The translations under genes and the position numbers were made by a program. Shown here one piece after another: positions 1 to 64,000 of a DNA stretch of 64,000 nt (positions are counted from its first letter, which is position 1; each line of letters starts with the position of its first letter). The stretch comes from Pohlia nutans (lineage: Eukaryota > Streptophyta > Bryopsida > Bryales > Mniaceae), in contig CM040092.1 of NCBI GenBank assembly GCA_022496805.1, positions 131,555-195,554 of the forward strand, written 5' to 3'. The notes beneath the pieces are model-generated. The model did no database searches and had not been told where the DNA came from. It saw only the letters and a list, made by a program, of their open reading frames with translations.

Positions 1-123
1 GTTTTGTACATGGGTATTTTGATAACTTCACAACTCCAAATCGAAAAATGCTTTTTACATGAGATGCACATGGGAGTGCACATGGCACACCCCCTCAAGA
101 TTTTGTTCTTCAAACAACCCCAA

Positions 124-396
124 GGGGTGCACTGTACTAAACACGTACAAGTATATGTGAGTGCATAGAATGGGTATTAATTTGAATATTGTCGTATGAC
201 GTATACATACAAGAAACATATTTAGAGCTAAAAATATTGACGCATACTTACATTAAACATATATTTAGGCTCGTATTTAGGACAAAATAGACATGTATAC
301 AAAGATGTTTAGACATATAATCCCTTGTATATTAGGGGTTTCTAAAGGGGATCATGAACACATGTGATTCTCAAACATAATATAGAGTACACCCCC
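124..396. mobile_element. MITE family L, copy 1
   Basis: A non-coding element of about 270 bases bounded by inverted ends: GGGGTGCACTGTA on the left and TAGAGTACACCCCC on the right. A second copy with the same interior lies at 21229-21490, and the two align over nearly their whole length with scattered substitutions. Size, inverted ends and lack of coding capacity fit a miniature inverted-repeat transposable element. The superfamily is unknown because no clear target duplication can be read. Positions 1-123 and 397-485 hold nothing I can name. Confidence 0.6.
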
Positions 397-489
397 AATC
401 AACGAAGTCCCATTCACAACAGATGTGAAATTATATCAAGAAAGCATCGAGCAATGATCAAATACTGGCCTCATGCACTAAGGGGTTAA

Positions 490-799
490 CCCCTAAACGT
501 CCCAGCGTCCAAAAACTGGATCACGAACAGATTCAAAGCCTTGTAACTTTCTCATACAATCTCGGATGACTTTCATCCAAGTCACCATTGCAAGCCTATT
601 AAATTCTCTACCAATTAAAGTAAATCTCTTGTAATGGAGAGATGTTGATAATATTGGAGAGGCTTCCAAATGCAAGTATGGCAAATTTGTTAGGTAGATT
701 TTATGCTTGCATGTACACCTCATATACATTTGAGCCATGCTAATATCTATTTTTGAGGCTAGCATTTACTTGTGTTCAAAGGATTGGTATGTTTAGGGG
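490..799 (+). mobile_element. TTAA-bounded MITE, family pbA copy 1
   Basis: The element starts CCCCTAAACGTCC and ends GTATGTTTAGGGG, with TTAA immediately outside both ends (486-489 and 800-803). Inside the left end are a small hairpin-like motif (GCGTCCA...CTGGA) and a second near-palindrome around GGATGACTTTCATCC; both recur in related elements. A second copy at 33708-34029 is inserted inside another element, and a truncated third copy lies at 53664-53837. There is no coding capacity. The TTAA target and CCC ends resemble piggyBac elements; this assignment is inferred from the ends alone. Confidence 0.7.
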
Positions 800-803
800 T
801 TAA

Positions 804-1207
804 CCCCTAAAGGATGTTGGAGTATTTTATACGATGGTACTATCAGCATACAAGTGATGCTAAGGGGTGTAAAAGTGTGAATTTGGAGGGGAGATTTTTT
901 GAGGAGGTGCGTATCCGTGCACTGTGCATATGGTGATTTTCAAGAGCATTTCCATCCATTGTGTGATCATAAAACAATCATGTATTTTCCTAGTACACGA
1001 CTCAAAATACGTAGAAAACGCCCTTTGAGTAGCCATATCTCTTTTTCCGCATCACATATTATTACATAATTTTTTTGTATATTTAGCTCCCATTCGAAGC
1101 TCCATTTTTCATATTTGCAGTTTCTATCAATACCATAGTCTTCGTGATGAAATACCATGTGGTAGAACACTTGCAACCCTTTTTGACATGCAACCTCCTT
1201 TTAGGGG
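804..1207 (+). mobile_element. TTAA-bounded MITE, family pbB
   Basis: Between TTAA at 800-803 (shared with pbA) and TTAA at 1208-1211 (shared with pbC). The left end CCCCTAAAGGATGTTG matches the inverse of the right end (CAACCTCCTTTTAGGGG read backwards) with one indel and one or two mismatches. No other copy was found in this window. It is AT-rich and has no plausible coding sequence. Confidence 0.6.
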
Positions 1208-1211
1208 TTAA

Positions 1212-1792
1212 CCCCTAAACGTCTGAGCGTCCAGAAAGTGGACGACTAACAGATTCAAACCCTTCTCACGTTCTCATCAATGCTTGGATGAAAGTCATCC
1301 AATTTTTTGGAGATTCTTCGTCAAGTTGTTGTCCTATCTAATGGTTGGATTTAGTCATACTTGATTACATATTTTTCTAAAATTACAAATGTAGAAGTAT
1401 GTCAAGTCGTTGACCAAGCCAAAATTGCATTGACTGTAGTTCAAAAGTGGCCTTGCAAAAATGAGGTCAAAGGATTTAAGGAACACAAACATTTCAAAGA
1501 ATCACTATGTTTAAGAGTATCTCATTTCAAACTCATTCCAACAAATTTTACTCAAAAAATATTAAAATTTTGTTTGTAATCAAATTTAGAAGGAATTTCA
1601 AATTTTAACTTTCAAATTTTATGATATAATATTGGTGATAGTATTAGTGAATCGAACCGTACGGATGGAATCTAAAATTCAAAATCTAGAACTTTCATTT
1701 GCATATCAATTCCAAAGTATTCTTCTAAATAGTAGTTTATGATGATTTTTCTCAAACTGTCAATTCCAGGGACACCCTGGTACGTTTAGGGG
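1212..1792 (+). mobile_element. TTAA-bounded MITE, family pbC copy 1
   Basis: An uninterrupted element with perfect 11-base inverted ends, CCCCTAAACGT and ACGTTTAGGGG, flanked by TTAA at 1208-1211 and 1793-1796. The subterminal motif GCGTCCAGAAAGTGGACG forms a hairpin, and TTGGATGAAAGTCATCCAA (about 1273) is a second near-palindrome. A diverged inverted copy lies at 33395-34256 and a 5' fragment near 46930. This copy carries an intact internal TTAA at 1476-1479, the exact site where the inverted copy is interrupted by a pbA element, so it serves as the empty-site reference. Confidence 0.75.
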
Positions 1793-1796
1793 TTAA

Positions 1797-2021
1797 CCCT
1801 TAAAGGTCCAAGGAGCCCTTTCCGACCAGTATAATACACCAATACTCCATTGTATTTGGTATAGTTCCACACCTCCTATGGGTTTAAAATCAAAAGTGAA
1901 GTTAAAATTCACGTCAACATGATTTTAATGAGCTACTGGGGTCTCAATTTGGAACTTTCTATTTACAACAAATGTGAAATATACGCCAACGTACATACTA
2001 TCCCCATCAGCCCTTTAAGGG
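1797..2021 (+). mobile_element. TTAA-bounded MITE, family pbD copy 1
   Basis: A 225-base element with ends CCCTTAAAGG and CCCTTTAAGGG (inverted), bounded by TTAA at 1793-1796 and 2022-2025. A second copy in reverse orientation lies at about 38531-38740 and matches over almost the whole length. It is the fourth consecutive element in a chain whose members share single TTAA boundaries. Confidence 0.7.
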
Positions 2022-2025
2022 TTAA

Positions 2026-3896
2026 GCATTAGAAAACCTTTGGGCTCTCTACAAGGCCCCCTGGCTTTTTACTCTCCATGTGAAGGACGGTGCCATACAA
2101 ATGGCAAAGTACCAAGCTTGAATGTTCAGCATTACTGAATACGTGGAGGGTTAGGTAGGAAGTGCAGGGGTGCAACCAATCACTGCAGGGCAAAGTGTGT
2201 TGACCTGGAACGCCGTGATCGTGAGGTACCAGGCACGGCAGATCGAAGTGGAGTCCAGAAATAAATTAATGTTAGAAACAAATGAGCAGTGCTAGCGTGC
2301 TTCGGATCAGATAGAGGCAACTTATTCTAATGTCTAATTGCAACATCATATGCCATCTCACAGTGCAACATCATGAATGGGAGTGGAGAAATACTGGAGT
2401 AGGCTGGAGAAATACTTGGGTAGCCAGAAACTCACTTGGCTAGGCTCTGAAGTTGAGCCCTCTAAATGTGACAAGCAGTCCTTGGATCTTGAATCCATTG
2501 CCGTGGTTGATGGATCTATTTCTGAGTCTCCAGCATAGCCCAGAGTCTCTTCTTTGTGGGACTCATCGTATATTAACAAGCAGCTAGTCGTGTAGTCTCT
2601 GTCTTAGTATTTACCCTAGGTTTACTTTTATGGCTTGTTTATATTGTTCAACCCTGTAACTCCTGGAAACAAAGTGTTTTCATATTCTCTCTCCTAGTGG
2701 GTCAAAGACAATAAAGTCATTTTTTCCTTACTAACCAATGGAGATGCTAAAACTCATGTTGAGCTTGACAAGTGTACGGGATCAGATAACTAAAATATGT
2801 TCTACTGAATGCTCTTGGGGGTTTGGGAACAAGTGCTTGAAAATTTAGATGTTCTGAACTGGAAGATCTTGGGGGTTGAGGAGCAAAAACGTTAGAAAAG
2901 AAAAGCTCTGAACTGGACCTTCGAGGTTGGAGACGACCGTGGTTGGACTCTTGACCGGAAAATTTACTGTAGGTTTGTAACCATCTGTATGACTACGTTC
3001 TGTATGAAATTAATGCTAAGCAATATCATAGTGGCGCAGGGAAACCCAACATTATACACAAACATTGCATAGAAACAATCCATGACATGCTCTCATTGCA
3101 CAAGTGCAGGTAGGCACCTCAACAAGAGTAAAGGCAGCCAAGAAGAAATGAAGGAACGGATGTCTAAGGAATTTTGTGAGTGACCACACATTAAACATGG
3201 CCTAAATCGAAATGAGATGACCCACAACAGGCCGTAAGCAGGCTAAGGTACAACACGGACGTTCTGGACGTTGTTTGATTAGACTTCAGCTCAAACGCAT
3301 CTGCGTTCACATGAGCATCCGAGATGTTTGTTGGAACGTCCACAGAGACGTCCCAAGATGATGCACTTTGTTGTCCCAACTGTGAGGCATGATCAATGAA
3401 CGCAGTGGAGGACCAGGGTTCCGCGTTTATGCAAATTTGGAACGTACTTTGGATATATAGCTCGAGCTCGTACTGTAAATGCTAATGCCATTGATCGTAA
3501 AAATCTTTTGAACCACATGCATTGTTGGGTTGTTGAATATATGCAGACTTGGACGATCACAGATGATACTTTACATCTTAGGGGAGCACTGATAGCAAGC
3601 GGCTGACATTGGAGCGAGGCGAATGCACTCGTCGGGATGTGACTAAAGTAAATGCAGTGCGCGGAGAGGTCAAAAGCAAGCGAGGCCGAGGAAGACACAC
3701 CCACGACCGCACGACCATGTAGGCCATTCATGCAATTCGTGGGTCCGCAATAGATGTATGTGTTTTCGTAGTATGTATAGATGTAGAGTTTGTGCAGTTT
3801 GAGCTCTGATGTTATAATATGTTATGCATATGCAATGGGAATACGTATTTGTGACTGTCAGCCCTAAATCCGATGTACATGTGGAATACTATGTAT
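2026..3896. other. Intergenic, no gene recognised
   Basis: I see no gene here. The short reading frames have no recognisable domains, splice structure or protein-like composition. The stretch around 2900-3050 ends in a sequence faintly like a retrotransposon primer-binding site (TGGCGCAGGG near 3032), but I found no matching LTR pair. Composition becomes less AT-rich after about 3.2 kb as the satellite region approaches. Confidence 0.4.
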
Positions 3897-4450
3897 AGTG
3901 ACTTGTGCATACTCTTTGAGACGAGTAGGTGTTCCGAATGATGTCTTCTATAACATGTGGAACATCACGTGGAGATGTTGGGAGGGACGTTCGCGATACC
4001 AACGTGGATGTTCGCATAGTGACGTGTGCATGCTCGGTGAGACGAGTGGGTGTTCATGATGGTGTCTTCTATAACATGACAACATCACAGTGGATTTTAG
4101 GAGAGACATCCGAGATAACAACGTCGACGTTTGCATAGTGACGTGTCCATGCTGAAGAAGACTAGTGGGTGTACTGAATGATGTCTTCTATAACATGTGG
4201 AACATCACATGGGGATGTTGGGAGGGACGTCCACAATAACAATGTCGATGTTCGTATAGTGACGTGTGCATGCTCTGTGGGACGAGTGGGTGTTCATGAT
4301 GATGTCTTGTATAACATGTACAACATCATAGTGGATGTTGGGAGAGACGTCTGAGATAACTTCGGGACATTCGCATAGTCACGTGTGCATGCTGAGTGAG
4401 ACAACAGGGTATTCATCATGATGTCTTCTACAACATGTAGAACATCCTCT
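3897..4450. repeat. 120-base satellite with A/B dimer structure
   Basis: A unit beginning near AGTGACGTGTGCATGCT recurs at 3897, 4018, 4137, 4258 and 4377. The spacings alternate 121, 119, 121, 119 bases. Odd units carry GTGGAACATCACRTGG with GGGAGGGACGT; even units carry an ACAACATCA version with GAGAGACRTC. The real period is therefore a 240-base dimer of diverged A and B monomers, present about two and a quarter times. The short frames running through it are artefacts of the periodicity. Confidence 0.85.
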
Positions 4451-5289
4451 TAAACGTGGACAATTTCACCATGTTCGGACAACCATGTCCGAAGAGATGT
4501 CAACACACACGCGCATAAATTCGTGGAGACATCTGCCATGTCATTAGCAATGCATAGGTGCACGGGACACAAACGCATAGTAGTCATACTTGATGTTGGC
4601 AGCGACGTCCATATGGACATGGCCAAATCAACTATCATATCGACTGTGACATTGGGTATGTCCGCATAAACGTTCAATCAAACATACTACGCGTTGGTGC
4701 AAACATTGCGTACACCACTCTGTCAATGCGCGATGTTTCAAGAAACACATCCATGTCACGTGGGACGTCCAAATGAACACCCTCCTGATTCAAAAACCGC
4801 CCAAAAGTCTGCTAATGAGGCATGCCACGTCATCTTTTGGCAGGTCCACGTTGGATTTTCGAGCCGCCACGTCATATTTTGGAGGGACCACGCCGTCTGC
4901 TACATCACCATGGGGCCGGATGAAATCCATCGCCATGTGGCACTGCAGGTCATTGTACTGATGATGTGGACTCAACGTGGCACCCACGTGGCACAATTTT
5001 TGGCCTCCCAAATTCATGTCTAGACACGCATGCTACAGAAAACACGCGGATGTTTTTTTGAATGTCTTCACTGAATTCTTCGTGTCTCGGATGTATTTAT
5101 GTTTCTTGGATATCCCGATGCATGTCCACATGTTAATCGCCATGTTCACAGAGATGTCAAAAAAAACCCGGGTTTCTTATAGTGCAGGTGAAATTGTTTG
5201 CAGTAAACAAGTGATCCGCCGCAGGTGATTCTTTTCCGTATAACTAGATACCGACGGTGAGCTCCAGGAAATGGAGCAGAAGACCATAG
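4451..5289. other. Intergenic, rich in CACGT motifs, short direct repeat
   Basis: No gene was found. The stretch 4690-5010 is unusually rich in ACGTGG and CCACGT cores. It also contains two adjacent copies of a segment of about 27 bases, starting at about 4826 and 4865 (GCCACGTCATCTTTTGG and GCCACGTCATATTTTGG). The sequence grades out of the 120-base satellite and shares its GACGT-rich composition, so it may be decayed satellite or the end of a larger transposon. Confidence 0.35.
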
Positions 5290-5540
5290 GCGCCACCTTC
5301 TTAGGGTTTCTGGAAAGGAGGAGAAACTAGGGTTTTTGGAAGGGAGGAAAACTAGGGTTTTCTTATCAGAGCTTCTGATCAAGATTCTTTGCCTGTAGTT
5401 TCTTATCATGTTTTCTGAAAGAGAGTGAGAAATTAGGGTTTTTTTATCAGAACTTTTTATCATAATTCTTTGCCTGTAGATTCTTATCTGTTAGTGTTTC
5501 TGAAAGGGAGGAGAAATTAAGGTATTCTTATTAGTGTTTT
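5290..5540. repeat. Imperfect tandem repeat, about 80-base unit
   Basis: Units containing AGGAGAAACTAGGGTTT, then TTCTTATCAGA, then ATTCTTTGCCTGTAG recur about three times with a period near 78-80 bases and moderate divergence. There is no coding signal; the one long reverse-strand frame through it simply follows the repeat. Confidence 0.6.
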
Positions 5541-6954
5541 TGTTGCTCTGGTTCTTGGTTGCAGAGAGATGAAGCTTAAGTTTTCTCTTTGTTGCAGTCA
5601 CGATGTGGAGAGTTGTAGCGGGAATCCCTGAGACCCATTAGTGTGATTTTAATGAGAGAATTATTGTAAAGTATTGTGGGATCTTGTCACAATGGTGCCA
5701 GGCTTTTTTTGGTTTTTTTTCAATTTTGGCTTAAGTTTATTTTTGACACATGGCACCCTTGAAGGGTCCATGTGGCACCAAATTAAATTAGGAGGAGAAA
5801 TTTTTAATGTGAATGGCTCAATGTGATAAAATTGCACACTATGACATTATGAGGCCAAAATATATGTTTGAGGCCAATATATATGTGATTGACAGTCACA
5901 ATTTGGTTTCAAAATATGTTTGCAAATTGCAATATCATGGCGGTCGTTCTTGCCGCAACGTGCTGCCTAGAAGGAGAACAATAATTTTTGTACTAGTGAA
6001 GTGAGTGAACAATAACAAAATAATCACATCAACAAGATAAAAGCCTATAATTTCTTGAAGATGTCTTCATTTCCAACAGGCTATTAGAGTCATCCGGAAA
6101 CAGAACTGGTTTTCAAGTGGAGTTCAAGTGGAATTCTCTTCCTATAATTATAATTTTTGACAAGCATTGTTCATGAATAGTTTTCATGGTCAGAGCTCTT
6201 GGCTTGGGGGAACGTGTGGGAACTCTCTTTTAGTATTGGGGAGGTCACGACTTCCACACCCCAGGGTGGTGCAGGGCCTTGCTTTAAATTATTCTTCAAC
6301 TCACCATAGACTAGTTTTGCAATCTTTTTGAACTCAAAACGAGTTTAAGGTGAATTTAAGGTTTCTTTCCACTTTGAGACACTCATTTCGGTTAACTCTA
6401 TTGATCATCTTATTCCTGCACACACATATGCTTTGTAGCTGCTGTAAGTGCGGCATCTCATCTCCCTTTCATATGTCACCATTAAACCCTAAATCCTTTA
6501 GGGTTTACGAATCAGAAAACAGGGATGCGAAAAAAAAAAAGACCAAGTAAGGCTTTTGGCTTGCCAGAGATTCTCGTATCTCAAATAGTGACACCCCAAA
6601 AATAGTCATCCCCCCATACAAAAGCAGAAGCTACAGCCCCAATAAACTAAGAGGAGTTGCAGGCAGGCAGGCCGTATGATTGCCGCACTCATCTCGTAAT
6701 CATTCTGACCCCCTCTCGACCCGCCCTCCGTCCTCAGGGGTGAGGAAGTTAATAAGTTAGGCTATGTAACAACAACAACAACAACAACTGATGTTCATGT
6801 AAGGGCCAGGAGTTCTGTTTGCCGCTCCCTTCCTCACTTCCTCTCGGCTGCTCCTGCTCTTCTGTCCTTCGGGAGCTTCGCGCGCTCCCGCTGGTTTCGC
6901 TGCTGCTGCTGCTGCGGCTGCGTGCGCGTTTTGGTGGTGCCTCCCCCCCCACCA
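5541..6954. other. Intergenic and upstream region of the Arf-GAP gene
   Basis: No separate gene is seen. The part from about 6180 to 6420 shares short stretches (GGGGGAACGTGT, TTCGGTTAACTCTATTG) with 35045-35215, suggesting a dispersed repeat of unknown class. The last 300 bases turn GC-rich with CAA and GCT trinucleotide runs (6767-6788, 6897-6916), as expected for the promoter and 5' leader of the downstream gene. Confidence 0.35.
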
Positions 6955-9900
6955 ATGGCGTTCGATGAGGTGCTGGATCGGGATTTGCTTTTTCGAAAGA
7001 TGAAGACCAAGCCCGACAACAAGGTGCCCCACTTACCCCTCTCCCGCTGCTCCTCCTTCTTCTTCTTCTTCTTCTTCTTCTTCTTTTTGACTCTCTTGCT
7101 GTTGCATTTCTCCTGCATGTGCGACGTGGCTTGTCCGCTCATTGCTGTTGTAGTGGATTTTCTTATCACCTCCCGGGGCGCCTGCATCCCACTTTTCTCT
7201 CAAAATTAACGGTGAAACATTTGCGCCGATGAGTCTTCTGCGCAGCACTCTTGTCCCTAGTTGAGCTAGAATTTTGTATTGCTGCCTCTCGATTACTGGG
7301 AGTGAACTCTGTGGCTTGCATGCATGGGACTATCCTGAGCGGTCACTACGCAGGCACTTGGATTGTGGAAAAGTACCTTAGATCCTGCAAGAGAACCTTA
7401 GATCCTGCAAAAGTCCCCGCGTTGTATTGAGTGTAGCTAGGTTTGGGAATGTTTCTCCTGTGTCACCCTCTTACTCTGCACATAGAATCCAACGCGTCTC
7501 GCGTTTCGATCAGGGGATTCCCAGTTTCCGATTCAAGTCGAACCACGTTCGAAGGATGTGGCGTGCTGCGACTTCTCGAAGTTCTAGGTTGACTTTGTTC
7601 GGTAATGTAATGTAATGTGTTGTATTGTATGTTTCCAATCGTTAGCACTCTTGACTGGTAGATAGTGCACAACCCTCGGCAATACAAGGAAGACCCAAAG
7701 TCCCCTGCGGCGAGTAGGAGCCTGCAAGATCACATCATTCTACGGTTTCTCGCAAAATGAATGCTAGTGGGCATGAGTTGTTGTGGGTTCTGATTACTTC
7801 GATTGCCACCAACAGTGAAGGTAGTGCCAATGTTGGACATAGCAGACCAAACAACGCAACGCAGCCCGAGTCTGCACTTGCTGCGTTGTTTCCAAGCACT
7901 GCTAGATTAACAATTAGCGTGACAAAGGCGGGTGCTCGCAAACCCAGCGAGCGAGCGAAGACGTCTGTTGCCATGGCCTGTGGAGAATGCCAAGATCTCA
8001 TGTGAGCACCACGATGTGGGATTTAACTGAGCCTGGCCAGGTCATGGATTGTGCAGATATGTTTTGATTGTAACGCGAAGAATCCTACCTGGTCTTCTGT
8101 GACGTACGGTATTTTTATCTGTCTGGACTGCTCCGCCCTTCATCGCAGTCTGGGTGTGCATATCAGCTTTGTTAGGTATGTCTTCGTGCATATGCCGAAT
8201 CGTGAAGATTCATTGATGCATGCTTGCTTCTCCTCATCAATTAGTCGAGCCTAGCCTGCAGGAAGGAGGGTGTCTCTGAGCAGAGCAGTGCTTCTAACGG
8301 CTTGGATGGAGAAACATGCCCTAGGTCGACCACGCTGGACAGTTGGAACCAAGATCAGCTGAAGCTGATGAGTCTTGGTGGAAACGGGCGGGCGCGTTTG
8401 TTCTTCAAGCAGCATGGTTGGACGGATGGAGGCCGCATTGAGTCCAAATACGTTTCTCGAGTGGCCGACCTATACCGTCAGCTTCTAGCCAAGGAAGTGG
8501 CCAAAAGCGTGGCTGCTGGAGCGAGATTTGCGCAGCCTGCCTCTCCAGTGTCTGACAGACCCGCTCAGGGGGCCTTGTCCGCTGCGAACGAGTCCTTCTT
8601 TTTTGAGGAGCCGCAACCTCCCCGGCTCAAGCCTGTCGCTCCTGCCCCGGTTGCTCGTCCAGTGTCTAGTGGCCTCACCCGCAAGCCTGTATCGTCTTTT
8701 GGAGCTAAAAAGCTCCCATCCAGCAAAGTTGGGGGTGGTCTGGGCATACGCAAACTAACCACCAAGGTGCGCATGCCGTTTTCTGCAGGTGATCTGTATT
8801 CGGTCACGGCGGACTGTATTCCTGCATGCATGACTCATTATTTCTTTCTCGAAATTGATATCGTAGACCCATTACTCTGATTTCTTCTTCGATACTTCAC
8901 TTCACCCGAGTCTAGAAGTCCCTTCTGAATTACTGGTGGCGTGCATTCCATTTGGAGTATTAGTCCGTGCTTGTATATAATGGTGGATGTGTTTTGTTTT
9001 TATGGGCTTCCATATGCCATTCTCGCACCTCATAGCACTTGTTGATTGCTGCTGCAGCCCAGTGAAGGCCTTTATGATCAGAAGCCAGCCGACGTTGTAA
9101 CTGAACCACTTGCTCTAGCACCTCCCTCAGGAGGGATCATGCAGTCAGCCCCGCGAACCTCAAGGTTCGTTTACTCTGATGATTCGCTTCCAACGAGTGA
9201 ATCCCTCGGCAATTGCAACTCCAAGACCGGCCATGTTGCAGCCCCGTCTACTATTGCTGACTTTTTCGCTGAGTTTGGAGCATCTCCCATCAAACCATCT
9301 TATTCTAACGGACGTTCCAAGGCACAGGTATGCGTTTCATCTTGTGTCTGCTATTGACAATTCTTCAACAAACTTGCAGGAACGTGAAATTATTGCTCAG
9401 AATCAACGACGGAGCATACTGGTTCCTGCATGTTCCTCTGATAGTCACGATGTATAGAGAAGGCCATAAGGCAGAGTAGTCCAATCCAGCTTCTCGTCGG
9501 CGTGGCTTGCTAAAACCTCATGGAAAACGGTCTAGGCAGTTCCTTCAATTAAGAATACTTGAGTTAAGAGTTCAAACAAAGTCTCGTTCAACAAAACTGA
9601 GAACGTTTGAAACACATTTGCGTTGAACGCTAGAGCAACTTAATACTCACATGTTCTCATGTTATTTTATTTCTGTTGGCAGCCTGAAGACAGCTATGAA
9701 GCACAGAGAAAGTTTGCCAACGCCAAGTCCATCTCTTCCGCTCAGTACTTTGGCAACCAGGAGAAGAACGAGGACTCTAAGAATTCCGGCCGTTTACAGA
9801 AATTTGCTGTGAGTTTCTTAGTAAGACTGCACTAAAACACCTGTAGTCAAGAATATTCATGTATCCAACATACTTTGAGCTCCATGTTATGCTATCCTTC

Positions 9901-10690
9901 CTGATATAATGAGCAGTTGGAACATAAGTGTGCAATTGAGAACAACTTCTATAGTCAGTTTCATCTGGGACTTGGTTCTTGCTTTGTTACTAGAGAACCC
10001 TACGAAGATGATAATCACTATACCAGCCTGAACTGAACACTGTTGCATTTACAGAACTCCTCGGCTATATCAAGCGCTGACTACTTCGATAGTGAAGGAG
10101 GAGATACAGTTGGTGATTCTGCAATCGACCTGATAGCTGGCGAGATAATCTCCAAATTGTCCATGCAGGTAACAATACTACTACCACAGCTGTCACTGGC
10201 TGGCCCAAGTCGCTTGAGAAATTCTTTATACACGAGCGCCTCATACTTGGTGACACGCCTAATGAGTACGGGTTTGGCCCTCAAATGTAGTACAGGGAGT
10301 CTGGGTAGGGAGGATGAATGAATCATGCTGGTGGCGTCTTTGGTCAGGCGCTCATCTTTCTTCTGGTCTAACCTGGTTCAGCATTAGAGTTCTAACTACA
10401 GCAGGCAACCTCTTACTACTGACACTACCTTCAACAGATCTTCATGAGTGTTAGATAAGATTGGTATCATGCTGCGTAGGATTGCTCGTATTAGTTTTGT
10501 ATCCCTGAGATATTTCTGTCCCTGTGGCCCTTGGATACAAATTGCAAGAATTGCAAGGGCTAATAGGTGATCTGGTGGCCAGGCTTCACAGGATATGTCC
10601 GCGTTGAAAAGCCTTGCGGAAGAGACTGGGATGAAGCTTTCATCGTTTGCTTCCAGTTTTATTGCAGATATACAAGACAGTGTTAGCTAA
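6955..10690 (+). CDS. Arf GTPase-activating protein, AGD8/9/10-like
   Basis: Seven exons: 6955-7023, 8057-8175, 8325-8766, 9058-9327, 9683-9808, 10055-10168 and 10583-10690, giving 415 residues. All introns are GT-AG and every junction keeps frame. The N-terminal Arf-GAP domain shows a CX2CX16CX2C zinc finger (C25, C28, C45, C48) followed by the catalytic arginine R53 in ALHRSLGVH, then [10 protein letters not shown] and [12 protein letters not shown]. The low-complexity middle and the C-terminal blocks (NLYEQKP-like [26 protein letters not shown], and a final amphipathic SLAEETG segment) match the ArfGAP2/3-like plant AGD8, AGD9 and AGD10 proteins, about 400 residues long. Such proteins stimulate GTP hydrolysis by Arf on Golgi COPI membranes. 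The start fits the family N-terminus. A microsatellite lies in intron 1, which is about 1 kb long. Confidence 0.93.
7055..7084. repeat. (CTT)n microsatellite in Arf-GAP intron 1
   Basis: About ten CTT units lie 30 bases downstream of the first donor site of the Arf-GAP gene. The run is part of a pyrimidine-rich tract and is intronic. Confidence 0.85.
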
Positions 10691-11604
10691 ACGCACACAG
10701 CTCCCAATGCTGTACGGTTCTCTCACCAGTCAGTGAGAATAGAGCTTATTCAATGCTGGTGTAGCTTCCATGCATTCTTAATTGAACATGAGTTTGCCAG
10801 TCTTTTGAAGTGCCTCCAGTGCCTTCTGCTTGGTCAAACTTCTTACGTCAAGTGTAGAAACACAGCACATGTCCTGCATTTGATAAACGCACGTCTTCCT
10901 GAGTGACATTCTTGTGGTTCTTGTGGGCTGTGCAGATAGCAGATTTTAGCTTTTTGAAGTGAGAAGTACGATCGTCATCGCTGTTTCTTACATGACAAAA
11001 TAGATCGGGAAGCTTAATTCTTTGTCCTCAGCTTAGGTCAGCTCACGGCAACGTAGCCATGAATTGAGCTCATTTTAGTACGTCCATATTTGGAGGTGCA
11101 TTCCTGCGTACTGTAGCTGAAGATGCACATGCAGATCGTCGTGCCAGTCTTACATAGCATAATAGAGCACTGCAATGGAGCACCCTTTTGAAAACTGGAT
11201 CGAAAGAGAATTTTCATGTACATCCATTGTTCTAAGTAATGAAGGAATGCCATTTGTATTCCACGAATTTTGAGACTACTGTGTCATTGCCACATACACT
11301 TTGTTTCTAATTGTAACAAGACTCGTCCTATTGCAAAAGGGTGTTGTCTCCCATTGCTCTATTATGCCATTGCACTACAGATGAACCTGTATATTAATTG
11401 TGCCAATTCCTCATTGGGAAGTACAAGTAAATGGCTCCCCCCACTTGAATAAGGGCCGTACAAATCCACAAAATAGGAGAGAAGTTCACATTGGAGCGTA
11501 GACACATGAAGAACTGCACAGCTGAACAACATAGAAAGACCTATTCTTGCCCCTCTCATAATTGCACTTACTGGCACTTAGTAGATTACCAATTTATCCC
11601 CAAA
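10691..11604. other. 3' flank of the Arf-GAP gene
   Basis: The 3' untranslated and downstream sequence. I see no second gene; frames here are short and lack protein-like composition. Repeat-derived sequence begins at about 11.6 kb. Confidence 0.4.
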
Positions 11605-12200
11605 ATGCCGGGGCCAATGGCCATGGAATCATGCTTTACATGTCACTCAATTTTGGCACTATAATTAAGATAAGTTTTAATTTCAATATTTTAATGAGAT
11701 CAGTGCATGTGTCTACTAAAAAGTATAAATTTGTCATAAAATTTGAGAAAATTTGAAACTACTACAATATTCTAAGCCTCTAAAGAGAATTTATATCAAT
11801 TACAAAATTTATTAAAACATTCCAAGTTTTTGTACTAAAATGTAAAATATACTGAAGAAAACTATAGTAAATGAAAATCATCCATGTATCTCAATTTACA
11901 ATTTTTGCTACACATAACTGATTCCCACTCAACTTGTAACTCCAATAAAACACTCAATTATCAAACAATCGAATATTCAAAGTGCAATACAAACAGGACT
12001 TGGTAAAACTCATTCTGCTAATAAAGCACAAATTCAATATAACACAATCTGATGCATGAATTTAGATTAAGCAGAGAAAAATAAAAATAAATAAATAAAA
12101 ATCCAAAACACACTATACAGTCCACTGTTACAATGACTCATTTCATAATTGAGACCTCATGTAAAATCAAAAAGTAGCTTTAATAACATGATTGTAAGCC
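11605..12200 (+). mobile_element. Dispersed element family pbI, diverged copy 1
   Basis: This stretch is homologous to 51327-51906 (same orientation) and to 31820-32373 (inverted). Shared landmarks are CCATGGAATCATG followed by TCACTCAATTTT, and near the far end GACCTCATGTAAAATC. It is the most diverged of the three copies and lacks the CCCCTAA terminus, so it appears truncated or decayed. It is non-coding and very AT-rich. Confidence 0.55.
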
Positions 12201-12299
12201 AAAGAGGTGACATCACAAAAAAAATCTTTAGGACAAAAAATAAGATGGAAATCATCCACATAGCAATTGGAATTAAATATTCGGTTTCAATCATAATTA

Positions 12300-12535
12300 A
12301 AGCTATAATACGAAAGCAACCACTAATAATTATCCAAGTGAGAAGAGGCTTGAATCGAGAACCTCTAAAGCCCATCAAACTTCAAAGACCTAAAATAAAG
12401 GAACAAGGCAAGCGGACAACAATCCATTGAATTGCAACATGACATGAATTGCCAAAGGGGTCAGGCTAGTGTTGGGACCTCACTCTAACACCTTTGACAT
12501 AGTATGCTGCTCGGTCATACCTAATGATTCCAGAA
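12300..12535 (-). repeat. Diverged inverted copy of the RPS6-relic segment
   Basis: Read on the minus strand this stretch matches 24950-25175. Shared landmarks, in order, are TTTCTGGAATCATT, AAAGGTGTTRGAGTGAGGTC, GTTGTCCGCTYGCC and TTTGAAGTTTGATGGGCTT. The last part resembles the start of RPS6 intron 1, as in the copy at 24949-25345, but this copy stops matching before the exon-2-like piece. It therefore seems to be an older duplicate of the same chimeric segment. Confidence 0.55.
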
Positions 12536-13239
12536 AGCAGGTGTTCCATTCCGCACCAGACCACCATTGTCCTGTTCCGAACATTGATTCCCGCAATGTT
12601 CATTTTGAAGTAAGAACTAAAGGCCTACCGGTAATAGGGAGTTCGTCATAAACTTAAGGCCCATATTGCTCGCGCTAAATAGTGTTGTCATTGAGATACA
12701 AGTATTTGAACACTACAACATGCACACGAGGCTTCGATGTGAGCTTTCTCCAAAATCCTCGGCTGACGCCATGTTCAACCAGATTTTCTACATGTTGAAT
12801 TCTTAATTAAAATGGAAATCCATATCAATTGGCACCATGTCCAAGTTCATTAACCTCTAAATGCCCACAACCCTCTCCAAAATTGGAAGTCTTGCAAAGG
12901 TGCATCCTAAAATGCAATTAACACAAACAATTTGAACTTGATGTATGAATAAATGTTGTACATTATGAATTTTGAAATTTGTCCATACGGTTAGATCAAT
13001 GATTGATATCATCCATATTTTTGTAGAAAATTTAAAACAAAAAGTTCAAAATTATTTTGTAATTTGATAACTAATAAGGTATTGGATGAAATTTGTTGTG
13101 ATTGCTTGAAATATAATACTCTTAAATGTGGTGATTTTTCGGACACTTTTTAGTTGATTGATTTTCTGAGTTGAAATTTTCAAGAGCACTTTTGATTGGA
13201 TTTGATCTAAGATTTTCAAAAGTATTAGTCAATCACTGC
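12536..13239. other. AT-rich intergenic sequence
   Basis: No gene or recognisable repeat boundary is seen here. The sequence is AT-rich with only short chance reading frames. Confidence 0.35.
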
Positions 13240-13241
13240 TA

Positions 13242-13581
13242 AGGTGGTTACCCCATTACCAACTCGGGCAATTTCCACAATGATTATTACAATTATGTTG
13301 GTTTTAGCATGAATTACATGTGCACATGGGTTCTCTCTTGTTTGTTTTAGTAAAAGAGTGGTTATGAATTCCTTCTTGTTGGTTTAAGCATCTTTAGGAA
13401 TAGGTGTGTCATGCTTCAACTTTGAAAATTCAGAACTAATTCATTCTTCATCCAAAAATTATGTTTCAACTTGGGTTCAAATCTGTTCCTTCTTGCCTAC
13501 AACTAAAAGAATAATGATCCTAAATAATATCAATGTCTCATATCCGTATATCTTATTCAGTTGAGAATGGGGTAACCACCT
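13242..13581. mobile_element. TA-flanked MITE (mariner-like ends)
   Basis: The ends AGGTGGTTACCCCATT and AATGGGGTAACCACCT form a perfect 16-base inverted repeat, and TA lies directly outside each (13240-13241 and 13582-13583). The terminal AGGTRG matches two other TA-flanked elements at 25613-25968 and 29952-30173. The body is non-coding. The TA target suggests Tc1/mariner mobilisation, an inference from the ends. Confidence 0.65.
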
Positions 13582-13584
13582 TAA

Positions 13585-14182
13585 CCCCTAACTGCCTAAG
13601 CGTCCATTTTTTGGACGATGTACAGATTTCATCCAAAATTTCTCATCTGTCATGCACTTTTAGTAGTGTGGAGTTTTTACTGTAGATTCTATAGGAAGTT
13701 AGCTTCACGCATATGTGATCCGATTAGAAAGGGGATGATTTGTGAATTTTTTATGCCTCATTTCATGTTGTAGTAATTCACCCAAAATTTTGAAGATTTC
13801 AGTGTAAAAGTGTTCTAAAAAAAGTCAACTCATAAAATTAAACAACCAAAAAATCTCCAAAAATCACTACACTTAGAGTATTCTCCAAAAATCTCCAAAA
13901 ATCACTACACTTACATTTCAACCAATCACAAAAAATTTAACCCATAGATTGTCAATATTTTATTCATAATTGAATTTTGAAATAATTTTGAATTTCACGT
14001 TTCAAATTTTATACAAAATTATTGGTAATAGCAATCATAGATCTCACCGTATGAATGAATCTAAAATTCATAATGTACAACTTTTATTCATATATCAAGT
14101 TCAAAATATCCCTCTAGGTTGCATTATATAATGCATCTTTGCAAAACTGCTGAATTTGGAGAGGGCTCTAGGCATTTAGGGG
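13585..14182 (+). mobile_element. TTAA-bounded MITE, family pbF
   Basis: A 598-base element between TTAA at 13581-13584 and TTAA at 14183-14186. The ends CCCCTAACTGCCTA and TAGGCATTTAGGGG are inverted with one mismatch in 14. A subterminal GCGTCCATTTTTTGGACG hairpin matches the position of hairpins in pbA and pbC. The left TTAA overlaps the right TA of the neighbouring mariner-like element. Confidence 0.7.
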
Positions 14183-14186
14183 TTAA

Positions 14187-14359
14187 AAGGAATGAAGCAC
14201 AAACATTTCAAAAATCTTCCCTTTCAAATCCGTTCAAACCTACATGAAGCTAACTTCCCATAATATCCATGGTAACAAATCTGCACTGCCCAAACTGCAT
14301 GACGGATGAGAGACAATGAGTGACATCTGTACAGCGTCCAAAACTGGACGCTCAGGCGG
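14187..14359 (-). mobile_element. Truncated inverted copy of pbF
   Basis: Read on the minus strand from TTAA at 14360-14363, this begins CCGCCTGAGCGTCCAG and follows the 5' part of pbF (GTCATGCA, then GGAAGTTAGCTTCA). It ends at the TTAA shared with pbF. About 170 bases remain of an element near 600 bases long, so it is a fragment. Confidence 0.6.
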
Positions 14360-14363
14360 TTAA

Positions 14364-15089
14364 CCCTTTGAAATGCTGTAAACTCTGTGAACTATCTAAG
14401 TTCGGTGTCTGAAGTTCAGAAGTGTAATTTTTGATTATGCAGATGATGCGGAAAGAAATTTTGAAATCTGACTTTTTTAAATATCCAAATACCTATGTTC
14501 AAAACACCAAAATACTGCAAATACCACAAAATACAGCAAATACTTACAAATACAACACAGGTACTATGCGGTATTTCTTTGTTTTGGAAGTTTGTTATTT
14601 TGTATTTATTTTTGGATTGTGTTCTCTTGTTCATGTTCCATCAATGTATGTATCCCGATCTTGATCAATGTACCAAATCTTTTCTTATTTTAACGTATAA
14701 ATTTTGTCTTAAACCGTACATAGATAAGTCACTCTCACTTATAAAATTCACAATAATTATGTGTGAGTCAATTCTTGACATGAAAGATTGCAATGGAGAG
14801 GTGTTGACATAGGTCATTGCTGAAATGCTTCACTTTCATTTTTGAAAATTTTACCAAAATTCTATTCAACTTTGAAGTCACACACCCCTCAAAATTTCAT
14901 TTTGGAGTGTGCATTATACGGTTCAAAGACATACTATAATCTTCCAATCCAACGGTCTGATCTGACCAAGATTTAACCAAAACTTGTTTCATTAAGCTAT
15001 GCTTATATTGATACGGTTGAATACTATTGATAGCATTCCTAATTTCCAGAGAAAGTTTTAAAAAAATATCACCCCAAGGTTGAGACGTT
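14364..15089. other. AT-rich intergenic sequence
   Basis: No gene is seen. The longest frames are AT-rich and have no recognisable features. The sequence ends where the left arm of the RPS6 inverted duplication begins. Confidence 0.35.
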
Positions 15090-18080
15090 CAAAAACTGAT
15101 AATTCTTTGCGCAAAAGACAGAATTTCCATTACTCTTCTCATGCATCCAAGTTTGTTTGTAGTTCGATCAGTTTTCACAGGTATGAGTCCCAATGACAAG
15201 AATATTCGGAACGACAGGGCTCTCGCTACAGAAATTATTTACAAGTACCGAATCTGTGCGTTGTTTGTGGGTTGGAACATTTGACTAATAGACCAAAATT
15301 GACGACATACGCGTCCACCACCTGCACCGACTCTCGCAGCATCCATCCATCAATCACGAGATATCGCATTCAGAGCACAAGCTCAAAAACAAGCTCATGT
15401 ATTCACGAGCGTTGCATTCAGATGTGGAAGGTACAAACAGAAGCAAATTTGTATGGCGAAAACAAGCATCTCCACTCAAAAAATCCACTTCTCAGTAAAA
15501 TGTTTCTTATAAGCCGGAGAGAAACTGCCAGACAAACTGAGGTTATAGCTGGACAGACTTAATCTAAGCCTCTGGCTTGGCAATGGAGGCACGAGACGCA
15601 CGCTTCTTGGCCAAACTCTCACTGCGGTGCTCGCGCTGCTCCTTGATACGAAGAGCCAAAAGCTTCTGGTATTCTGCTGCTTCCGTCTTGGCCTTGGCAA
15701 CCCTCTGCTTCTTGATTGCCACTCTGCGACGCTTCCTCTGCAATGTCAAGGGAGTCACGAGCCTCTGGATCTTGGGTGCCTTGCTCCTCTTCTTACCTGG
15801 TGGCACCCTAATGTAAGTAACAAAGCTAAAACAAACAAACATGCCCGCATCCCCACTTGAAGAAAGATGTCGGCCGTCATTTTAATACAAGTCATCTTCG
15901 ACAGTAATCTTTGAAGAGAGAATGTACCTGTAGCCGACACAAAGCTGCGGCGATAGGTGTTGACGTACTTCCTCACGTCGTCCTCCTTGGTAAGGTTGAA
16001 AAGCTTGCGAATTTTGGTGGCCCTCTTGGGACCCCTCATTCTTGGTTTCTCAATGTCCGTGAGGCCAGGGAGATCGTTGTCGCCTGAAGGCACGAGGAGC
16101 AACATCAGTTTACACTGATGTAGACTTATTAAGACACCAGATTTTAACGATATCAGATGCACAAAGCCATCTGACCAAATTCCGACCTAAAATTCACAAT
16201 AGATGATTAACCTAAAATAAAACCTGCATGTTTCGAATATCTGCGTCCCCGAAACAATTTCCAAAAAGCATTCTGCACTACTTTTAATCATCGTTGATCA
16301 TGCCAGCTCCAGACGCAACTCCGTGTCCTGAGAGAAAATGAATGTCACTTACCTTGCTTGACAATAACGAGGTTCAGAACGGAGAGGTCAGGGCTAACAA
16401 TGCAACCCCTGACAGACTTGCGTCTGCGCTCTCCGTTGCGCCTCCCGTGTCCTCGGAAGCAGGATACTCCTGGAAAAACAAAAAAGACGACATGAGAAGG
16501 TTCCAGATTTCAGAATCAAATCGTCCTGGGCATCGTTTACACATCGAGGGTACCTTGGGAGACATCGTTACTCGTGAAGAGCACTGGTTTCATGTGCTGG
16601 AGGGGCTTTACCTCGCTGCATAAGAAGCTGGACACGTCCTTGAGTCAGGACTCCCTGTTTCATCGGGAAACCCTGCTTGTCGCAGCCGCCCATGATCTTG
16701 AAGACATATCCCTTGAACTCATCTCCGAGCTGGTCACCGCTGACCTCCTGAGCCAATCTCTTGTCGTAGAATTGGCGGCTGAACCACAGAAAAAATATCA
16801 GTACGGAAAAGCAGCAGCCTAGGAAAACAGTCCCGCACACTGCTGGGAAGACACGAATGCAGGCATGGGGAAAAAAGACTACGAAAGCAGCCAGAACAGC
16901 ATCGACGCAAGGGGCCCGAATCGAGAAACCCTAAACCCTAAGAAACGTCAAACACCGTAACCGACGGAACAAGATCCAGCGAAGCGCAGGACGCAAAGGA
17001 AAAGGGAGAGAAATATTACAGCTTGGCGTCGTCGTCAATCTCCACTTTCTTCTGGCACCCCGTCGTGGGGTTGGCGATGTTGAGCTTCATGGCGCCGGCG
17101 TTAGGGTTCGGGGAGGCACAAAGACGCAAAGACGCACAAGCGCAAAAGGAGAGAGACCGACGGGCCTTGTGGCCTTTACACCCCCTGCCCTAACTCCATT
17201 TGCCGGGTCACTCCTTCCGTTGGGGCGAGGCCAGCCCCAAGCGACTCTCCCTGTGGCATCGGGGACCCACCTAACTTCTTCCAGAGCCGTCCGATCTGCA
17301 AGGACGATCTCAGCCGTCCACGCCCTGAGAACACACCGTCGGGAACTTTGGGCACGCTTGCTTGTGCATCCTGTACCGGTCAGGTTCAGGGATTTTCTTT
17401 TGGTGTTTTTGGAGAAATGCTAAAGCGAATAAATAAATAAATAAAATAAAATGATGTAGCCAAATATTTTTATACTCATCTATATCTTTGATAGGACTAT
17501 CCTTTCAGTCACATATTTGAATGATTTTCATTTAAGATTGGCAACTTCATCTGATTTATTTTCAGAAATTGAAACAATCTGGTATCTTCATTCATTTTTT
17601 CTTCAAATTTCTTCTTTAAAGCTTGGTTCACACCAATTATTTTTAGTGCTTTCAACATTTAAATTCCTAAAAAGACATCATTGGTCAATTTTAGAGCCGG
17701 TTTCCATGAGCTCTTACAAACAAGTTGTCTGCAGCCGTGCCAGACCGATAGGTCCCTTCCCCATCGTCCAACCTCATATACATCCATTATTTTAGAAAAT
17801 ACTTGTTTCTCATCTGCTTGGACAAATGATCATGGAAACATGCTCTAAACCCGCCCGCTCTACTACCAAACCACTACAAATAAACTTAGACCCATTTTGA
17901 TATCAAAAAGGGAGGTAGTGGTCAAAAACACTATTTATTTTTGTTTGTCGTACTTTTTTGTTAGCACGGTATAAACACTTCTCTCATGTAGGTGGAAGAG
18001 GGCTGGTTGGTTGTTACAACCTTTATGCCTTTGATAACTCACTAACAACACCAAATCATATGTATCTTATAACTTTTCTA
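15090..18080. repeat. Left arm of the RPS6 inverted duplication
   Basis: An arm of about 2,990 bases, reverse-complementary to 21958-24948; paired coordinates sum to 40038 throughout. The predicted proteins, introns and flanks I compared are identical. The only mismatch I found lies at the inner edge (18068 against 21970), with matching resuming for about 12 bases. The arm carries the whole RPS6 gene plus about 990 bases upstream and 470 downstream. Outside 15090 and inside 18080 the two sides diverge abruptly. Confidence 0.92.
15564..17090 (-). CDS. RPS6: 40S ribosomal protein S6 (eS6), left copy
   Basis: Five exons on the minus strand: 17020-17090, 16612-16778, 16353-16469, 15928-16083 and 15564-15796, giving 247 residues with GT-AG introns that keep frame. 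It encodes eS6, a core protein of the cytosolic small ribosomal subunit and the classical target of S6 kinase. Recognisable blocks are the start [18 protein letters not shown], then [54 protein letters not shown] and YVNTYRR. The basic tail ends in [18 protein letters not shown], whose serines lie where eS6 is normally phosphorylated. The length is normal for plant eS6. The protein is identical to the copy at 22948-24474, and the two are divergently transcribed. Confidence 0.96.
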
Positions 18081-18445
18081 ATTGTGGTCTAGAGAGAGGG
18101 GCTCCTAGCAAGGGTTATGGGAGGGTTACTATTAGTAAGGTTTTTGGTAGTGATAATGATTGGGGCACTATTGTGGTGAATGTATTAATCTACAGAAATA
18201 AAAATTGGCTAGAATTATTCTCTGGTCATGTGGTTCAACTAAAAAACAGATATGCTAGGAATGGTTATGTGAGAAACCGACAAATCCCGTGGTATATTCG
18301 TAATCATGAGGTCGATACAAGACCGCTTATTCAATGCACCTCTGTAACCACAATCCCTGTTATCCTTATGCTAGTATCGAATTAATCAAAATATGAGGGT
18401 TGGCCCATAAATATAGATGTATAACAACTTTAAAGATGCCAAGTC

Positions 18446-18862
18446 TTAAAACATTATAAGTCGAATATCAACATATACAAACGAGGCACTGATATTCTTT
18501 AGAAATGATTTCAAGTTCTCGCACACTTGAGATAATAAACTACAGTCACCACCAAGAATTTGTGCGAGAAAGGTGTTGACAATGGATTTATCAACTATGT
18601 AGTTCTTGATTCTTCTAATGTCATCCGCGATTGGGCCTTGAGATAGAAATTTATATGGAAAATCGCGTTTCTTACCTCTCCCATGAGGGGACTTCAAGTG
18701 CAAATCGACATCCACTGTAGGAGAGGCAGCCACTACATCTTTCACGTTTATTTCATGTTCTAGTGATTTCTTCTTCCCCTTATCCTTCTCAGCCACCTTT
18801 TCAACTGCCTTGTCAATCATTTTGTTCTCCCGTAGAGTCACCTTCTTTGCAGTGTCTCTCAC
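18446..18862 (-). other. Unrecognised 138-residue open frame in the spacer
   Basis: An open frame with a lysine-rich start (KVAEKDKGKKKS), a GRGKKRDFPYKF stretch and a more hydrophobic C-terminus. I recognise no family and see no splice partners. It lies in the repeat-rich spacer between the RPS6 copies and may be a transposon remnant. It is protein-like enough to record but is not supported as a gene. Confidence 0.2.
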
Positions 18863-20099
18863 CTACTGCACCTTTTTCGATCAGACTCTTCTCATTTCTT
18901 CAAAGCCTTCTCTCTAGCTTCATTAACGTCTACAACCGCAACTTCAACAATGTCCTCAACTGCAATTGTTGTAGCATCTCCCTTCCGCTTGAGATCCAGC
19001 TATTGAGATTAAGCTCTTGAACCCTTGCACCTCTCATTCGTTCCGTGACATACCCTTCCAACACCCAGTTCCCTATTTTTGCAGTTGGCCCTATAATCAT
19101 GCACTTAGCTTCCGAGCGTACTAAAAATTTAAACCGGCAGAAATTGCATGAAAATTTTGGCCACTTTCTATCTTCTAAAAGTATGGTTGCAAAAAAGATA
19201 ATTTGAAAGTTCTCCAGTCATTTTTTTCATACAAAGTCATTACATGTGCTTTCAATATTTTCTAATTAAATTCTATACGCAACAAAACTCTCTTTTGAAA
19301 TTGATCTTGACACATACTATGTTAGAAAATACAAGAGGTTGGAGTTCTCAAACAACAAGTTAAGTACACATCTTACAAAACCATGTAAACATAAGGTAAG
19401 CAATCAAGAGTAGGCCACAAATAGACAATTATGTTTTAAATAAACATTTTAACATATAAAAACACTTTAATTGTTTACAATTTATAAGAATAGTACAAAC
19501 TTTGAAATCACTACCTCGACAACTAAACTAGAAAACCACATACTATAAAGTAATGTACTCTAGTAAGCATCTATCAACCTCTTGTCACCCATGCCTTCAA
19601 CCTGCATTGCAACATATTCAAGTATGTACGACTTTACTTCATTTGGAATGGTGATTTGTTTCATCTGCACGTAATCATATAGCGCTATTGTTGCATTTGT
19701 TGCTTCCTGCCTCCAAATAGCAACTCCACTATGACATTTATTTACTGTGTTATCAAAATAGACTGTCCAACCTCTTCAAACAAACTCATCAAAACAACAA
19801 GCTGAGCGATTCACTCTCCTATACAAAATCCATGAAATTCCACTTGAAAAACATTGTTGTCAACTCCAGCAGGGCTTCCAAATGCATTAAGAAAAGGGAA
19901 AAAAGAATGTGCGACCATCCACACTCAACCGCTTGCACAAAAAATAAAACAAAAAATCATTAAACAATTATCTATCTGCCTATTTATAAATATATTAATA
20001 AATATTATATATATACATATATATATATATATATACATACACTTTTTGCGGGTCGCTAGTGATACATAGCTGCCCCTTTGTTTTCTTCCGTTCGTAAAG
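18863..20099. other. Spacer between RPS6 arms, AT-rich
   Basis: No gene was found. The region is AT-rich and ends in an (AT)n/ACATAT microsatellite at about 20005-20040 just before the tandem array. The adjacent stretch 18081-18445 is likewise featureless. Confidence 0.35.
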
Positions 20100-20860
20100 A
20101 AAACATGTAGATGTTTTCTATACCCTCTCATAGCCGCCTCAAGAGTATATAAGGCGGCCATGAGAGAATGGGAGAACATATAGATGTTCTATTCAGGAGT
20201 CGCTTGAGGTGAGAACTAAAAAGGGTATCCAAGCACGGACCTTATACCCCCGAAAACCCGTAAAAATAAATAAAAAATATTAAATTAGGCGTGGCGGAGG
20301 GTATGCGGCAGCTCGCCTTCTTTCCTCCGTCTTCCAACTCTCATGAGAACGAAAATAAGTTCTCTCGTACCCTCTTTTAGCCGCCTTAAAAGTAAATAAA
20401 GCGCCCGTAGGAGCATGAGAAAACATCTTTGTGTTCTCCCATGGAGCAAATAGAATGGGGTCCGCGAGCACGGACCCTCAGCCTCCAAAATCCCATAAAT
20501 TTTGGAAATCCCAAAAATCCTGGAAAAAAAAGGAAAATAAAATAAAAAATAAAATATTTTTGGTGTAGTCGAGGGGCTGAGGATATGCGGAAACACACCT
20601 CCTATCCTACAACGCTTACAAGAAAGAAATAATAAGTTCCCTCATACTCTCTCAGAGCCACCTTAAGAGTATACAAGGCGGCCATGGGAGTATGGGAGAA
20701 CATCTTTGTGTTCTCCCATGGAAAAAATAGAATGAGGTCCGCGCGCGTGGACTTTTAGCCCTCAAAATCCCAAAAATTTCGGAAATCCCGAAAATCCCGG
20801 AATAAAAGAAGAAATGAAATAAATAAATAATTTTTTTTGGTGTAGTTGAGGGACTGAGGG
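20100..20860. repeat. Three-copy tandem array, unit about 245-280 bases
   Basis: Three diverged units share a core with CCGCCT(C/T)AAGAGTATA, then GGCGGCCATG, then GGGAGAACAT and TTGTGTTCTCCCATGG, with cores beginning near 20128, 20370 and 20647. Units 2 and 3 also share TTTTTGGTGTAGT and a run of CCCAAAAATC-type sequence. Within each unit GGGAGAACA...TGTTCTCCC forms a hairpin. The array lies inside the spacer and is absent from both RPS6 arms. Confidence 0.7.
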
Positions 20861-21228
20861 TATGCAACATTCGAATGATGTTTTGAAAGATGGAGGAAGG
20901 AAAAAAACGCTGCCTTAAGTACTTTTTGGTAGACAGTAAAAGAGATAAGAAAACGGAAAATAAGAAAAAATAAATAATTTCTTTCTCCCGTACACTCTAG
21001 CAACGGTGTTATAATGTCTTAATCTATTCATAATTTGTATTTTTTCTAAACACTCAATTTTGCAATTTAAAAAATAAAAGAAATCCAAATTTTTGAGATG
21101 AAAAATTCAAAATACTAGTCTTTTATTGCAATATACTACAAGTTTCAACAAAGAAAGAAATCGATGTTTTTTTGTTAATTTTTTTTTGAGAATTTTTATT
21201 TTTTTGCACAACTGGGTCTGGAACTCGA

Positions 21229-21490
21229 GGGGTGCACTCTACCAAACATGTACAAGTATATGTGAGTGCACAGGAGGGATATTAAATTGAATATTGCCGT
21301 ATTACGTATACATACAATAGACATGTTTAGAGAAGAAAATATTAACGTATACATACATTAAACATATATTTAGGATGGAATAGATTTGTACACAAAAGTT
21401 TTAGTTATATAATTCCTTGTATACAAGGGGGTTTTCATAGGGAGTCATGAACGCACGTGATTCTCAAACATAGTGTAGAATGCACCCCCC
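21229..21490. mobile_element. MITE family L, copy 2
   Basis: The ends GGGGTGCACTCTA and TAGAATGCACCCCCC are inverted. The interior matches the copy at 124-396 (CATGTACAAGTATATGTGAG, TTAAACATATATTTAGG, GTGATTCTCAAACAT). It lies in the spacer near the inner end of the right RPS6 arm. The remaining spacer pieces, 20861-21228 and 21491-21957, show nothing I can name. Confidence 0.65.
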
Positions 21491-22947
21491 AAGGTCTGGA
21501 AATGATTGAAATTGGCCAAGTGCAAAAATGGGAAATTGGATATTTTCCCCTTTTAAATTTTTGAGCAATTTTTTTACTTTTTGTAAATTGTGAAGGATTT
21601 GTGCTGAAACTAATACATATGTGGCTACTGCAAATCCAAAGGGAACACCAAAGGAGGTAAGGCGAGATGGAAGTTAGACAATATTGAATTGCACGCATAT
21701 ATTGGCATTTCCATATTGATGTGAATACAAAATATTACCTAACCATAGATCTAATTGAATGTTTTCGTGTCCATTTCTAACTTGCACATTTGATTTGACT
21801 TGTATGTTCAAAGATTTCTTTAACATAACTGGATGGTGCTTTAGACACTATGGCTGCAATCATATAAGTGGTGTTAAAAGACAAAAAGATTAGCACACAT
21901 AAAATGAGTTAAACATGAGTCATGCATAATGAGATGCGTCTCACCCGTACCCGTAGTTAGAAAAGTTATGAGATACATATGATTTGGTGTTGTTAGTGAG
22001 TTATCAAAGGCATAAAGGTTGTAACAACCAACCAGCCCTCTTCCACCTACATGAGAGAAGTGTTTATACCGTGCTAACAAAAAAGTACGACAAACAAAAA
22101 TAAATAGTGTTTTTGACCACTACCTCCCTTTTTGATATCAAAATGGGTCTAAGTTTATTTGTAGTGGTTTGGTAGTAGAGCGGGCGGGTTTAGAGCATGT
22201 TTCCATGATCATTTGTCCAAGCAGATGAGAAACAAGTATTTTCTAAAATAATGGATGTATATGAGGTTGGACGATGGGGAAGGGACCTATCGGTCTGGCA
22301 CGGCTGCAGACAACTTGTTTGTAAGAGCTCATGGAAACCGGCTCTAAAATTGACCAATGATGTCTTTTTAGGAATTTAAATGTTGAAAGCACTAAAAATA
22401 ATTGGTGTGAACCAAGCTTTAAAGAAGAAATTTGAAGAAAAAATGAATGAAGATACCAGATTGTTTCAATTTCTGAAAATAAATCAGATGAAGTTGCCAA
22501 TCTTAAATGAAAATCATTCAAATATGTGACTGAAAGGATAGTCCTATCAAAGATATAGATGAGTATAAAAATATTTGGCTACATCATTTTATTTTATTTA
22601 TTTATTTATTCGCTTTAGCATTTCTCCAAAAACACCAAAAGAAAATCCCTGAACCTGACCGGTACAGGATGCACAAGCAAGCGTGCCCAAAGTTCCCGAC
22701 GGTGTGTTCTCAGGGCGTGGACGGCTGAGATCGTCCTTGCAGATCGGACGGCTCTGGAAGAAGTTAGGTGGGTCCCCGATGCCACAGGGAGAGTCGCTTG
22801 GGGCTGGCCTCGCCCCAACGGAAGGAGTGACCCGGCAAATGGAGTTAGGGCAGGGGGTGTAAAGGCCACAAGGCCCGTCGGTCTCTCTCCTTTTGCGCTT
22901 GTGCGTCTTTGCGTCTTTGTGCCTCCCCGAACCCTAACGCCGGCGCC

Positions 22948-24474
22948 ATGAAGCTCAACATCGCCAACCCCACGACGGGGTGCCAGAAGAAAGTGGAGAT
23001 TGACGACGACGCCAAGCTGTAATATTTCTCTCCCTTTTCCTTTGCGTCCTGCGCTTCGCTGGATCTTGTTCCGTCGGTTACGGTGTTTGACGTTTCTTAG
23101 GGTTTAGGGTTTCTCGATTCGGGCCCCTTGCGTCGATGCTGTTCTGGCTGCTTTCGTAGTCTTTTTTCCCCATGCCTGCATTCGTGTCTTCCCAGCAGTG
23201 TGCGGGACTGTTTTCCTAGGCTGCTGCTTTTCCGTACTGATATTTTTTCTGTGGTTCAGCCGCCAATTCTACGACAAGAGATTGGCTCAGGAGGTCAGCG
23301 GTGACCAGCTCGGAGATGAGTTCAAGGGATATGTCTTCAAGATCATGGGCGGCTGCGACAAGCAGGGTTTCCCGATGAAACAGGGAGTCCTGACTCAAGG
23401 ACGTGTCCAGCTTCTTATGCAGCGAGGTAAAGCCCCTCCAGCACATGAAACCAGTGCTCTTCACGAGTAACGATGTCTCCCAAGGTACCCTCGATGTGTA
23501 AACGATGCCCAGGACGATTTGATTCTGAAATCTGGAACCTTCTCATGTCGTCTTTTTTGTTTTTCCAGGAGTATCCTGCTTCCGAGGACACGGGAGGCGC
23601 AACGGAGAGCGCAGACGCAAGTCTGTCAGGGGTTGCATTGTTAGCCCTGACCTCTCCGTTCTGAACCTCGTTATTGTCAAGCAAGGTAAGTGACATTCAT
23701 TTTCTCTCAGGACACGGAGTTGCGTCTGGAGCTGGCATGATCAACGATGATTAAAAGTAGTGCAGAATGCTTTTTGGAAATTGTTTCGGGGACGCAGATA
23801 TTCGAAACATGCAGGTTTTATTTTAGGTTAATCATCTATTGTGAATTTTAGGTCGGAATTTGGTCAGATGGCTTTGTGCATCTGATATCGTTAAAATCTG
23901 GTGTCTTAATAAGTCTACATCAGTGTAAACTGATGTTGCTCCTCGTGCCTTCAGGCGACAACGATCTCCCTGGCCTCACGGACATTGAGAAACCAAGAAT
24001 GAGGGGTCCCAAGAGGGCCACCAAAATTCGCAAGCTTTTCAACCTTACCAAGGAGGACGACGTGAGGAAGTACGTCAACACCTATCGCCGCAGCTTTGTG
24101 TCGGCTACAGGTACATTCTCTCTTCAAAGATTACTGTCGAAGATGACTTGTATTAAAATGACGGCCGACATCTTTCTTCAAGTGGGGATGCGGGCATGTT
24201 TGTTTGTTTTAGCTTTGTTACTTACATTAGGGTGCCACCAGGTAAGAAGAGGAGCAAGGCACCCAAGATCCAGAGGCTCGTGACTCCCTTGACATTGCAG
24301 AGGAAGCGTCGCAGAGTGGCAATCAAGAAGCAGAGGGTTGCCAAGGCCAAGACGGAAGCAGCAGAATACCAGAAGCTTTTGGCTCTTCGTATCAAGGAGC
24401 AGCGCGAGCACCGCAGTGAGAGTTTGGCCAAGAAGCGTGCGTCTCGTGCCTCCATTGCCAAGCCAGAGGCTTAG
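22948..24474 (+). CDS. RPS6: 40S ribosomal protein S6 (eS6), right copy
   Basis: Exons 22948-23018, 23260-23426, 23569-23685, 23955-24110 and 24242-24474 encode 247 residues, identical to the left copy. Each donor and acceptor is GT-AG, and phases are conserved. The start ATG is the first codon of the eS6 consensus [11 protein letters not shown]. Upstream CT-rich leader sequence and a telo-box in intron 1 are typical of plant ribosomal protein genes. Since the duplication includes about 990 bases of 5' flank, this copy should be as expressible as the left one. The duplicated unit stops about 470 bases after the stop codon. Confidence 0.96.
23097..23112 (+). promoter_or_regulatory. Telo-box motif in RPS6 intron 1
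   Basis: TTAGGGTTTAGGGTTT lies 79 bases into intron 1 (mirror position 16926-16941 in the left copy). Telo-boxes (AAACCCTAA) are common in leaders and promoters of plant ribosomal protein genes and are associated with expression in dividing cells. A role here is inferred only from motif and position. Confidence 0.45.
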
Positions 24475-24948
24475 ATTAAGTCTGTCCAGCTATAACCTCA
24501 GTTTGTCTGGCAGTTTCTCTCCGGCTTATAAGAAACATTTTACTGAGAAGTGGATTTTTTGAGTGGAGATGCTTGTTTTCGCCATACAAATTTGCTTCTG
24601 TTTGTACCTTCCACATCTGAATGCAACGCTCGTGAATACATGAGCTTGTTTTTGAGCTTGTGCTCTGAATGCGATATCTCGTGATTGATGGATGGATGCT
24701 GCGAGAGTCGGTGCAGGTGGTGGACGCGTATGTCGTCAATTTTGGTCTATTAGTCAAATGTTCCAACCCACAAACAACGCACAGATTCGGTACTTGTAAA
24801 TAATTTCTGTAGCGAGAGCCCTGTCGTTCCGAATATTCTTGTCATTGGGACTCATACCTGTGAAAACTGATCGAACTACAAACAAACTTGGATGCATGAG
24901 AAGAGTAATGGAAATTCTGTCTTTTGCGCAAAGAATTATCAGTTTTTG

Positions 24949-25345
24949 GACGTTCTGGAATCATTGGGTTTGCGGGAGCACCCTACTATGTAAAAGGTGT
25001 TGGAGTGAGGTCGCAACACTACCGTCACCCCTTTTTAGACATTGCGAATCATGTCGTGTTGTCCGCTCGCCTTGTTTCTTCATTTTAGGTGTTTGAAGTT
25101 TGATGGGCTTTAGGGTTTCTAGATTCAGGCCTCCCCTCACTTCGATGATTATCAGTGGTTGCTTTTGTTGTACAGCTTCATCAAATATGTATTTGTATCT
25201 TCGCGGCGGTGTGCAGGAATTTCCTACTTGCTCTCCTAGGCTGCTTGTATATATTGATATCATTTCTGTGGTTCAGCCGCCAATTTTAGGACAAGAGGTT
25301 GGCTCAGGACGTCAACGGTGATCAGCTAGGGGATATGTTCAATGT
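24949..25345 (+). pseudogene. Decayed RPS6 fragment (intron 1 to exon 2)
   Basis: From about 25090 the sequence follows RPS6 intron 1 (GTGTTTGAAGTTT, GGGCTTTAGGGTTTCT, TCTCCTAGGCTGCTTGTA, TCTGTGGTTCAG) and runs into the start of exon 2 at 25277. The exon piece matches the functional gene with several substitutions: codons for RQF are followed by TAG where the gene has TAC, giving a nonsense codon. It stops matching after GGGGATATGTTCAA. The first 140 bases are not RPS6 but are shared with the segment at 12300-12535. The fragment begins exactly where the right duplication arm ends. Confidence 0.75.
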
Positions 25346-25612
25346 TAGTCGTGTATCAGTAGAAGGAAAAGAGGAATTATGAAACTGTAAGAGCTGGGAA
25401 CACTTTTTTTTTAGCTGACAAATTGGAAGGTTGTAATTGTATTAGCTGTTCATAGGTCGGAGTCAGTATGGAGATTGGTAATATGCAGGAGAAGTCTGTG
25501 AATAGAAAAGTGAGAATTGGAAGGTGGGAATTCGGCTGGGCAGGGCAGAAGGTGTGGTCTGCAGAACAAAGCTGGTGTCTGGGTGGGGTGCGGTGGTGGG
25601 CTGGTGGGTGTA
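25346..25612. other. Short intergenic stretch
   Basis: No gene or repeat was recognised between the RPS6 relic and the TA-flanked MITE. Confidence 0.3.
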
Positions 25613-25968
25613 AGGTAGGGACACCCATTCCCGTGACTTTAAGCTGATTGTCATACTTCTGAATGAGCAGTATGAAAAGCGATTATACCAGGGGAAAGGC
25701 AATTAGATATTAATGTAGAATGTATCGACGAAGTCATGTTATTCTAAAATTTGTATACGTTCTCGATAATCAAAGCCAAAAATTGGTTTGCACATTTGAC
25801 TGTGTCTAAATGGCCCTGATTCCGTGACTTGAAGAAACGCTTGTGACTTGGAGAAACACCCTAAATATGTTCTCAAGCCACAACCACCCATAATCAGAAA
25901 CACTCAAATTCAGGTGTCCTGTATGTAGACAGGAATAGGTGCAGTAACGGGAATGGGTGTCCCTACCT
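25613..25968. mobile_element. TA-flanked MITE with long perfect ends
   Basis: The left end begins AGGTAGGGACACCCATTCC and the right end is its exact inverse, ending GGAATGGGTGTCCCTACCT; complementarity extends a few bases further with one mismatch. TA lies outside both ends (25611-25612 and 25969-25970). The body of 356 bases is non-coding. The ends resemble those at 13242-13581 and 29952-30173, making a small TA-targeted group. Confidence 0.75.
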
Positions 25969-26318
25969 TAGAAGAGAAACAACCAAAATCGCATGCTCGG
26001 AGTGTGGTATTGGCTGAACAATGATCATTAATGTCTGTCTATTACTTAATTCGCTGACAGCAGCATATGAAAAGAACCTACGACTACTACGTACGGCAAT
26101 ACAGTACCCACCAACAAGTTTACGTTCAGAGCAGTCAGTCTACAGAAACAAGGCACATATCTCCAATTTCAAATTGCTACCATTTGCTCAAAAATGATGC
26201 AAATCAAAAACCGCAAAGTGCGTTGGAGAGATAATGAAATCTACTTTACTAATATATTAAGCATTTACAAAAAAACTTTTAGATTTATATTTAAATGTAG
26301 CATTTTTTAACAAACTAT

Positions 26319-26560
26319 CTACCATTTAGTGCTACCACCATTGGCTTTGATTGCAGCCTTCATACGGTGAGGCATCCTAGCAAGGAGAACTTCAATCATC
26401 TTTAAAAACAACTATTCCCATGATCTTTGAATGGTGTTGGCAAATTTTTCTTTGTATTGCGATAGCTCTTCTTTTTGGATAGTATCTTTCAAGATCATTT
26501 TTCAAGACCATCTTTCAAGCTATCCAAAACTTTGAATTTAGAATTGGAGCATCAACACAT
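26319..26560 (-). pseudogene. Tc1/mariner transposase C-terminal relic
   Basis: On the minus strand the last codons read ARMPHRMKAAIKANGGSTKW then stop, closely matching the conserved Tc1-family C-terminus (MPRR-x-x-A-x-x-x-A-x-GG-x-TKY). Upstream, EELSQYKEKFANTIQRSWE resembles the preceding helix but is followed by an in-frame TAG. The rest of the transposase, including the DDE catalytic domain, was not found. It is therefore a dead fragment of an autonomous element. It lies 350 bases from a TA-flanked MITE, though the ends of this relic's own element are not visible. Confidence 0.65.
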
Positions 26561-27182
26561 ACAAATTTGAGTGAATTCTTATCTCCGAGTTGATGTTATG
26601 CTCACCAAAGTCCGAAAGAAGCAATGAATCCTTCCAATTCTACTATTTGTGCAAAGAAACCATTAGAATTGCAACTACTCACCAAAAACACTTACACAAT
26701 GTATTCACAAGCTACCACATTGCTTGAATGAAAAATGTTTTTAGTTGAAAGGTTGGTGTAGATCCATATATGAAGCAGTTACTCACAAGAATCTGAAGTG
26801 TGTTGGCTGAAGAAGCATGGATGTTGTCTTCACAGTGTAGGAGCTACAAACACAACTTGGAATGCAATTAATGCAATCTAATTTTTCTTGCTCAAATGTG
26901 CATACTAATGACACCTAGAATGTAGTTAACTTGTTTCTTAACAAGCATGAGGCAATTTCGTGAAGTTTGGAGTTATAAATTGGGAGATATGATTTTTCAA
27001 AGTTGCACTTATTTTTCACTGGCACTTGGGAGTTCGAAAATTTGAGCGTAAACTTGTTGGTGAGTACTGTACAGTGCAGAATGGAGCTGCTGCAGCAGCA
27101 GCAGCAACAACAACAACAGAATAATGAAACTGGTGGAAGCAGGCAGGCAGGGCGGCCGGCTGCTGATGAAGAAGGGCCGGGA
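26561..27182. other. Downstream flank of the fibrillin gene
   Basis: No additional gene is seen. A CAG/CAA trinucleotide run lies at about 27088-27119, in the probable 3' untranslated region of the minus-strand fibrillin gene. Confidence 0.4.
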
Positions 27183-28324
27183 TCAGGTGGCGGTTGCTGC
27201 GGGAGTCCAGTTGTAAGGTGCCCGATCCACCACAAGATAATCCCCGCGAATGTCCTTCGCCACCCGAATGCTTTCGTCCAGATATATCGACTCAAACCTG
27301 CACCATGCCCAGCCATCTTCATGCTTCTTCGAATTCGTCCATGCATCATAACTGTCACGTAGTTCGGGACTGACGGACGGACGGACACCCACTTACCAGC
27401 CTTGTCCGAAGGGCGGAATTGCGATCCTGCGCCCGTTCACGACCAGTGCTGCCCCCGTGAACCTGCCATGGTAGCCCATTGCACGCCACGATCCATTAAT
27501 ATCTACTTCCATGAATAATTCCGGATGTCTCGTTCACGCCTCACAGGGACGTAGCCTCACTTTGCATCGAGCAGCATGTAGCAAGCAAGGCCGGCGAAGT
27601 GCACCTGAAATTCACCCGCTGGGAGGACACCACTTCAATCGTAGAGTCCACCACAAACGAGCCGGACGGAGGAAATGTAATGACATTATTTAGGGTTCCC
27701 CTCTGCACATCAATCACCTGTGCAAGAAGAGGAAGAAGAAGAATAAGAACAGTTACAGGGAGTACAATGCCCCAGATTCGTTATTTACAATGCCTTCCGA
27801 TCTATGTATACAGACGACGAAGATGATTCAGCACGCCAATTTCTGAATCCACGCGATACCTCGAGCACAAGAAACAAGACTTTGATTAGCAAGGCAGGGA
27901 GATGGGCAGTGCAGGGGCTGACCTGCAAAATGTCACCCGCGTGGGTGCCAAACAGGGGCGCTTTTTCCACGATAAATAACTGCTCTTTCTCCGTGGTCCA
28001 CAGCATCCGCCAAGTGCCGCTCAATCGCTCGTCCGTGGTGGTCTGCTCGCTGCCCACCACTCCTAGCGCCTCGATGGCCTTCACAATCTGCGCCCGCTCG
28101 CTGGGCTGTTGCTGCGTCTTCACTCCGCGCTCTTGCGTCTGGATGAGGCCTAGTAAGTCGTCGCGGGCCAGCCTGCTCTGAGCCTGCGACTGGTGGGAAG
28201 AATGAGCGCGGCACACAGTCCAGGTGGCGTGGGACTGCTGCAAGGCAGATGCGCGGCGGAGCTGGGCAACGGAAGGCACGCCAGCCCCGGAAGTAGTAGC
28301 AAGTGTCATAGCCATCGCTGCCAT
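27183..28324 (-). CDS. PAP/fibrillin family plastid lipid-associated protein
   Basis: Four exons on the minus strand: 27923-28324, 27605-27717, 27397-27462 and 27183-27297, giving 231 residues from the ATG at 28324. All introns are GT-AG and in phase. The N-terminus (AAMAMTLATTSGAG..., rich in Ala, Ser and Thr with few acidic residues) looks like a chloroplast transit peptide. The mature part carries the PAP/fibrillin signature: LSGTWRMLWTTEKEQLF, then APLFGTHAGDILQVIDV, LNNVITFPPSG, SSQRVNFR, IPPFGQGWFE and RVAKDIRGDYLVVDRAPY. From memory it best resembles the short FBN9-type (At4g00030-like) subgroup, but that assignment is tentative. Fibrillins bind lipids or isoprenoids at plastoglobules, thylakoids or stroma. 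An upstream in-frame GTG is ignored. Confidence 0.9.
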
Positions 28325-28716
28325 TGCGGCTCCTAAACACACTGTACGCTTCTGTCGGTGCTGCTACTGCGGCGACACAAGTAAAGAAGTTCCAAGTAGC
28401 TGTGCAGTGTGCATCCACCCTTGCAACCTCACACTCGGACACTCGGAGGGTTGGGGTCCAGACCTCGAGGGTCACGCCCCGTTGCCAACCCCAAACCCCA
28501 TAAGAGCATCTCCACCCTGCGCAGGCGTTAAGCACTTCGTTGAAATTCCCTTAAGGAATCCTGTACTCTAACATCCCGTTACTGCACTGAAGGAAATTTA
28601 ACAGTGCAATGCACCGTTAGCAAACTTAACGCCGAAGATGCACGCTCCCAAAACATGGGAACTCGATGGGAACTCAAGCTTAACGCCGGGTTACGCACTG
28701 CAACGCGTGCGTTCCT

Positions 28717-28802
28717 CCATGTTACTGCACCGGCACTCGGGCTGCCGCCCTCGAGCGCTGGTGCAGTAACATGGGGTTACGCACTCGTTCCAGTGCGTAA
28801 CC
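28717..28802. repeat. Double-hairpin foldback near the fibrillin 5' flank
   Basis: CCATGTTACTGCACC (28717-28731) and GGTGCAGTAACATGG (28760-28774) form a perfect 15-base stem. Immediately after, GGTTACGCACT (28775-28785) and AGTGCGTAACC (28792-28802) form an 11-base stem with a 6-base loop. The wider 28500-28815 stretch repeats GTTACTGCAC and TTACGCACTG motifs. It is probably part of a foldback transposon about 400 bases upstream of the fibrillin start; a regulatory role cannot be judged. Confidence 0.7.
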
Positions 28803-29949
28803 CTATACGTTAATCACAGTTTGAAGGCCCATTCACATGTAGCAGTGCTTCAGGTAACTTTTAGGGAATCTGTTGGGAACCAAGAAATATAAAATATGAA
28901 ATGAGAAATTACTCGAACGCATCACAAGAAGGAACGCAACGCAAAGAAGGAGCATGGTTCAACTTGCAGTAGTGTAATGTAGTTGCACAGTAGTTGCAGC
29001 AAGAAAAGACAGGGCTTTTAATATTTTTTTGTTTTTGGGTTTTACCTACCTCCATTTCGGGAACACAAATGCAAGTGCGGCAGGGGCTTGGTGTGAACGG
29101 GCCATGAGGGGCTCAGGGAAAGACAAAAAGGATTTTGCCGCGTCTGTCCCCCACTCACGTGAAGCTCAAGACTCACCATAGTTGCTAAAAATAAAGAAAT
29201 CCGCACTTTATTCTCTCACTTCGTTTAACTCTTGCTTCATTTAACTCTTGAATCATGACAAGGACAAGAAATGCCTCCAATAGAGGCACCTCAAAAGTTT
29301 GTGGTCACCCTAAACAATGAAGAGCCCATAACAAAATTTGAAGAGGCTTGGACGTCTTGTACATTTATCAAGGCTGCGGTGGGGGGGAAAAAAGAGGGAG
29401 GCTGCGCCAGATATTTTTGAGGTTGCATGTGGCGCGGTAGGGTGGAGATGCTAATAGGTAACTTTTTCAAAAGCGACCATTTTTTTAAAGCGCCCATAGC
29501 TCAATCTTCCACAATAAGTAGATTCTGACACCCTACTGTTGATGAAAATGTGTACAATCTAAACATCAGAGTTTAGGGTCGTTTTAAAGTCAACCTATAG
29601 TCAACACTTTGGAAATTCATAACTTATTCATACGTGGTTCAAATAATGCATGCTAATGTGCGTTGGAATCGTCTTGAATTTGCCATTAAGACCCACTGAA
29701 AATATTTTCCTTTTTATATGTGTAAATAGGCTCAATTGGTAAGGTGAACGCTTTAAGGTGTAGTTACCTTACTCAACTTACTACAGTAGTAGAATGAAAG
29801 AGTTCGTCCCCTGCCACTCAGCTTTGATGGGTGGGTGGCATGGGCAGCTCAACTCTGGGGCGGACCACCTTCTGCAACACGCTTGACGTTACATGAACGT
29901 GTATCATGTATTATTACCACGTGTATACCAGCTTCATGATCGCTCATAC
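28803..29949. other. Intergenic, no gene recognised
   Basis: AT-rich sequence containing only short chance frames. Nothing with protein-like composition or clear repeat boundaries was seen. Confidence 0.35.
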
Positions 29950-29951
29950 TA

Positions 29952-30173
29952 AGGTAGGAGTACCCAATTTCAACAACGTACCCAATGTCGATAATTTTTA
30001 GACATGGTAGTCATTCTAAAACATTAATTTAGGTGGACCATATATATAGCTTATCATTTTTGTCAACAAACAATAAAGGCTTTATAATGTGCTTAGATTT
30101 GAGTTCTTAAATGAATGACAGGTCTAGAAATTATGGGCATTGGGCACATTGTTGGAATTGGGTGCTCCTACCT
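29952..30173. mobile_element. TA-flanked MITE with about 38-base imperfect ends
   Basis: The ends AGGTAGGAGTACCCAATTTC and the inverse of GAATTGGGTGCTCCTACCT match through the AACAAYGTRCCCAATG segment, about 38 bases with five or so mismatches. TA lies outside each end (29950-29951 and 30174-30175). The body is 222 bases and non-coding. It belongs with the elements at 13242 and 25613 by its AGGTRG ends. Confidence 0.7.
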
Positions 30174-30589
30174 TACTTTGCTCCTGAACTACAAAGAGTG
30201 GTCATTGTGAAGCACTTCCTTGGCAATATTGCATTCTTGCGCTTCTATTGCAAATGTGAAGCTGTAGATTTTTATTCATCTGTGTCACGAGAAAGTCCTT
30301 ATTATTTTTCACGAGTAATTTTTATCTAGCATAATATTTGGAAGACAGGGCTTTTATCGTAGACCTAAATACTTCAAACCAAAATTTTGCGGTCCATTCT
30401 TCAGCCCATATATTTTATTTCACACAAGTATTGGAGCTTATTATGGTAATGCAGTATTACGACAAGATATATTTGCGGAAGTGTTTTATTTGAGAATTTA
30501 AGGTTGGTATGTTCTCATTCAGATTTTTGCTGTCATTTTCATTTAATACCATTTACTTTGGTTTTTTTTTTTATTGAATTTTGGCTTTT

Positions 30590-31100
30590 TTGCCCAAATC
30601 TAACGGGCTACCATAACAAAAACATATAATGTTCTTGAAAAAATAAAAAAATTCTTTGAATAATACATCAAATCTACTTTCCAATGCAATTTGAGTTAAG
30701 TCAATTCCAGTTAAACTCCACCCAGGAGAACTTTTCAAAGTGGATCACCTCAACATTGTTTTAGTGATATAAAATTTTCTATTTGGGGAAAGTAATGATG
30801 TTCCCTCTCTCGTTTCTTTTTCTTTTTTGAAATTTACAATAGATAAACCAACTTTAACCAATTAATTTAAAATCTAAAATCTAAAAAAGAAAATTATAAT
30901 TCATACAAATTTTCAAAGGTTAATGCTTTTAAATTCATTAAAAATAAATGTAAAGTTATTTTTGGAAGTTTGACCTTACAAATAATTTGTAGAGATGATG
31001 CCCTACATTTTGTTTATTGAACCAAACTGCATCAAACATATAGAAGGCACATATTCTAGCACATCTATGTTCTCTGCAACACCCCTTCGAATTTTAAAGG
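30590..31100 (+). mobile_element. Dispersed element family pbK, copy 1
   Basis: The interior aligns with 54360-54851: ACATCAAATCTACTTTCCAA, ACTCCACCCAGGAGAA, GGGGAAAGTAATGATGTTCC and CTGCATCAAACATATAGAAG recur in order. The right end reads TTTTAAAGG followed by TTAA (31101-31104); the left end is approximate. It is non-coding. Confidence 0.6.
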
Positions 31101-31516
31101 TTAACCTTTGAAGGGTCAAGCATTCATAGTTAAAAATTGATCAATTCAAATGATCGCATTGTAAAAATTGTAATTCAGGTGAGGTCAAATTTTATATCAT
31201 CATAATCATTAAAGAACATTGCATGTGTTGGGAAACAAATACATTAAATTGAAAAAAGAAAAAAGAAACGTGCCTATATGACCTACTGAAAAAACGTTGT
31301 GTTTGAGCCATGGTCACTGCTAGAACACTATGCGTGCTACCTTGTGATTGGTTTTGGGTTATAGTGACATTTCAGAGTCCAATATTTATCTCATAAGTTC
31401 AAGAATTACCTGAGCTAGTTTCAAAAATATCATTAAAGGTAACACTAAGTAACACTAAGTATCACCCAAGTACCACCAAAATATCGTGAAAAAAGTTGGC
31501 TACCTAGGAAAAGTTG

Positions 31517-31565
<49 letters not shown>
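31517..31565. repeat. Poly(A) run of 49 bases
   Basis: An uninterrupted run of A. It could be the tail of a retroposed sequence, though I could not identify the insert or a flanking duplication. The flanking 31105-31516 shares a short stretch (AAGAACATTGCATGTGTTGG) with 49300-49320. The length of such a run is unreliable in assemblies. Confidence 0.8.
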
Positions 31566-31566
<1 letters not shown>

Positions 31567-31646
31567 ACTGGTGGATCCTGGAACCCAAGAATTATTTGGT
31601 AAAGTCCAAATACCTTCCTTGTTTTGCATCGGATACCCTAGGTTAA

Positions 31647-32373
31647 CCCCTAACTACCGGCAAGACCAAAAAATGGCTTATAAAGGAATTCGATGTTCAA
31701 TTCCAACTGTTGCATGGATGATTTTTATCCAATTCTTTATGTGAAGGGCTTTGCTTGGTGATGCCACCCTTCAAGTTAAATTCAAATCATTCAAGTTATT
31801 TTTAGATTTTACATGGGGTCCCAACTACAAAAAGAGTCTTAAAAACGGTTCACCGTGTAGTGTATTTTGAATTTTTTTGCTTGTTCTATTTAAACTAAAT
31901 TTAGGCCATGAAAATGAGTTCCATTGCATTTGAGCTTAACCAACAAAATGAAGCTTACCAAGTCTAGTTTCTACTCCAATTTGAATTTCTAAAAAAATTT
32001 GAAAATTGAGTGTTTTAAATTGTAGTTACAAGTTTGGTAGGTATCACCAAGGTGTAGCAAAATTTCTAAATTTAGATACACGGATGATTTTCATCAACTA
32101 AACTTTTCTTCATTGTAATTTACACATTTGGTAAAAAAATCGGAATTTTCTAATACATTTTGTAATTGATATAGATTTTCTTTACAATCACTTCATAAAA
32201 CCATAGTAATTTCAAAATTTTCACCAAAATTTATGGAAAATTCATGATTTGTAGTAGACATGTGACTTCATTTGCTGAAAATACAAATTTGAATTTTGGT
32301 ATTATTTTTAGTAGAAAAATTGAGTGTGACAGATAAAACATGATTCCATGGTCATAGGCCCAACCTTTAGGGG
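31647..32373 (-). mobile_element. TTAA-bounded element family pbI, full copy 2
   Basis: It lies between TTAA at 31643-31646 and TTAA at 32374-32377, with ends CCCCTAACTACC and CCTTTAGGGG (only seven or so bases strictly inverted). On the minus strand it is homologous to 51327-52355 and 11605-12200. Its internal TTAA at 31776-31779 is intact and single, and marks the exact place where the 51-kb copy is split by element pbJ. It is non-coding. Confidence 0.65.
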
Positions 32374-32483
32374 TTAATCATTTCACCTTCAAGCAACCCT
32401 AGTCAATCTTGGAAACATCTGAAATGTTTTGTATTGACTTATGCAAAAGGAAGATGTGTACATCATCATGTCTTCCATGTTTG

Positions 32484-32866
32484 AAGGCACCACACGCCTT
32501 GGCTTGGTGGTTAGGGCTCATGGCCCCCAATGAGGAGGTTGTCGGTTCTATTCCCCATGCCGGCGTAGTGCTCACCACCATAGTCCACCCAACTATGGTG
32601 GGGGGTCCTTGGACCTTGTTGTATGGGTACCTCAAAGCCCTTTGGGGGGATACCATGTCCGGTATCTTCAAGGCACTAGTGGCTAGCTAGGAACTAGTAT
32701 AGTGTGTCACTATAGTGTCCATCCCCGAAAGGGGAGAGTAGTATTGCCCCAATGTCCCCTTGTCCGATGGGCACCGGGTCATTGACATTACAAACGGACA
32801 CTTTATTCACGCCGGCCCCATGCTAAAAAGGGACCAGAGTTTCTATCTATCTTTCTATCTATCTCC
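32484..32866 (+). mobile_element. tRNA-derived SINE with target duplication
   Basis: The head contains an RNA polymerase III A-box-like GGCTTGGTGGTTAGGGCTCA (32501-32520) and a B-box GGTTCTATTCC (32544-32554), spaced as in tRNA genes. The tail ends in TTTCTATCTATC-type repeats. A flanking duplication TCCATGTTTG is present at 32474-32483 and 32867-32876. The 383-base length, pol III boxes, simple tail and duplication together define a SINE. The tRNA-like head does not fold into a proper tRNA, so it is not a tRNA gene. Confidence 0.8.
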
Positions 32867-32876
32867 TCCATGTTTG

Positions 32877-33390
32877 TGGAATCAGTTGATAAAAATTAGT
32901 TTCAAAAATTCACCATAAATAAAGTTTTTGGTTTCAGGAAATGAAATGTAGCATGAATTATTGACAATAACACTAAATTAGCAATTTTTGCACTTGAACA
33001 CATGCATTGCCCGATGGACACGATGGTGCAAAATTTGCACTTTTATGAAATTTTATCCCCCTGAAGTTTCATATATTCTTGATTTTTAAATAGCAACAAC
33101 ACATCCATTCATATTGAATTATCCATGTATTAAAAGAAAATTAAACATAATGTGAAATATTGTTTTAATACTACATGATAGAAAATCAAAACAAAACACT
33201 TCATTTCATATTAAAATGAAGGCACACACTATAACATAAACAATATTTTGCACTATCTTTCTACATCAAAGGATTCTTCCTTGAATATTTTCCCGATTTC
33301 TACTACTGTTCCACCCATTGAGTCTCAGGAAATATTAATAAATACAAAATATACTATATGGCCGTAAAATGCTTTTGTGTTGTTTCAAAG
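32877..33390. other. AT-rich intergenic sequence
   Basis: No gene was recognised. It continues to the left boundary (CTAA, probably a mutated TTAA) of the inverted pbC copy. Confidence 0.35.
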
Positions 33391-33394
33391 CTAA

Positions 33395-34256
33395 CCCCTA
33401 ATGGTTACAAGGTGTGCCTGAAATTGACAATTTGAGAAAAACCATTGTAAAGTACTATTGGAAGAATATTTTGGAATTGATATACAAATGAAAGTTCTAG
33501 ATTTTGAATTTTGAATTCCATCTATATGGTTGATTCACTACTGTTATCACCAATATTTTACTATAAAAATTGAAAGATAAAATAAAAAATTTGTTCTAAT
33601 TTGATTACAAACAAAATATTAATATTTTTTGTGTAAAATTTATTGAAATGAATTTGAAACAAGATACTCTTGACATGGTGATTTTTAGAAATTTTTGCGT
33701 TCCTTGATCCCTAAACGTCCCAGCGTTCAAAAACTGAATCATGAACAGATTAAAAGCCTTGCAACTTTCTCATACAATTTCGGATGGCTTTCATCCAAGT
33801 CACCTTTGTAAGACTATTAAATTTTCTACCAATTACAATAGTTCTCTTGTGATGAGGAGTTGTTGATAATATTAGAGAGGCCTCCAATTGCAAGTATGTC
33901 AAATTTTTTGGGTAGATTTTATGCTTGCAATGGTCCTCTCATGTACACCTCATGTACATCTAAGCCATGCTAATATCTATCTTTGAGGCTAGCATCTACT
34001 TGTGTTCTAAGGATCAGTATGTTTAGGGGTTAAATCTATAACCTTGTTTTTGCAAGGTCACTTAGTCAAAAATCACATACTTCTACATTTGTAATGTTAG
34101 AGAAGTACCAGTATGTACTCTAATAACACCAAATCCAACCATTGGATAGGTTAACAACTTGAAAAATGTTTCATGGTGACGAGGTTCATGAGGAAGGATA
34201 TATGGATGAAAACAAACATCCATCAACCCCATAGGGGTCAATTGAGCCTTTAAGGG
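33395..34256 (-). mobile_element. Inverted pbC copy 2, split by a pbA insertion
   Basis: Read on the minus strand, 34030-34256 matches the first half and 33395-33703 the second half of the uninterrupted pbC element at 1212-1792. The two halves are separated by a pbA element at 33708-34029. The outer boundaries are CTAA (33391-33394, a likely mutated TTAA) and TTAA (34257-34260). Confidence 0.7.
33708..34029 (+). mobile_element. pbA copy 2, nested inside pbC copy 2
   Basis: Begins TCCCTAAACGTCCCAGCG and ends CAGTATGTTTAGGGG, matching the pbA element at 490-799 throughout. The flanks are TTGA (33704-33707, one change from TTAA) and TTAA (34030-34033). The same position in the uninterrupted pbC copy is a single TTAA at 1476-1479. 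This shows insertion with a four-base TTAA duplication. Confidence 0.8.
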
Positions 34257-34260
34257 TTAA

Positions 34261-36391
34261 TATATTTGTAGCACTTACTATATAGAGTTAATAATTGGCT
34301 AACTTCACCAAATTGGGAGAAGCCATTTGGCTAAAATAGAGTGACTTATTCTCTCAAAAACGAGTAAAAATTATCATCAATACATTTGGCTACAATTCAC
34401 ACAAAATTTTCACTAAGGAGTGTTACGTTTTGGGTACGCTATGTTCACTTTGAGATCGGCGGGGTTTCATGTAAATTATAGGGAACCTTGTCCAATTCAT
34501 TGGGAAGTAAACATTAATGCCAAACTGTTGTTTATAGCAAGTTTTGCAAGTGGTTGTTCAATTTAACAAGTGATTTCCAAGAATTCACCATCATTCTTGT
34601 ACCCATGATTGACTGGTAATATGGTCAGGGTTCGTTGTGAATATTTGAAAGTAAGGTCCAATCGGACTGAACGCCAGGTTCATTGCAAGGCCTAGAACGA
34701 GGAGTCAACATTGCCGAACTCTAGGCAATTCTCACAGAGAAATGAAAGGCTTCTGAGCGATGCCTCGTCGCAATAATTCCTCACATGGAAACCACGCCTC
34801 ATTCCATTCCTCCCGCATGCATAATTGCACCGACGTTCCTGCACTAGTAGCATAACTGTCGTTTTTCATTCCCCACTTTGTGGAAACAGTGAACAATGAC
34901 GGAATATTATAGAAAACCGAAAAGAAGAGAGGTTGCAACAGGAGTCAAACATGAGTCTTGGCACTAAAAATATGATCCACTGTCACATATTAACTATTCA
35001 CTGTCAGTGAATAGTAACTTGGTCTCCAATTAAATAGCAAATGAGGGTTGGGGGAACGTGTTCGCAATTGAGGGTCCCGCAGCCAAGACATTGTCAGGTG
35101 CTTGTTTTAGAGTATTTAGAAACTCAACTTAGTCTCAGCTTTGCACATATTCTCTGCTCAACACAAGTTTTGAGTTGAGTTTCCTCTTTGAGAGCTTCTT
35201 TTCGGTTAACTCTATTGTGCCTAGATTTCTGTCTTTTTGTGACCAAAACCACTCACCAGCATTGACACAACCCATGTGCCTGGCGCGATTTCATTCTTTT
35301 TTCATTTATAGTTAGTGAAAAACGACACATTTCCTACTAGGGCTGGTCATCAACGGGAGAATCATGAATACCATCATGCTGCTTCTTGCTTGTGTGTGGC
35401 TGCATTGCAACGTTCTCCTCGTGACCACCCAGTGGCAGACTACTCCTGTACTGTACTGTACTGTACTGCACGTTGTCAGTGAAAGCTGAATTGTCGCGGT
35501 TGTCGCTTCATGTGTTTGCTGAAACTGTCATACAGGCATCTGTTGGACCCACCCGGAGCCGTTGTTTGGCGAGCCAAAGGCGGTAGCCGACGTGGGCGAT
35601 GGGCTCCCCTCCGTTTACACTCCGATTCCTGCAACATTCTCGACTCTCTGTTCATGTCTCCTATCCTGTACAGCACAGCGCAGTGACACCGATCATCTGC
35701 CTACTCCGCCGCTGCGTATCGTATTCTATCATTGCTGCTCGTTTCTCCCCAGACTGGAAATCATGTATATATATTTCAGGAATAAGGGGCAGAGGATAGT
35801 GACCTTGACGATATGAGTGACGAGATCGTGTGCTTATAACAGCGAATCGACTTCTCCTTTTGTCTGCTCCACACATGCAAGCAACACGATCAGTGCTTGG
35901 ACTTTGTTAGGGATTGAAAGCATACAAGTCCAGCAGCACGTGAAGATATATGCAGCACTTTTGTGTCCTACTACCAGAACTCTGATGGAGTTGTAGTAGG
36001 GGCCTTGTGACCAGCCGATTCAAGCTAGGGTGGGAGGCCCTGTAAAATTTTAGAGCAACACACTCCATCATGATCTTAAATGCCTGCCATTTCGCCGATC
36101 GACAACTAGTGCTGAGGCATCACAGCCACGACTAACGACGACCCATTTCTGGCTTTCTGAAGGTGTTCATGGCAAAGATTATTGCAGATTCTGTACTAAG
36201 GATCTCATATGGAGGCTACACAAAAGTGGAGAATTCCGCTTGTAGTGACGATTATCAACCACCCCAGCTCGTCCTCAGCAACATCAGTCGCTTAAATGAG
36301 TCATTGCGACAATTGAAACACATTCGTTGTCTTCGATCGGAACTCCTACTACTACGAGTAGTACTGCAGGGCATGAAAGGCTGAGATGATA
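34261..36391. other. Intergenic, no gene recognised
   Basis: No gene is supported. It holds an ACTATTCACTG/CAGTGAATAGT palindrome at about 34990-35012, a stretch around 35045-35215 with short matches to 6180-6420, and a CTGTA microsatellite at about 35446-35468. From 35.3 kb the composition is closer to genic, but no reading frame carries recognisable features. Confidence 0.35.
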
Positions 36392-37551
36392 TTACCCATT
36401 TGTGTCAGAAGAGCCAACCATGCAGGTCCTACCGGCCAGCTGGTCTGGGGAGTTGGCCGAGGTGTCCTTCAACACCTTTTCCAATTTGATGTCGACCTCG
36501 AAAGCACGGCTGGGCATTTTCAGCTGCACGCCCGATAGATTGCCCTCTTTCAGTGAAGAGTAACGCGGAGTAGTCCATCCGGCAATGATCTCTATCCATG
36601 ATTGGTTTACTAGTAAGGAAGGTAAGGGGGCGTACTGTGATAAGTTTTTCCCCTCAAGTCTCACAGGATTCTAAACCTACGACTATCGCACAATGTGCTG
36701 CATCTCCAGACTGTGTAAGCTCACACGGACAACGGAAGTGAAGATATTGCAAACTGGAATGTATTCTCAGAAGGATGGTTGGTCCCTGTGGCATTCCCTC
36801 CTGCGCCAGAAACTATATCCATCCATTGCAATGAAAACGGTGGCGCGCGCTAGATACAATGAATGGAGCAGAAATAAGAAGCTTACAGTGACGGGGAGCA
36901 TCGCATTAGACTTGCGACATCGACTATCTGCTGATGAGGTTCTGCAGAAAGCAAGGAAAGCTCAACATCAGCAGGTTCGGATACTGTCAACAGGCAGCCA
37001 AAGCCAGGCAGCCGCGAAATGAGCAAAATTTTATGTTTAGCAAGAAGAATATCGATGTCGACGATGTGGGATCGGAGAAGGAAGAACCTGGAGCGGCGAA
37101 AAGGAAAGGCTCGCTTCTTGGAATTGGCAAGAGAATTGGCGCGGGACACGCCACCCATCAAGAGCACGCCTAAGTCGTCCGCTGCGCGTTCGTCGGCCAG
37201 GCTGGAGAAGGTCGGCCCGCTCTGGCCGGGACGAGGACGCTCTAGGGTAGCCTGAGGCGGCATGGGATGGATGACAATCGTCATCGGCCCACCCCGCAGC
37301 ACGCGGACGCCTTGAGGTTTGTCCGAGTCCCCCACCGGCGAACCCACGGGCGAACCCACCGATGTGGCCGCACTTATGGCGATGTGAAATACGTCCCGCA
37401 CTGCCGCGGGTTTCTTCACATACAGGTGGCTGCACGCCGCGGGCACGCCTGGCCCCAGCTCGCTGGGCAGTAGCTCCGCATTGGTGGCGCACATACACGA
37501 CGGAAAGCCCGGCAGCATTTCCCACCCTGGCCGTGATGACATCTTGTCCAT
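36392..37551 (-). CDS. Possible unrecognised multi-exon gene
   Basis: Three protein-like blocks lie on the minus strand. The first (about 37090-37551) contains KKPAAVRDVFHIAISAAT and GGPMTIVIHPMPPQATLERP. The second (36887-36983), framed by plausible AG and GT sites, reads EPADVELSLLSAEPHQQIVD. The third (about 36392-36620) contains WIEIIAGWTTPRYSSLKEGN, LSGVQLKMPSRAFEVD and LKDTSANSPDQLAGRTC before a stop. Composition and order suggest one gene, but I could not find junctions that keep frame across all three blocks and I recognise no family. The opposite strand has an overlapping frame of 109 residues (36693-37022), so strand and exon limits are uncertain. It could be a pseudogene. Confidence 0.3.
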
Positions 37552-38280
37552 CCCTCCAGCAGGCGATCCCTCCCTCCTCTCGCAGTTCTCTTTTGATGTT
37601 CACCAACCACCACCCACTCCAGCAGGCGATCCCTCCCTACCCCTTGCAGACGCTGCAGCATCCATGTCCCACAACGACCCTCACACTGACCCTTCCTGCA
37701 CGACTATTGCATTGAGCCCAGTAGAAACCAAAGACGCCGGCTGCACGTCACATGGCACAGGTCGACACTCTGGTTTTCTGCAATTATCAATTTGAAGATC
37801 CTACTACTGACCGTCCACAATTGGCTCTGCGGCAAGAGCGCCTCCCAAGCCAGAGTACAATGATTGGGCAGGGATTCAGCGATATCACAGGATATAAAAC
37901 GATGAGCGAGGTTGGTTGCCGACATTGGGATGTCATGGGACATTAGCCCTGAACATGGTACTTCCAAGCATGAACGTCCTTCCCTATCCAGATGAAGACC
38001 AAAAAATGAGAGTACGGTAACAGCTTTCCCCTCAAGGTAGTTACGAGAAACAGTCACTGCACAAGAGATTACTACCGGTATCGTATCATGATTCTGCAAG
38101 TTTTCCAACCGTAAACCAGTCATTCTCTCGAACCAGCAGCCATGAACCAAGGACCTATTTTACTTGCTTGGCCATTATTCACTCCTTGCGTCTCAGAATT
38201 TTGATGTCACTAACGACGATCTAAATTTCCTAGCACACATTCTCCATTGCGATTCTATAACGCAGGCCCCGACTCTAAAT
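37552..38280. other. Intergenic, short direct repeat
   Basis: Two copies of CAGCAGGCGATCCCTCCCT lie about 62 bases apart (starting near 37558 and 37620), just upstream of the possible gene. I see nothing else nameable. Confidence 0.4.
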
Positions 38281-38526
38281 CCCCTAGACGTGAATGCAAG
38301 AGGACAAAAAACTGGCCCCTGTTTTGTGCATGCAGCGCCACCATCAAAATAACCCCCTTGATTTAAAATTCTCGAGAGGGTCCTCTTAGACTAATTTGAC
38401 TAATTTGGGACCGTAGGGCCCAATTCTGCAAAAGCATTTGCCAAAAAAAGACCCTAGGGTGCCCAAAATGGAAATTTCAGAAAATGGGGGCCATGGGTGA
38501 ATAGTGTTTGCATTAACGTCGAGGGG
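38281..38526. mobile_element. MITE related to the TTAA group, family pbM
   Basis: The ends CCCCTAGACGTGAATGCAAG and the inverse of TTTGCATTAACGTCGAGGGG agree at 17 of 20 positions. The terminal CCCCTMGACGT closely resembles the CCCCTAAACGT of pbC. The flanks are AAAT and ATTA rather than TTAA, so target duplication is not preserved. It abuts pbD copy 2 across four bases, repeating the back-to-back arrangement at 490-2021. Confidence 0.6.
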
Positions 38527-38530
38527 ATTA

Positions 38531-38740
38531 GCTCTTAAAGGGCTGATGGGGATAGTAGATACATTGGCGTATATTTGACATTTGTTGTAAATAGAAAGTT
38601 CCAAATTGAGACTCCAATAGCTCATTAAAATCATGTTGACGTGAATTTTAACTTCACTTTTGATCGTAAACCTATAGGAGGTGTGAAACCATGCCAAATA
38701 CAATGGAATATTAGTGTATAATATCCGGGACCTTCTAAAC
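38531..38740 (-). mobile_element. TTAA-group MITE, pbD copy 2
   Basis: Read on the minus strand this matches pbD at 1797-2021 over its length (CAATGGARTATTRGTGTAT, TAGGAGGTGTG on the opposite strand, GTTGACGTGAATTTTAACTT). The terminal sequences are more decayed than in copy 1: TTAG and CTCTTAAAGGG on one side, CCTTCTAAAC on the other. Confidence 0.65.
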
Positions 38741-39775
38741 GATGTATGAGATTCGAATGTAGTGAAGACCTAGACAGAAATCATGTTCGTGGGTCCTCCG
38801 CTAACTATTTCTCGTCAACGCCGACGCCGTTGCCGTTGCCACTGCTTCTGTTGATGACGGAGGCTGTGAAGACTGATCCGGAGCGGTACGAGAAGATGCA
38901 TCAGCATCCTGCCGAGCTGGATGCTGGGACCAATAATCCTCCAGAGCGGGGCGGAAGATAAAGCTACCAGACATGATACCAATCCTGCGAAGTTGTCATT
39001 ACGTACGTACGGTCAGCCGCCGTCGAAGAAGAGAATGGTTCGAGTGGTAACAGAGTCTAAGTTCGGGAGATGCAGAAGCTACATAAGTATATCTGAGAGG
39101 GAAAGCGGGAAATTAAGGGTAGGAAGAAACCAGACAGGGAGGGGTCCCAACAGACAGCAGAGCGAGCAGGAAGGAATGCAGCAGGGGAAGCATGCAACCC
39201 TAAGAAGTGAATGAAAGTGGGAAAGTGCAGACCCGAACTTACCCAACAGCGCCAGCGACAAGAGGCAAAGGAAGACGAGCGCGTCGATACATGATTGCGA
39301 GAGAGAGCGAGGGAGGGCGGGGGGGGGCAAGCAGTGATCGCCGTCAGTGACGCACCGCACGCACGCACTCGGGCCCTCCTGCAAGGAATTGAACGTGCTG
39401 GACGGTAACTTAGCTTAGCGTGCCTCTAGCAGAGTGAGCCTGGGCGTCAGGGAGATGGAAGGCCGCAGGTGAAAGTTTGCATGGGCAGTCGGTCGCACGG
39501 GCAGATGGCCAGCGGGATTAACCGCTGAGTATGGCAGCCGTTGATGGGGATCGACGGCTGAGATTGGCCGAACCCTTCCTGAAACTCAATGCTGCCTAAG
39601 GGACATGGATACTTGAAGAGCGAGCCGGAGGGAGTGGCACAGGTGGCGTTGCCCTAATTTCTGTCATTGCTGCTGCTGCTGCTGCTGCTGCAGCAGTGAG
39701 GGAAGGGCCGGTTCGGGGGGCGAGGCTATGGTCATAGAAGTGAGCGCCGGAGAAGGAAGGTCAATAAGTTAAGTG
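38741..39775. other. Upstream region of the HisRS gene
   Basis: GC-rich sequence from about 38.8 kb with purine- and pyrimidine-rich tracts and a (TGC)n run at about 39666-39694. A gene of about 100 residues on either strand cannot be excluded, but none of the frames shows recognisable features. The region probably includes the promoter and 5' leader of the synthetase gene. Confidence 0.4.
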
Positions 39776-39878
39776 ATGGCGTGCGCCGCGAATGTTGCAC
39801 GCCACGCTTTGCAGTCGTCGGGCGTCGTCGTGGTGGCCTTCGTGTTCCTTCGAATTCCCAAGTCTTCTCGTCGTCTCC
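39776..39878 (+). other. Candidate 5' exon encoding a transit peptide for HisRS
   Basis: From the ATG at 39776 the frame reads MACAANVARHALQSSG, then a hydrophobic Val/Phe stretch and RIPKSSRRL. A GTCAGT donor at 39879 and an acceptor ending at 40149 (CTTCTGCAG) would join it in frame to the HisRS body, adding 47 residues for 496 in total. Arginine- and serine-rich N-termini of this kind are common organelle targeting signals, and plant organellar HisRS is near 490 residues. It is an inference from frame and composition only. Confidence 0.4.
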
Positions 39879-40187
39879 GTCAGTTTTCTTCCCCCCACCC
39901 CCAATTCAATTCTTTCTATCCTTTCCTCTGTTTACTCTCCCCTTTCCCATCTATGTTTTATCCCCATTCCTGCCTCTCTATGTCTCTTTCTCTCTCTCTA
40001 GTCGTCTCTCTGCATTTCCGTGCTGAGCTCGCTCCCTTGTGCGGATTCATTCTATCGACGCTCGCTGCCGAGCTTTTCCGACCCTGTCCTGATGTGGTGC
40101 CCCTGCATTGCGCCTTCCTCATTTTGATCCTCCTTGTGCTCTTCTGCAGACTTTTTGCCTGTCCGGTGCCCTCTTGCGCTCCGAGCT

Positions 40188-43100
40188 ATGTCTGCAAGCC
40201 CCGCCATTGCTTCCCAGGACAAGGACGGTCGCATGAAAGGCACCATGGGGTCCAGCACCCTCATCACCACTGATCCTCCCCGGGGCACCCGCGATTTCCC
40301 CCCCGAGGACATGCGCATGCGTACTTGGCTCTTCGATACTTTCCGAGAGGTTCGGCGTTTGCTCAGTTCTGCTTTTGGCGTCAACCCCGGGATTTTTTCA
40401 CTTCTGCTGTTTTATGTGCTTCGTTAAAGCTTCAAGTTTACTGAAACCTCTCCCTTATCTTTTTTCGTGGTGTAGGTATCCAGATTATGTGCATTTGAAG
40501 AAGTTGATTTCCCGATGGTAGAATCTGAAGAGCTTTACACTCGTAAAGCTGGTGAAGAAATAGTTGGACAGGTACTCAGCTTCTCATCTTAGTGAGGGCG
40601 TTTTATGTCAACAAATGAATCCTTTGTACATTTGCATTTTTTAAGGCGTGCGTCATCCTTCGGCTAAAATTTACGTTGAGCACAGGGAGTCTATAGTGGG
40701 TACCTGCAGTGAATTTCTAATACTATAGATTATATTTGTACTTCATCAAATCAGCTGTATAATTTTGAAGACAAAGGCGGACGAAAGGTGGCGCTACGGC
40801 CCGAGCTTACTCCTTCTTTGGCCCGCCTTGTTTTGCAGAAAGGGTCAGTTTTTCTTGATTTTATCTTCTTTCTCAACGAGTTTCTTTCCCTGCATTTGAT
40901 CCTGTGAACCTTGAAATTGGGATAGCTTTGACGTATTCAAGTCTTTCTACTTGGCAGGAGAGCTCAGTCATTCCCTTTGAAGTGGTTTGCTATTGGCCAG
41001 TGCTGGCGGTATGAGCGTATGACTCGAGGACGTCGTAGGGAGCACTATCAGTGGAACATGGACATTATTGGGGTTCCTGGGGTTGAGGCAAGCTTCGTGA
41101 ACCCTATCAATGTTTATTTTGGAAGCGTAATTGGTTCTTCCAAATAAATGTATTGACCTAATTTTGTGTAGGCTTGGACAGTGACGATAAGCATGTTTTT
41201 TTGGGTTTAGTAGTAGCCTGATACAGTGTCCTGATGCGTGAAAGTCTACACTCGAGTTTTGAATGGTTTCTTCCTGTTTGTTGCAGGCTGAAGCTGAGCT
41301 CTTAGCAGCCATCGTGATGTTTTTCACAAAGCTTGGCATTACATCTAATGATGTTGGGATCAAAGTTTCTAACCGAAAGGTTTGTGAACTTCTATGCGCA
41401 TACCCTAAGTTGTGTAGGTCGTATTGATTAATAAGCTCTGCTGGACTCTTGACTGACGGCTTGAAATATTCCTTGAGACATTCCTGCTGTCAATTTTCTT
41501 TGTTCTCGAGTTGGAGGGCTGTGTGGGCCTTCAAGGTCTATCGAATGTGCTTTTTACATATCTGTGAGTGTCAACAATCAAGAAACCATTATGATGTGTG
41601 AGCCTTGGTGAAAATCACAGCACTGCCACATCATGGTTGTCTCTGAGGGTAAAGTTGCTGTTCTTTGTTGAGTAGTGACTGGACTGATGTGTGAAACATC
41701 CTAATATCACGTCCTTGGTACAAGACAGGTGCTGCAAGCAGTTCTGGAGAAGTACGATATCCAGCCTGATTCCTTTGCAGCTGTCTGCGTGATTGTTGAT
41801 AAGGTATAGCATATAACGTTTTTCTTTTGGAATAAGAGCTATTGATAATTGCCACGTTTTCTTGCACGTCGGTTCGTACTGTCATCAGGGGGTTTGGCAC
41901 CTATGAATTGTGTAGAAAATGTTGATATTTTCTCACCAGATCTTCTGATTCTTGCTTGACTTCTATCCTCAGTGATACCGTATATATGCTCCACACAGAG
42001 GATAAGACGCAGGTGGAAAAGACAGCACAGGATGCTTGTTAGATACGATTGAGGAAATCTTCAGTTTCCACAAGAGCAAGTCCGTACACTCTCACTATCT
42101 TTTGCCGATATTTGTGTCAGTTGGATAAACTATCGCGGGAGGAAATCGTGACTGAGCTGGATAAAGCTGGCGTTCCCAGTGAAGCCATTGAGGGAATTTT
42201 GCAAGCTCTTACGCTTAAATCTTTCGACGATCTTGAAGGTAATGCTTCTAATATGATAATCAATGTGAACGTTGGCTTAAGATCTACATTTCTGAAGGTT
42301 TGTTGTCAAATCTGCCCGGTTGCAACTTCTCCAGCTATTGACTTAGCGATTTTAATGTTATCATGGTAGTTTGTTCTTTATAACGACCTTACGCTGTCCT
42401 ACTGTACTTATCCATAATGTCTCTGTTTTTGCATGGGTAAGTAATGCTGTGAATGTGATTTTGAAATACTTTCATTGACTTCTTATCTGTTGGTTGCAGC
42501 TTTAATTGGGGCAGATGGTGGTGCAGTGGCAGAATTGAAACAACTTTTTGCATTAGCAGAGGGTTACGGTATCCAGGATTGGCTACTCTTTGACGCCTCA
42601 GTGGTGAGAGGTCTAGCATACTACACCGGGACTGTGTTTGAGGTGAGCTTCTTCTGACCCAAGCTTTCTATGAATGGAAACTGTTCTCACCGCAGCAACA
42701 ATGAATTGGAAGCCCTGATGGAGGGTTCTTTGATACCACATACATCAATCTTCTTTGAGAGCATGTTTGTAGTATGATCTGGTGCCAGTGTACACTGTTG
42801 ATGTCGGTCCATGTTTTTGGGAACGTGTCTTAATGTCGGCTATGTTGCAGGGTTTTGATAAAGAGAAGAAATTGCGAGCTATATGTGGTGGCGGTCGCTA
42901 TGACAGGCTGCTCTCCACCTATGGAGGTGCCGACACTCCTGCTTGTGGATTTGGTTTTGGAGATGCTGTTATTGTTGAGGTCAGTGAGCGGTACCAGGTT
43001 CTAATGTTTAGCCTTTGCTCTTGCACCATGTTTTGAGCAGATCTTGGTGAAGTCAATTTGGTCCTGCCATTGTAGGCAGTTATCATCCACCTGGGAACTT

Positions 43101-43806
43101 GATTTAAGAGGTTGGCTCAAGCATAAGGAATGTGCTGACCCTAGCTTGGTGCGTGCAGCTTCTGAAGGAGAAAAAGTTGCTTCCTGCGTTCCCTCACATT
43201 GTAGATGATGTTGTGATGGCGTTGGAGGATTCACTCAAGGTGCCTGCAGCAGGAGTTGCTGCACGCTTGCGCAAATCTGGTCGGGTTGTTGAACTTGTTA
43301 TTGAGAAGGGCAAGAAAATGAAATGGTAAGCTTTTGTAGATGTGCCTTGCATTGTCTCTCGAACCTCAGACTATCCCATTGTGACGTGGTTGCTCAAAGA
43401 GCAATGCATAAACGGAGATATGTACCGATTGGACCCATCCCCTAATCAGAGCACAGGCTGTAATTAGATAGATTCGGGTAGAAGCTGAGCTAGATGACTA
43501 TGTGGCCAGATTTTATGTTCTCTTAGATCTATACACAACTGCTCTTTTCCCCAGTGAGTCGATCTGCTGATAACGCAACTAGGTTGGTTGTCGTGGTGTG
43601 AAGCCTACACATATATGCTCAAGTCAGTTGAAGTCTGATCTAGTGGTGCGTCTCACAGGGTATTCAAACAATGCGACACACTGAAGGCTAAGCGTTTGAT
43701 ACTTCTCGGAACAACCGAATGGGAGCAAGGCAAAGTCAGCGTGAAGGATTTGGGAGCGCGAGAACAGACACTCAAGACAGTGGATGAGCTCATCGCAGTG
43801 TCATAG
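40188..43806 (+). CDS. Histidyl-tRNA synthetase, organellar type
   Basis: Eleven exons: 40188-40349, 40476-40571, 40755-40843, 40958-41087, 41287-41379, 41729-41803, 42121-42238, 42500-42642, 42851-42979, 43159-43325 and 43659-43806. They encode 449 residues from the ATG at 40188. It attaches histidine to tRNA-His. Class II motifs are visible: [13 protein letters not shown] (motif 1 region), [14 protein letters not shown] and [19 protein letters not shown] (motif 2), the HisRS-specific RGLAYYTG (about 291-298) and [11 protein letters not shown] (motif 3, about 335-345), followed by an anticodon-binding domain. From memory the sequence tracks the plant organellar enzyme (At3g46100-like) rather than the cytosolic one. 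A spliced upstream exon may add a transit peptide. The intron after exon 4 has a GC donor (GAG|GCAAGC). Confidence 0.94.
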
Positions 43807-44687
43807 CCTTGGCTTAGATGGAAGTATTCATAGTTCTGTACACTATCCCATGGTCAACATACATTCTTTGAGAGTTGAGACCCCTCTTGTGTATGAGAAA
43901 TCTCTTCTGAGGTGCCGTACTCTGGTACAGCATTTGGTCCAAATGTTATGTCATACAAAGCTAAAATTCTACAAGGGATTAGGAAAGAAATACGTCTTGT
44001 GATGATTTTCCTATCGTACAGGATATGCTGTCCCACTGGCAAGTTATTCTCAGGTAAAACTTTTTTTGACACAGCAAGTGAGCTTAGCTGAACCAAAATA
44101 ATTTTAGACTGGAGATTTCATGCATTGGGGGCCCCTTGAGCTCATTTGCTTTCTTTGTTCCAGTGCTCTACCCCTGGCATTTGGGAAGTGGTACATGGTG
44201 CTGTTATTACTGTAGTTATTACGCAATCTATATTCTTTGGCCGCGTGCAATAAGTGGACCGACATGTGTGAGATTCATCCTCAGCAGGGGCAAGGAATTT
44301 CAAGTGGAATAAAGTCTGATGGGACCTCAGGCATCCCCTCAAACTCAAATGCCGTTGGGCTTAGGATTTTTTAAGAACTGCTGGGCATGCTCTTAGTGCG
44401 CCTGTCACCCCAAAAGTTAACAAGGCTGAATTCACTGCTTACGTAACAGATATGTATTCCCGTACAGATATGACAATCTTGTGAATTGATTCATTACTGT
44501 CCCATCACATGTTAAATGTGATCACCTTGAGTATGCTACAGTACAGTACGATAGATGCGAAAGGCTTTCATAGGCTTTTACACTTTTGGAACAAAACCCA
44601 GTGTCCCATCGTCCTTTCTTTAGGCCCCACTCCATGATCTCACCCGACCCATTTTTCTCACCTTTTGTACGAATATGAGCATGCTTT
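43807..44687. other. 3' flank of the HisRS gene
   Basis: Downstream and probable 3' untranslated sequence. A GGGCATGCTCT motif at about 44385 recurs at about 45656 on the far side of the foldback element, possibly as its outer repeat. No further gene was found. Confidence 0.35.
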
Positions 44688-45665
44688 TGACGAACCAATG
44701 CCAAGATTTGGTGTAGCTATCATCTACTAATGCCAAAAAATTATATTTGGGGACAAAGTTTCAATTTTCCTCGACGTCTACAAAAGTTTTGGTGCAAGCA
44801 AATCACTCACACCAAGCAAGCATCTTTGCTCAATCAATGATTAGACAATGAGCTTGAAGACTACCGTAGGAAGGCAGGGTCGGTAGAAAATAATTCTCCA
44901 AAAAAATGCCGAAAAAATGAATAAATTTATCAAGTATTTTGTCGAAATCAACAAAAATGAAGTCAACAAAAATCGTAGACTAAAAAACAAAAGAAAACGT
45001 TTAGCCGCTAGAAAAATTCAATGTTAGTTATTAATAGCCGAATTTTTAATAATTATTTTTGAAAGTGCCGACCTCCACTGTTTGAACTTTTATTAATTAT
45101 TCGACATGAAAGTGCCGACCCTGCCTTCCACGTACGGTATTCACCGGCCTACATTTCAAGCTCTTCAAGTTATTTTCATAAATTTTTCTTATAAATAGTT
45201 GTTTTGGTGTTCTCACAAGAAGAGTTGTTTGGCTACTTCTTGTTTAACATCCCTCTAAGTTAAAAATGGCCCTCAAATACTTGCTCTAAGAGTAACCCCA
45301 TCAGTTCCTAACTTAAAAGGAATGTTAGACTTGAAGTACCCGAGCAACACACCTTGTGTGAATACCAAGGCAACTTATTAAAAGAAGATTTTATGACAAA
45401 AAATTGACGGCCTTGAAGCATGGGCCGGTGAATAGTCTTCAAGCTCATTATTTAATCATTGATTAAACAAAGATGCTTGCTTGATGTGAGTAATTTGCTT
45501 GCACAAAAGCTTTTCTAAATGGCGGATAAAACTCAAACTTTGATCCCATATACTATTTTTTGCTGTTAGTGGGTAGTTGTTAGATCAAACTTTGGAACAA
45601 GTGAAGTTGGCTACACCAAATCTTAGCATTGGTCCCTCAAAAGCACCTGTTGTTGGGCATGCTCT
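44688..45665. mobile_element. Large foldback element with a nested insertion
   Basis: The left arm (about 44688-44870) and right arm (about 45425-45665) are imperfectly inverted: CCAATGCYAAGATTTGGTGT, GTGCAAGCAAATYACTCACA, CAAGCAAGCATCTTTG and AATGAGCTTGAAGACTA recur in mirror order. Inside lies a second inverted pair, AAGGCAGGGTCGG (about 44873) and CCGACCCTGCCTT (about 45114), suggesting one element inserted in another. No coding sequence was seen. Confidence 0.6.
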
Positions 45666-46925
45666 AAGTGTCTCAAAGTGAAAACTCACCTTAACCCTTT
45701 GACATTTCGATTCAACACTGTTATTAAAGATTTTTATAAAATGTTTGATTAAAAAAAAATAGAGTTGTACAAAGCAAAGTTGTATATGTCAATGTGCAAA
45801 TCACATCTGTACAGTTGGATTCATCATTTTTTTATTATTTTTTTTCAATTGATTTTCTAAAGTTCTCTTGAAACTCAATTTAAATTCCCAAAGTAACATA
45901 ATTCCTTTTTTAAATATTGTAATTAAATTGGAGTAACATGCACTTCAAGATGGTATGGTTTCCATTATCTGATTCTACTTATTTTTAAAAATCGTGTTTA
46001 GGATCTCACTTTTTGAGCTAAGAATGAAACTTGATGTAAACCAATTATGTTATTTTGTAAAACTCGCAATATCTTATTTTGAAGATCCATATCGTACAAA
46101 TGATAGTCAACTAGCACATGAACGAAGAGAAATTTAGATGGATGAAAGACTATTCAGGATGTAGTCAAGGAAAAGGTTGCAATCTATTTGTCGACCATTA
46201 TATGGACGCACGCGCACCACAGGGTTAACTTCTAAGTGACCGAATGACCATTTTATAGTCACAACCTTAACAATAGTGACTGCCCATGGTCAAGAAATGA
46301 CATTTTTTGAGTTCTGATTTTTGTGTCATAATTGGAGGTAGAGATCATGTTCTAGTGTTTTTTTATGCATTTAATTTTCAAAAAAGATGGCTAAACTAGT
46401 TTTCCATAAGTTTGAAGACCTCCAAGCTCTTGAACACCTAGTAATGAGAGGCCAATAAGTTCACCCATATCTTATAACTAATAAATATGAACAAATAAGA
46501 GTAAATTAAAGCTAAGTAGATGACCAATTTCTTATTCAAACACAATTTTTACTATAGGATGACTCTAATAAGTTCATGTCAATGTAGACTCTTAGTTCAA
46601 AAATGAGGTCTTTAAGATGATTTTCTAAATTAGGTAGAATATCATCGTAATTTTTTTACATCTTAAGTATCTTTGCTTTTTAACCAACCTTAAAAAATTC
46701 AAGGAAAAAAAAGGTCATGTATAATTTATTATTGAATTTCAATGAACATTCTTTGTAAAATAACTTTAAGATAGTTGTATAGATATAGGAAATCTAATCA
46801 TACAAATATAATCTACACAATAATATCTACAACTTTTATTTGTATTACAACTCCATATTTGTGAGTTATCAAGGCTTTTAAAATCACATTTTAAAAATGC
46901 GTGCACCCCCATTGACTATTAAAGG
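45666..46925. other. AT-rich intergenic sequence
   Basis: No gene is seen. TTAA-bounded starts at about 45711 (TTAACCCTTTGACA) and 46224 (TTAACTTCTAAGTGACC) look like ends of further members of the TTAA group, but I could not pair them with partners. About 46404-46440 shares a short stretch with the hairpin at 53838-54214. Confidence 0.3.
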
Positions 46926-46929
46926 ATAA

Positions 46930-47100
46930 CCCCCTAAACGTCATAACGTTCAGTAATTGGACGACAACAAGATTCAAAGTCACACTCCGTTCTCATTATT
47001 TACTACATTGATGAAAGTCTTCCAATTTTTCTTTAAAAAACAAAGTTTACCATCATTTGATGCAAAAAATTTACGTATAAGCAATTATGGGTAAATCTAG
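46930..47100 (+). mobile_element. 5' fragment of pbC, copy 3
   Basis: Starts CCCCCTAAACGT after ATAA (a likely mutated TTAA). It keeps the ACGTTCAGTAATTGGACG subterminal hairpin and the GATGAAAGTCTTCCAA motif of pbC. No right end was found, so it is probably truncated. The right limit is approximate. Confidence 0.5.
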
Positions 47101-49849
47101 AGAGATTTGAGCACGTAACTGGATGTTGAGAAACGACTAATTTTTTTAATAACCAACACACAAGTATTTTTGTGGGGTAGTGTATTGAATGCTAGGAAGG
47201 GCAATATGTGAAGTCTTATGATGCTTGAATTGGTGACTTTTGCCCAACAATTGAGGGTAGTGACCAAAATTAAATTGATGGACGGATAACCTCCAACAAG
47301 GACTATGGCAACAAGGAACAACCAATGAAATTGTGAGACATGGATAATAGTAGCGTCACTAGCCAAGCAGTTGGAACTACGTTTTGCCGGTAGTTTATGA
47401 AGTTCTTTATCCGACACCTTAGAAGCCACTGAAATTTACAACGCATTCAAAAAATTAGAAACGACGGCTATACGATCTAATGTCATAAACATAGCTGCAG
47501 AACACTGCATGCATGCAAACTAGTGTTTCCAAAGTAGTGCACAAAAAATCAGGGTTTATTTCAACAGAGTTTGCTGATAGTTCCATTATAGACATTAGCA
47601 AATTCCACAGACAAACATGGAACTAACATCAGATAAGAGAAGATGTCTAATCCAGGAATCAAAACTAGTAGTGACGAAGTGGGCAAGATCACAAAGGTAC
47701 CGCGAGAGCAAACTATCAAAATTGTTATAGTTGTTACAAAAATAGTGTTTGTTGAGTTTGCCTTTTATAGAAAGCATTCTGTAAGAATGATACGTTGTGA
47801 AGCTTGCGGTGACTCCTTTATCACCACGCTACAAAAACATTTGGGTAGACTCAACGGCGTCTATGAAGACACTCCATCAGATTTCTACTGCAATATACGA
47901 CATTATTAGGACTTTGTGGACTAATGAGCAACCGGAAGGTCGAGAATGCAGTGCGTTAGGGCAGGCATTGACTGCGCGCATTAAGGAGTCATGATCCACC
48001 ACCAATACAGTCAAGACAAAGAGAACAACAATTCCATGAAGCAAAGGCTCCTTACATCGAAGACAAAAACGTGCAATGTCAAGAGAGGTCGACTACAACA
48101 GTAGCAACACTTCCTAACAGTAGCAATATACACTTTGGTATGCAAGAGAACCAAGTCCACAATATGATCCTCATAGCAAAATCAGTTGCCACCGTCCCCT
48201 TTGTCAATGAACATCCTCACTAGGACTTTGACACGCAATTTGTGCCACTGGAGCATGGATAATCATCAAAAAGTTTCCAAATACCGCGTGCTTTGCATCA
48301 ACCCATGCTTGTAACATTACCACAATTTTCATTGCCTATTAATGCGCCGATTAGTAATGACAAAGCATGGGTTGATGGTACAACTATGAGATTGTACATA
48401 ATTAATTCCATACAACACGTGCCTAACATATGTCATAGATTTTGGTGGAAACCATTTGTACCATCTACATGCTGGTTCTTTAGAAGATTGTGTAGCAGAA
48501 ACTGAAGCACTAATGAATTGAGAAGAGGAGGGTTTTGGAAACAAGGATGGCAACTCGTCACCACACTTTAGTTCCGATTCCAAATTTGACAAGTTGGATG
48601 ACATGCTAGCAATCGAAGAACAATAGTCAAGCGATGAGAATTCCTCTAAAGCTGTAGCAAAGCTTTTAAAAACATAACATCTACGACGGCAAAACCTCCG
48701 CCGAGATTTGTCAACGTCCGCTGCTGCAACATTGTACCAACACTATGTAGGAGGAAGAGTCCATTGCAATGACATCATAATAGAAAAAGTCAATGTTGCG
48801 TAAAAGACACAATTGTTGCTGCAAGAGCAATTTTCCGATGCTCGGTGGGCCGTGTAATTTAGGCGCGGTCATTGACTGTTGTCTAGTCACCGGCAACCGC
48901 ATCCTTTGCCCTTTGATAGGCGCAGTTGATCAAGCGGTCGTGAAGCGCCGATGTGTTGTGAGGTACCAATGTGGTCTGTGGAGAGAAGCCTGAATGAGAA
49001 CGCGGGCACAAATTCTAATTGTAGGTGTACAGACGGAGAAATTTGAAGGGCCCTAAAATTTGAAGCGCTGGCGGGCCTGTAAGCCTGATAAAAAAAATAC
49101 ATGAGCTCGATCCATCCAGGGACTCTAAAAAAGGAAGAAGATTTGAACCATCCAATGACTCCAATGGCAGGAGCCTTGAACCATCTAGGGATAGAACATT
49201 GTGACTAGCAAAGGCCCAAGTTTTAAAATGACAAATGTAATCTATGATGTTGTGGAAAATACATTTATAATGGGACCAAATTTCATATCACCATAATCAA
49301 TGAAGAACATTGCATGTGTTGGTCAAAGAAAAAATTAATTGAACAGAAGGAATTTGATATTAAACATACTTAAAAATACCAAAAGGAACATGAGACCAAT
49401 TTAGGCTTTTTGGTCTTGTCAGGGTTAACATATCATCAAAAGACACAATTACTTATGATAAACTTAATATATATCATCAAAATATATTTTAAAAATCATG
49501 TCAAGCAAACCGAACATTCTCATCTAGGAATGTCATGCTTTCTAAGCATTAGGTGAAATATGAGGCCTCAAGAAGGCTCCCCACTTCCGATCTACTGAAT
49601 TTAGTTGGCCGAGATTAAAAATATAATAATTTTTTTACCAAAAGAATGAAAACATGAAAAAAATGAAAAAATTGCAGCCTAACATTGCAGACGGTCTGCC
49701 ACCTTGGACTACGATTTTTAATTCATTTTTAATTTATTTTTAATTTATTTTTTTGATTGATTGTTATTGGTTTACTGCTAATCAACAAATTGACAAAGGA
49801 AAGGGGTCTATTGAGGCCTTATATCTCTCATAATGACTTTCCCACTACT
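47101..49849. other. Intergenic, possible old transposon debris
   Basis: Several medium frames occur. One at 47643-47909 carries CEACGDSF...HLGRL, faintly like a BED-type zinc finger of hAT transposases, but the rest does not match and I do not call it. 49263-49320 shares a short stretch with 31190-31230. No gene is supported. Confidence 0.3.
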
Positions 49850-50110
49850 TTATAGCTCTACATTATATGTTTTAGCACTAATTCCATCTCTTGCATCATT
49901 GAAGTTTGAAACTCTTGCTATATACCATTTGTTTGTATTCTCGTCAAAAACTTCTACCATCTTTCCACCAAAAGAAGCATTAGTTCCGATTGTTCCGCAC
50001 TTTTGTTCACCTCTTGAAATTAGACAATGATTAAAGCCTTGTGCTTTATACAAATTTTTGTGCACTTGTGCCAACAACGTATGTGAGATGTATCGTACAA
50101 CACCTCTCAC
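49850..50110 (-). other. Unrecognised 86-residue open frame
   Basis: The C-terminal half reads GGKMVEVFDENTNKWYIARV and is more protein-like than neighbouring frames, with a pattern reminiscent of a Tudor- or Agenet-like strand set. No start context, splice partner or family was recognised. It may be a transposon-derived exon remnant. Confidence 0.2.
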
Positions 50111-51322
50111 TTATTGATATATCACTCTTAGTCACCTGTCACTCTTCAATATACATAACCCAAATAAAAGGAGTTCAAATTAGATGTGAAAGATTATTTA
50201 TTTGCGTAACTAATTTTAGTTGAAATTTTTCAAAATAAGTTAGTCTACTATACATTATTGAGGCTTGAAATCTTGATCACAACACATTTTATTATTATTC
50301 AACTCATGCACATACTTCACAACCTCACTAAATTTTATTCATATTTCGTGTATAAAAACTTCAAATCACAAACCTTCTCACTTCTCTTCGTTGAACACTT
50401 TTCAAAATAAAATCATGTGCAATGCTCAATTGTGCACCCAAATCTATTGGAAAATATAGTGAGAATCACATGGGCTTGCAAATTCTTCTTATCCCATATC
50501 ATTTCAAAGTGACTGAAAATGAATTTGATTATAAGACCAACTCTTTCTTCTTCTAAAACTTACACTTGACTACCGACAAAAAATTTAAAAATGTGAAGAT
50601 TAATGATTTTTCTACACTTTCAGCAACTACAAAAATAATTTATGTGAAATTAAGCAAAAATATTTATAATCTTCTAAAATATTGACCCTTGATCTTAGAA
50701 ATAGTTAGTGTCGGACTAGCCATTAATCCACAATAGTATATATTAGGTTGGTCTAAGCCATAGTTCAACACAATAGTTATCATGACAGAAACCATTATGG
50801 AGAGGGTTGCATTATATAATACATATTCAACCATTAGTATTAAGTGGTTTGTTTGAGATATTCAATTTGATTTTGACAATAGCTAATTAAAAGGATTGTT
50901 GTTATTACAAATTTGACGTGCAACAAGCCATAATGATTGCATTGGACCATAGATTATTTTCACAATTCCACAAGTGTAAAAAATCCTAGACCGCGGCATA
51001 CAAGGAAAACAAATCTGAAAGACAACATAAGAAGAAATGGCAAAGGGAAGGCTTTTACGAAAAGGAGTTTGAAAAGTAATGGCACTAGCCATAAAAAAAA
51101 TTGAACACCAAAGGATAGAGAGTTGTGCCCAATGCCACCATTGGTGTCAACCACCATCATTTACATTTAGCAAAAATGCAAATTTTATGACCCAAAACGA
51201 TGACAATGTCTCCCAATTTTTGACATTGATCAACAATGTATGTGCAAGAACAAGGAAGTGGTAGAAAAGGGTGCGTTGAATCATCGATAGGTATCACAAA
51301 TAAGGTGACTAAGTTTACCACT
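50111..51322. other. AT-rich intergenic sequence
   Basis: No gene is supported. A frame at 50960-51160 on the minus strand is hydrophobic and Leu/Phe-rich, which in AT-rich DNA is expected by chance. Confidence 0.3.
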
Positions 51323-51326
51323 TTAA

Positions 51327-52355
51327 CCCCTAAGCGTCGGGCCTATGACCATGGAATCTTGTTTTACCTATCACACTCAATTTTGACACTATAAATAAGT
51401 TAAGAATTGAACATTATATTTTTAGTACATGAAGCCATGGGTCTACTACTTTTCATAAATTTTCGTGAAAGTTTGAAATTACTATGATTTTTGAAGCGAT
51501 TGTAAAGAAAATTCATATCAATTACAAAATGTTTTTAAAATTTCCGATTCTTTTATCCAAGGTGTAAATAACAATGAAGAATAGTACAGTAGATGAAAAT
51601 CATCTATATATCTAAATTCAAATGATTTCCCTACACTATGGTAATACCCACCGATATTGTAACTCCAAAAAATCACTCAAAGTTCAGAGTTTTCCAAAAA
51701 TTCAAAATAGAGTAAAAACTAGATTTGGTAAGCTTCATTTGTTACTTTAGCTCAAATGCAATAGAACTAATTTTCATGGCTTATATTTAGTTTATGCAAG
51801 AAAAAACAGAAAAATCCAAAATACACCATACGGTGAACCGTTTTTACTACTCTTTTTGTAGTTAGGACCTCATGTAAAATTCAAAAATAATTTAAATGAC
51901 CTTGATTTAACCCTTAAACGTCAAGGTAAGCCCATGGGCTTATTTAAAAGAGAATAATGAAGAAAAAGTGGATTTTCTCAACCAAATCAAGCGAAGATTG
52001 GTGCATTGGAATGATACTGAAAAAGCGATCTAGATTCCAAATTTGCGCCTCATTTGAGAGATTGTGGAATCGTTGGTAAGCAATCAAAGTTATCAAATTG
52101 AACAGGTTTTGAGGTTGGAGCAGTTGAGGTGCCGCAGTGCTACAATGCTGGCCAACAGTGCCCAACATAATCGTTTTTGCATTTTTTTTGTTCGTTTTTT
52201 TTCGTTTTTTTGTTTTTTTCTCCTCCCTCCAAAAATTTAGATGCCTTCCAGGCTGCCCCGCCCAGGCCCTCTTGACGTTTAAGGATTAACTTGAATAGAT
52301 GGCATGAGCAACGAAGAGCCTTCACGAAAAGAATTGAATTAAAAATCCTTCGTCC
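51327..52355 (+). mobile_element. pbI copy 3, split by element pbJ
   Basis: Begins CCCCTAAGCGTCGGGCC after TTAA at 51323-51326. It follows the minus strand of 31647-32373 down to CCTTGATTTAA at 51910. After the inserted pbJ, homology resumes at CTTGAATAGATGGCAT (52290) and continues through CTTCACGAAAAGAATTG before fading near 52355. It is a non-coding host of a nested insertion. Confidence 0.7.
51911..52285 (+). mobile_element. TTAA-bounded MITE pbJ, nested inside pbI
   Basis: Ends CCCTTAAACGTCAAG and CTTGACGTTTAAGGA are inverted with one mismatch in 15, flanked by TTAA at 51907-51910 and 52286-52289. The uninterrupted pbI copy has a single TTAA (31776-31779) at this position, so the TTAA is a true target-site duplication. 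The element is 375 bases and non-coding, with a T-rich internal stretch near 52180-52220. Confidence 0.85.
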
Positions 52356-53659
52356 AGTGGTTGTGATACTTTAATTTACTTTGGATAAGCTACAACCATC
52401 TGGTAGTGTATGGCTGCAACAACATTTAAGGAGTTCTTTGGGACACTAGCTAGCTTCAAGTTCATAGGAAGAGAAAGTAGACTGCTGCATGTACCTGATG
52501 GACTCCACATGGCACTCAGAGGGATTCCTCACATGCCACCCCACATCCCTGTAAGTTAAAATGTCATTAAGAGACTTTTTAATTAAAAACAATTGCTTGT
52601 GGCAAATCGGAATTCTGGCAAATACAATTGCGATGGGGAGTGTCCCGGTAAGTGATGGAGTTCCATCCTCGTGTTCAACATCCTCAACTCATTCCGAAGA
52701 ACACTTATGAGAGAAGAATAGACAAATTTATTTAATGCATTTACGTAGAAAAGTCTTGTTTCCGAACAAGCCGAAGTCTCCCTGATGGGACGTGCTCCCC
52801 ATTCTGAAAATCCAACTTTCAGTACACTTGCATAAAGCAGCTGTGGTCATCAAATTTCAATGGGGCACTCCCCGTCGCAACCTCAAGATACCCATTGCCC
52901 CTTCCACAGTCCCCATAGCACAAAATTAAAACCGAACCTAATTAATTCGTTTTTTTTAAAGTTAAAAGCGGGGATGCATTAACTTTTTAAAAGTTAAAAG
53001 CGTGCACATCAGCATGGATGCATTGATCACCCTCGGTCCTTCTGTAGGTTTCCTGGGGACGGAGCATGCATGCATGGCACATGGCAAACAGCCACCTGAA
53101 AGACCAATTCAGTTTGCCAAGGATATCAAATGGAAAAAGGTCAGAATGAAGGATCCATTTGCATCAAAAAATAAAATAAAAAATAAATGGAAAAGGACGG
53201 GCGCCCACGAGTGTTTTGCAGCCAGTTTTGCTCATTGTGACTTGTGAGTAGGGATTCTGTTTTTTAAATGAGATTCCTTCATATGCTGTCCTTTTTTCAC
53301 CCAATTGCCTGAGGTTCTCAGAAACGGAATGCAGTGTGAGACATGTGTAGCATGACATTTGGCAAACAATCACCCACATAACATTCTAAGGCAAGCCAGG
53401 CGGGTCCTCTGTCTACAGTAAATTGAAGGACAACACTGTACTACCACTATTGATGAATTCTTTATGGTCTCTACCCCACCAGGGGAGAGACTACGAAACG
53501 CTTCATTTTTGAGGAGTTATCGGAAGTTACATGCTTGAACAGTAAAAAAAAAAGCTGTAAAATAAATTTGGGATAATTACTAAGACAAATACTCCGCAAC
53601 TAGCTGCTTGTTTGAAGTATTAAGTTCTCTAAAGAGAGAGGAATTTCATGCCTTCATGT
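52356..53659. other. Intergenic, no gene recognised
   Basis: Mixed composition. The 52600-52960 part contains an imperfect inverted pair (GGGGAGTGTCCCGG near 52636 and TGGGGCACTCCCCGTCGCA near 52861), suggesting another unnamed miniature element. No coding signal was found. Confidence 0.35.
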
Positions 53660-53663
53660 TTAA

Positions 53664-53837
53664 CCCCTAAATGTATCAACCCTTTGAACATAAGTATATT
53701 CTAGCCTCAAAAGTAGATATTAGCATGCCTCAAATGTTCATGAGGTGTACATGAGAAGACCACTGCAAGCATATAATCTACCCAACAAATATGACATACT
53801 TGTAGTTGGAGGCCTCTCCAATATTATCAACAACAAA
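53664..53837 (-). mobile_element. Truncated pbA copy 3
   Basis: After TTAA at 53660-53663, the minus-strand reading of this stretch matches the last half of pbA (GAGGTGTACATGAGA, GGAGGCCTCTCCAATATTATC on the plus strand). The rest is interrupted by the hairpin element that starts at about 53838. Confidence 0.6.
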
Positions 53838-54214
53838 CCGCAAAGCCCTTCAAACTTTGAAAGAGATATCTAGAATTTTGTTTTAATATTGTTTTATTTG
53901 GTCTCTCCAAATAGTTAAAAGGTATGGACGAGCTTGGTGGTCTACAATTATTAGGTGTGCAAGAGCTTGGTGGTCTTCAAAGTCATATGAAACTTTTTTG
54001 AGCTTCTCTTTTGGTGCCTAAAAAAGTTTCACATGACTTTGAAGACCACCAAGCTCATACACACTTAATAATTGTAAACCACCAAGCTCTTACACACCTA
54101 ATAATCGTAAACCACCAAGCTCTTTCATACCTTTTAACTATTTAAAGTAACCAAATCAAATAAAATAATAGCAAAATTCTAAGTATCTTATTCAAACTTT
54201 GAAGGACTTTGCGG
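53838..54214. mobile_element. Hairpin (foldback) MITE with internal repeat
   Basis: Left end CCGCAAAGCCCTTCAAACTT and right end AAACTTTGAAGGACTTTGCGG are inverted. The arms continue almost to the middle, where GAAACTTTTTT and AAAAAAGTTTC flank a loop of about 25 bases. The CCACCAAGCTCTTACACACC unit occurs three times in the right arm and about twice, inverted, in the left arm. A transcript would fold into a nearly continuous long hairpin. It appears inserted into the pbA copy to its left. Confidence 0.75.
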
Positions 54215-54310
54215 ATAACTCTATTGTGTCCGTAATTCCTCATATGATGAAAACAAATGCTTCCTACAATTTAATCCAAGCATGGATGACTTTCATCCAA
54301 GACTTGTAAA

Positions 54311-54851
54311 CCCCTAAGCTCCCAAGAGACCATTTTTTGGTCACTGCCCGTTTTTAACAGGCTGCCCATAACCAAAAAATAAGTTTTTGAAAAAATAAAA
54401 AATATTTTTAAATACTTCATCAAGTCTACTTTCCAACCCAAGTTGAATTATGTCAATCCATGTTAAATTCCACCCGGGAGAATTTTTCAAAGTAAATCAC
54501 TTCAATATTGTCTTAGTGTTACAAAATTTGCTATATGGGGAAAGTAATGATGTTCCCTCCATCGTTTCTTTTGCTTTTTTTAAGTTTACAATAGATAAAT
54601 CAAATTTAACCAATCACGCTAAATTTCAAACTGTACAAGTGGAAATTAGAATTTATACAAATTTTCAAAGGTTAATGCTTTAAATTCATTAAAAAATGAT
54701 CTAAAGTTATTTTTGGAAGTTTGACCGTACAAATAATTTGTACAGATGCTGCCCTACATTTTGTCTATTGAACCAAACTTCATCAAACATATGGAAGGCA
54801 CATATTATAACACATCTATGTTTTGTCCAATACCCCTCGGGCTTTTAGGGG
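54311..54851 (+). mobile_element. TTAA-group element pbK, copy 2
   Basis: Begins CCCCTAAGCTCCCAAGAG after TAAA (one change from TTAA) and ends CGGGCTTTTAGGGG before TTAA at 54852-54855. The subterminal AGAGACCATTTTTTGGTCAC hairpin occupies the same place as those in pbA, pbC and pbF. The interior matches 30590-31100. It is non-coding. Confidence 0.65.
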
Positions 54852-54855
54852 TTAA

Positions 54856-55677
54856 AACATGCTTGAAGTTCTATATCTTGTGTAACAACTTGAATTCAAA
54901 GTTGGTCATTTGATAATTGTATTAGTGGAATCGAATCAAAGTATGTCTGGACTCTTCAAAAAGGAACATCTTTACAATGTAGAGTTTTCAAAAAAATATT
55001 ACATGGTAGTATGTTTTTATTGCATAGATTTTAAGTTGCCAAAGATCTATGTTTTCAAGGCTCAAACGTCTAAGTTGTTAAGAAGCTAGAGCGCATTTGT
55101 TGCCGATAATGATGTTGGGAGGAAAAAAAGAAAACAAGAGTGGGATTAGGAGGCATGCACGATAGGAAGAGTTAGGAGATTTTAGTTTTGTATCAGTGGT
55201 GTATAAAAGAGGGCGACCTTCTATGTAGCGGAAGAAGAGTCTTCATAAGAGGCACAAACCTAGTTTGTTGACCTCGGCATGGTAGAAGAGCGCCTTTTTG
55301 ATAACATTCTTAGCCAATGTGAGAATCATCCTAACTTTTAGAGTCTATGCAATAGAGTTATCCGTATAGTATAGTAAAACCTTACTTGAAGAAAAAAAAA
55401 AGACAATGCAGAATTAGTTTATAAGCTTCAAAGGCGGCGAAAACTAGTTTTGCTTCTTTTTTCAAAACCAATCACTACGTTCAAAGCTATCAACTTTAGA
55501 GATTCGAATATGTGACCTCCCCAATGCAAGAGAAGCTTCTCCATACTAGCCACAACTTTCCAAGTGGAAATCTCTATGTGCCCCAAATCTGACCGCATGC
55601 TCTCTCGAGCCAAGTGTTTGGCTGGTTGTGACAGTAAGTGGAAGAGAAGTTTAATTAAAGCCTAAAAAGACAAGGCA
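54856..55677. other. Intergenic, no gene recognised
   Basis: A 61-residue minus-strand frame at 55428-55613 is somewhat protein-like but matches nothing I know. No other signal is visible. Confidence 0.3.
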
Positions 55678-55680
55678 TTA

Positions 55681-56206
55681 GGGCCGCTTTGCGACGAGAG
55701 GCTGGGCCAATTCGTTATGTAAGAGGCTTGAAATCCTCACTTGTGATTGGTCAAAAGGCTGAAATCGGCTCCAAATCCTTTACACCCTGAGCCCGGACCA
55801 ATTTGGTGATATGAGTTTTTTACTTTAAAAATGCATGGTATGACACAACCTAAGCTCATTGAATTGGGTGCACAAAAAATGAAGGGCCAATTCTTGGCTT
55901 TGGGGCCAATGTCAAATTTCAATAAACAATTCTTTTTAATATATAAAATACTTTTTTCTTTAACAAACTAAACTCGTTGGATTATGTGGAAATCTAAATA
56001 GTTATTTTGAAAAGAGAGAGAAAAGCTAAAATTTGCTATATTTAATTGAATCAGCTTAGCTTCTTGGCCCCAAGGCCTTTACATATGGGAGAATTGGCCC
56101 CGTTATATTCTTATTATAATGGGTAGTTGAGGCCGGCTTCAAGTTGAAAAGGGGTTGAAATTTCACGCAATCAGCCTCACCCTGGCCTCTAGGTGTAAAT
56201 CGGCCC
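55681..56206. mobile_element. Harbinger-like MITE with TTA duplication
   Basis: Starts GGGCCGCTTTGCGAC and ends GGTGTAAATCGGCCC, inverted with a few mismatches. TTA is present on both sides (55678-55680 and 56207-56209). GGGCC-type ends and a three-base TTA duplication are typical of PIF/Harbinger MITEs. The interior is non-coding. Confidence 0.6.
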
Positions 56207-56209
56207 TTA

Positions 56210-57296
56210 GACATGCTACAACCTCAAGACTTTACGAATAATTTGAATACCTAGTAATACCGTATGGGATAGGATAATATTCTTAAGGAGAAATGTGAAA
56301 GTTGAAATCTGAGAAACAAGATTAAACAACTACACTACGAGGAGCTTTGACCAAAATACAACTATTAAAGAACGAGAATGCATTTCAATGGAATCATGAA
56401 TGAAATATATTTGCTCAAAAATATGGTATTCAGCCCAAAAAATTGAGTGTTCCTACAATGCCCCTTCCCTACGGTGAGAGCCAATAAAAAAGAGGCAAAG
56501 AAAACGGAACTCCTTTAGTTTGTCTGGCTGTAGACGGAAGAATCTTGGACATTTCTGTTGAATACAATATTAGCCCGCGAGATACAAGTGGACAAGGGGA
56601 GATAAAGTTTAGCAGCGCAAAAGATAACCCAGCGTTACGTGGCAGGGGGTAAGGGAGGGAGGGACTCAGTGTATAACTTAGTTTGTCCCTGCCTGCCTGC
56701 CTGCCTGCCAGAGTTCGAGTGAGGCGAGTGTAAGTATAAAGGGGCAGGCACGGTGCGTGCATAGCCTTCTCGTTGCTGAGCCCTGCCTGCTTGCCAGCAT
56801 TTGCTGGCCTTGGCCACCCCGCCCCTCAGTTGAACTCGCGTACGTTGTACCAGACTTTGTGAAAGGCTGTCTTCGTCCGCTCCTCCGGGCTCCTTTTCGC
56901 TTTTTCTTTCCTTCCTTCCCTTCTTCGGTCGCTTCTGGCCATCGCCCCGGCTCTTCGTGCGTTTCCTTTCCACTTGTTCTTCTTCCCTGGCCTAGTTGTT
57001 GTTGTTGTTGTTGTTTTCTGCGCTCCCACGGCGCTTCTACGTTTCTAGACTTGCTACGGCTGTTGTAGCTTTCCCCACACCGTTCCCTAGTTCTTCCCGT
57101 CTTTGGTTGCAGCTTCTTCTTGACAGACCCCGTCCGTTCTCTTTTGTTACCTTCCATTCCCTGCGTGCTCCGCATTCCCTACTAGTCTTCGGGCCACGCT
57201 GCCCCTTCCTGGATCCAATCCGCCCTGCCTGCCATTTACTGTTGTCCACTCTCTCGACGCTTGCGTCTTTTGTACTTGCTCGACGCCGCGTTTCAA
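56210..57296. other. Promoter and 5' leader region of DPE2
   Basis: AT-rich until about 56.5 kb, then increasingly GC- and CT-rich toward the gene. It has a (CCTG)n run at about 56688-56710 and a (GTT)n run at about 56996-57014. The CT-rich stretch from 56.85 kb probably belongs to the 5' untranslated region. I cannot place the transcription start. Confidence 0.45.
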
Positions 57297-60200
57297 ATGG
57301 GAAGCGGAGGAGATCTCGGGCGATCAGGAAGCATGCGTCGATCATTCAAAAGATTGAATATCCAGTTTAAACTCCCGTACTATACGCACTGGGGCCAGAA
57401 CCTCATGCTCATTGGCTCCGATGCTCTCCTGGGAGCTTGGGCAGTGGAGAAGGGTCAGAGTATGACGCCTCTTCAGCAAGGGGACGCTCTTATTTGGCAG
57501 GTTTCCGTTTCGGTGCCAGATCATTTTGAGACTGAATATAACTACCTCGTCGTGGACGATAGATTTCACGTGTTGAGACGAGAGTCTGGAGCCCCGCGTG
57601 TGCTGAAATTTCCCGACGGACTTCCTAATGGTGCAACTGTCGAGGTCCATGATTTGTGGCAGGTGACTACTTGGAATTCCCTGCTTTACAGAGAAGTAGA
57701 CATTGATGAGCATTCAACGGATCTACATGTCTTTTATATAATCATGTATTTGTTGCAGATTCGAATGGCTGATCTGCGAGGTCAAAGATCTGTATTTGTA
57801 CTCTCTGTCTCTATTGCAATTGCCGCATCGAATACCTTAAATGCATTCTATCGTGGTTGTTTACAGCGTTGCCTCTCGGTTCTTGTCCTCAGCGTCTCCA
57901 GGTTTTCGCACTGGGAGATTATTGTATCCTCTTGCTTTAGAGCAATTATGTGTGGATATGTACTGTGATTCTGAACGATTAGAAGTCGTTCTTCTGTGGT
58001 CTATCACGCCTTACTGCAACGTTGAGGATTATTTGATATCCAATGCCTGTCTAGCGTACTCACCGTTTATCCATTTTGGTGTACTACCATTACAGGATTC
58101 TGCTGAGACGTTATTGACGAAAGACGCTTACAGGAGAGTGCTTTTTGGAGAAGAGAGATGTGCAACTGTAGCAGACGGAGTTGCCAAGACCGCTCAGAGC
58201 TTCCCCTCTATTCCGTTAAGTTTAGCAGGTTGGTAGTACTTTAGCGTGCACTGAATCCTGTGGGAAGTAGAGTTCAGTCGTCTCACTAATTGGATTTATA
58301 AGTACCACTCCAAGAAAAAATGAGGAAAGGGTTGAGTTGTATGTGTTAATCTCACTTTCTGTTTGTTTCTTTTGCTGTGGCTGTCGATTTTTAATCTATT
58401 GATCTTGTGCTTCCATGATGACATGCAGAGTCTGTGGTGGTGCAATTCCAGATCAAGTGCTCAGTTTTGGATCCAGATCAAACGGCAAGATTTCTGTCTT
58501 CCATGTGTTGCTGGCCTCTTGTTTTATGCACAAGTAGAGGCCGATTCTCTTACAAGACTCAGTCCCTGTTCTTCCCGTGTGCCAGGGAAATTAACCACCC
58601 TTCAACGTGTATTTTCATGTGCTCAGGTTTTCGTCACAGGCAGTTCTAAGGAACTGGGTGAGTGGAACAATGCAGAAGCCACCCCTCTATCTCATGAGGG
58701 TGGTTACAATTGGCAATGTATGGTGATAATTCCAAGAGAAGATTTCCCTGTGTCGTATAAGTATATTTTGAAGAATAAGAGTGGAACAGTTACGCCTGAA
58801 GATAGTGAAAATCGAGTTCTATCAGTGAGTTCAACAACCAAGAAGCCCTGCGTAATGATTATCGCAGCTGATGGAAGCTTCAGGGTATGCACAGCTCACC
58901 TTTAGTGTTCGATGAATTTGTTCCTCTTATTTTCAAGGCTCGATTGTGAATGCTATTTCTTGGTGCATTCTGCCGTTCTAGTGAATTTTTTCATAGTACG
59001 TTTGTTTGGTAGTGTGTACGTGGTCTTTTGTAAGGTTCCTTGTTTACAATGTTATCTCTTTTCTCACACTGGGGGGCCAGTTGAACACGTGCTAACCTTC
59101 TTGATGTTGGTGATACAGACCCAACCATGGAGAGGGGCAGGTGTTGCCGTACCTGTGTTCTCTATTCGATCAACACACAGTGTGGGTGCTGGAGAGTTTT
59201 TGGATCTGGAATTGGTGGTCGACATGGCGGCTAAGACAGGAATGCGGTTGGTCCAGTTATTACCAGTGAATGATACTTCTGTGAATATGATGTGGTGGGA
59301 TTCGTACCCATACAGGTATGTCGGAATATCATGGATTAAATTCAATTTCCACTTTCATTGTTGCGTGCTCTGCGCTGCACTTTTGATTCATCATGTCTTG
59401 GAGACTGTCGACCTCTTGCTTGGTTTAGTCATTTAGTCCTCAGATCAAGTTTAGGAATGTTCCCTTTCGAATGGATATTTTTGTGTATTAGTATCGGGGA
59501 CGTTGGCTCGGGAATTGTCCCTCCTGGCGACATTTGTCCCCGATAATGGATTCTAACCTTAGTATCCTTCTCTATGATGTCTTGAGATCAGAGAGGATAA
59601 TGATTCTTGGAATGATTTCTTTCAGAATTTAATTTGACCCGAACTAAGCATGTCCTATGACGATCATTCGCCTAAAGTCCCTGGGTACCTTGGGGATATG
59701 TGCAGCTCATTGTCTGTATTTGCATTGCATCCACTCTACCTCCGGCTTCAAGCACTCTCAAGTAGGCTTCCTAATGATATTCAGGTACGTTGAGCAATTC
59801 AGTCGTGAATAGACTTGAATCACCTCCACTAAGGGTGGTATTGAGGTACATTGATTGTAAGTGACACACGAAGTATTCCGTAAATGTATTCATACCTTAA
59901 GTTGCTATTAATTTTTGTAGTGTACTAAGTGCAGGTGGACATTGAAAACAGCAGGAAGGAGTTGGATTTGAAGGCGGTGGATTATGAGGCAACTATGGCT
60001 GCCAAGCTCTCGATTGCGAAGAGAGTTTATCGTCTTGAGAGGAATCAAGTTTTTAGTTCAGCAGCATTTAAGAAATACTTCGAGGAAAACAAGGTAAATC
60101 TGTTTTCCTTGAATGTTCTCTGTTGACAGTATCGGTATTTTACCAATCCCTCGCTTGAAAAATTATCGAATTCATTGCTTTAGCTTCATTCTGATATGAC

Positions 60201-63200
60201 TCTCGTGTCGCGTTGCAGGATTGGCTACGACCTTACGCCGCATTCTGCTTTCTTCGCGACCTTTTCGGTACTGCAGATCATTCTCAGTGGGGTTTGTATG
60301 CTGAGTTTACACCTGAGAAGGTAACGTTTCTCTCAAAATACTATTCCGAACTATGTGAAACCATATATCATACCATGTTTTTGAACGGTTTAGCTCTTTA
60401 ATCATAAACTTGGGGACCTGCGCCCCTTGGTTTTGGGTGCTGTGTTCTGAAGTGGGATTCTGGTTGTTGATTTGCAGCTGGAAAAGCTTGTCTCTCCCAA
60501 GTGTGATCATCACGATGCTATAGGCTTCAGCTATTACCTCCAGTTTCATCTGCACTCACAGCTGACAGCAGTAAGAGACTACGCCATGAAAAAGAATGTT
60601 GTGCTCAAAGGAGATTTGCCCATTGGTGTGGATCGCAACAGTGTTGATACATGGCAGTTTCCTACTCTTTTTCGCATGACTGCGTCTACCGGTGCCCCAC
60701 CGGATTATTTTGATATGAACGGACAGAACTGGGGATTTCCGACTTATATCTGGGAGGAAATGGCCAAGGATAATTATGGCTGGTGGAGAGCTCGGCTATC
60801 TCAGGTTAGAATGATTCCTTAGTACGTTCTTGCATGAAGCGGTCCATGTAAACATTGTGTCATAGTAAAACGAACGAATTGACATGTTGTTGGTTAAGTT
60901 TCTTTCTTTCTTAGGATCCTGAGTACTTGTCTCTGGTATCGCTGCCATTTACTAGTGCAATTCTGTATTTTTCACTGAATCATATTGGGGTTTCCAGATG
61001 GCGAAGTACTTCAGTGCATACAGGATAGACCATGTTTTGGGGTTCTTCCGGATATGGGAAATGCCCGATCATGCTGTGACGGGACTTATGGGAAGATTCA
61101 GGCCATCCATTCCTCTCAGTACTGTAAGTTATTTTGACCTGTATTGATGAGTATCTATTATATAATGCAAGGTGGTGCAGGCATGGACACATGCTCCCCT
61201 TGACAGTTCTGCCGCTGGAATGGTTGTGTCATGCTGGAGTCACATGACGGAATATGATAGACCAGGCACTCACGCTCACGAAGCCAGTTCCACTGCTGGA
61301 ACTGTTGTGTCAAACCCCAGCACAGGCCAACCTAGTTCTGTATCACACAAAGTTACTGCACAGTATTCTTTAAATGATTTCAGCAAAGGCGAATTTCATG
61401 TAGTTGTATATTACGTATACCTTCCGTAGCGTATCTCTTTCTGCCTTCTTCAGCTGATGATCTTCGTTTGCCGCTTACAGGAGGAATTGGAGAGAGAAGG
61501 AATCTGGGATTTCAATCGGTTGAGTACACCATATGTGCGTTGTCACATTCTTATCAGAAAGTTCGGTGATAGATGGACGGAAGTTGCCGACAAGTATTTT
61601 GATGAGTTTGAGCACTTATGCTATCAATTCAAAGAGCAATATAATACCGAGAAAAAGATCGTTGTTGCAACAACGTTAGAAGACGATGCACCTGAATTTG
61701 CTGTCCGAGAAGCCCAGGCGGACCAAGCTCTACTCTTTGATCTCCTACATGTAAATTTCAATCGTGGTTACATCTTTTGTTCTTTTCTGATGCCTTGAGA
61801 ATGAAGCAGAAAACAGAGTGGAATATTGCAAATACTGCATACTTGGATGACTGAAGACAGTGGGGTTGAGGAACTTGATGTCCATATATTGATTGCAGGA
61901 TTTTAACATGTTTTCATATTTATTTTTGCAGGAGGTTCTCCTTATGCGAGATTCAGAGGATCCATCGAAATTTTATCCGCGTTTTGGACTTGACCAGACA
62001 GCTAGCTTTGATGAGCTGGATGACCACAGGTATGATTCTGCGTGTTGATTGTGATTTTGTTGGTGAAGTTAGCCTCATCGCATAGTTTGGGTTAATTCTA
62101 GGAGCTGAAGCTTTTAAATTTTTGAATACGTTGCCTTACCTTCGAATTGATTGCTCCTATTGCAGTAAGGATGTTCTTAGGAGCAAGTACCATGATTACT
62201 TCTTCCATCGGCAAGAGCAGTTATGGCGTGACAATGCTCTCAAAACTTTGCCTGCTTTGCTGAATTCGTCTGACATGCTTTGCTGCGGAGAAGATCTCGG
62301 GATGGTTCCAGCTTGCGTTCAACCAGTGAGTGTTTGGATGATCTTATGGTCGTTCAATTTTGGGAATGTATCTTGTATGAGATCGGTAGTATACCCACTT
62401 AGTTGTGACTCGTATATTGGATTCCCTATATACGATAGTGTACTATATTTGCATCTCATCTGTGAACTTCTGGATGTAGGTCTTGAGCGAGCTTGGACTT
62501 CTTGGTTTAAGGATTCAGCGCATGCCTAATGCTCCAGGACAGGAATTTGGCAATCCAGCTGAGTATGAATACATGACAGTGTGTGCTCCGTCTTGTCACG
62601 ATTCGTCCACAATGCGGGCGTGGTGGGAAGAGGATGGAGATAGGAGGGAACGGTTCTTGAAGACCATGTTCAACATCAATGAGATTCCACCTGAAACTTG
62701 TGATCCTCGTATATCCCATCTCATTCTCCAGCAACACCTTGAATCTCCGTCGATGTGGACAATATTTCCCCTCCAGGATCTTATGGCACTAAAGGAGGAT
62801 TATGCGCAGCGACCGGCAAACGAGGAAACAATCAATGACCCCACCAATCCAAGGCACTACTGGCGTTTCAGTAAGTCTTTGCTTGAGTTGTTAAACCTGC
62901 CTTTCAATTGGTGTATTTAAACAGTCAAGCTGTGTGCGCACTTTTGATAGACCTTTTATTGTCCAATTCTAGACATAGTTCCAATACTCAGAGCATAATC
63001 AACTGACTTTCCCTTGTTGTCTGGGTACAGGAGTACATGTTTCGATGGAGACACTCTTGGGTGACGATGATTTTCTCGGAACTATTCGTGAAATTGTAGT
63101 AAGCAGCAATCGAGCCAGTTGCAGGGATTATGAACGGACCAATGCTTTCACGAAGACTTCCGCAAGTGAAAGTGAGTCTGCAGCGATAGTTGAGGAAGTG

Positions 63201-63350
63201 AGGCTGCCAGTGAACAGAACTGTATCAGGAAACATCTTGGATGACAAGAAGGCGGTATTAGAGAGATCCCTCTCAGGTAGAGTATTAGATGATAACAAGC
63301 ACGTTGTAGAGATAGGATATAGGGGTCGATCTCTTGTCACTGCTGAGTAG
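57297..63350 (+). CDS. DPE2: 4-alpha-glucanotransferase DPE2 (disproportionating enzyme 2)
   Basis: Fifteen exons: 57297-57662, 58096-58228, 58429-58484, 58627-58884, 59119-59315, 59706-59784, 59935-60093, 60219-60320, 60478-60804, 60998-61123, 61481-61750, 61932-62029, 62166-62325, 62480-62870 and 63031-63350; 1013 residues. DPE2 is the cytosolic enzyme that uses maltose from starch breakdown, moving one glucose to a glycan and releasing the other. Two CBM20 starch-binding domains (about 15-125 and 165-270) precede the GH77 domain, which starts at PWRGAGVAVPVFS. Visible catalytic residues are nucleophile D570 in AYRIDHVLGFFR, acid/base E766 in CGEDLG and D818 in CAPSCHDSSTMR, with the DPE2-type insert between the early and late GH77 blocks. 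There is no transit peptide, as expected. Intron 3 appears to use a GC donor (ACG|GCAAGA). The C-terminal tail is longer than in Arabidopsis DPE2 (about 955 residues). Confidence 0.96.
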
Positions 63351-63596
63351 CGTTGTTAGGCACCAGAATAAGCAGTTGGAAGACATAATTCATAGAACGA
63401 GTTACAGGATGCATAATTATTTGTACCCTCTCAAAAGATAGCAAACACGATGCCGCTCTTTCGGGTTGGTTTGCTTGCCGTTACGAGGGAAATCCACTGA
63501 TATTCTAGGGTAGATAATGGAGGATTCCCAGGGAGGCTTCTATACTCCGCCATTAGGAAGTGATGCAGATGCAGAATGAGACGGTTTGGGCAGTAG

Positions 63597-63602
63597 AATA
63601 AA
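63597..63602 (+). terminator. Possible DPE2 polyadenylation signal
   Basis: AATAAA lies 247 bases after the DPE2 stop codon. Plant signals are loose, so this is only a candidate. The remaining sequence to 64000 shows no gene; CTTAACCCCCTATATG near 63839 may be the end of another TTAA-group element. Confidence 0.35.
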
Positions 63603-64000
63603 ATTCTATACGGAGTGGAACCCAGATCGCCGTGCCTGGTTATGGGCTACGATGGCGGGGACCAAGGGGGCCACAAGCAGTGAGTGAGCACAGCAGGGGC
63701 CGGGCCGGACCAGGACTGGAGGGAGCTCTCTCAGGCTGATGTAACTTACTCGTATCCGCTTTGTAATTTAGAGCATGCCCAGCAGCTCCAGAACAAACAA
63801 ACGAGTCCAGTAAGCAATAATTTCAGGTCTATTTTTAACTTAACCCCCTATATGTTGCTTTTTGGTCAAAGGCCCAATAAATCAAGTGTATTAGCTTTGT
63901 TGGTGTTGGTGTTTTCATTAGATGTTTAAGTTAAGTTATGATACATCTTTTGACAAAAAATGTTTTGGTCAAAAGATTGGAGAATTGACTCCATTTGAAG

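Follow-up and report, generated by a model that had tools for sequence, protein, structure and literature searches.

Small TTAA-bounded elements joined end to end in the moss Pohlia nutans and their likely link to piggyBac transposases

Near the left edge of the window (the whole 64-kb stretch of the Pohlia nutans genome analysed here), four small elements, pbA to pbD, lie back to back (Table 1). Such an arrangement raises the question of whether the block is one repeat or several, and of which transposase moved its members. The block very probably represents four TTAA-bounded, likely non-autonomous piggyBac elements, likely inserted in succession by a piggyBac transposase at the TTAA flanking an earlier copy.

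The block, its junctions and their abundance

Re-reading of the sequence confirmed the layout proposed in an earlier note on this DNA: the four elements occupy the coordinates given there, and each neighbouring pair has one TTAA in common. The junctions are also palindromic as claimed, two of them perfectly and that of pbC and pbD with one mismatch; when up to three mismatches were allowed, the 20-base junction was matched four times in the window (with 0, 0, 1 and 2 mismatches), versus 0 times in 100 shuffles. The ends of pbA-pbD start with CCCC or CCCT, forming short terminal inverted repeats of the CCY type. The statement that the four interiors are unrelated proved wrong for pbA and pbC, which are 81% identical over their first 100 bp (family D1).

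An element-like end, CTAAGGGG, abuts the first TTAA (486-489) from the left, and ATGAACCCTTTAGTGCC, about 365 bp before the window start, is a candidate left end for the same putative element (pb0). Because the right ends of copies related to this candidate fit poorly with the end left of the block, pb0 is only a possible, degraded fifth member. A further inverted-repeat element, whose ends are of the GGGGTGCA type, is present in the window in two copies at 80% identity (123-396 and 21228-21489), the former sitting just left of the block.

Table 1. Positions of the block, its TTAA sites and related elements within the window
Feature	Position	Strand	Remarks
pbA, small TTAA-bounded element, 310 bp	490-799	+	TTAA at either side
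pbB, small TTAA-bounded element, 404 bp	804-1207	+	copies elsewhere in the assembly
pbC, small TTAA-bounded element, 581 bp	1212-1792	+	first 100 bp akin to pbA
pbD, small TTAA-bounded element, 225 bp	1797-2021	+	ends CCCTTAAAGG...CCTTTAAGGG
TTAA, left edge of block	486-489	.	between pbA and possible degraded fifth element
TTAA common to pbA and pbB	800-803	.	inside perfect 20-base palindrome
TTAA common to pbB and pbC	1208-1211	.	inside perfect 20-base palindrome
TTAA common to pbC and pbD	1793-1796	.	palindrome with one mismatch
TTAA, right edge of block	2022-2025	.	
H-family element	13585-14182	+	ends like source element A28
Relative of element 51327-51906	31787-32373	-	80%; holds empty TTAA site near 31,770
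pbA copy within reversed pbC copy	33708-34029	+	flanks TTGA / TTAA; joined flanks 115/136
Degraded pbD copy	38534-38723		
TTAA-bounded element in copy of another family	51911-52285	+	joined flanks 136/164
Partial pbA copy, right half	53664-53832	-	82% to pbA 154-310; TTAA at 53660-53663
e54-family element	54311-54851	+	left end like A31, 85% over 60 bp; flanks TAAA / TTAA

Ends and junctions of this kind are abundant in the assembly containing the window (697.8 Mb, 332 contigs). The 12-base end TTAACCCCTAAA occurs there in 83,024 exact copies (41,466 + 41,558), versus 285 (129 + 156) for its reversed control, while the exact 20-base junction, for which the earlier note had proposed a genome-wide search, occurs 1,084 times, versus 0 for the reversed control. 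In 276 kb of sequence (the window and loci L001-L024, a sample enriched because every locus was fetched for holding a junction), 167 of 202 CCCYTAA words have a TTAA just before them, as opposed to 0 of 50, 0 of 60 and 0 of 114 for rearranged control words; two further words (157 of 208 and 1 of 210) overlap the true end or a shifted frame and do not serve as controls. Additional TTAA-bounded ends reading CCCTTTAGTGCC, probably of another family of the same kind, were found in L021, L035 and L040.

Target site and separate insertion

Twenty-seven full-length copies of the families pbA, pbB, pbC, pbD, H and e54 are present in the window and L001-L024, with pbB and pbD each contributing just their window copy. 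TTAA stands at either side in 23 of these, the four exceptions being flanked by TTGA/TTAA, TCAA/TTAG, TAAA/TTAA and TTAT/TTAT. The other full-length local copies of pbA number five (85-87%), and those of pbC four, with TTAA at either side in all four. The target is consistent, in agreement with the TTAA specificity asserted earlier, and the inconsistent target that had been set as its refutation did not appear. The e54-family copy with TTAT at either side (L023:6593-7133) possibly used a non-TTAA target.

A search with joined flanks gave 111 candidate pairs of filled and empty sites, from which four were picked out; these fit a TTAA target with a 4-bp duplication. In the best pair, the flanks of a 234-bp element (L009:6789-7022), once joined, agree with L008 in 199 of 204 positions and have one TTAA between them. 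The joined flanks of the window element at 51,911-52,285 agree with its related counterpart near 31,770 (136 of 164), and those of the pbA copy within pbC, whose left flank is TTGA, match pbC at 115 of 136 aligned positions. In the L015 pair the agreement is 157 of 186; its empty site reads TAAA, and a local repeat duplicates the left boundary. The empty sites, though clean, may never have been filled in the first place. L009 also carries an element of a different kind (3905-4889, about 980 bp), which has GGGGTGACACCG edges in opposite orientations and splits an H-family copy. A nested-element reading of window positions 13,585-14,359 was discarded: other copies place the end of the H element at 14,182 and identify what follows as a reversed fragment.

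If the block were a single composite repeat, copied as a unit, its junctions would recur intact. The pbA/pbB junction, the sole one examined genome-wide, does not: a 211-bp query spanning pbA, TTAA and pbB had one full-length match, its own site (40 scored of 2,803 candidates). The 39 other matches listed lie on the pbB side (38) or the pbA side (1). Among the 38, 21 begin exactly at the TTAA and seven within three bases of it, and the remaining ten begin 7-16 bases ahead of it, a shift that the adjoining end of another element would produce. The search with pbB alone (333 candidates) gave 40 scored matches including the window copy, and hence at least 39 others; 38 of the 40 are within 15 bases of full length, both ends taken together, and reach to seven bases or fewer from either end. 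Moreover, pbA, pbB and pbC each have copies that are not neighboured by the other block members. A composite repeat, in favour of which nothing was observed, is hardly credible given a pbA/pbB junction that is unique among the scored matches and a pbB dispersed alone, and we rejected it; at this junction, the earlier proposal of separate insertion, rather than of a block recurring as a unit, holds.

In the mechanism that we propose, each cut-and-paste insertion would duplicate the TTAA, so that the flank of an element would stay a valid target. A second insertion at this flanking TTAA would yield a palindromic GGGG-TTAA-CCCC junction, and pbA-pbD would have been inserted one after another, each at the TTAA beside an earlier copy, by piggyBac transposase. 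With a high local density of elements, such hits would need little or no special attraction. The transposase might nevertheless prefer TTAA sites by existing ends, or the palindrome itself. Perfect junctions use 2,168 of the 83,024 perfect ends (2.6%), against a naive per-side rate of 0.7-1.1% (340 TTAA in the 64-kb window, 1,611 in the 200 kb of L005-L024), and double-ended TTAA sites within the loci, counted without the junctions used to fetch them, number 2, 6 and 7 at 0, 1 and 2 mismatches, versus 0.5, 2.1 and 3.2 expected. However, the window block itself supplies 2, 3 and 4 of these sites, leaving, at one mismatch, 3 outside the block versus about 1.8. L005-L024 without their central junctions contain 94 ends per 3,182 TTAA sides, and this rate of about 3%, inflated because the loci were chosen at junctions, equals the junction rate. 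The 2- to 4-fold excess over the naive rate is therefore mostly gone once local crowding is counted. The observed and expected numbers of double-ended sites indicate that crowded random TTAA insertion explains most junctions; beside it, there may be a mild preference for existing ends. Self-homing of the transposase, which is compatible with successive insertion, appears rather unlikely. The earlier idea of repeated insertion beside earlier copies thus stands as far as separate insertion is concerned, while an enrichment at existing ends may for the most part reflect crowding.

piggyBac transposases and their source elements

The genome encodes at least 116 near-full-length transposase domains matching PF13843 (DDE_Tnp_1_7), this being the number scored of 1,305 first-look candidates, whereas the profile matched in 0 of 14 control genomes. 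All 116 matches have E<=3.1e-74 and cover nearly the whole profile, and 78 of them, as counted from the matches listed, lack an internal stop; since the 116 are the best-scoring matches, the set leans towards intact copies. Compared with solved structures (PDB), the L026 frame matched piggyBat (E 1.5e-32) and piggyBac (E 2.6e-25). Four conserved aspartates are present in seven of eight sampled transposases, L025 having one D replaced by N, and inspection of the sampled frames shows cysteines close to their C-terminal end.

Relatives of the L026 transposase comprised 248 matches. Among the best 120, the top database proteins show at most 65% identity, and the matches that carry an organism name come from animals, at 30-34%. 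A tree of 46 rows, for which the root is a midpoint only, places the 8 sampled transposases and 24 database proteins together across a 100/100 branch from 8 animal proteins and 6 further database proteins. The predicted transposases of this genome form, in this tree, a group apart from animal piggyBac. The eight sampled ones represent several lineages, interspersed with database proteins on their side of the branch. The piggyBac reading given earlier is supported by the presence, in the same genome, of transposases of this type within elements that have the same kind of ends. As for the "one TTAA-specific activity" suggested along with it, the TTAA specificity stands, and the single activity may in fact be several, since the transposases fall into a number of divergent lineages.

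Of eight transposase loci retrieved, all but L030 and L032 were extended by upstream DNA, making six extended loci. Four complete transposase-bearing elements (of the at least 116 transposase copies) could be delimited: A26 (5.9 kb), A29 (5.0 kb), A31 (5.4 kb, its left end picked from two candidates by likeness to the e54 family) and A28 (9.1 kb). All have TTAA at either side and CCCYNAA ends, with a CCC start at both ends; they are candidates for the autonomous copy with a piggyBac-type transposase that the earlier note had proposed to look for. For L025 and L027, right ends alone were found. A stretch of 5.1 kb is 98.3% identical between L028 and L032, which lie on separate contigs; this speaks for recent movement of these elements. 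In L028, oriented with L037 (3897-4783 and 7468-8087), tandem repeats upstream of the transposase frame recur inverted downstream. The right flank of the L027 element (with L038, oriented positions 7966-8034) matches the pbC interior at 87% over 76 columns, so this source element probably landed within a pbC copy.

Similarity over 44-78 bp of the ends pairs the small elements with these sources. The left end of A28 is matched by the left 44 bp of pbA (80%), 71 bp of pbC (73%) and 78 bp of an H copy (81%), and one H-family right end resembles the right end of A28, while the left end of e54 matches A31 (60 bp, 85%). When compared with the eight source ends, 55 of the 167 strict small-element ends, among which the copies of one family count several times, were above the 99% level of shuffled ends. 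We infer that these transposases were the movers of the small elements, and likewise the order of insertion. Several observations are at odds with this explanation: pbB and pbD have no matching source among the source-element ends compared, four of the 27 copies depart from TTAA/TTAA, and among the filled and empty pairs there is one TAAA and one TTGA site.

The case of pbB and pbD leaves some room for other TTAA-targeting superfamilies, Kolobok or Sola3, as movers of some or all four elements. Both also duplicate TTAA, yet their transposases differ and Kolobok ends begin AAAGGRR, whereas the ends in question are of the CCC type and those of pbA and pbC resemble a transposase-bearing piggyBac element; we regard this origin as quite improbable. 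Elements of the Tc1/mariner type, which target TA and whose ends would here read ACCCC..., are an even poorer explanation. At a TTAA site the TA and TTAA readings consist of identical letters, and an intact Tc1-type frame is present in the genome (L005:8701-9738, an open frame of 346 aa with PF13358 and PF01498). However, TTAA at either side in 23 of the 27 copies means that the outer T and A are fixed rather than free, which argues against a TA target, and the piggyBac source elements bear the same ends as the small elements. A TA-target origin is therefore extremely unlikely and was dropped in favour of insertion by piggyBac transposases.

A26, A31 and A28 contain a similar stretch of about 110 aa upstream of the transposase. 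With a profile built from the three sequences, L025 (E 1.7e-44) and L027 (E 6.7e-19) proved to have it as well, which makes five of the six elements with upstream DNA, A29 being without it; the five domains show 31-36% identity to the first. Two single-protein genome searches (150 matches scored in each, of 539 and 642 candidates) placed it on the strand of the transposase and no more than 10 kb upstream in 66 of the 116 cases (32 + 34, without overlap; from the first search, the union took the 32 members that were paired), versus 0 in both searches for the controls (opposite strand, downstream and seven shifts). In the first search, 116 of the 150 domain matches had no listed transposase behind them, and solitary domains do not follow from this number, because 116 of 1,305 transposase candidates were scored. 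Searches for relatives of the domain gave nothing in Pfam up to E 1 (three sequences), 0 of 25 candidates at E<=0.001 with one query against 5.8 billion proteins, a best match of E 0.32 among solved structures, and a single NCBIfam match (E 0.14, an unrelated family, one of five sequences). It could either belong to the transposase as its first exon or form a protein of its own. This upstream module probably travels with the transposase and could have a plant-specific role in binding the ends or in choosing the target.

Comparison with piggyBac elements of animals and plants

The moss elements and animal piggyBac (Trichoplusia piggyBac, piggyBat) are alike in their TTAA target, CCY-type ends, DDE_Tnp_1_7 domain, conserved aspartates and many non-autonomous relatives. 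They differ in the plant host, in the ends CCCCTAAA, in the separate transposase group and in the upstream domain without known relatives. The sources described here (5.0-9.1 kb) are also larger than the intact beetle elements of 2,074-3,465 bp, with one frame, that are reported in a section of PMC12732532. The coral piggyBac-type MITEs with unusual features treated in PMC2872659 seem comparable, being MITEs in a paper that has much on piggyBac and TTAA, and differ in their animal host.

It is only rarely that piggyBac is reported from plants. A passage of PMC4093653 assigns it to animals or other organisms, and the one in PMC2528002 that names five plant superfamilies does not include it. Plants are named among piggyBac sources, without detail, in a passage of PMC10813416, and plant piggyBac is described as occasional, e.g. 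in red algae, in PMC12732532. Plant repeat tables share with our elements the label alone, giving a copy count (1,230 PiggyBac copies in the table for the fern Ceratopteris in PMC6890710) or presence (PiggyBac among the superfamilies present in all groups studied, according to the relevant part of PMC4438587); the passages concerned mention neither ends nor target sites, transposases or source elements. PMC10619864 was removed as a plant mention: the word used there is "piggybacking". Among the open-access papers listed in literature searches, no title or abstract opening described a moss piggyBac lineage.

We regard the elements described here as a variant form of piggyBac, a known superfamily, in a host where it was not expected. 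It is probable that a land-plant branch of piggyBac swept this genome, leaving small elements in the tens of thousands, and that it keeps open, recently copied sources as well as an upstream module not described before. With 83,024 perfect ends and no fewer than 116 near-full-length transposase domains, this genome would show that the absence of piggyBac from plants is not general. Direct tests of the route of piggyBac into plants, of its expansion in this genome and of the role of the upstream domain become possible, and a plant-adapted piggyBac with recent copies could serve as a tool for plant genomes.

The window also contains an inverted repeat of 2,997 bp (15085-18081 and 21957-24953) with 99.93% identity between its arms. 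Frames within it resemble ribosomal protein S6, to which we presume them to be related; the single frame scanned from it had no Pfam match. A Pfam scan of six frames recovered the Tc1-type frame of L005 and a weak ArfGap match below its cut-off, with four other window frames giving no match. Frames at about 57186-62920 resemble what we take to be the plant glucanotransferase DPE2. For a plastid-lipid protein encoded in the window, the best organism-named match, at 62% and covering 68% of the query, is from Ceratodon purpureus; four other proteins rank above it, and matches from ferns, seed plants, liverworts and Selaginella follow below.
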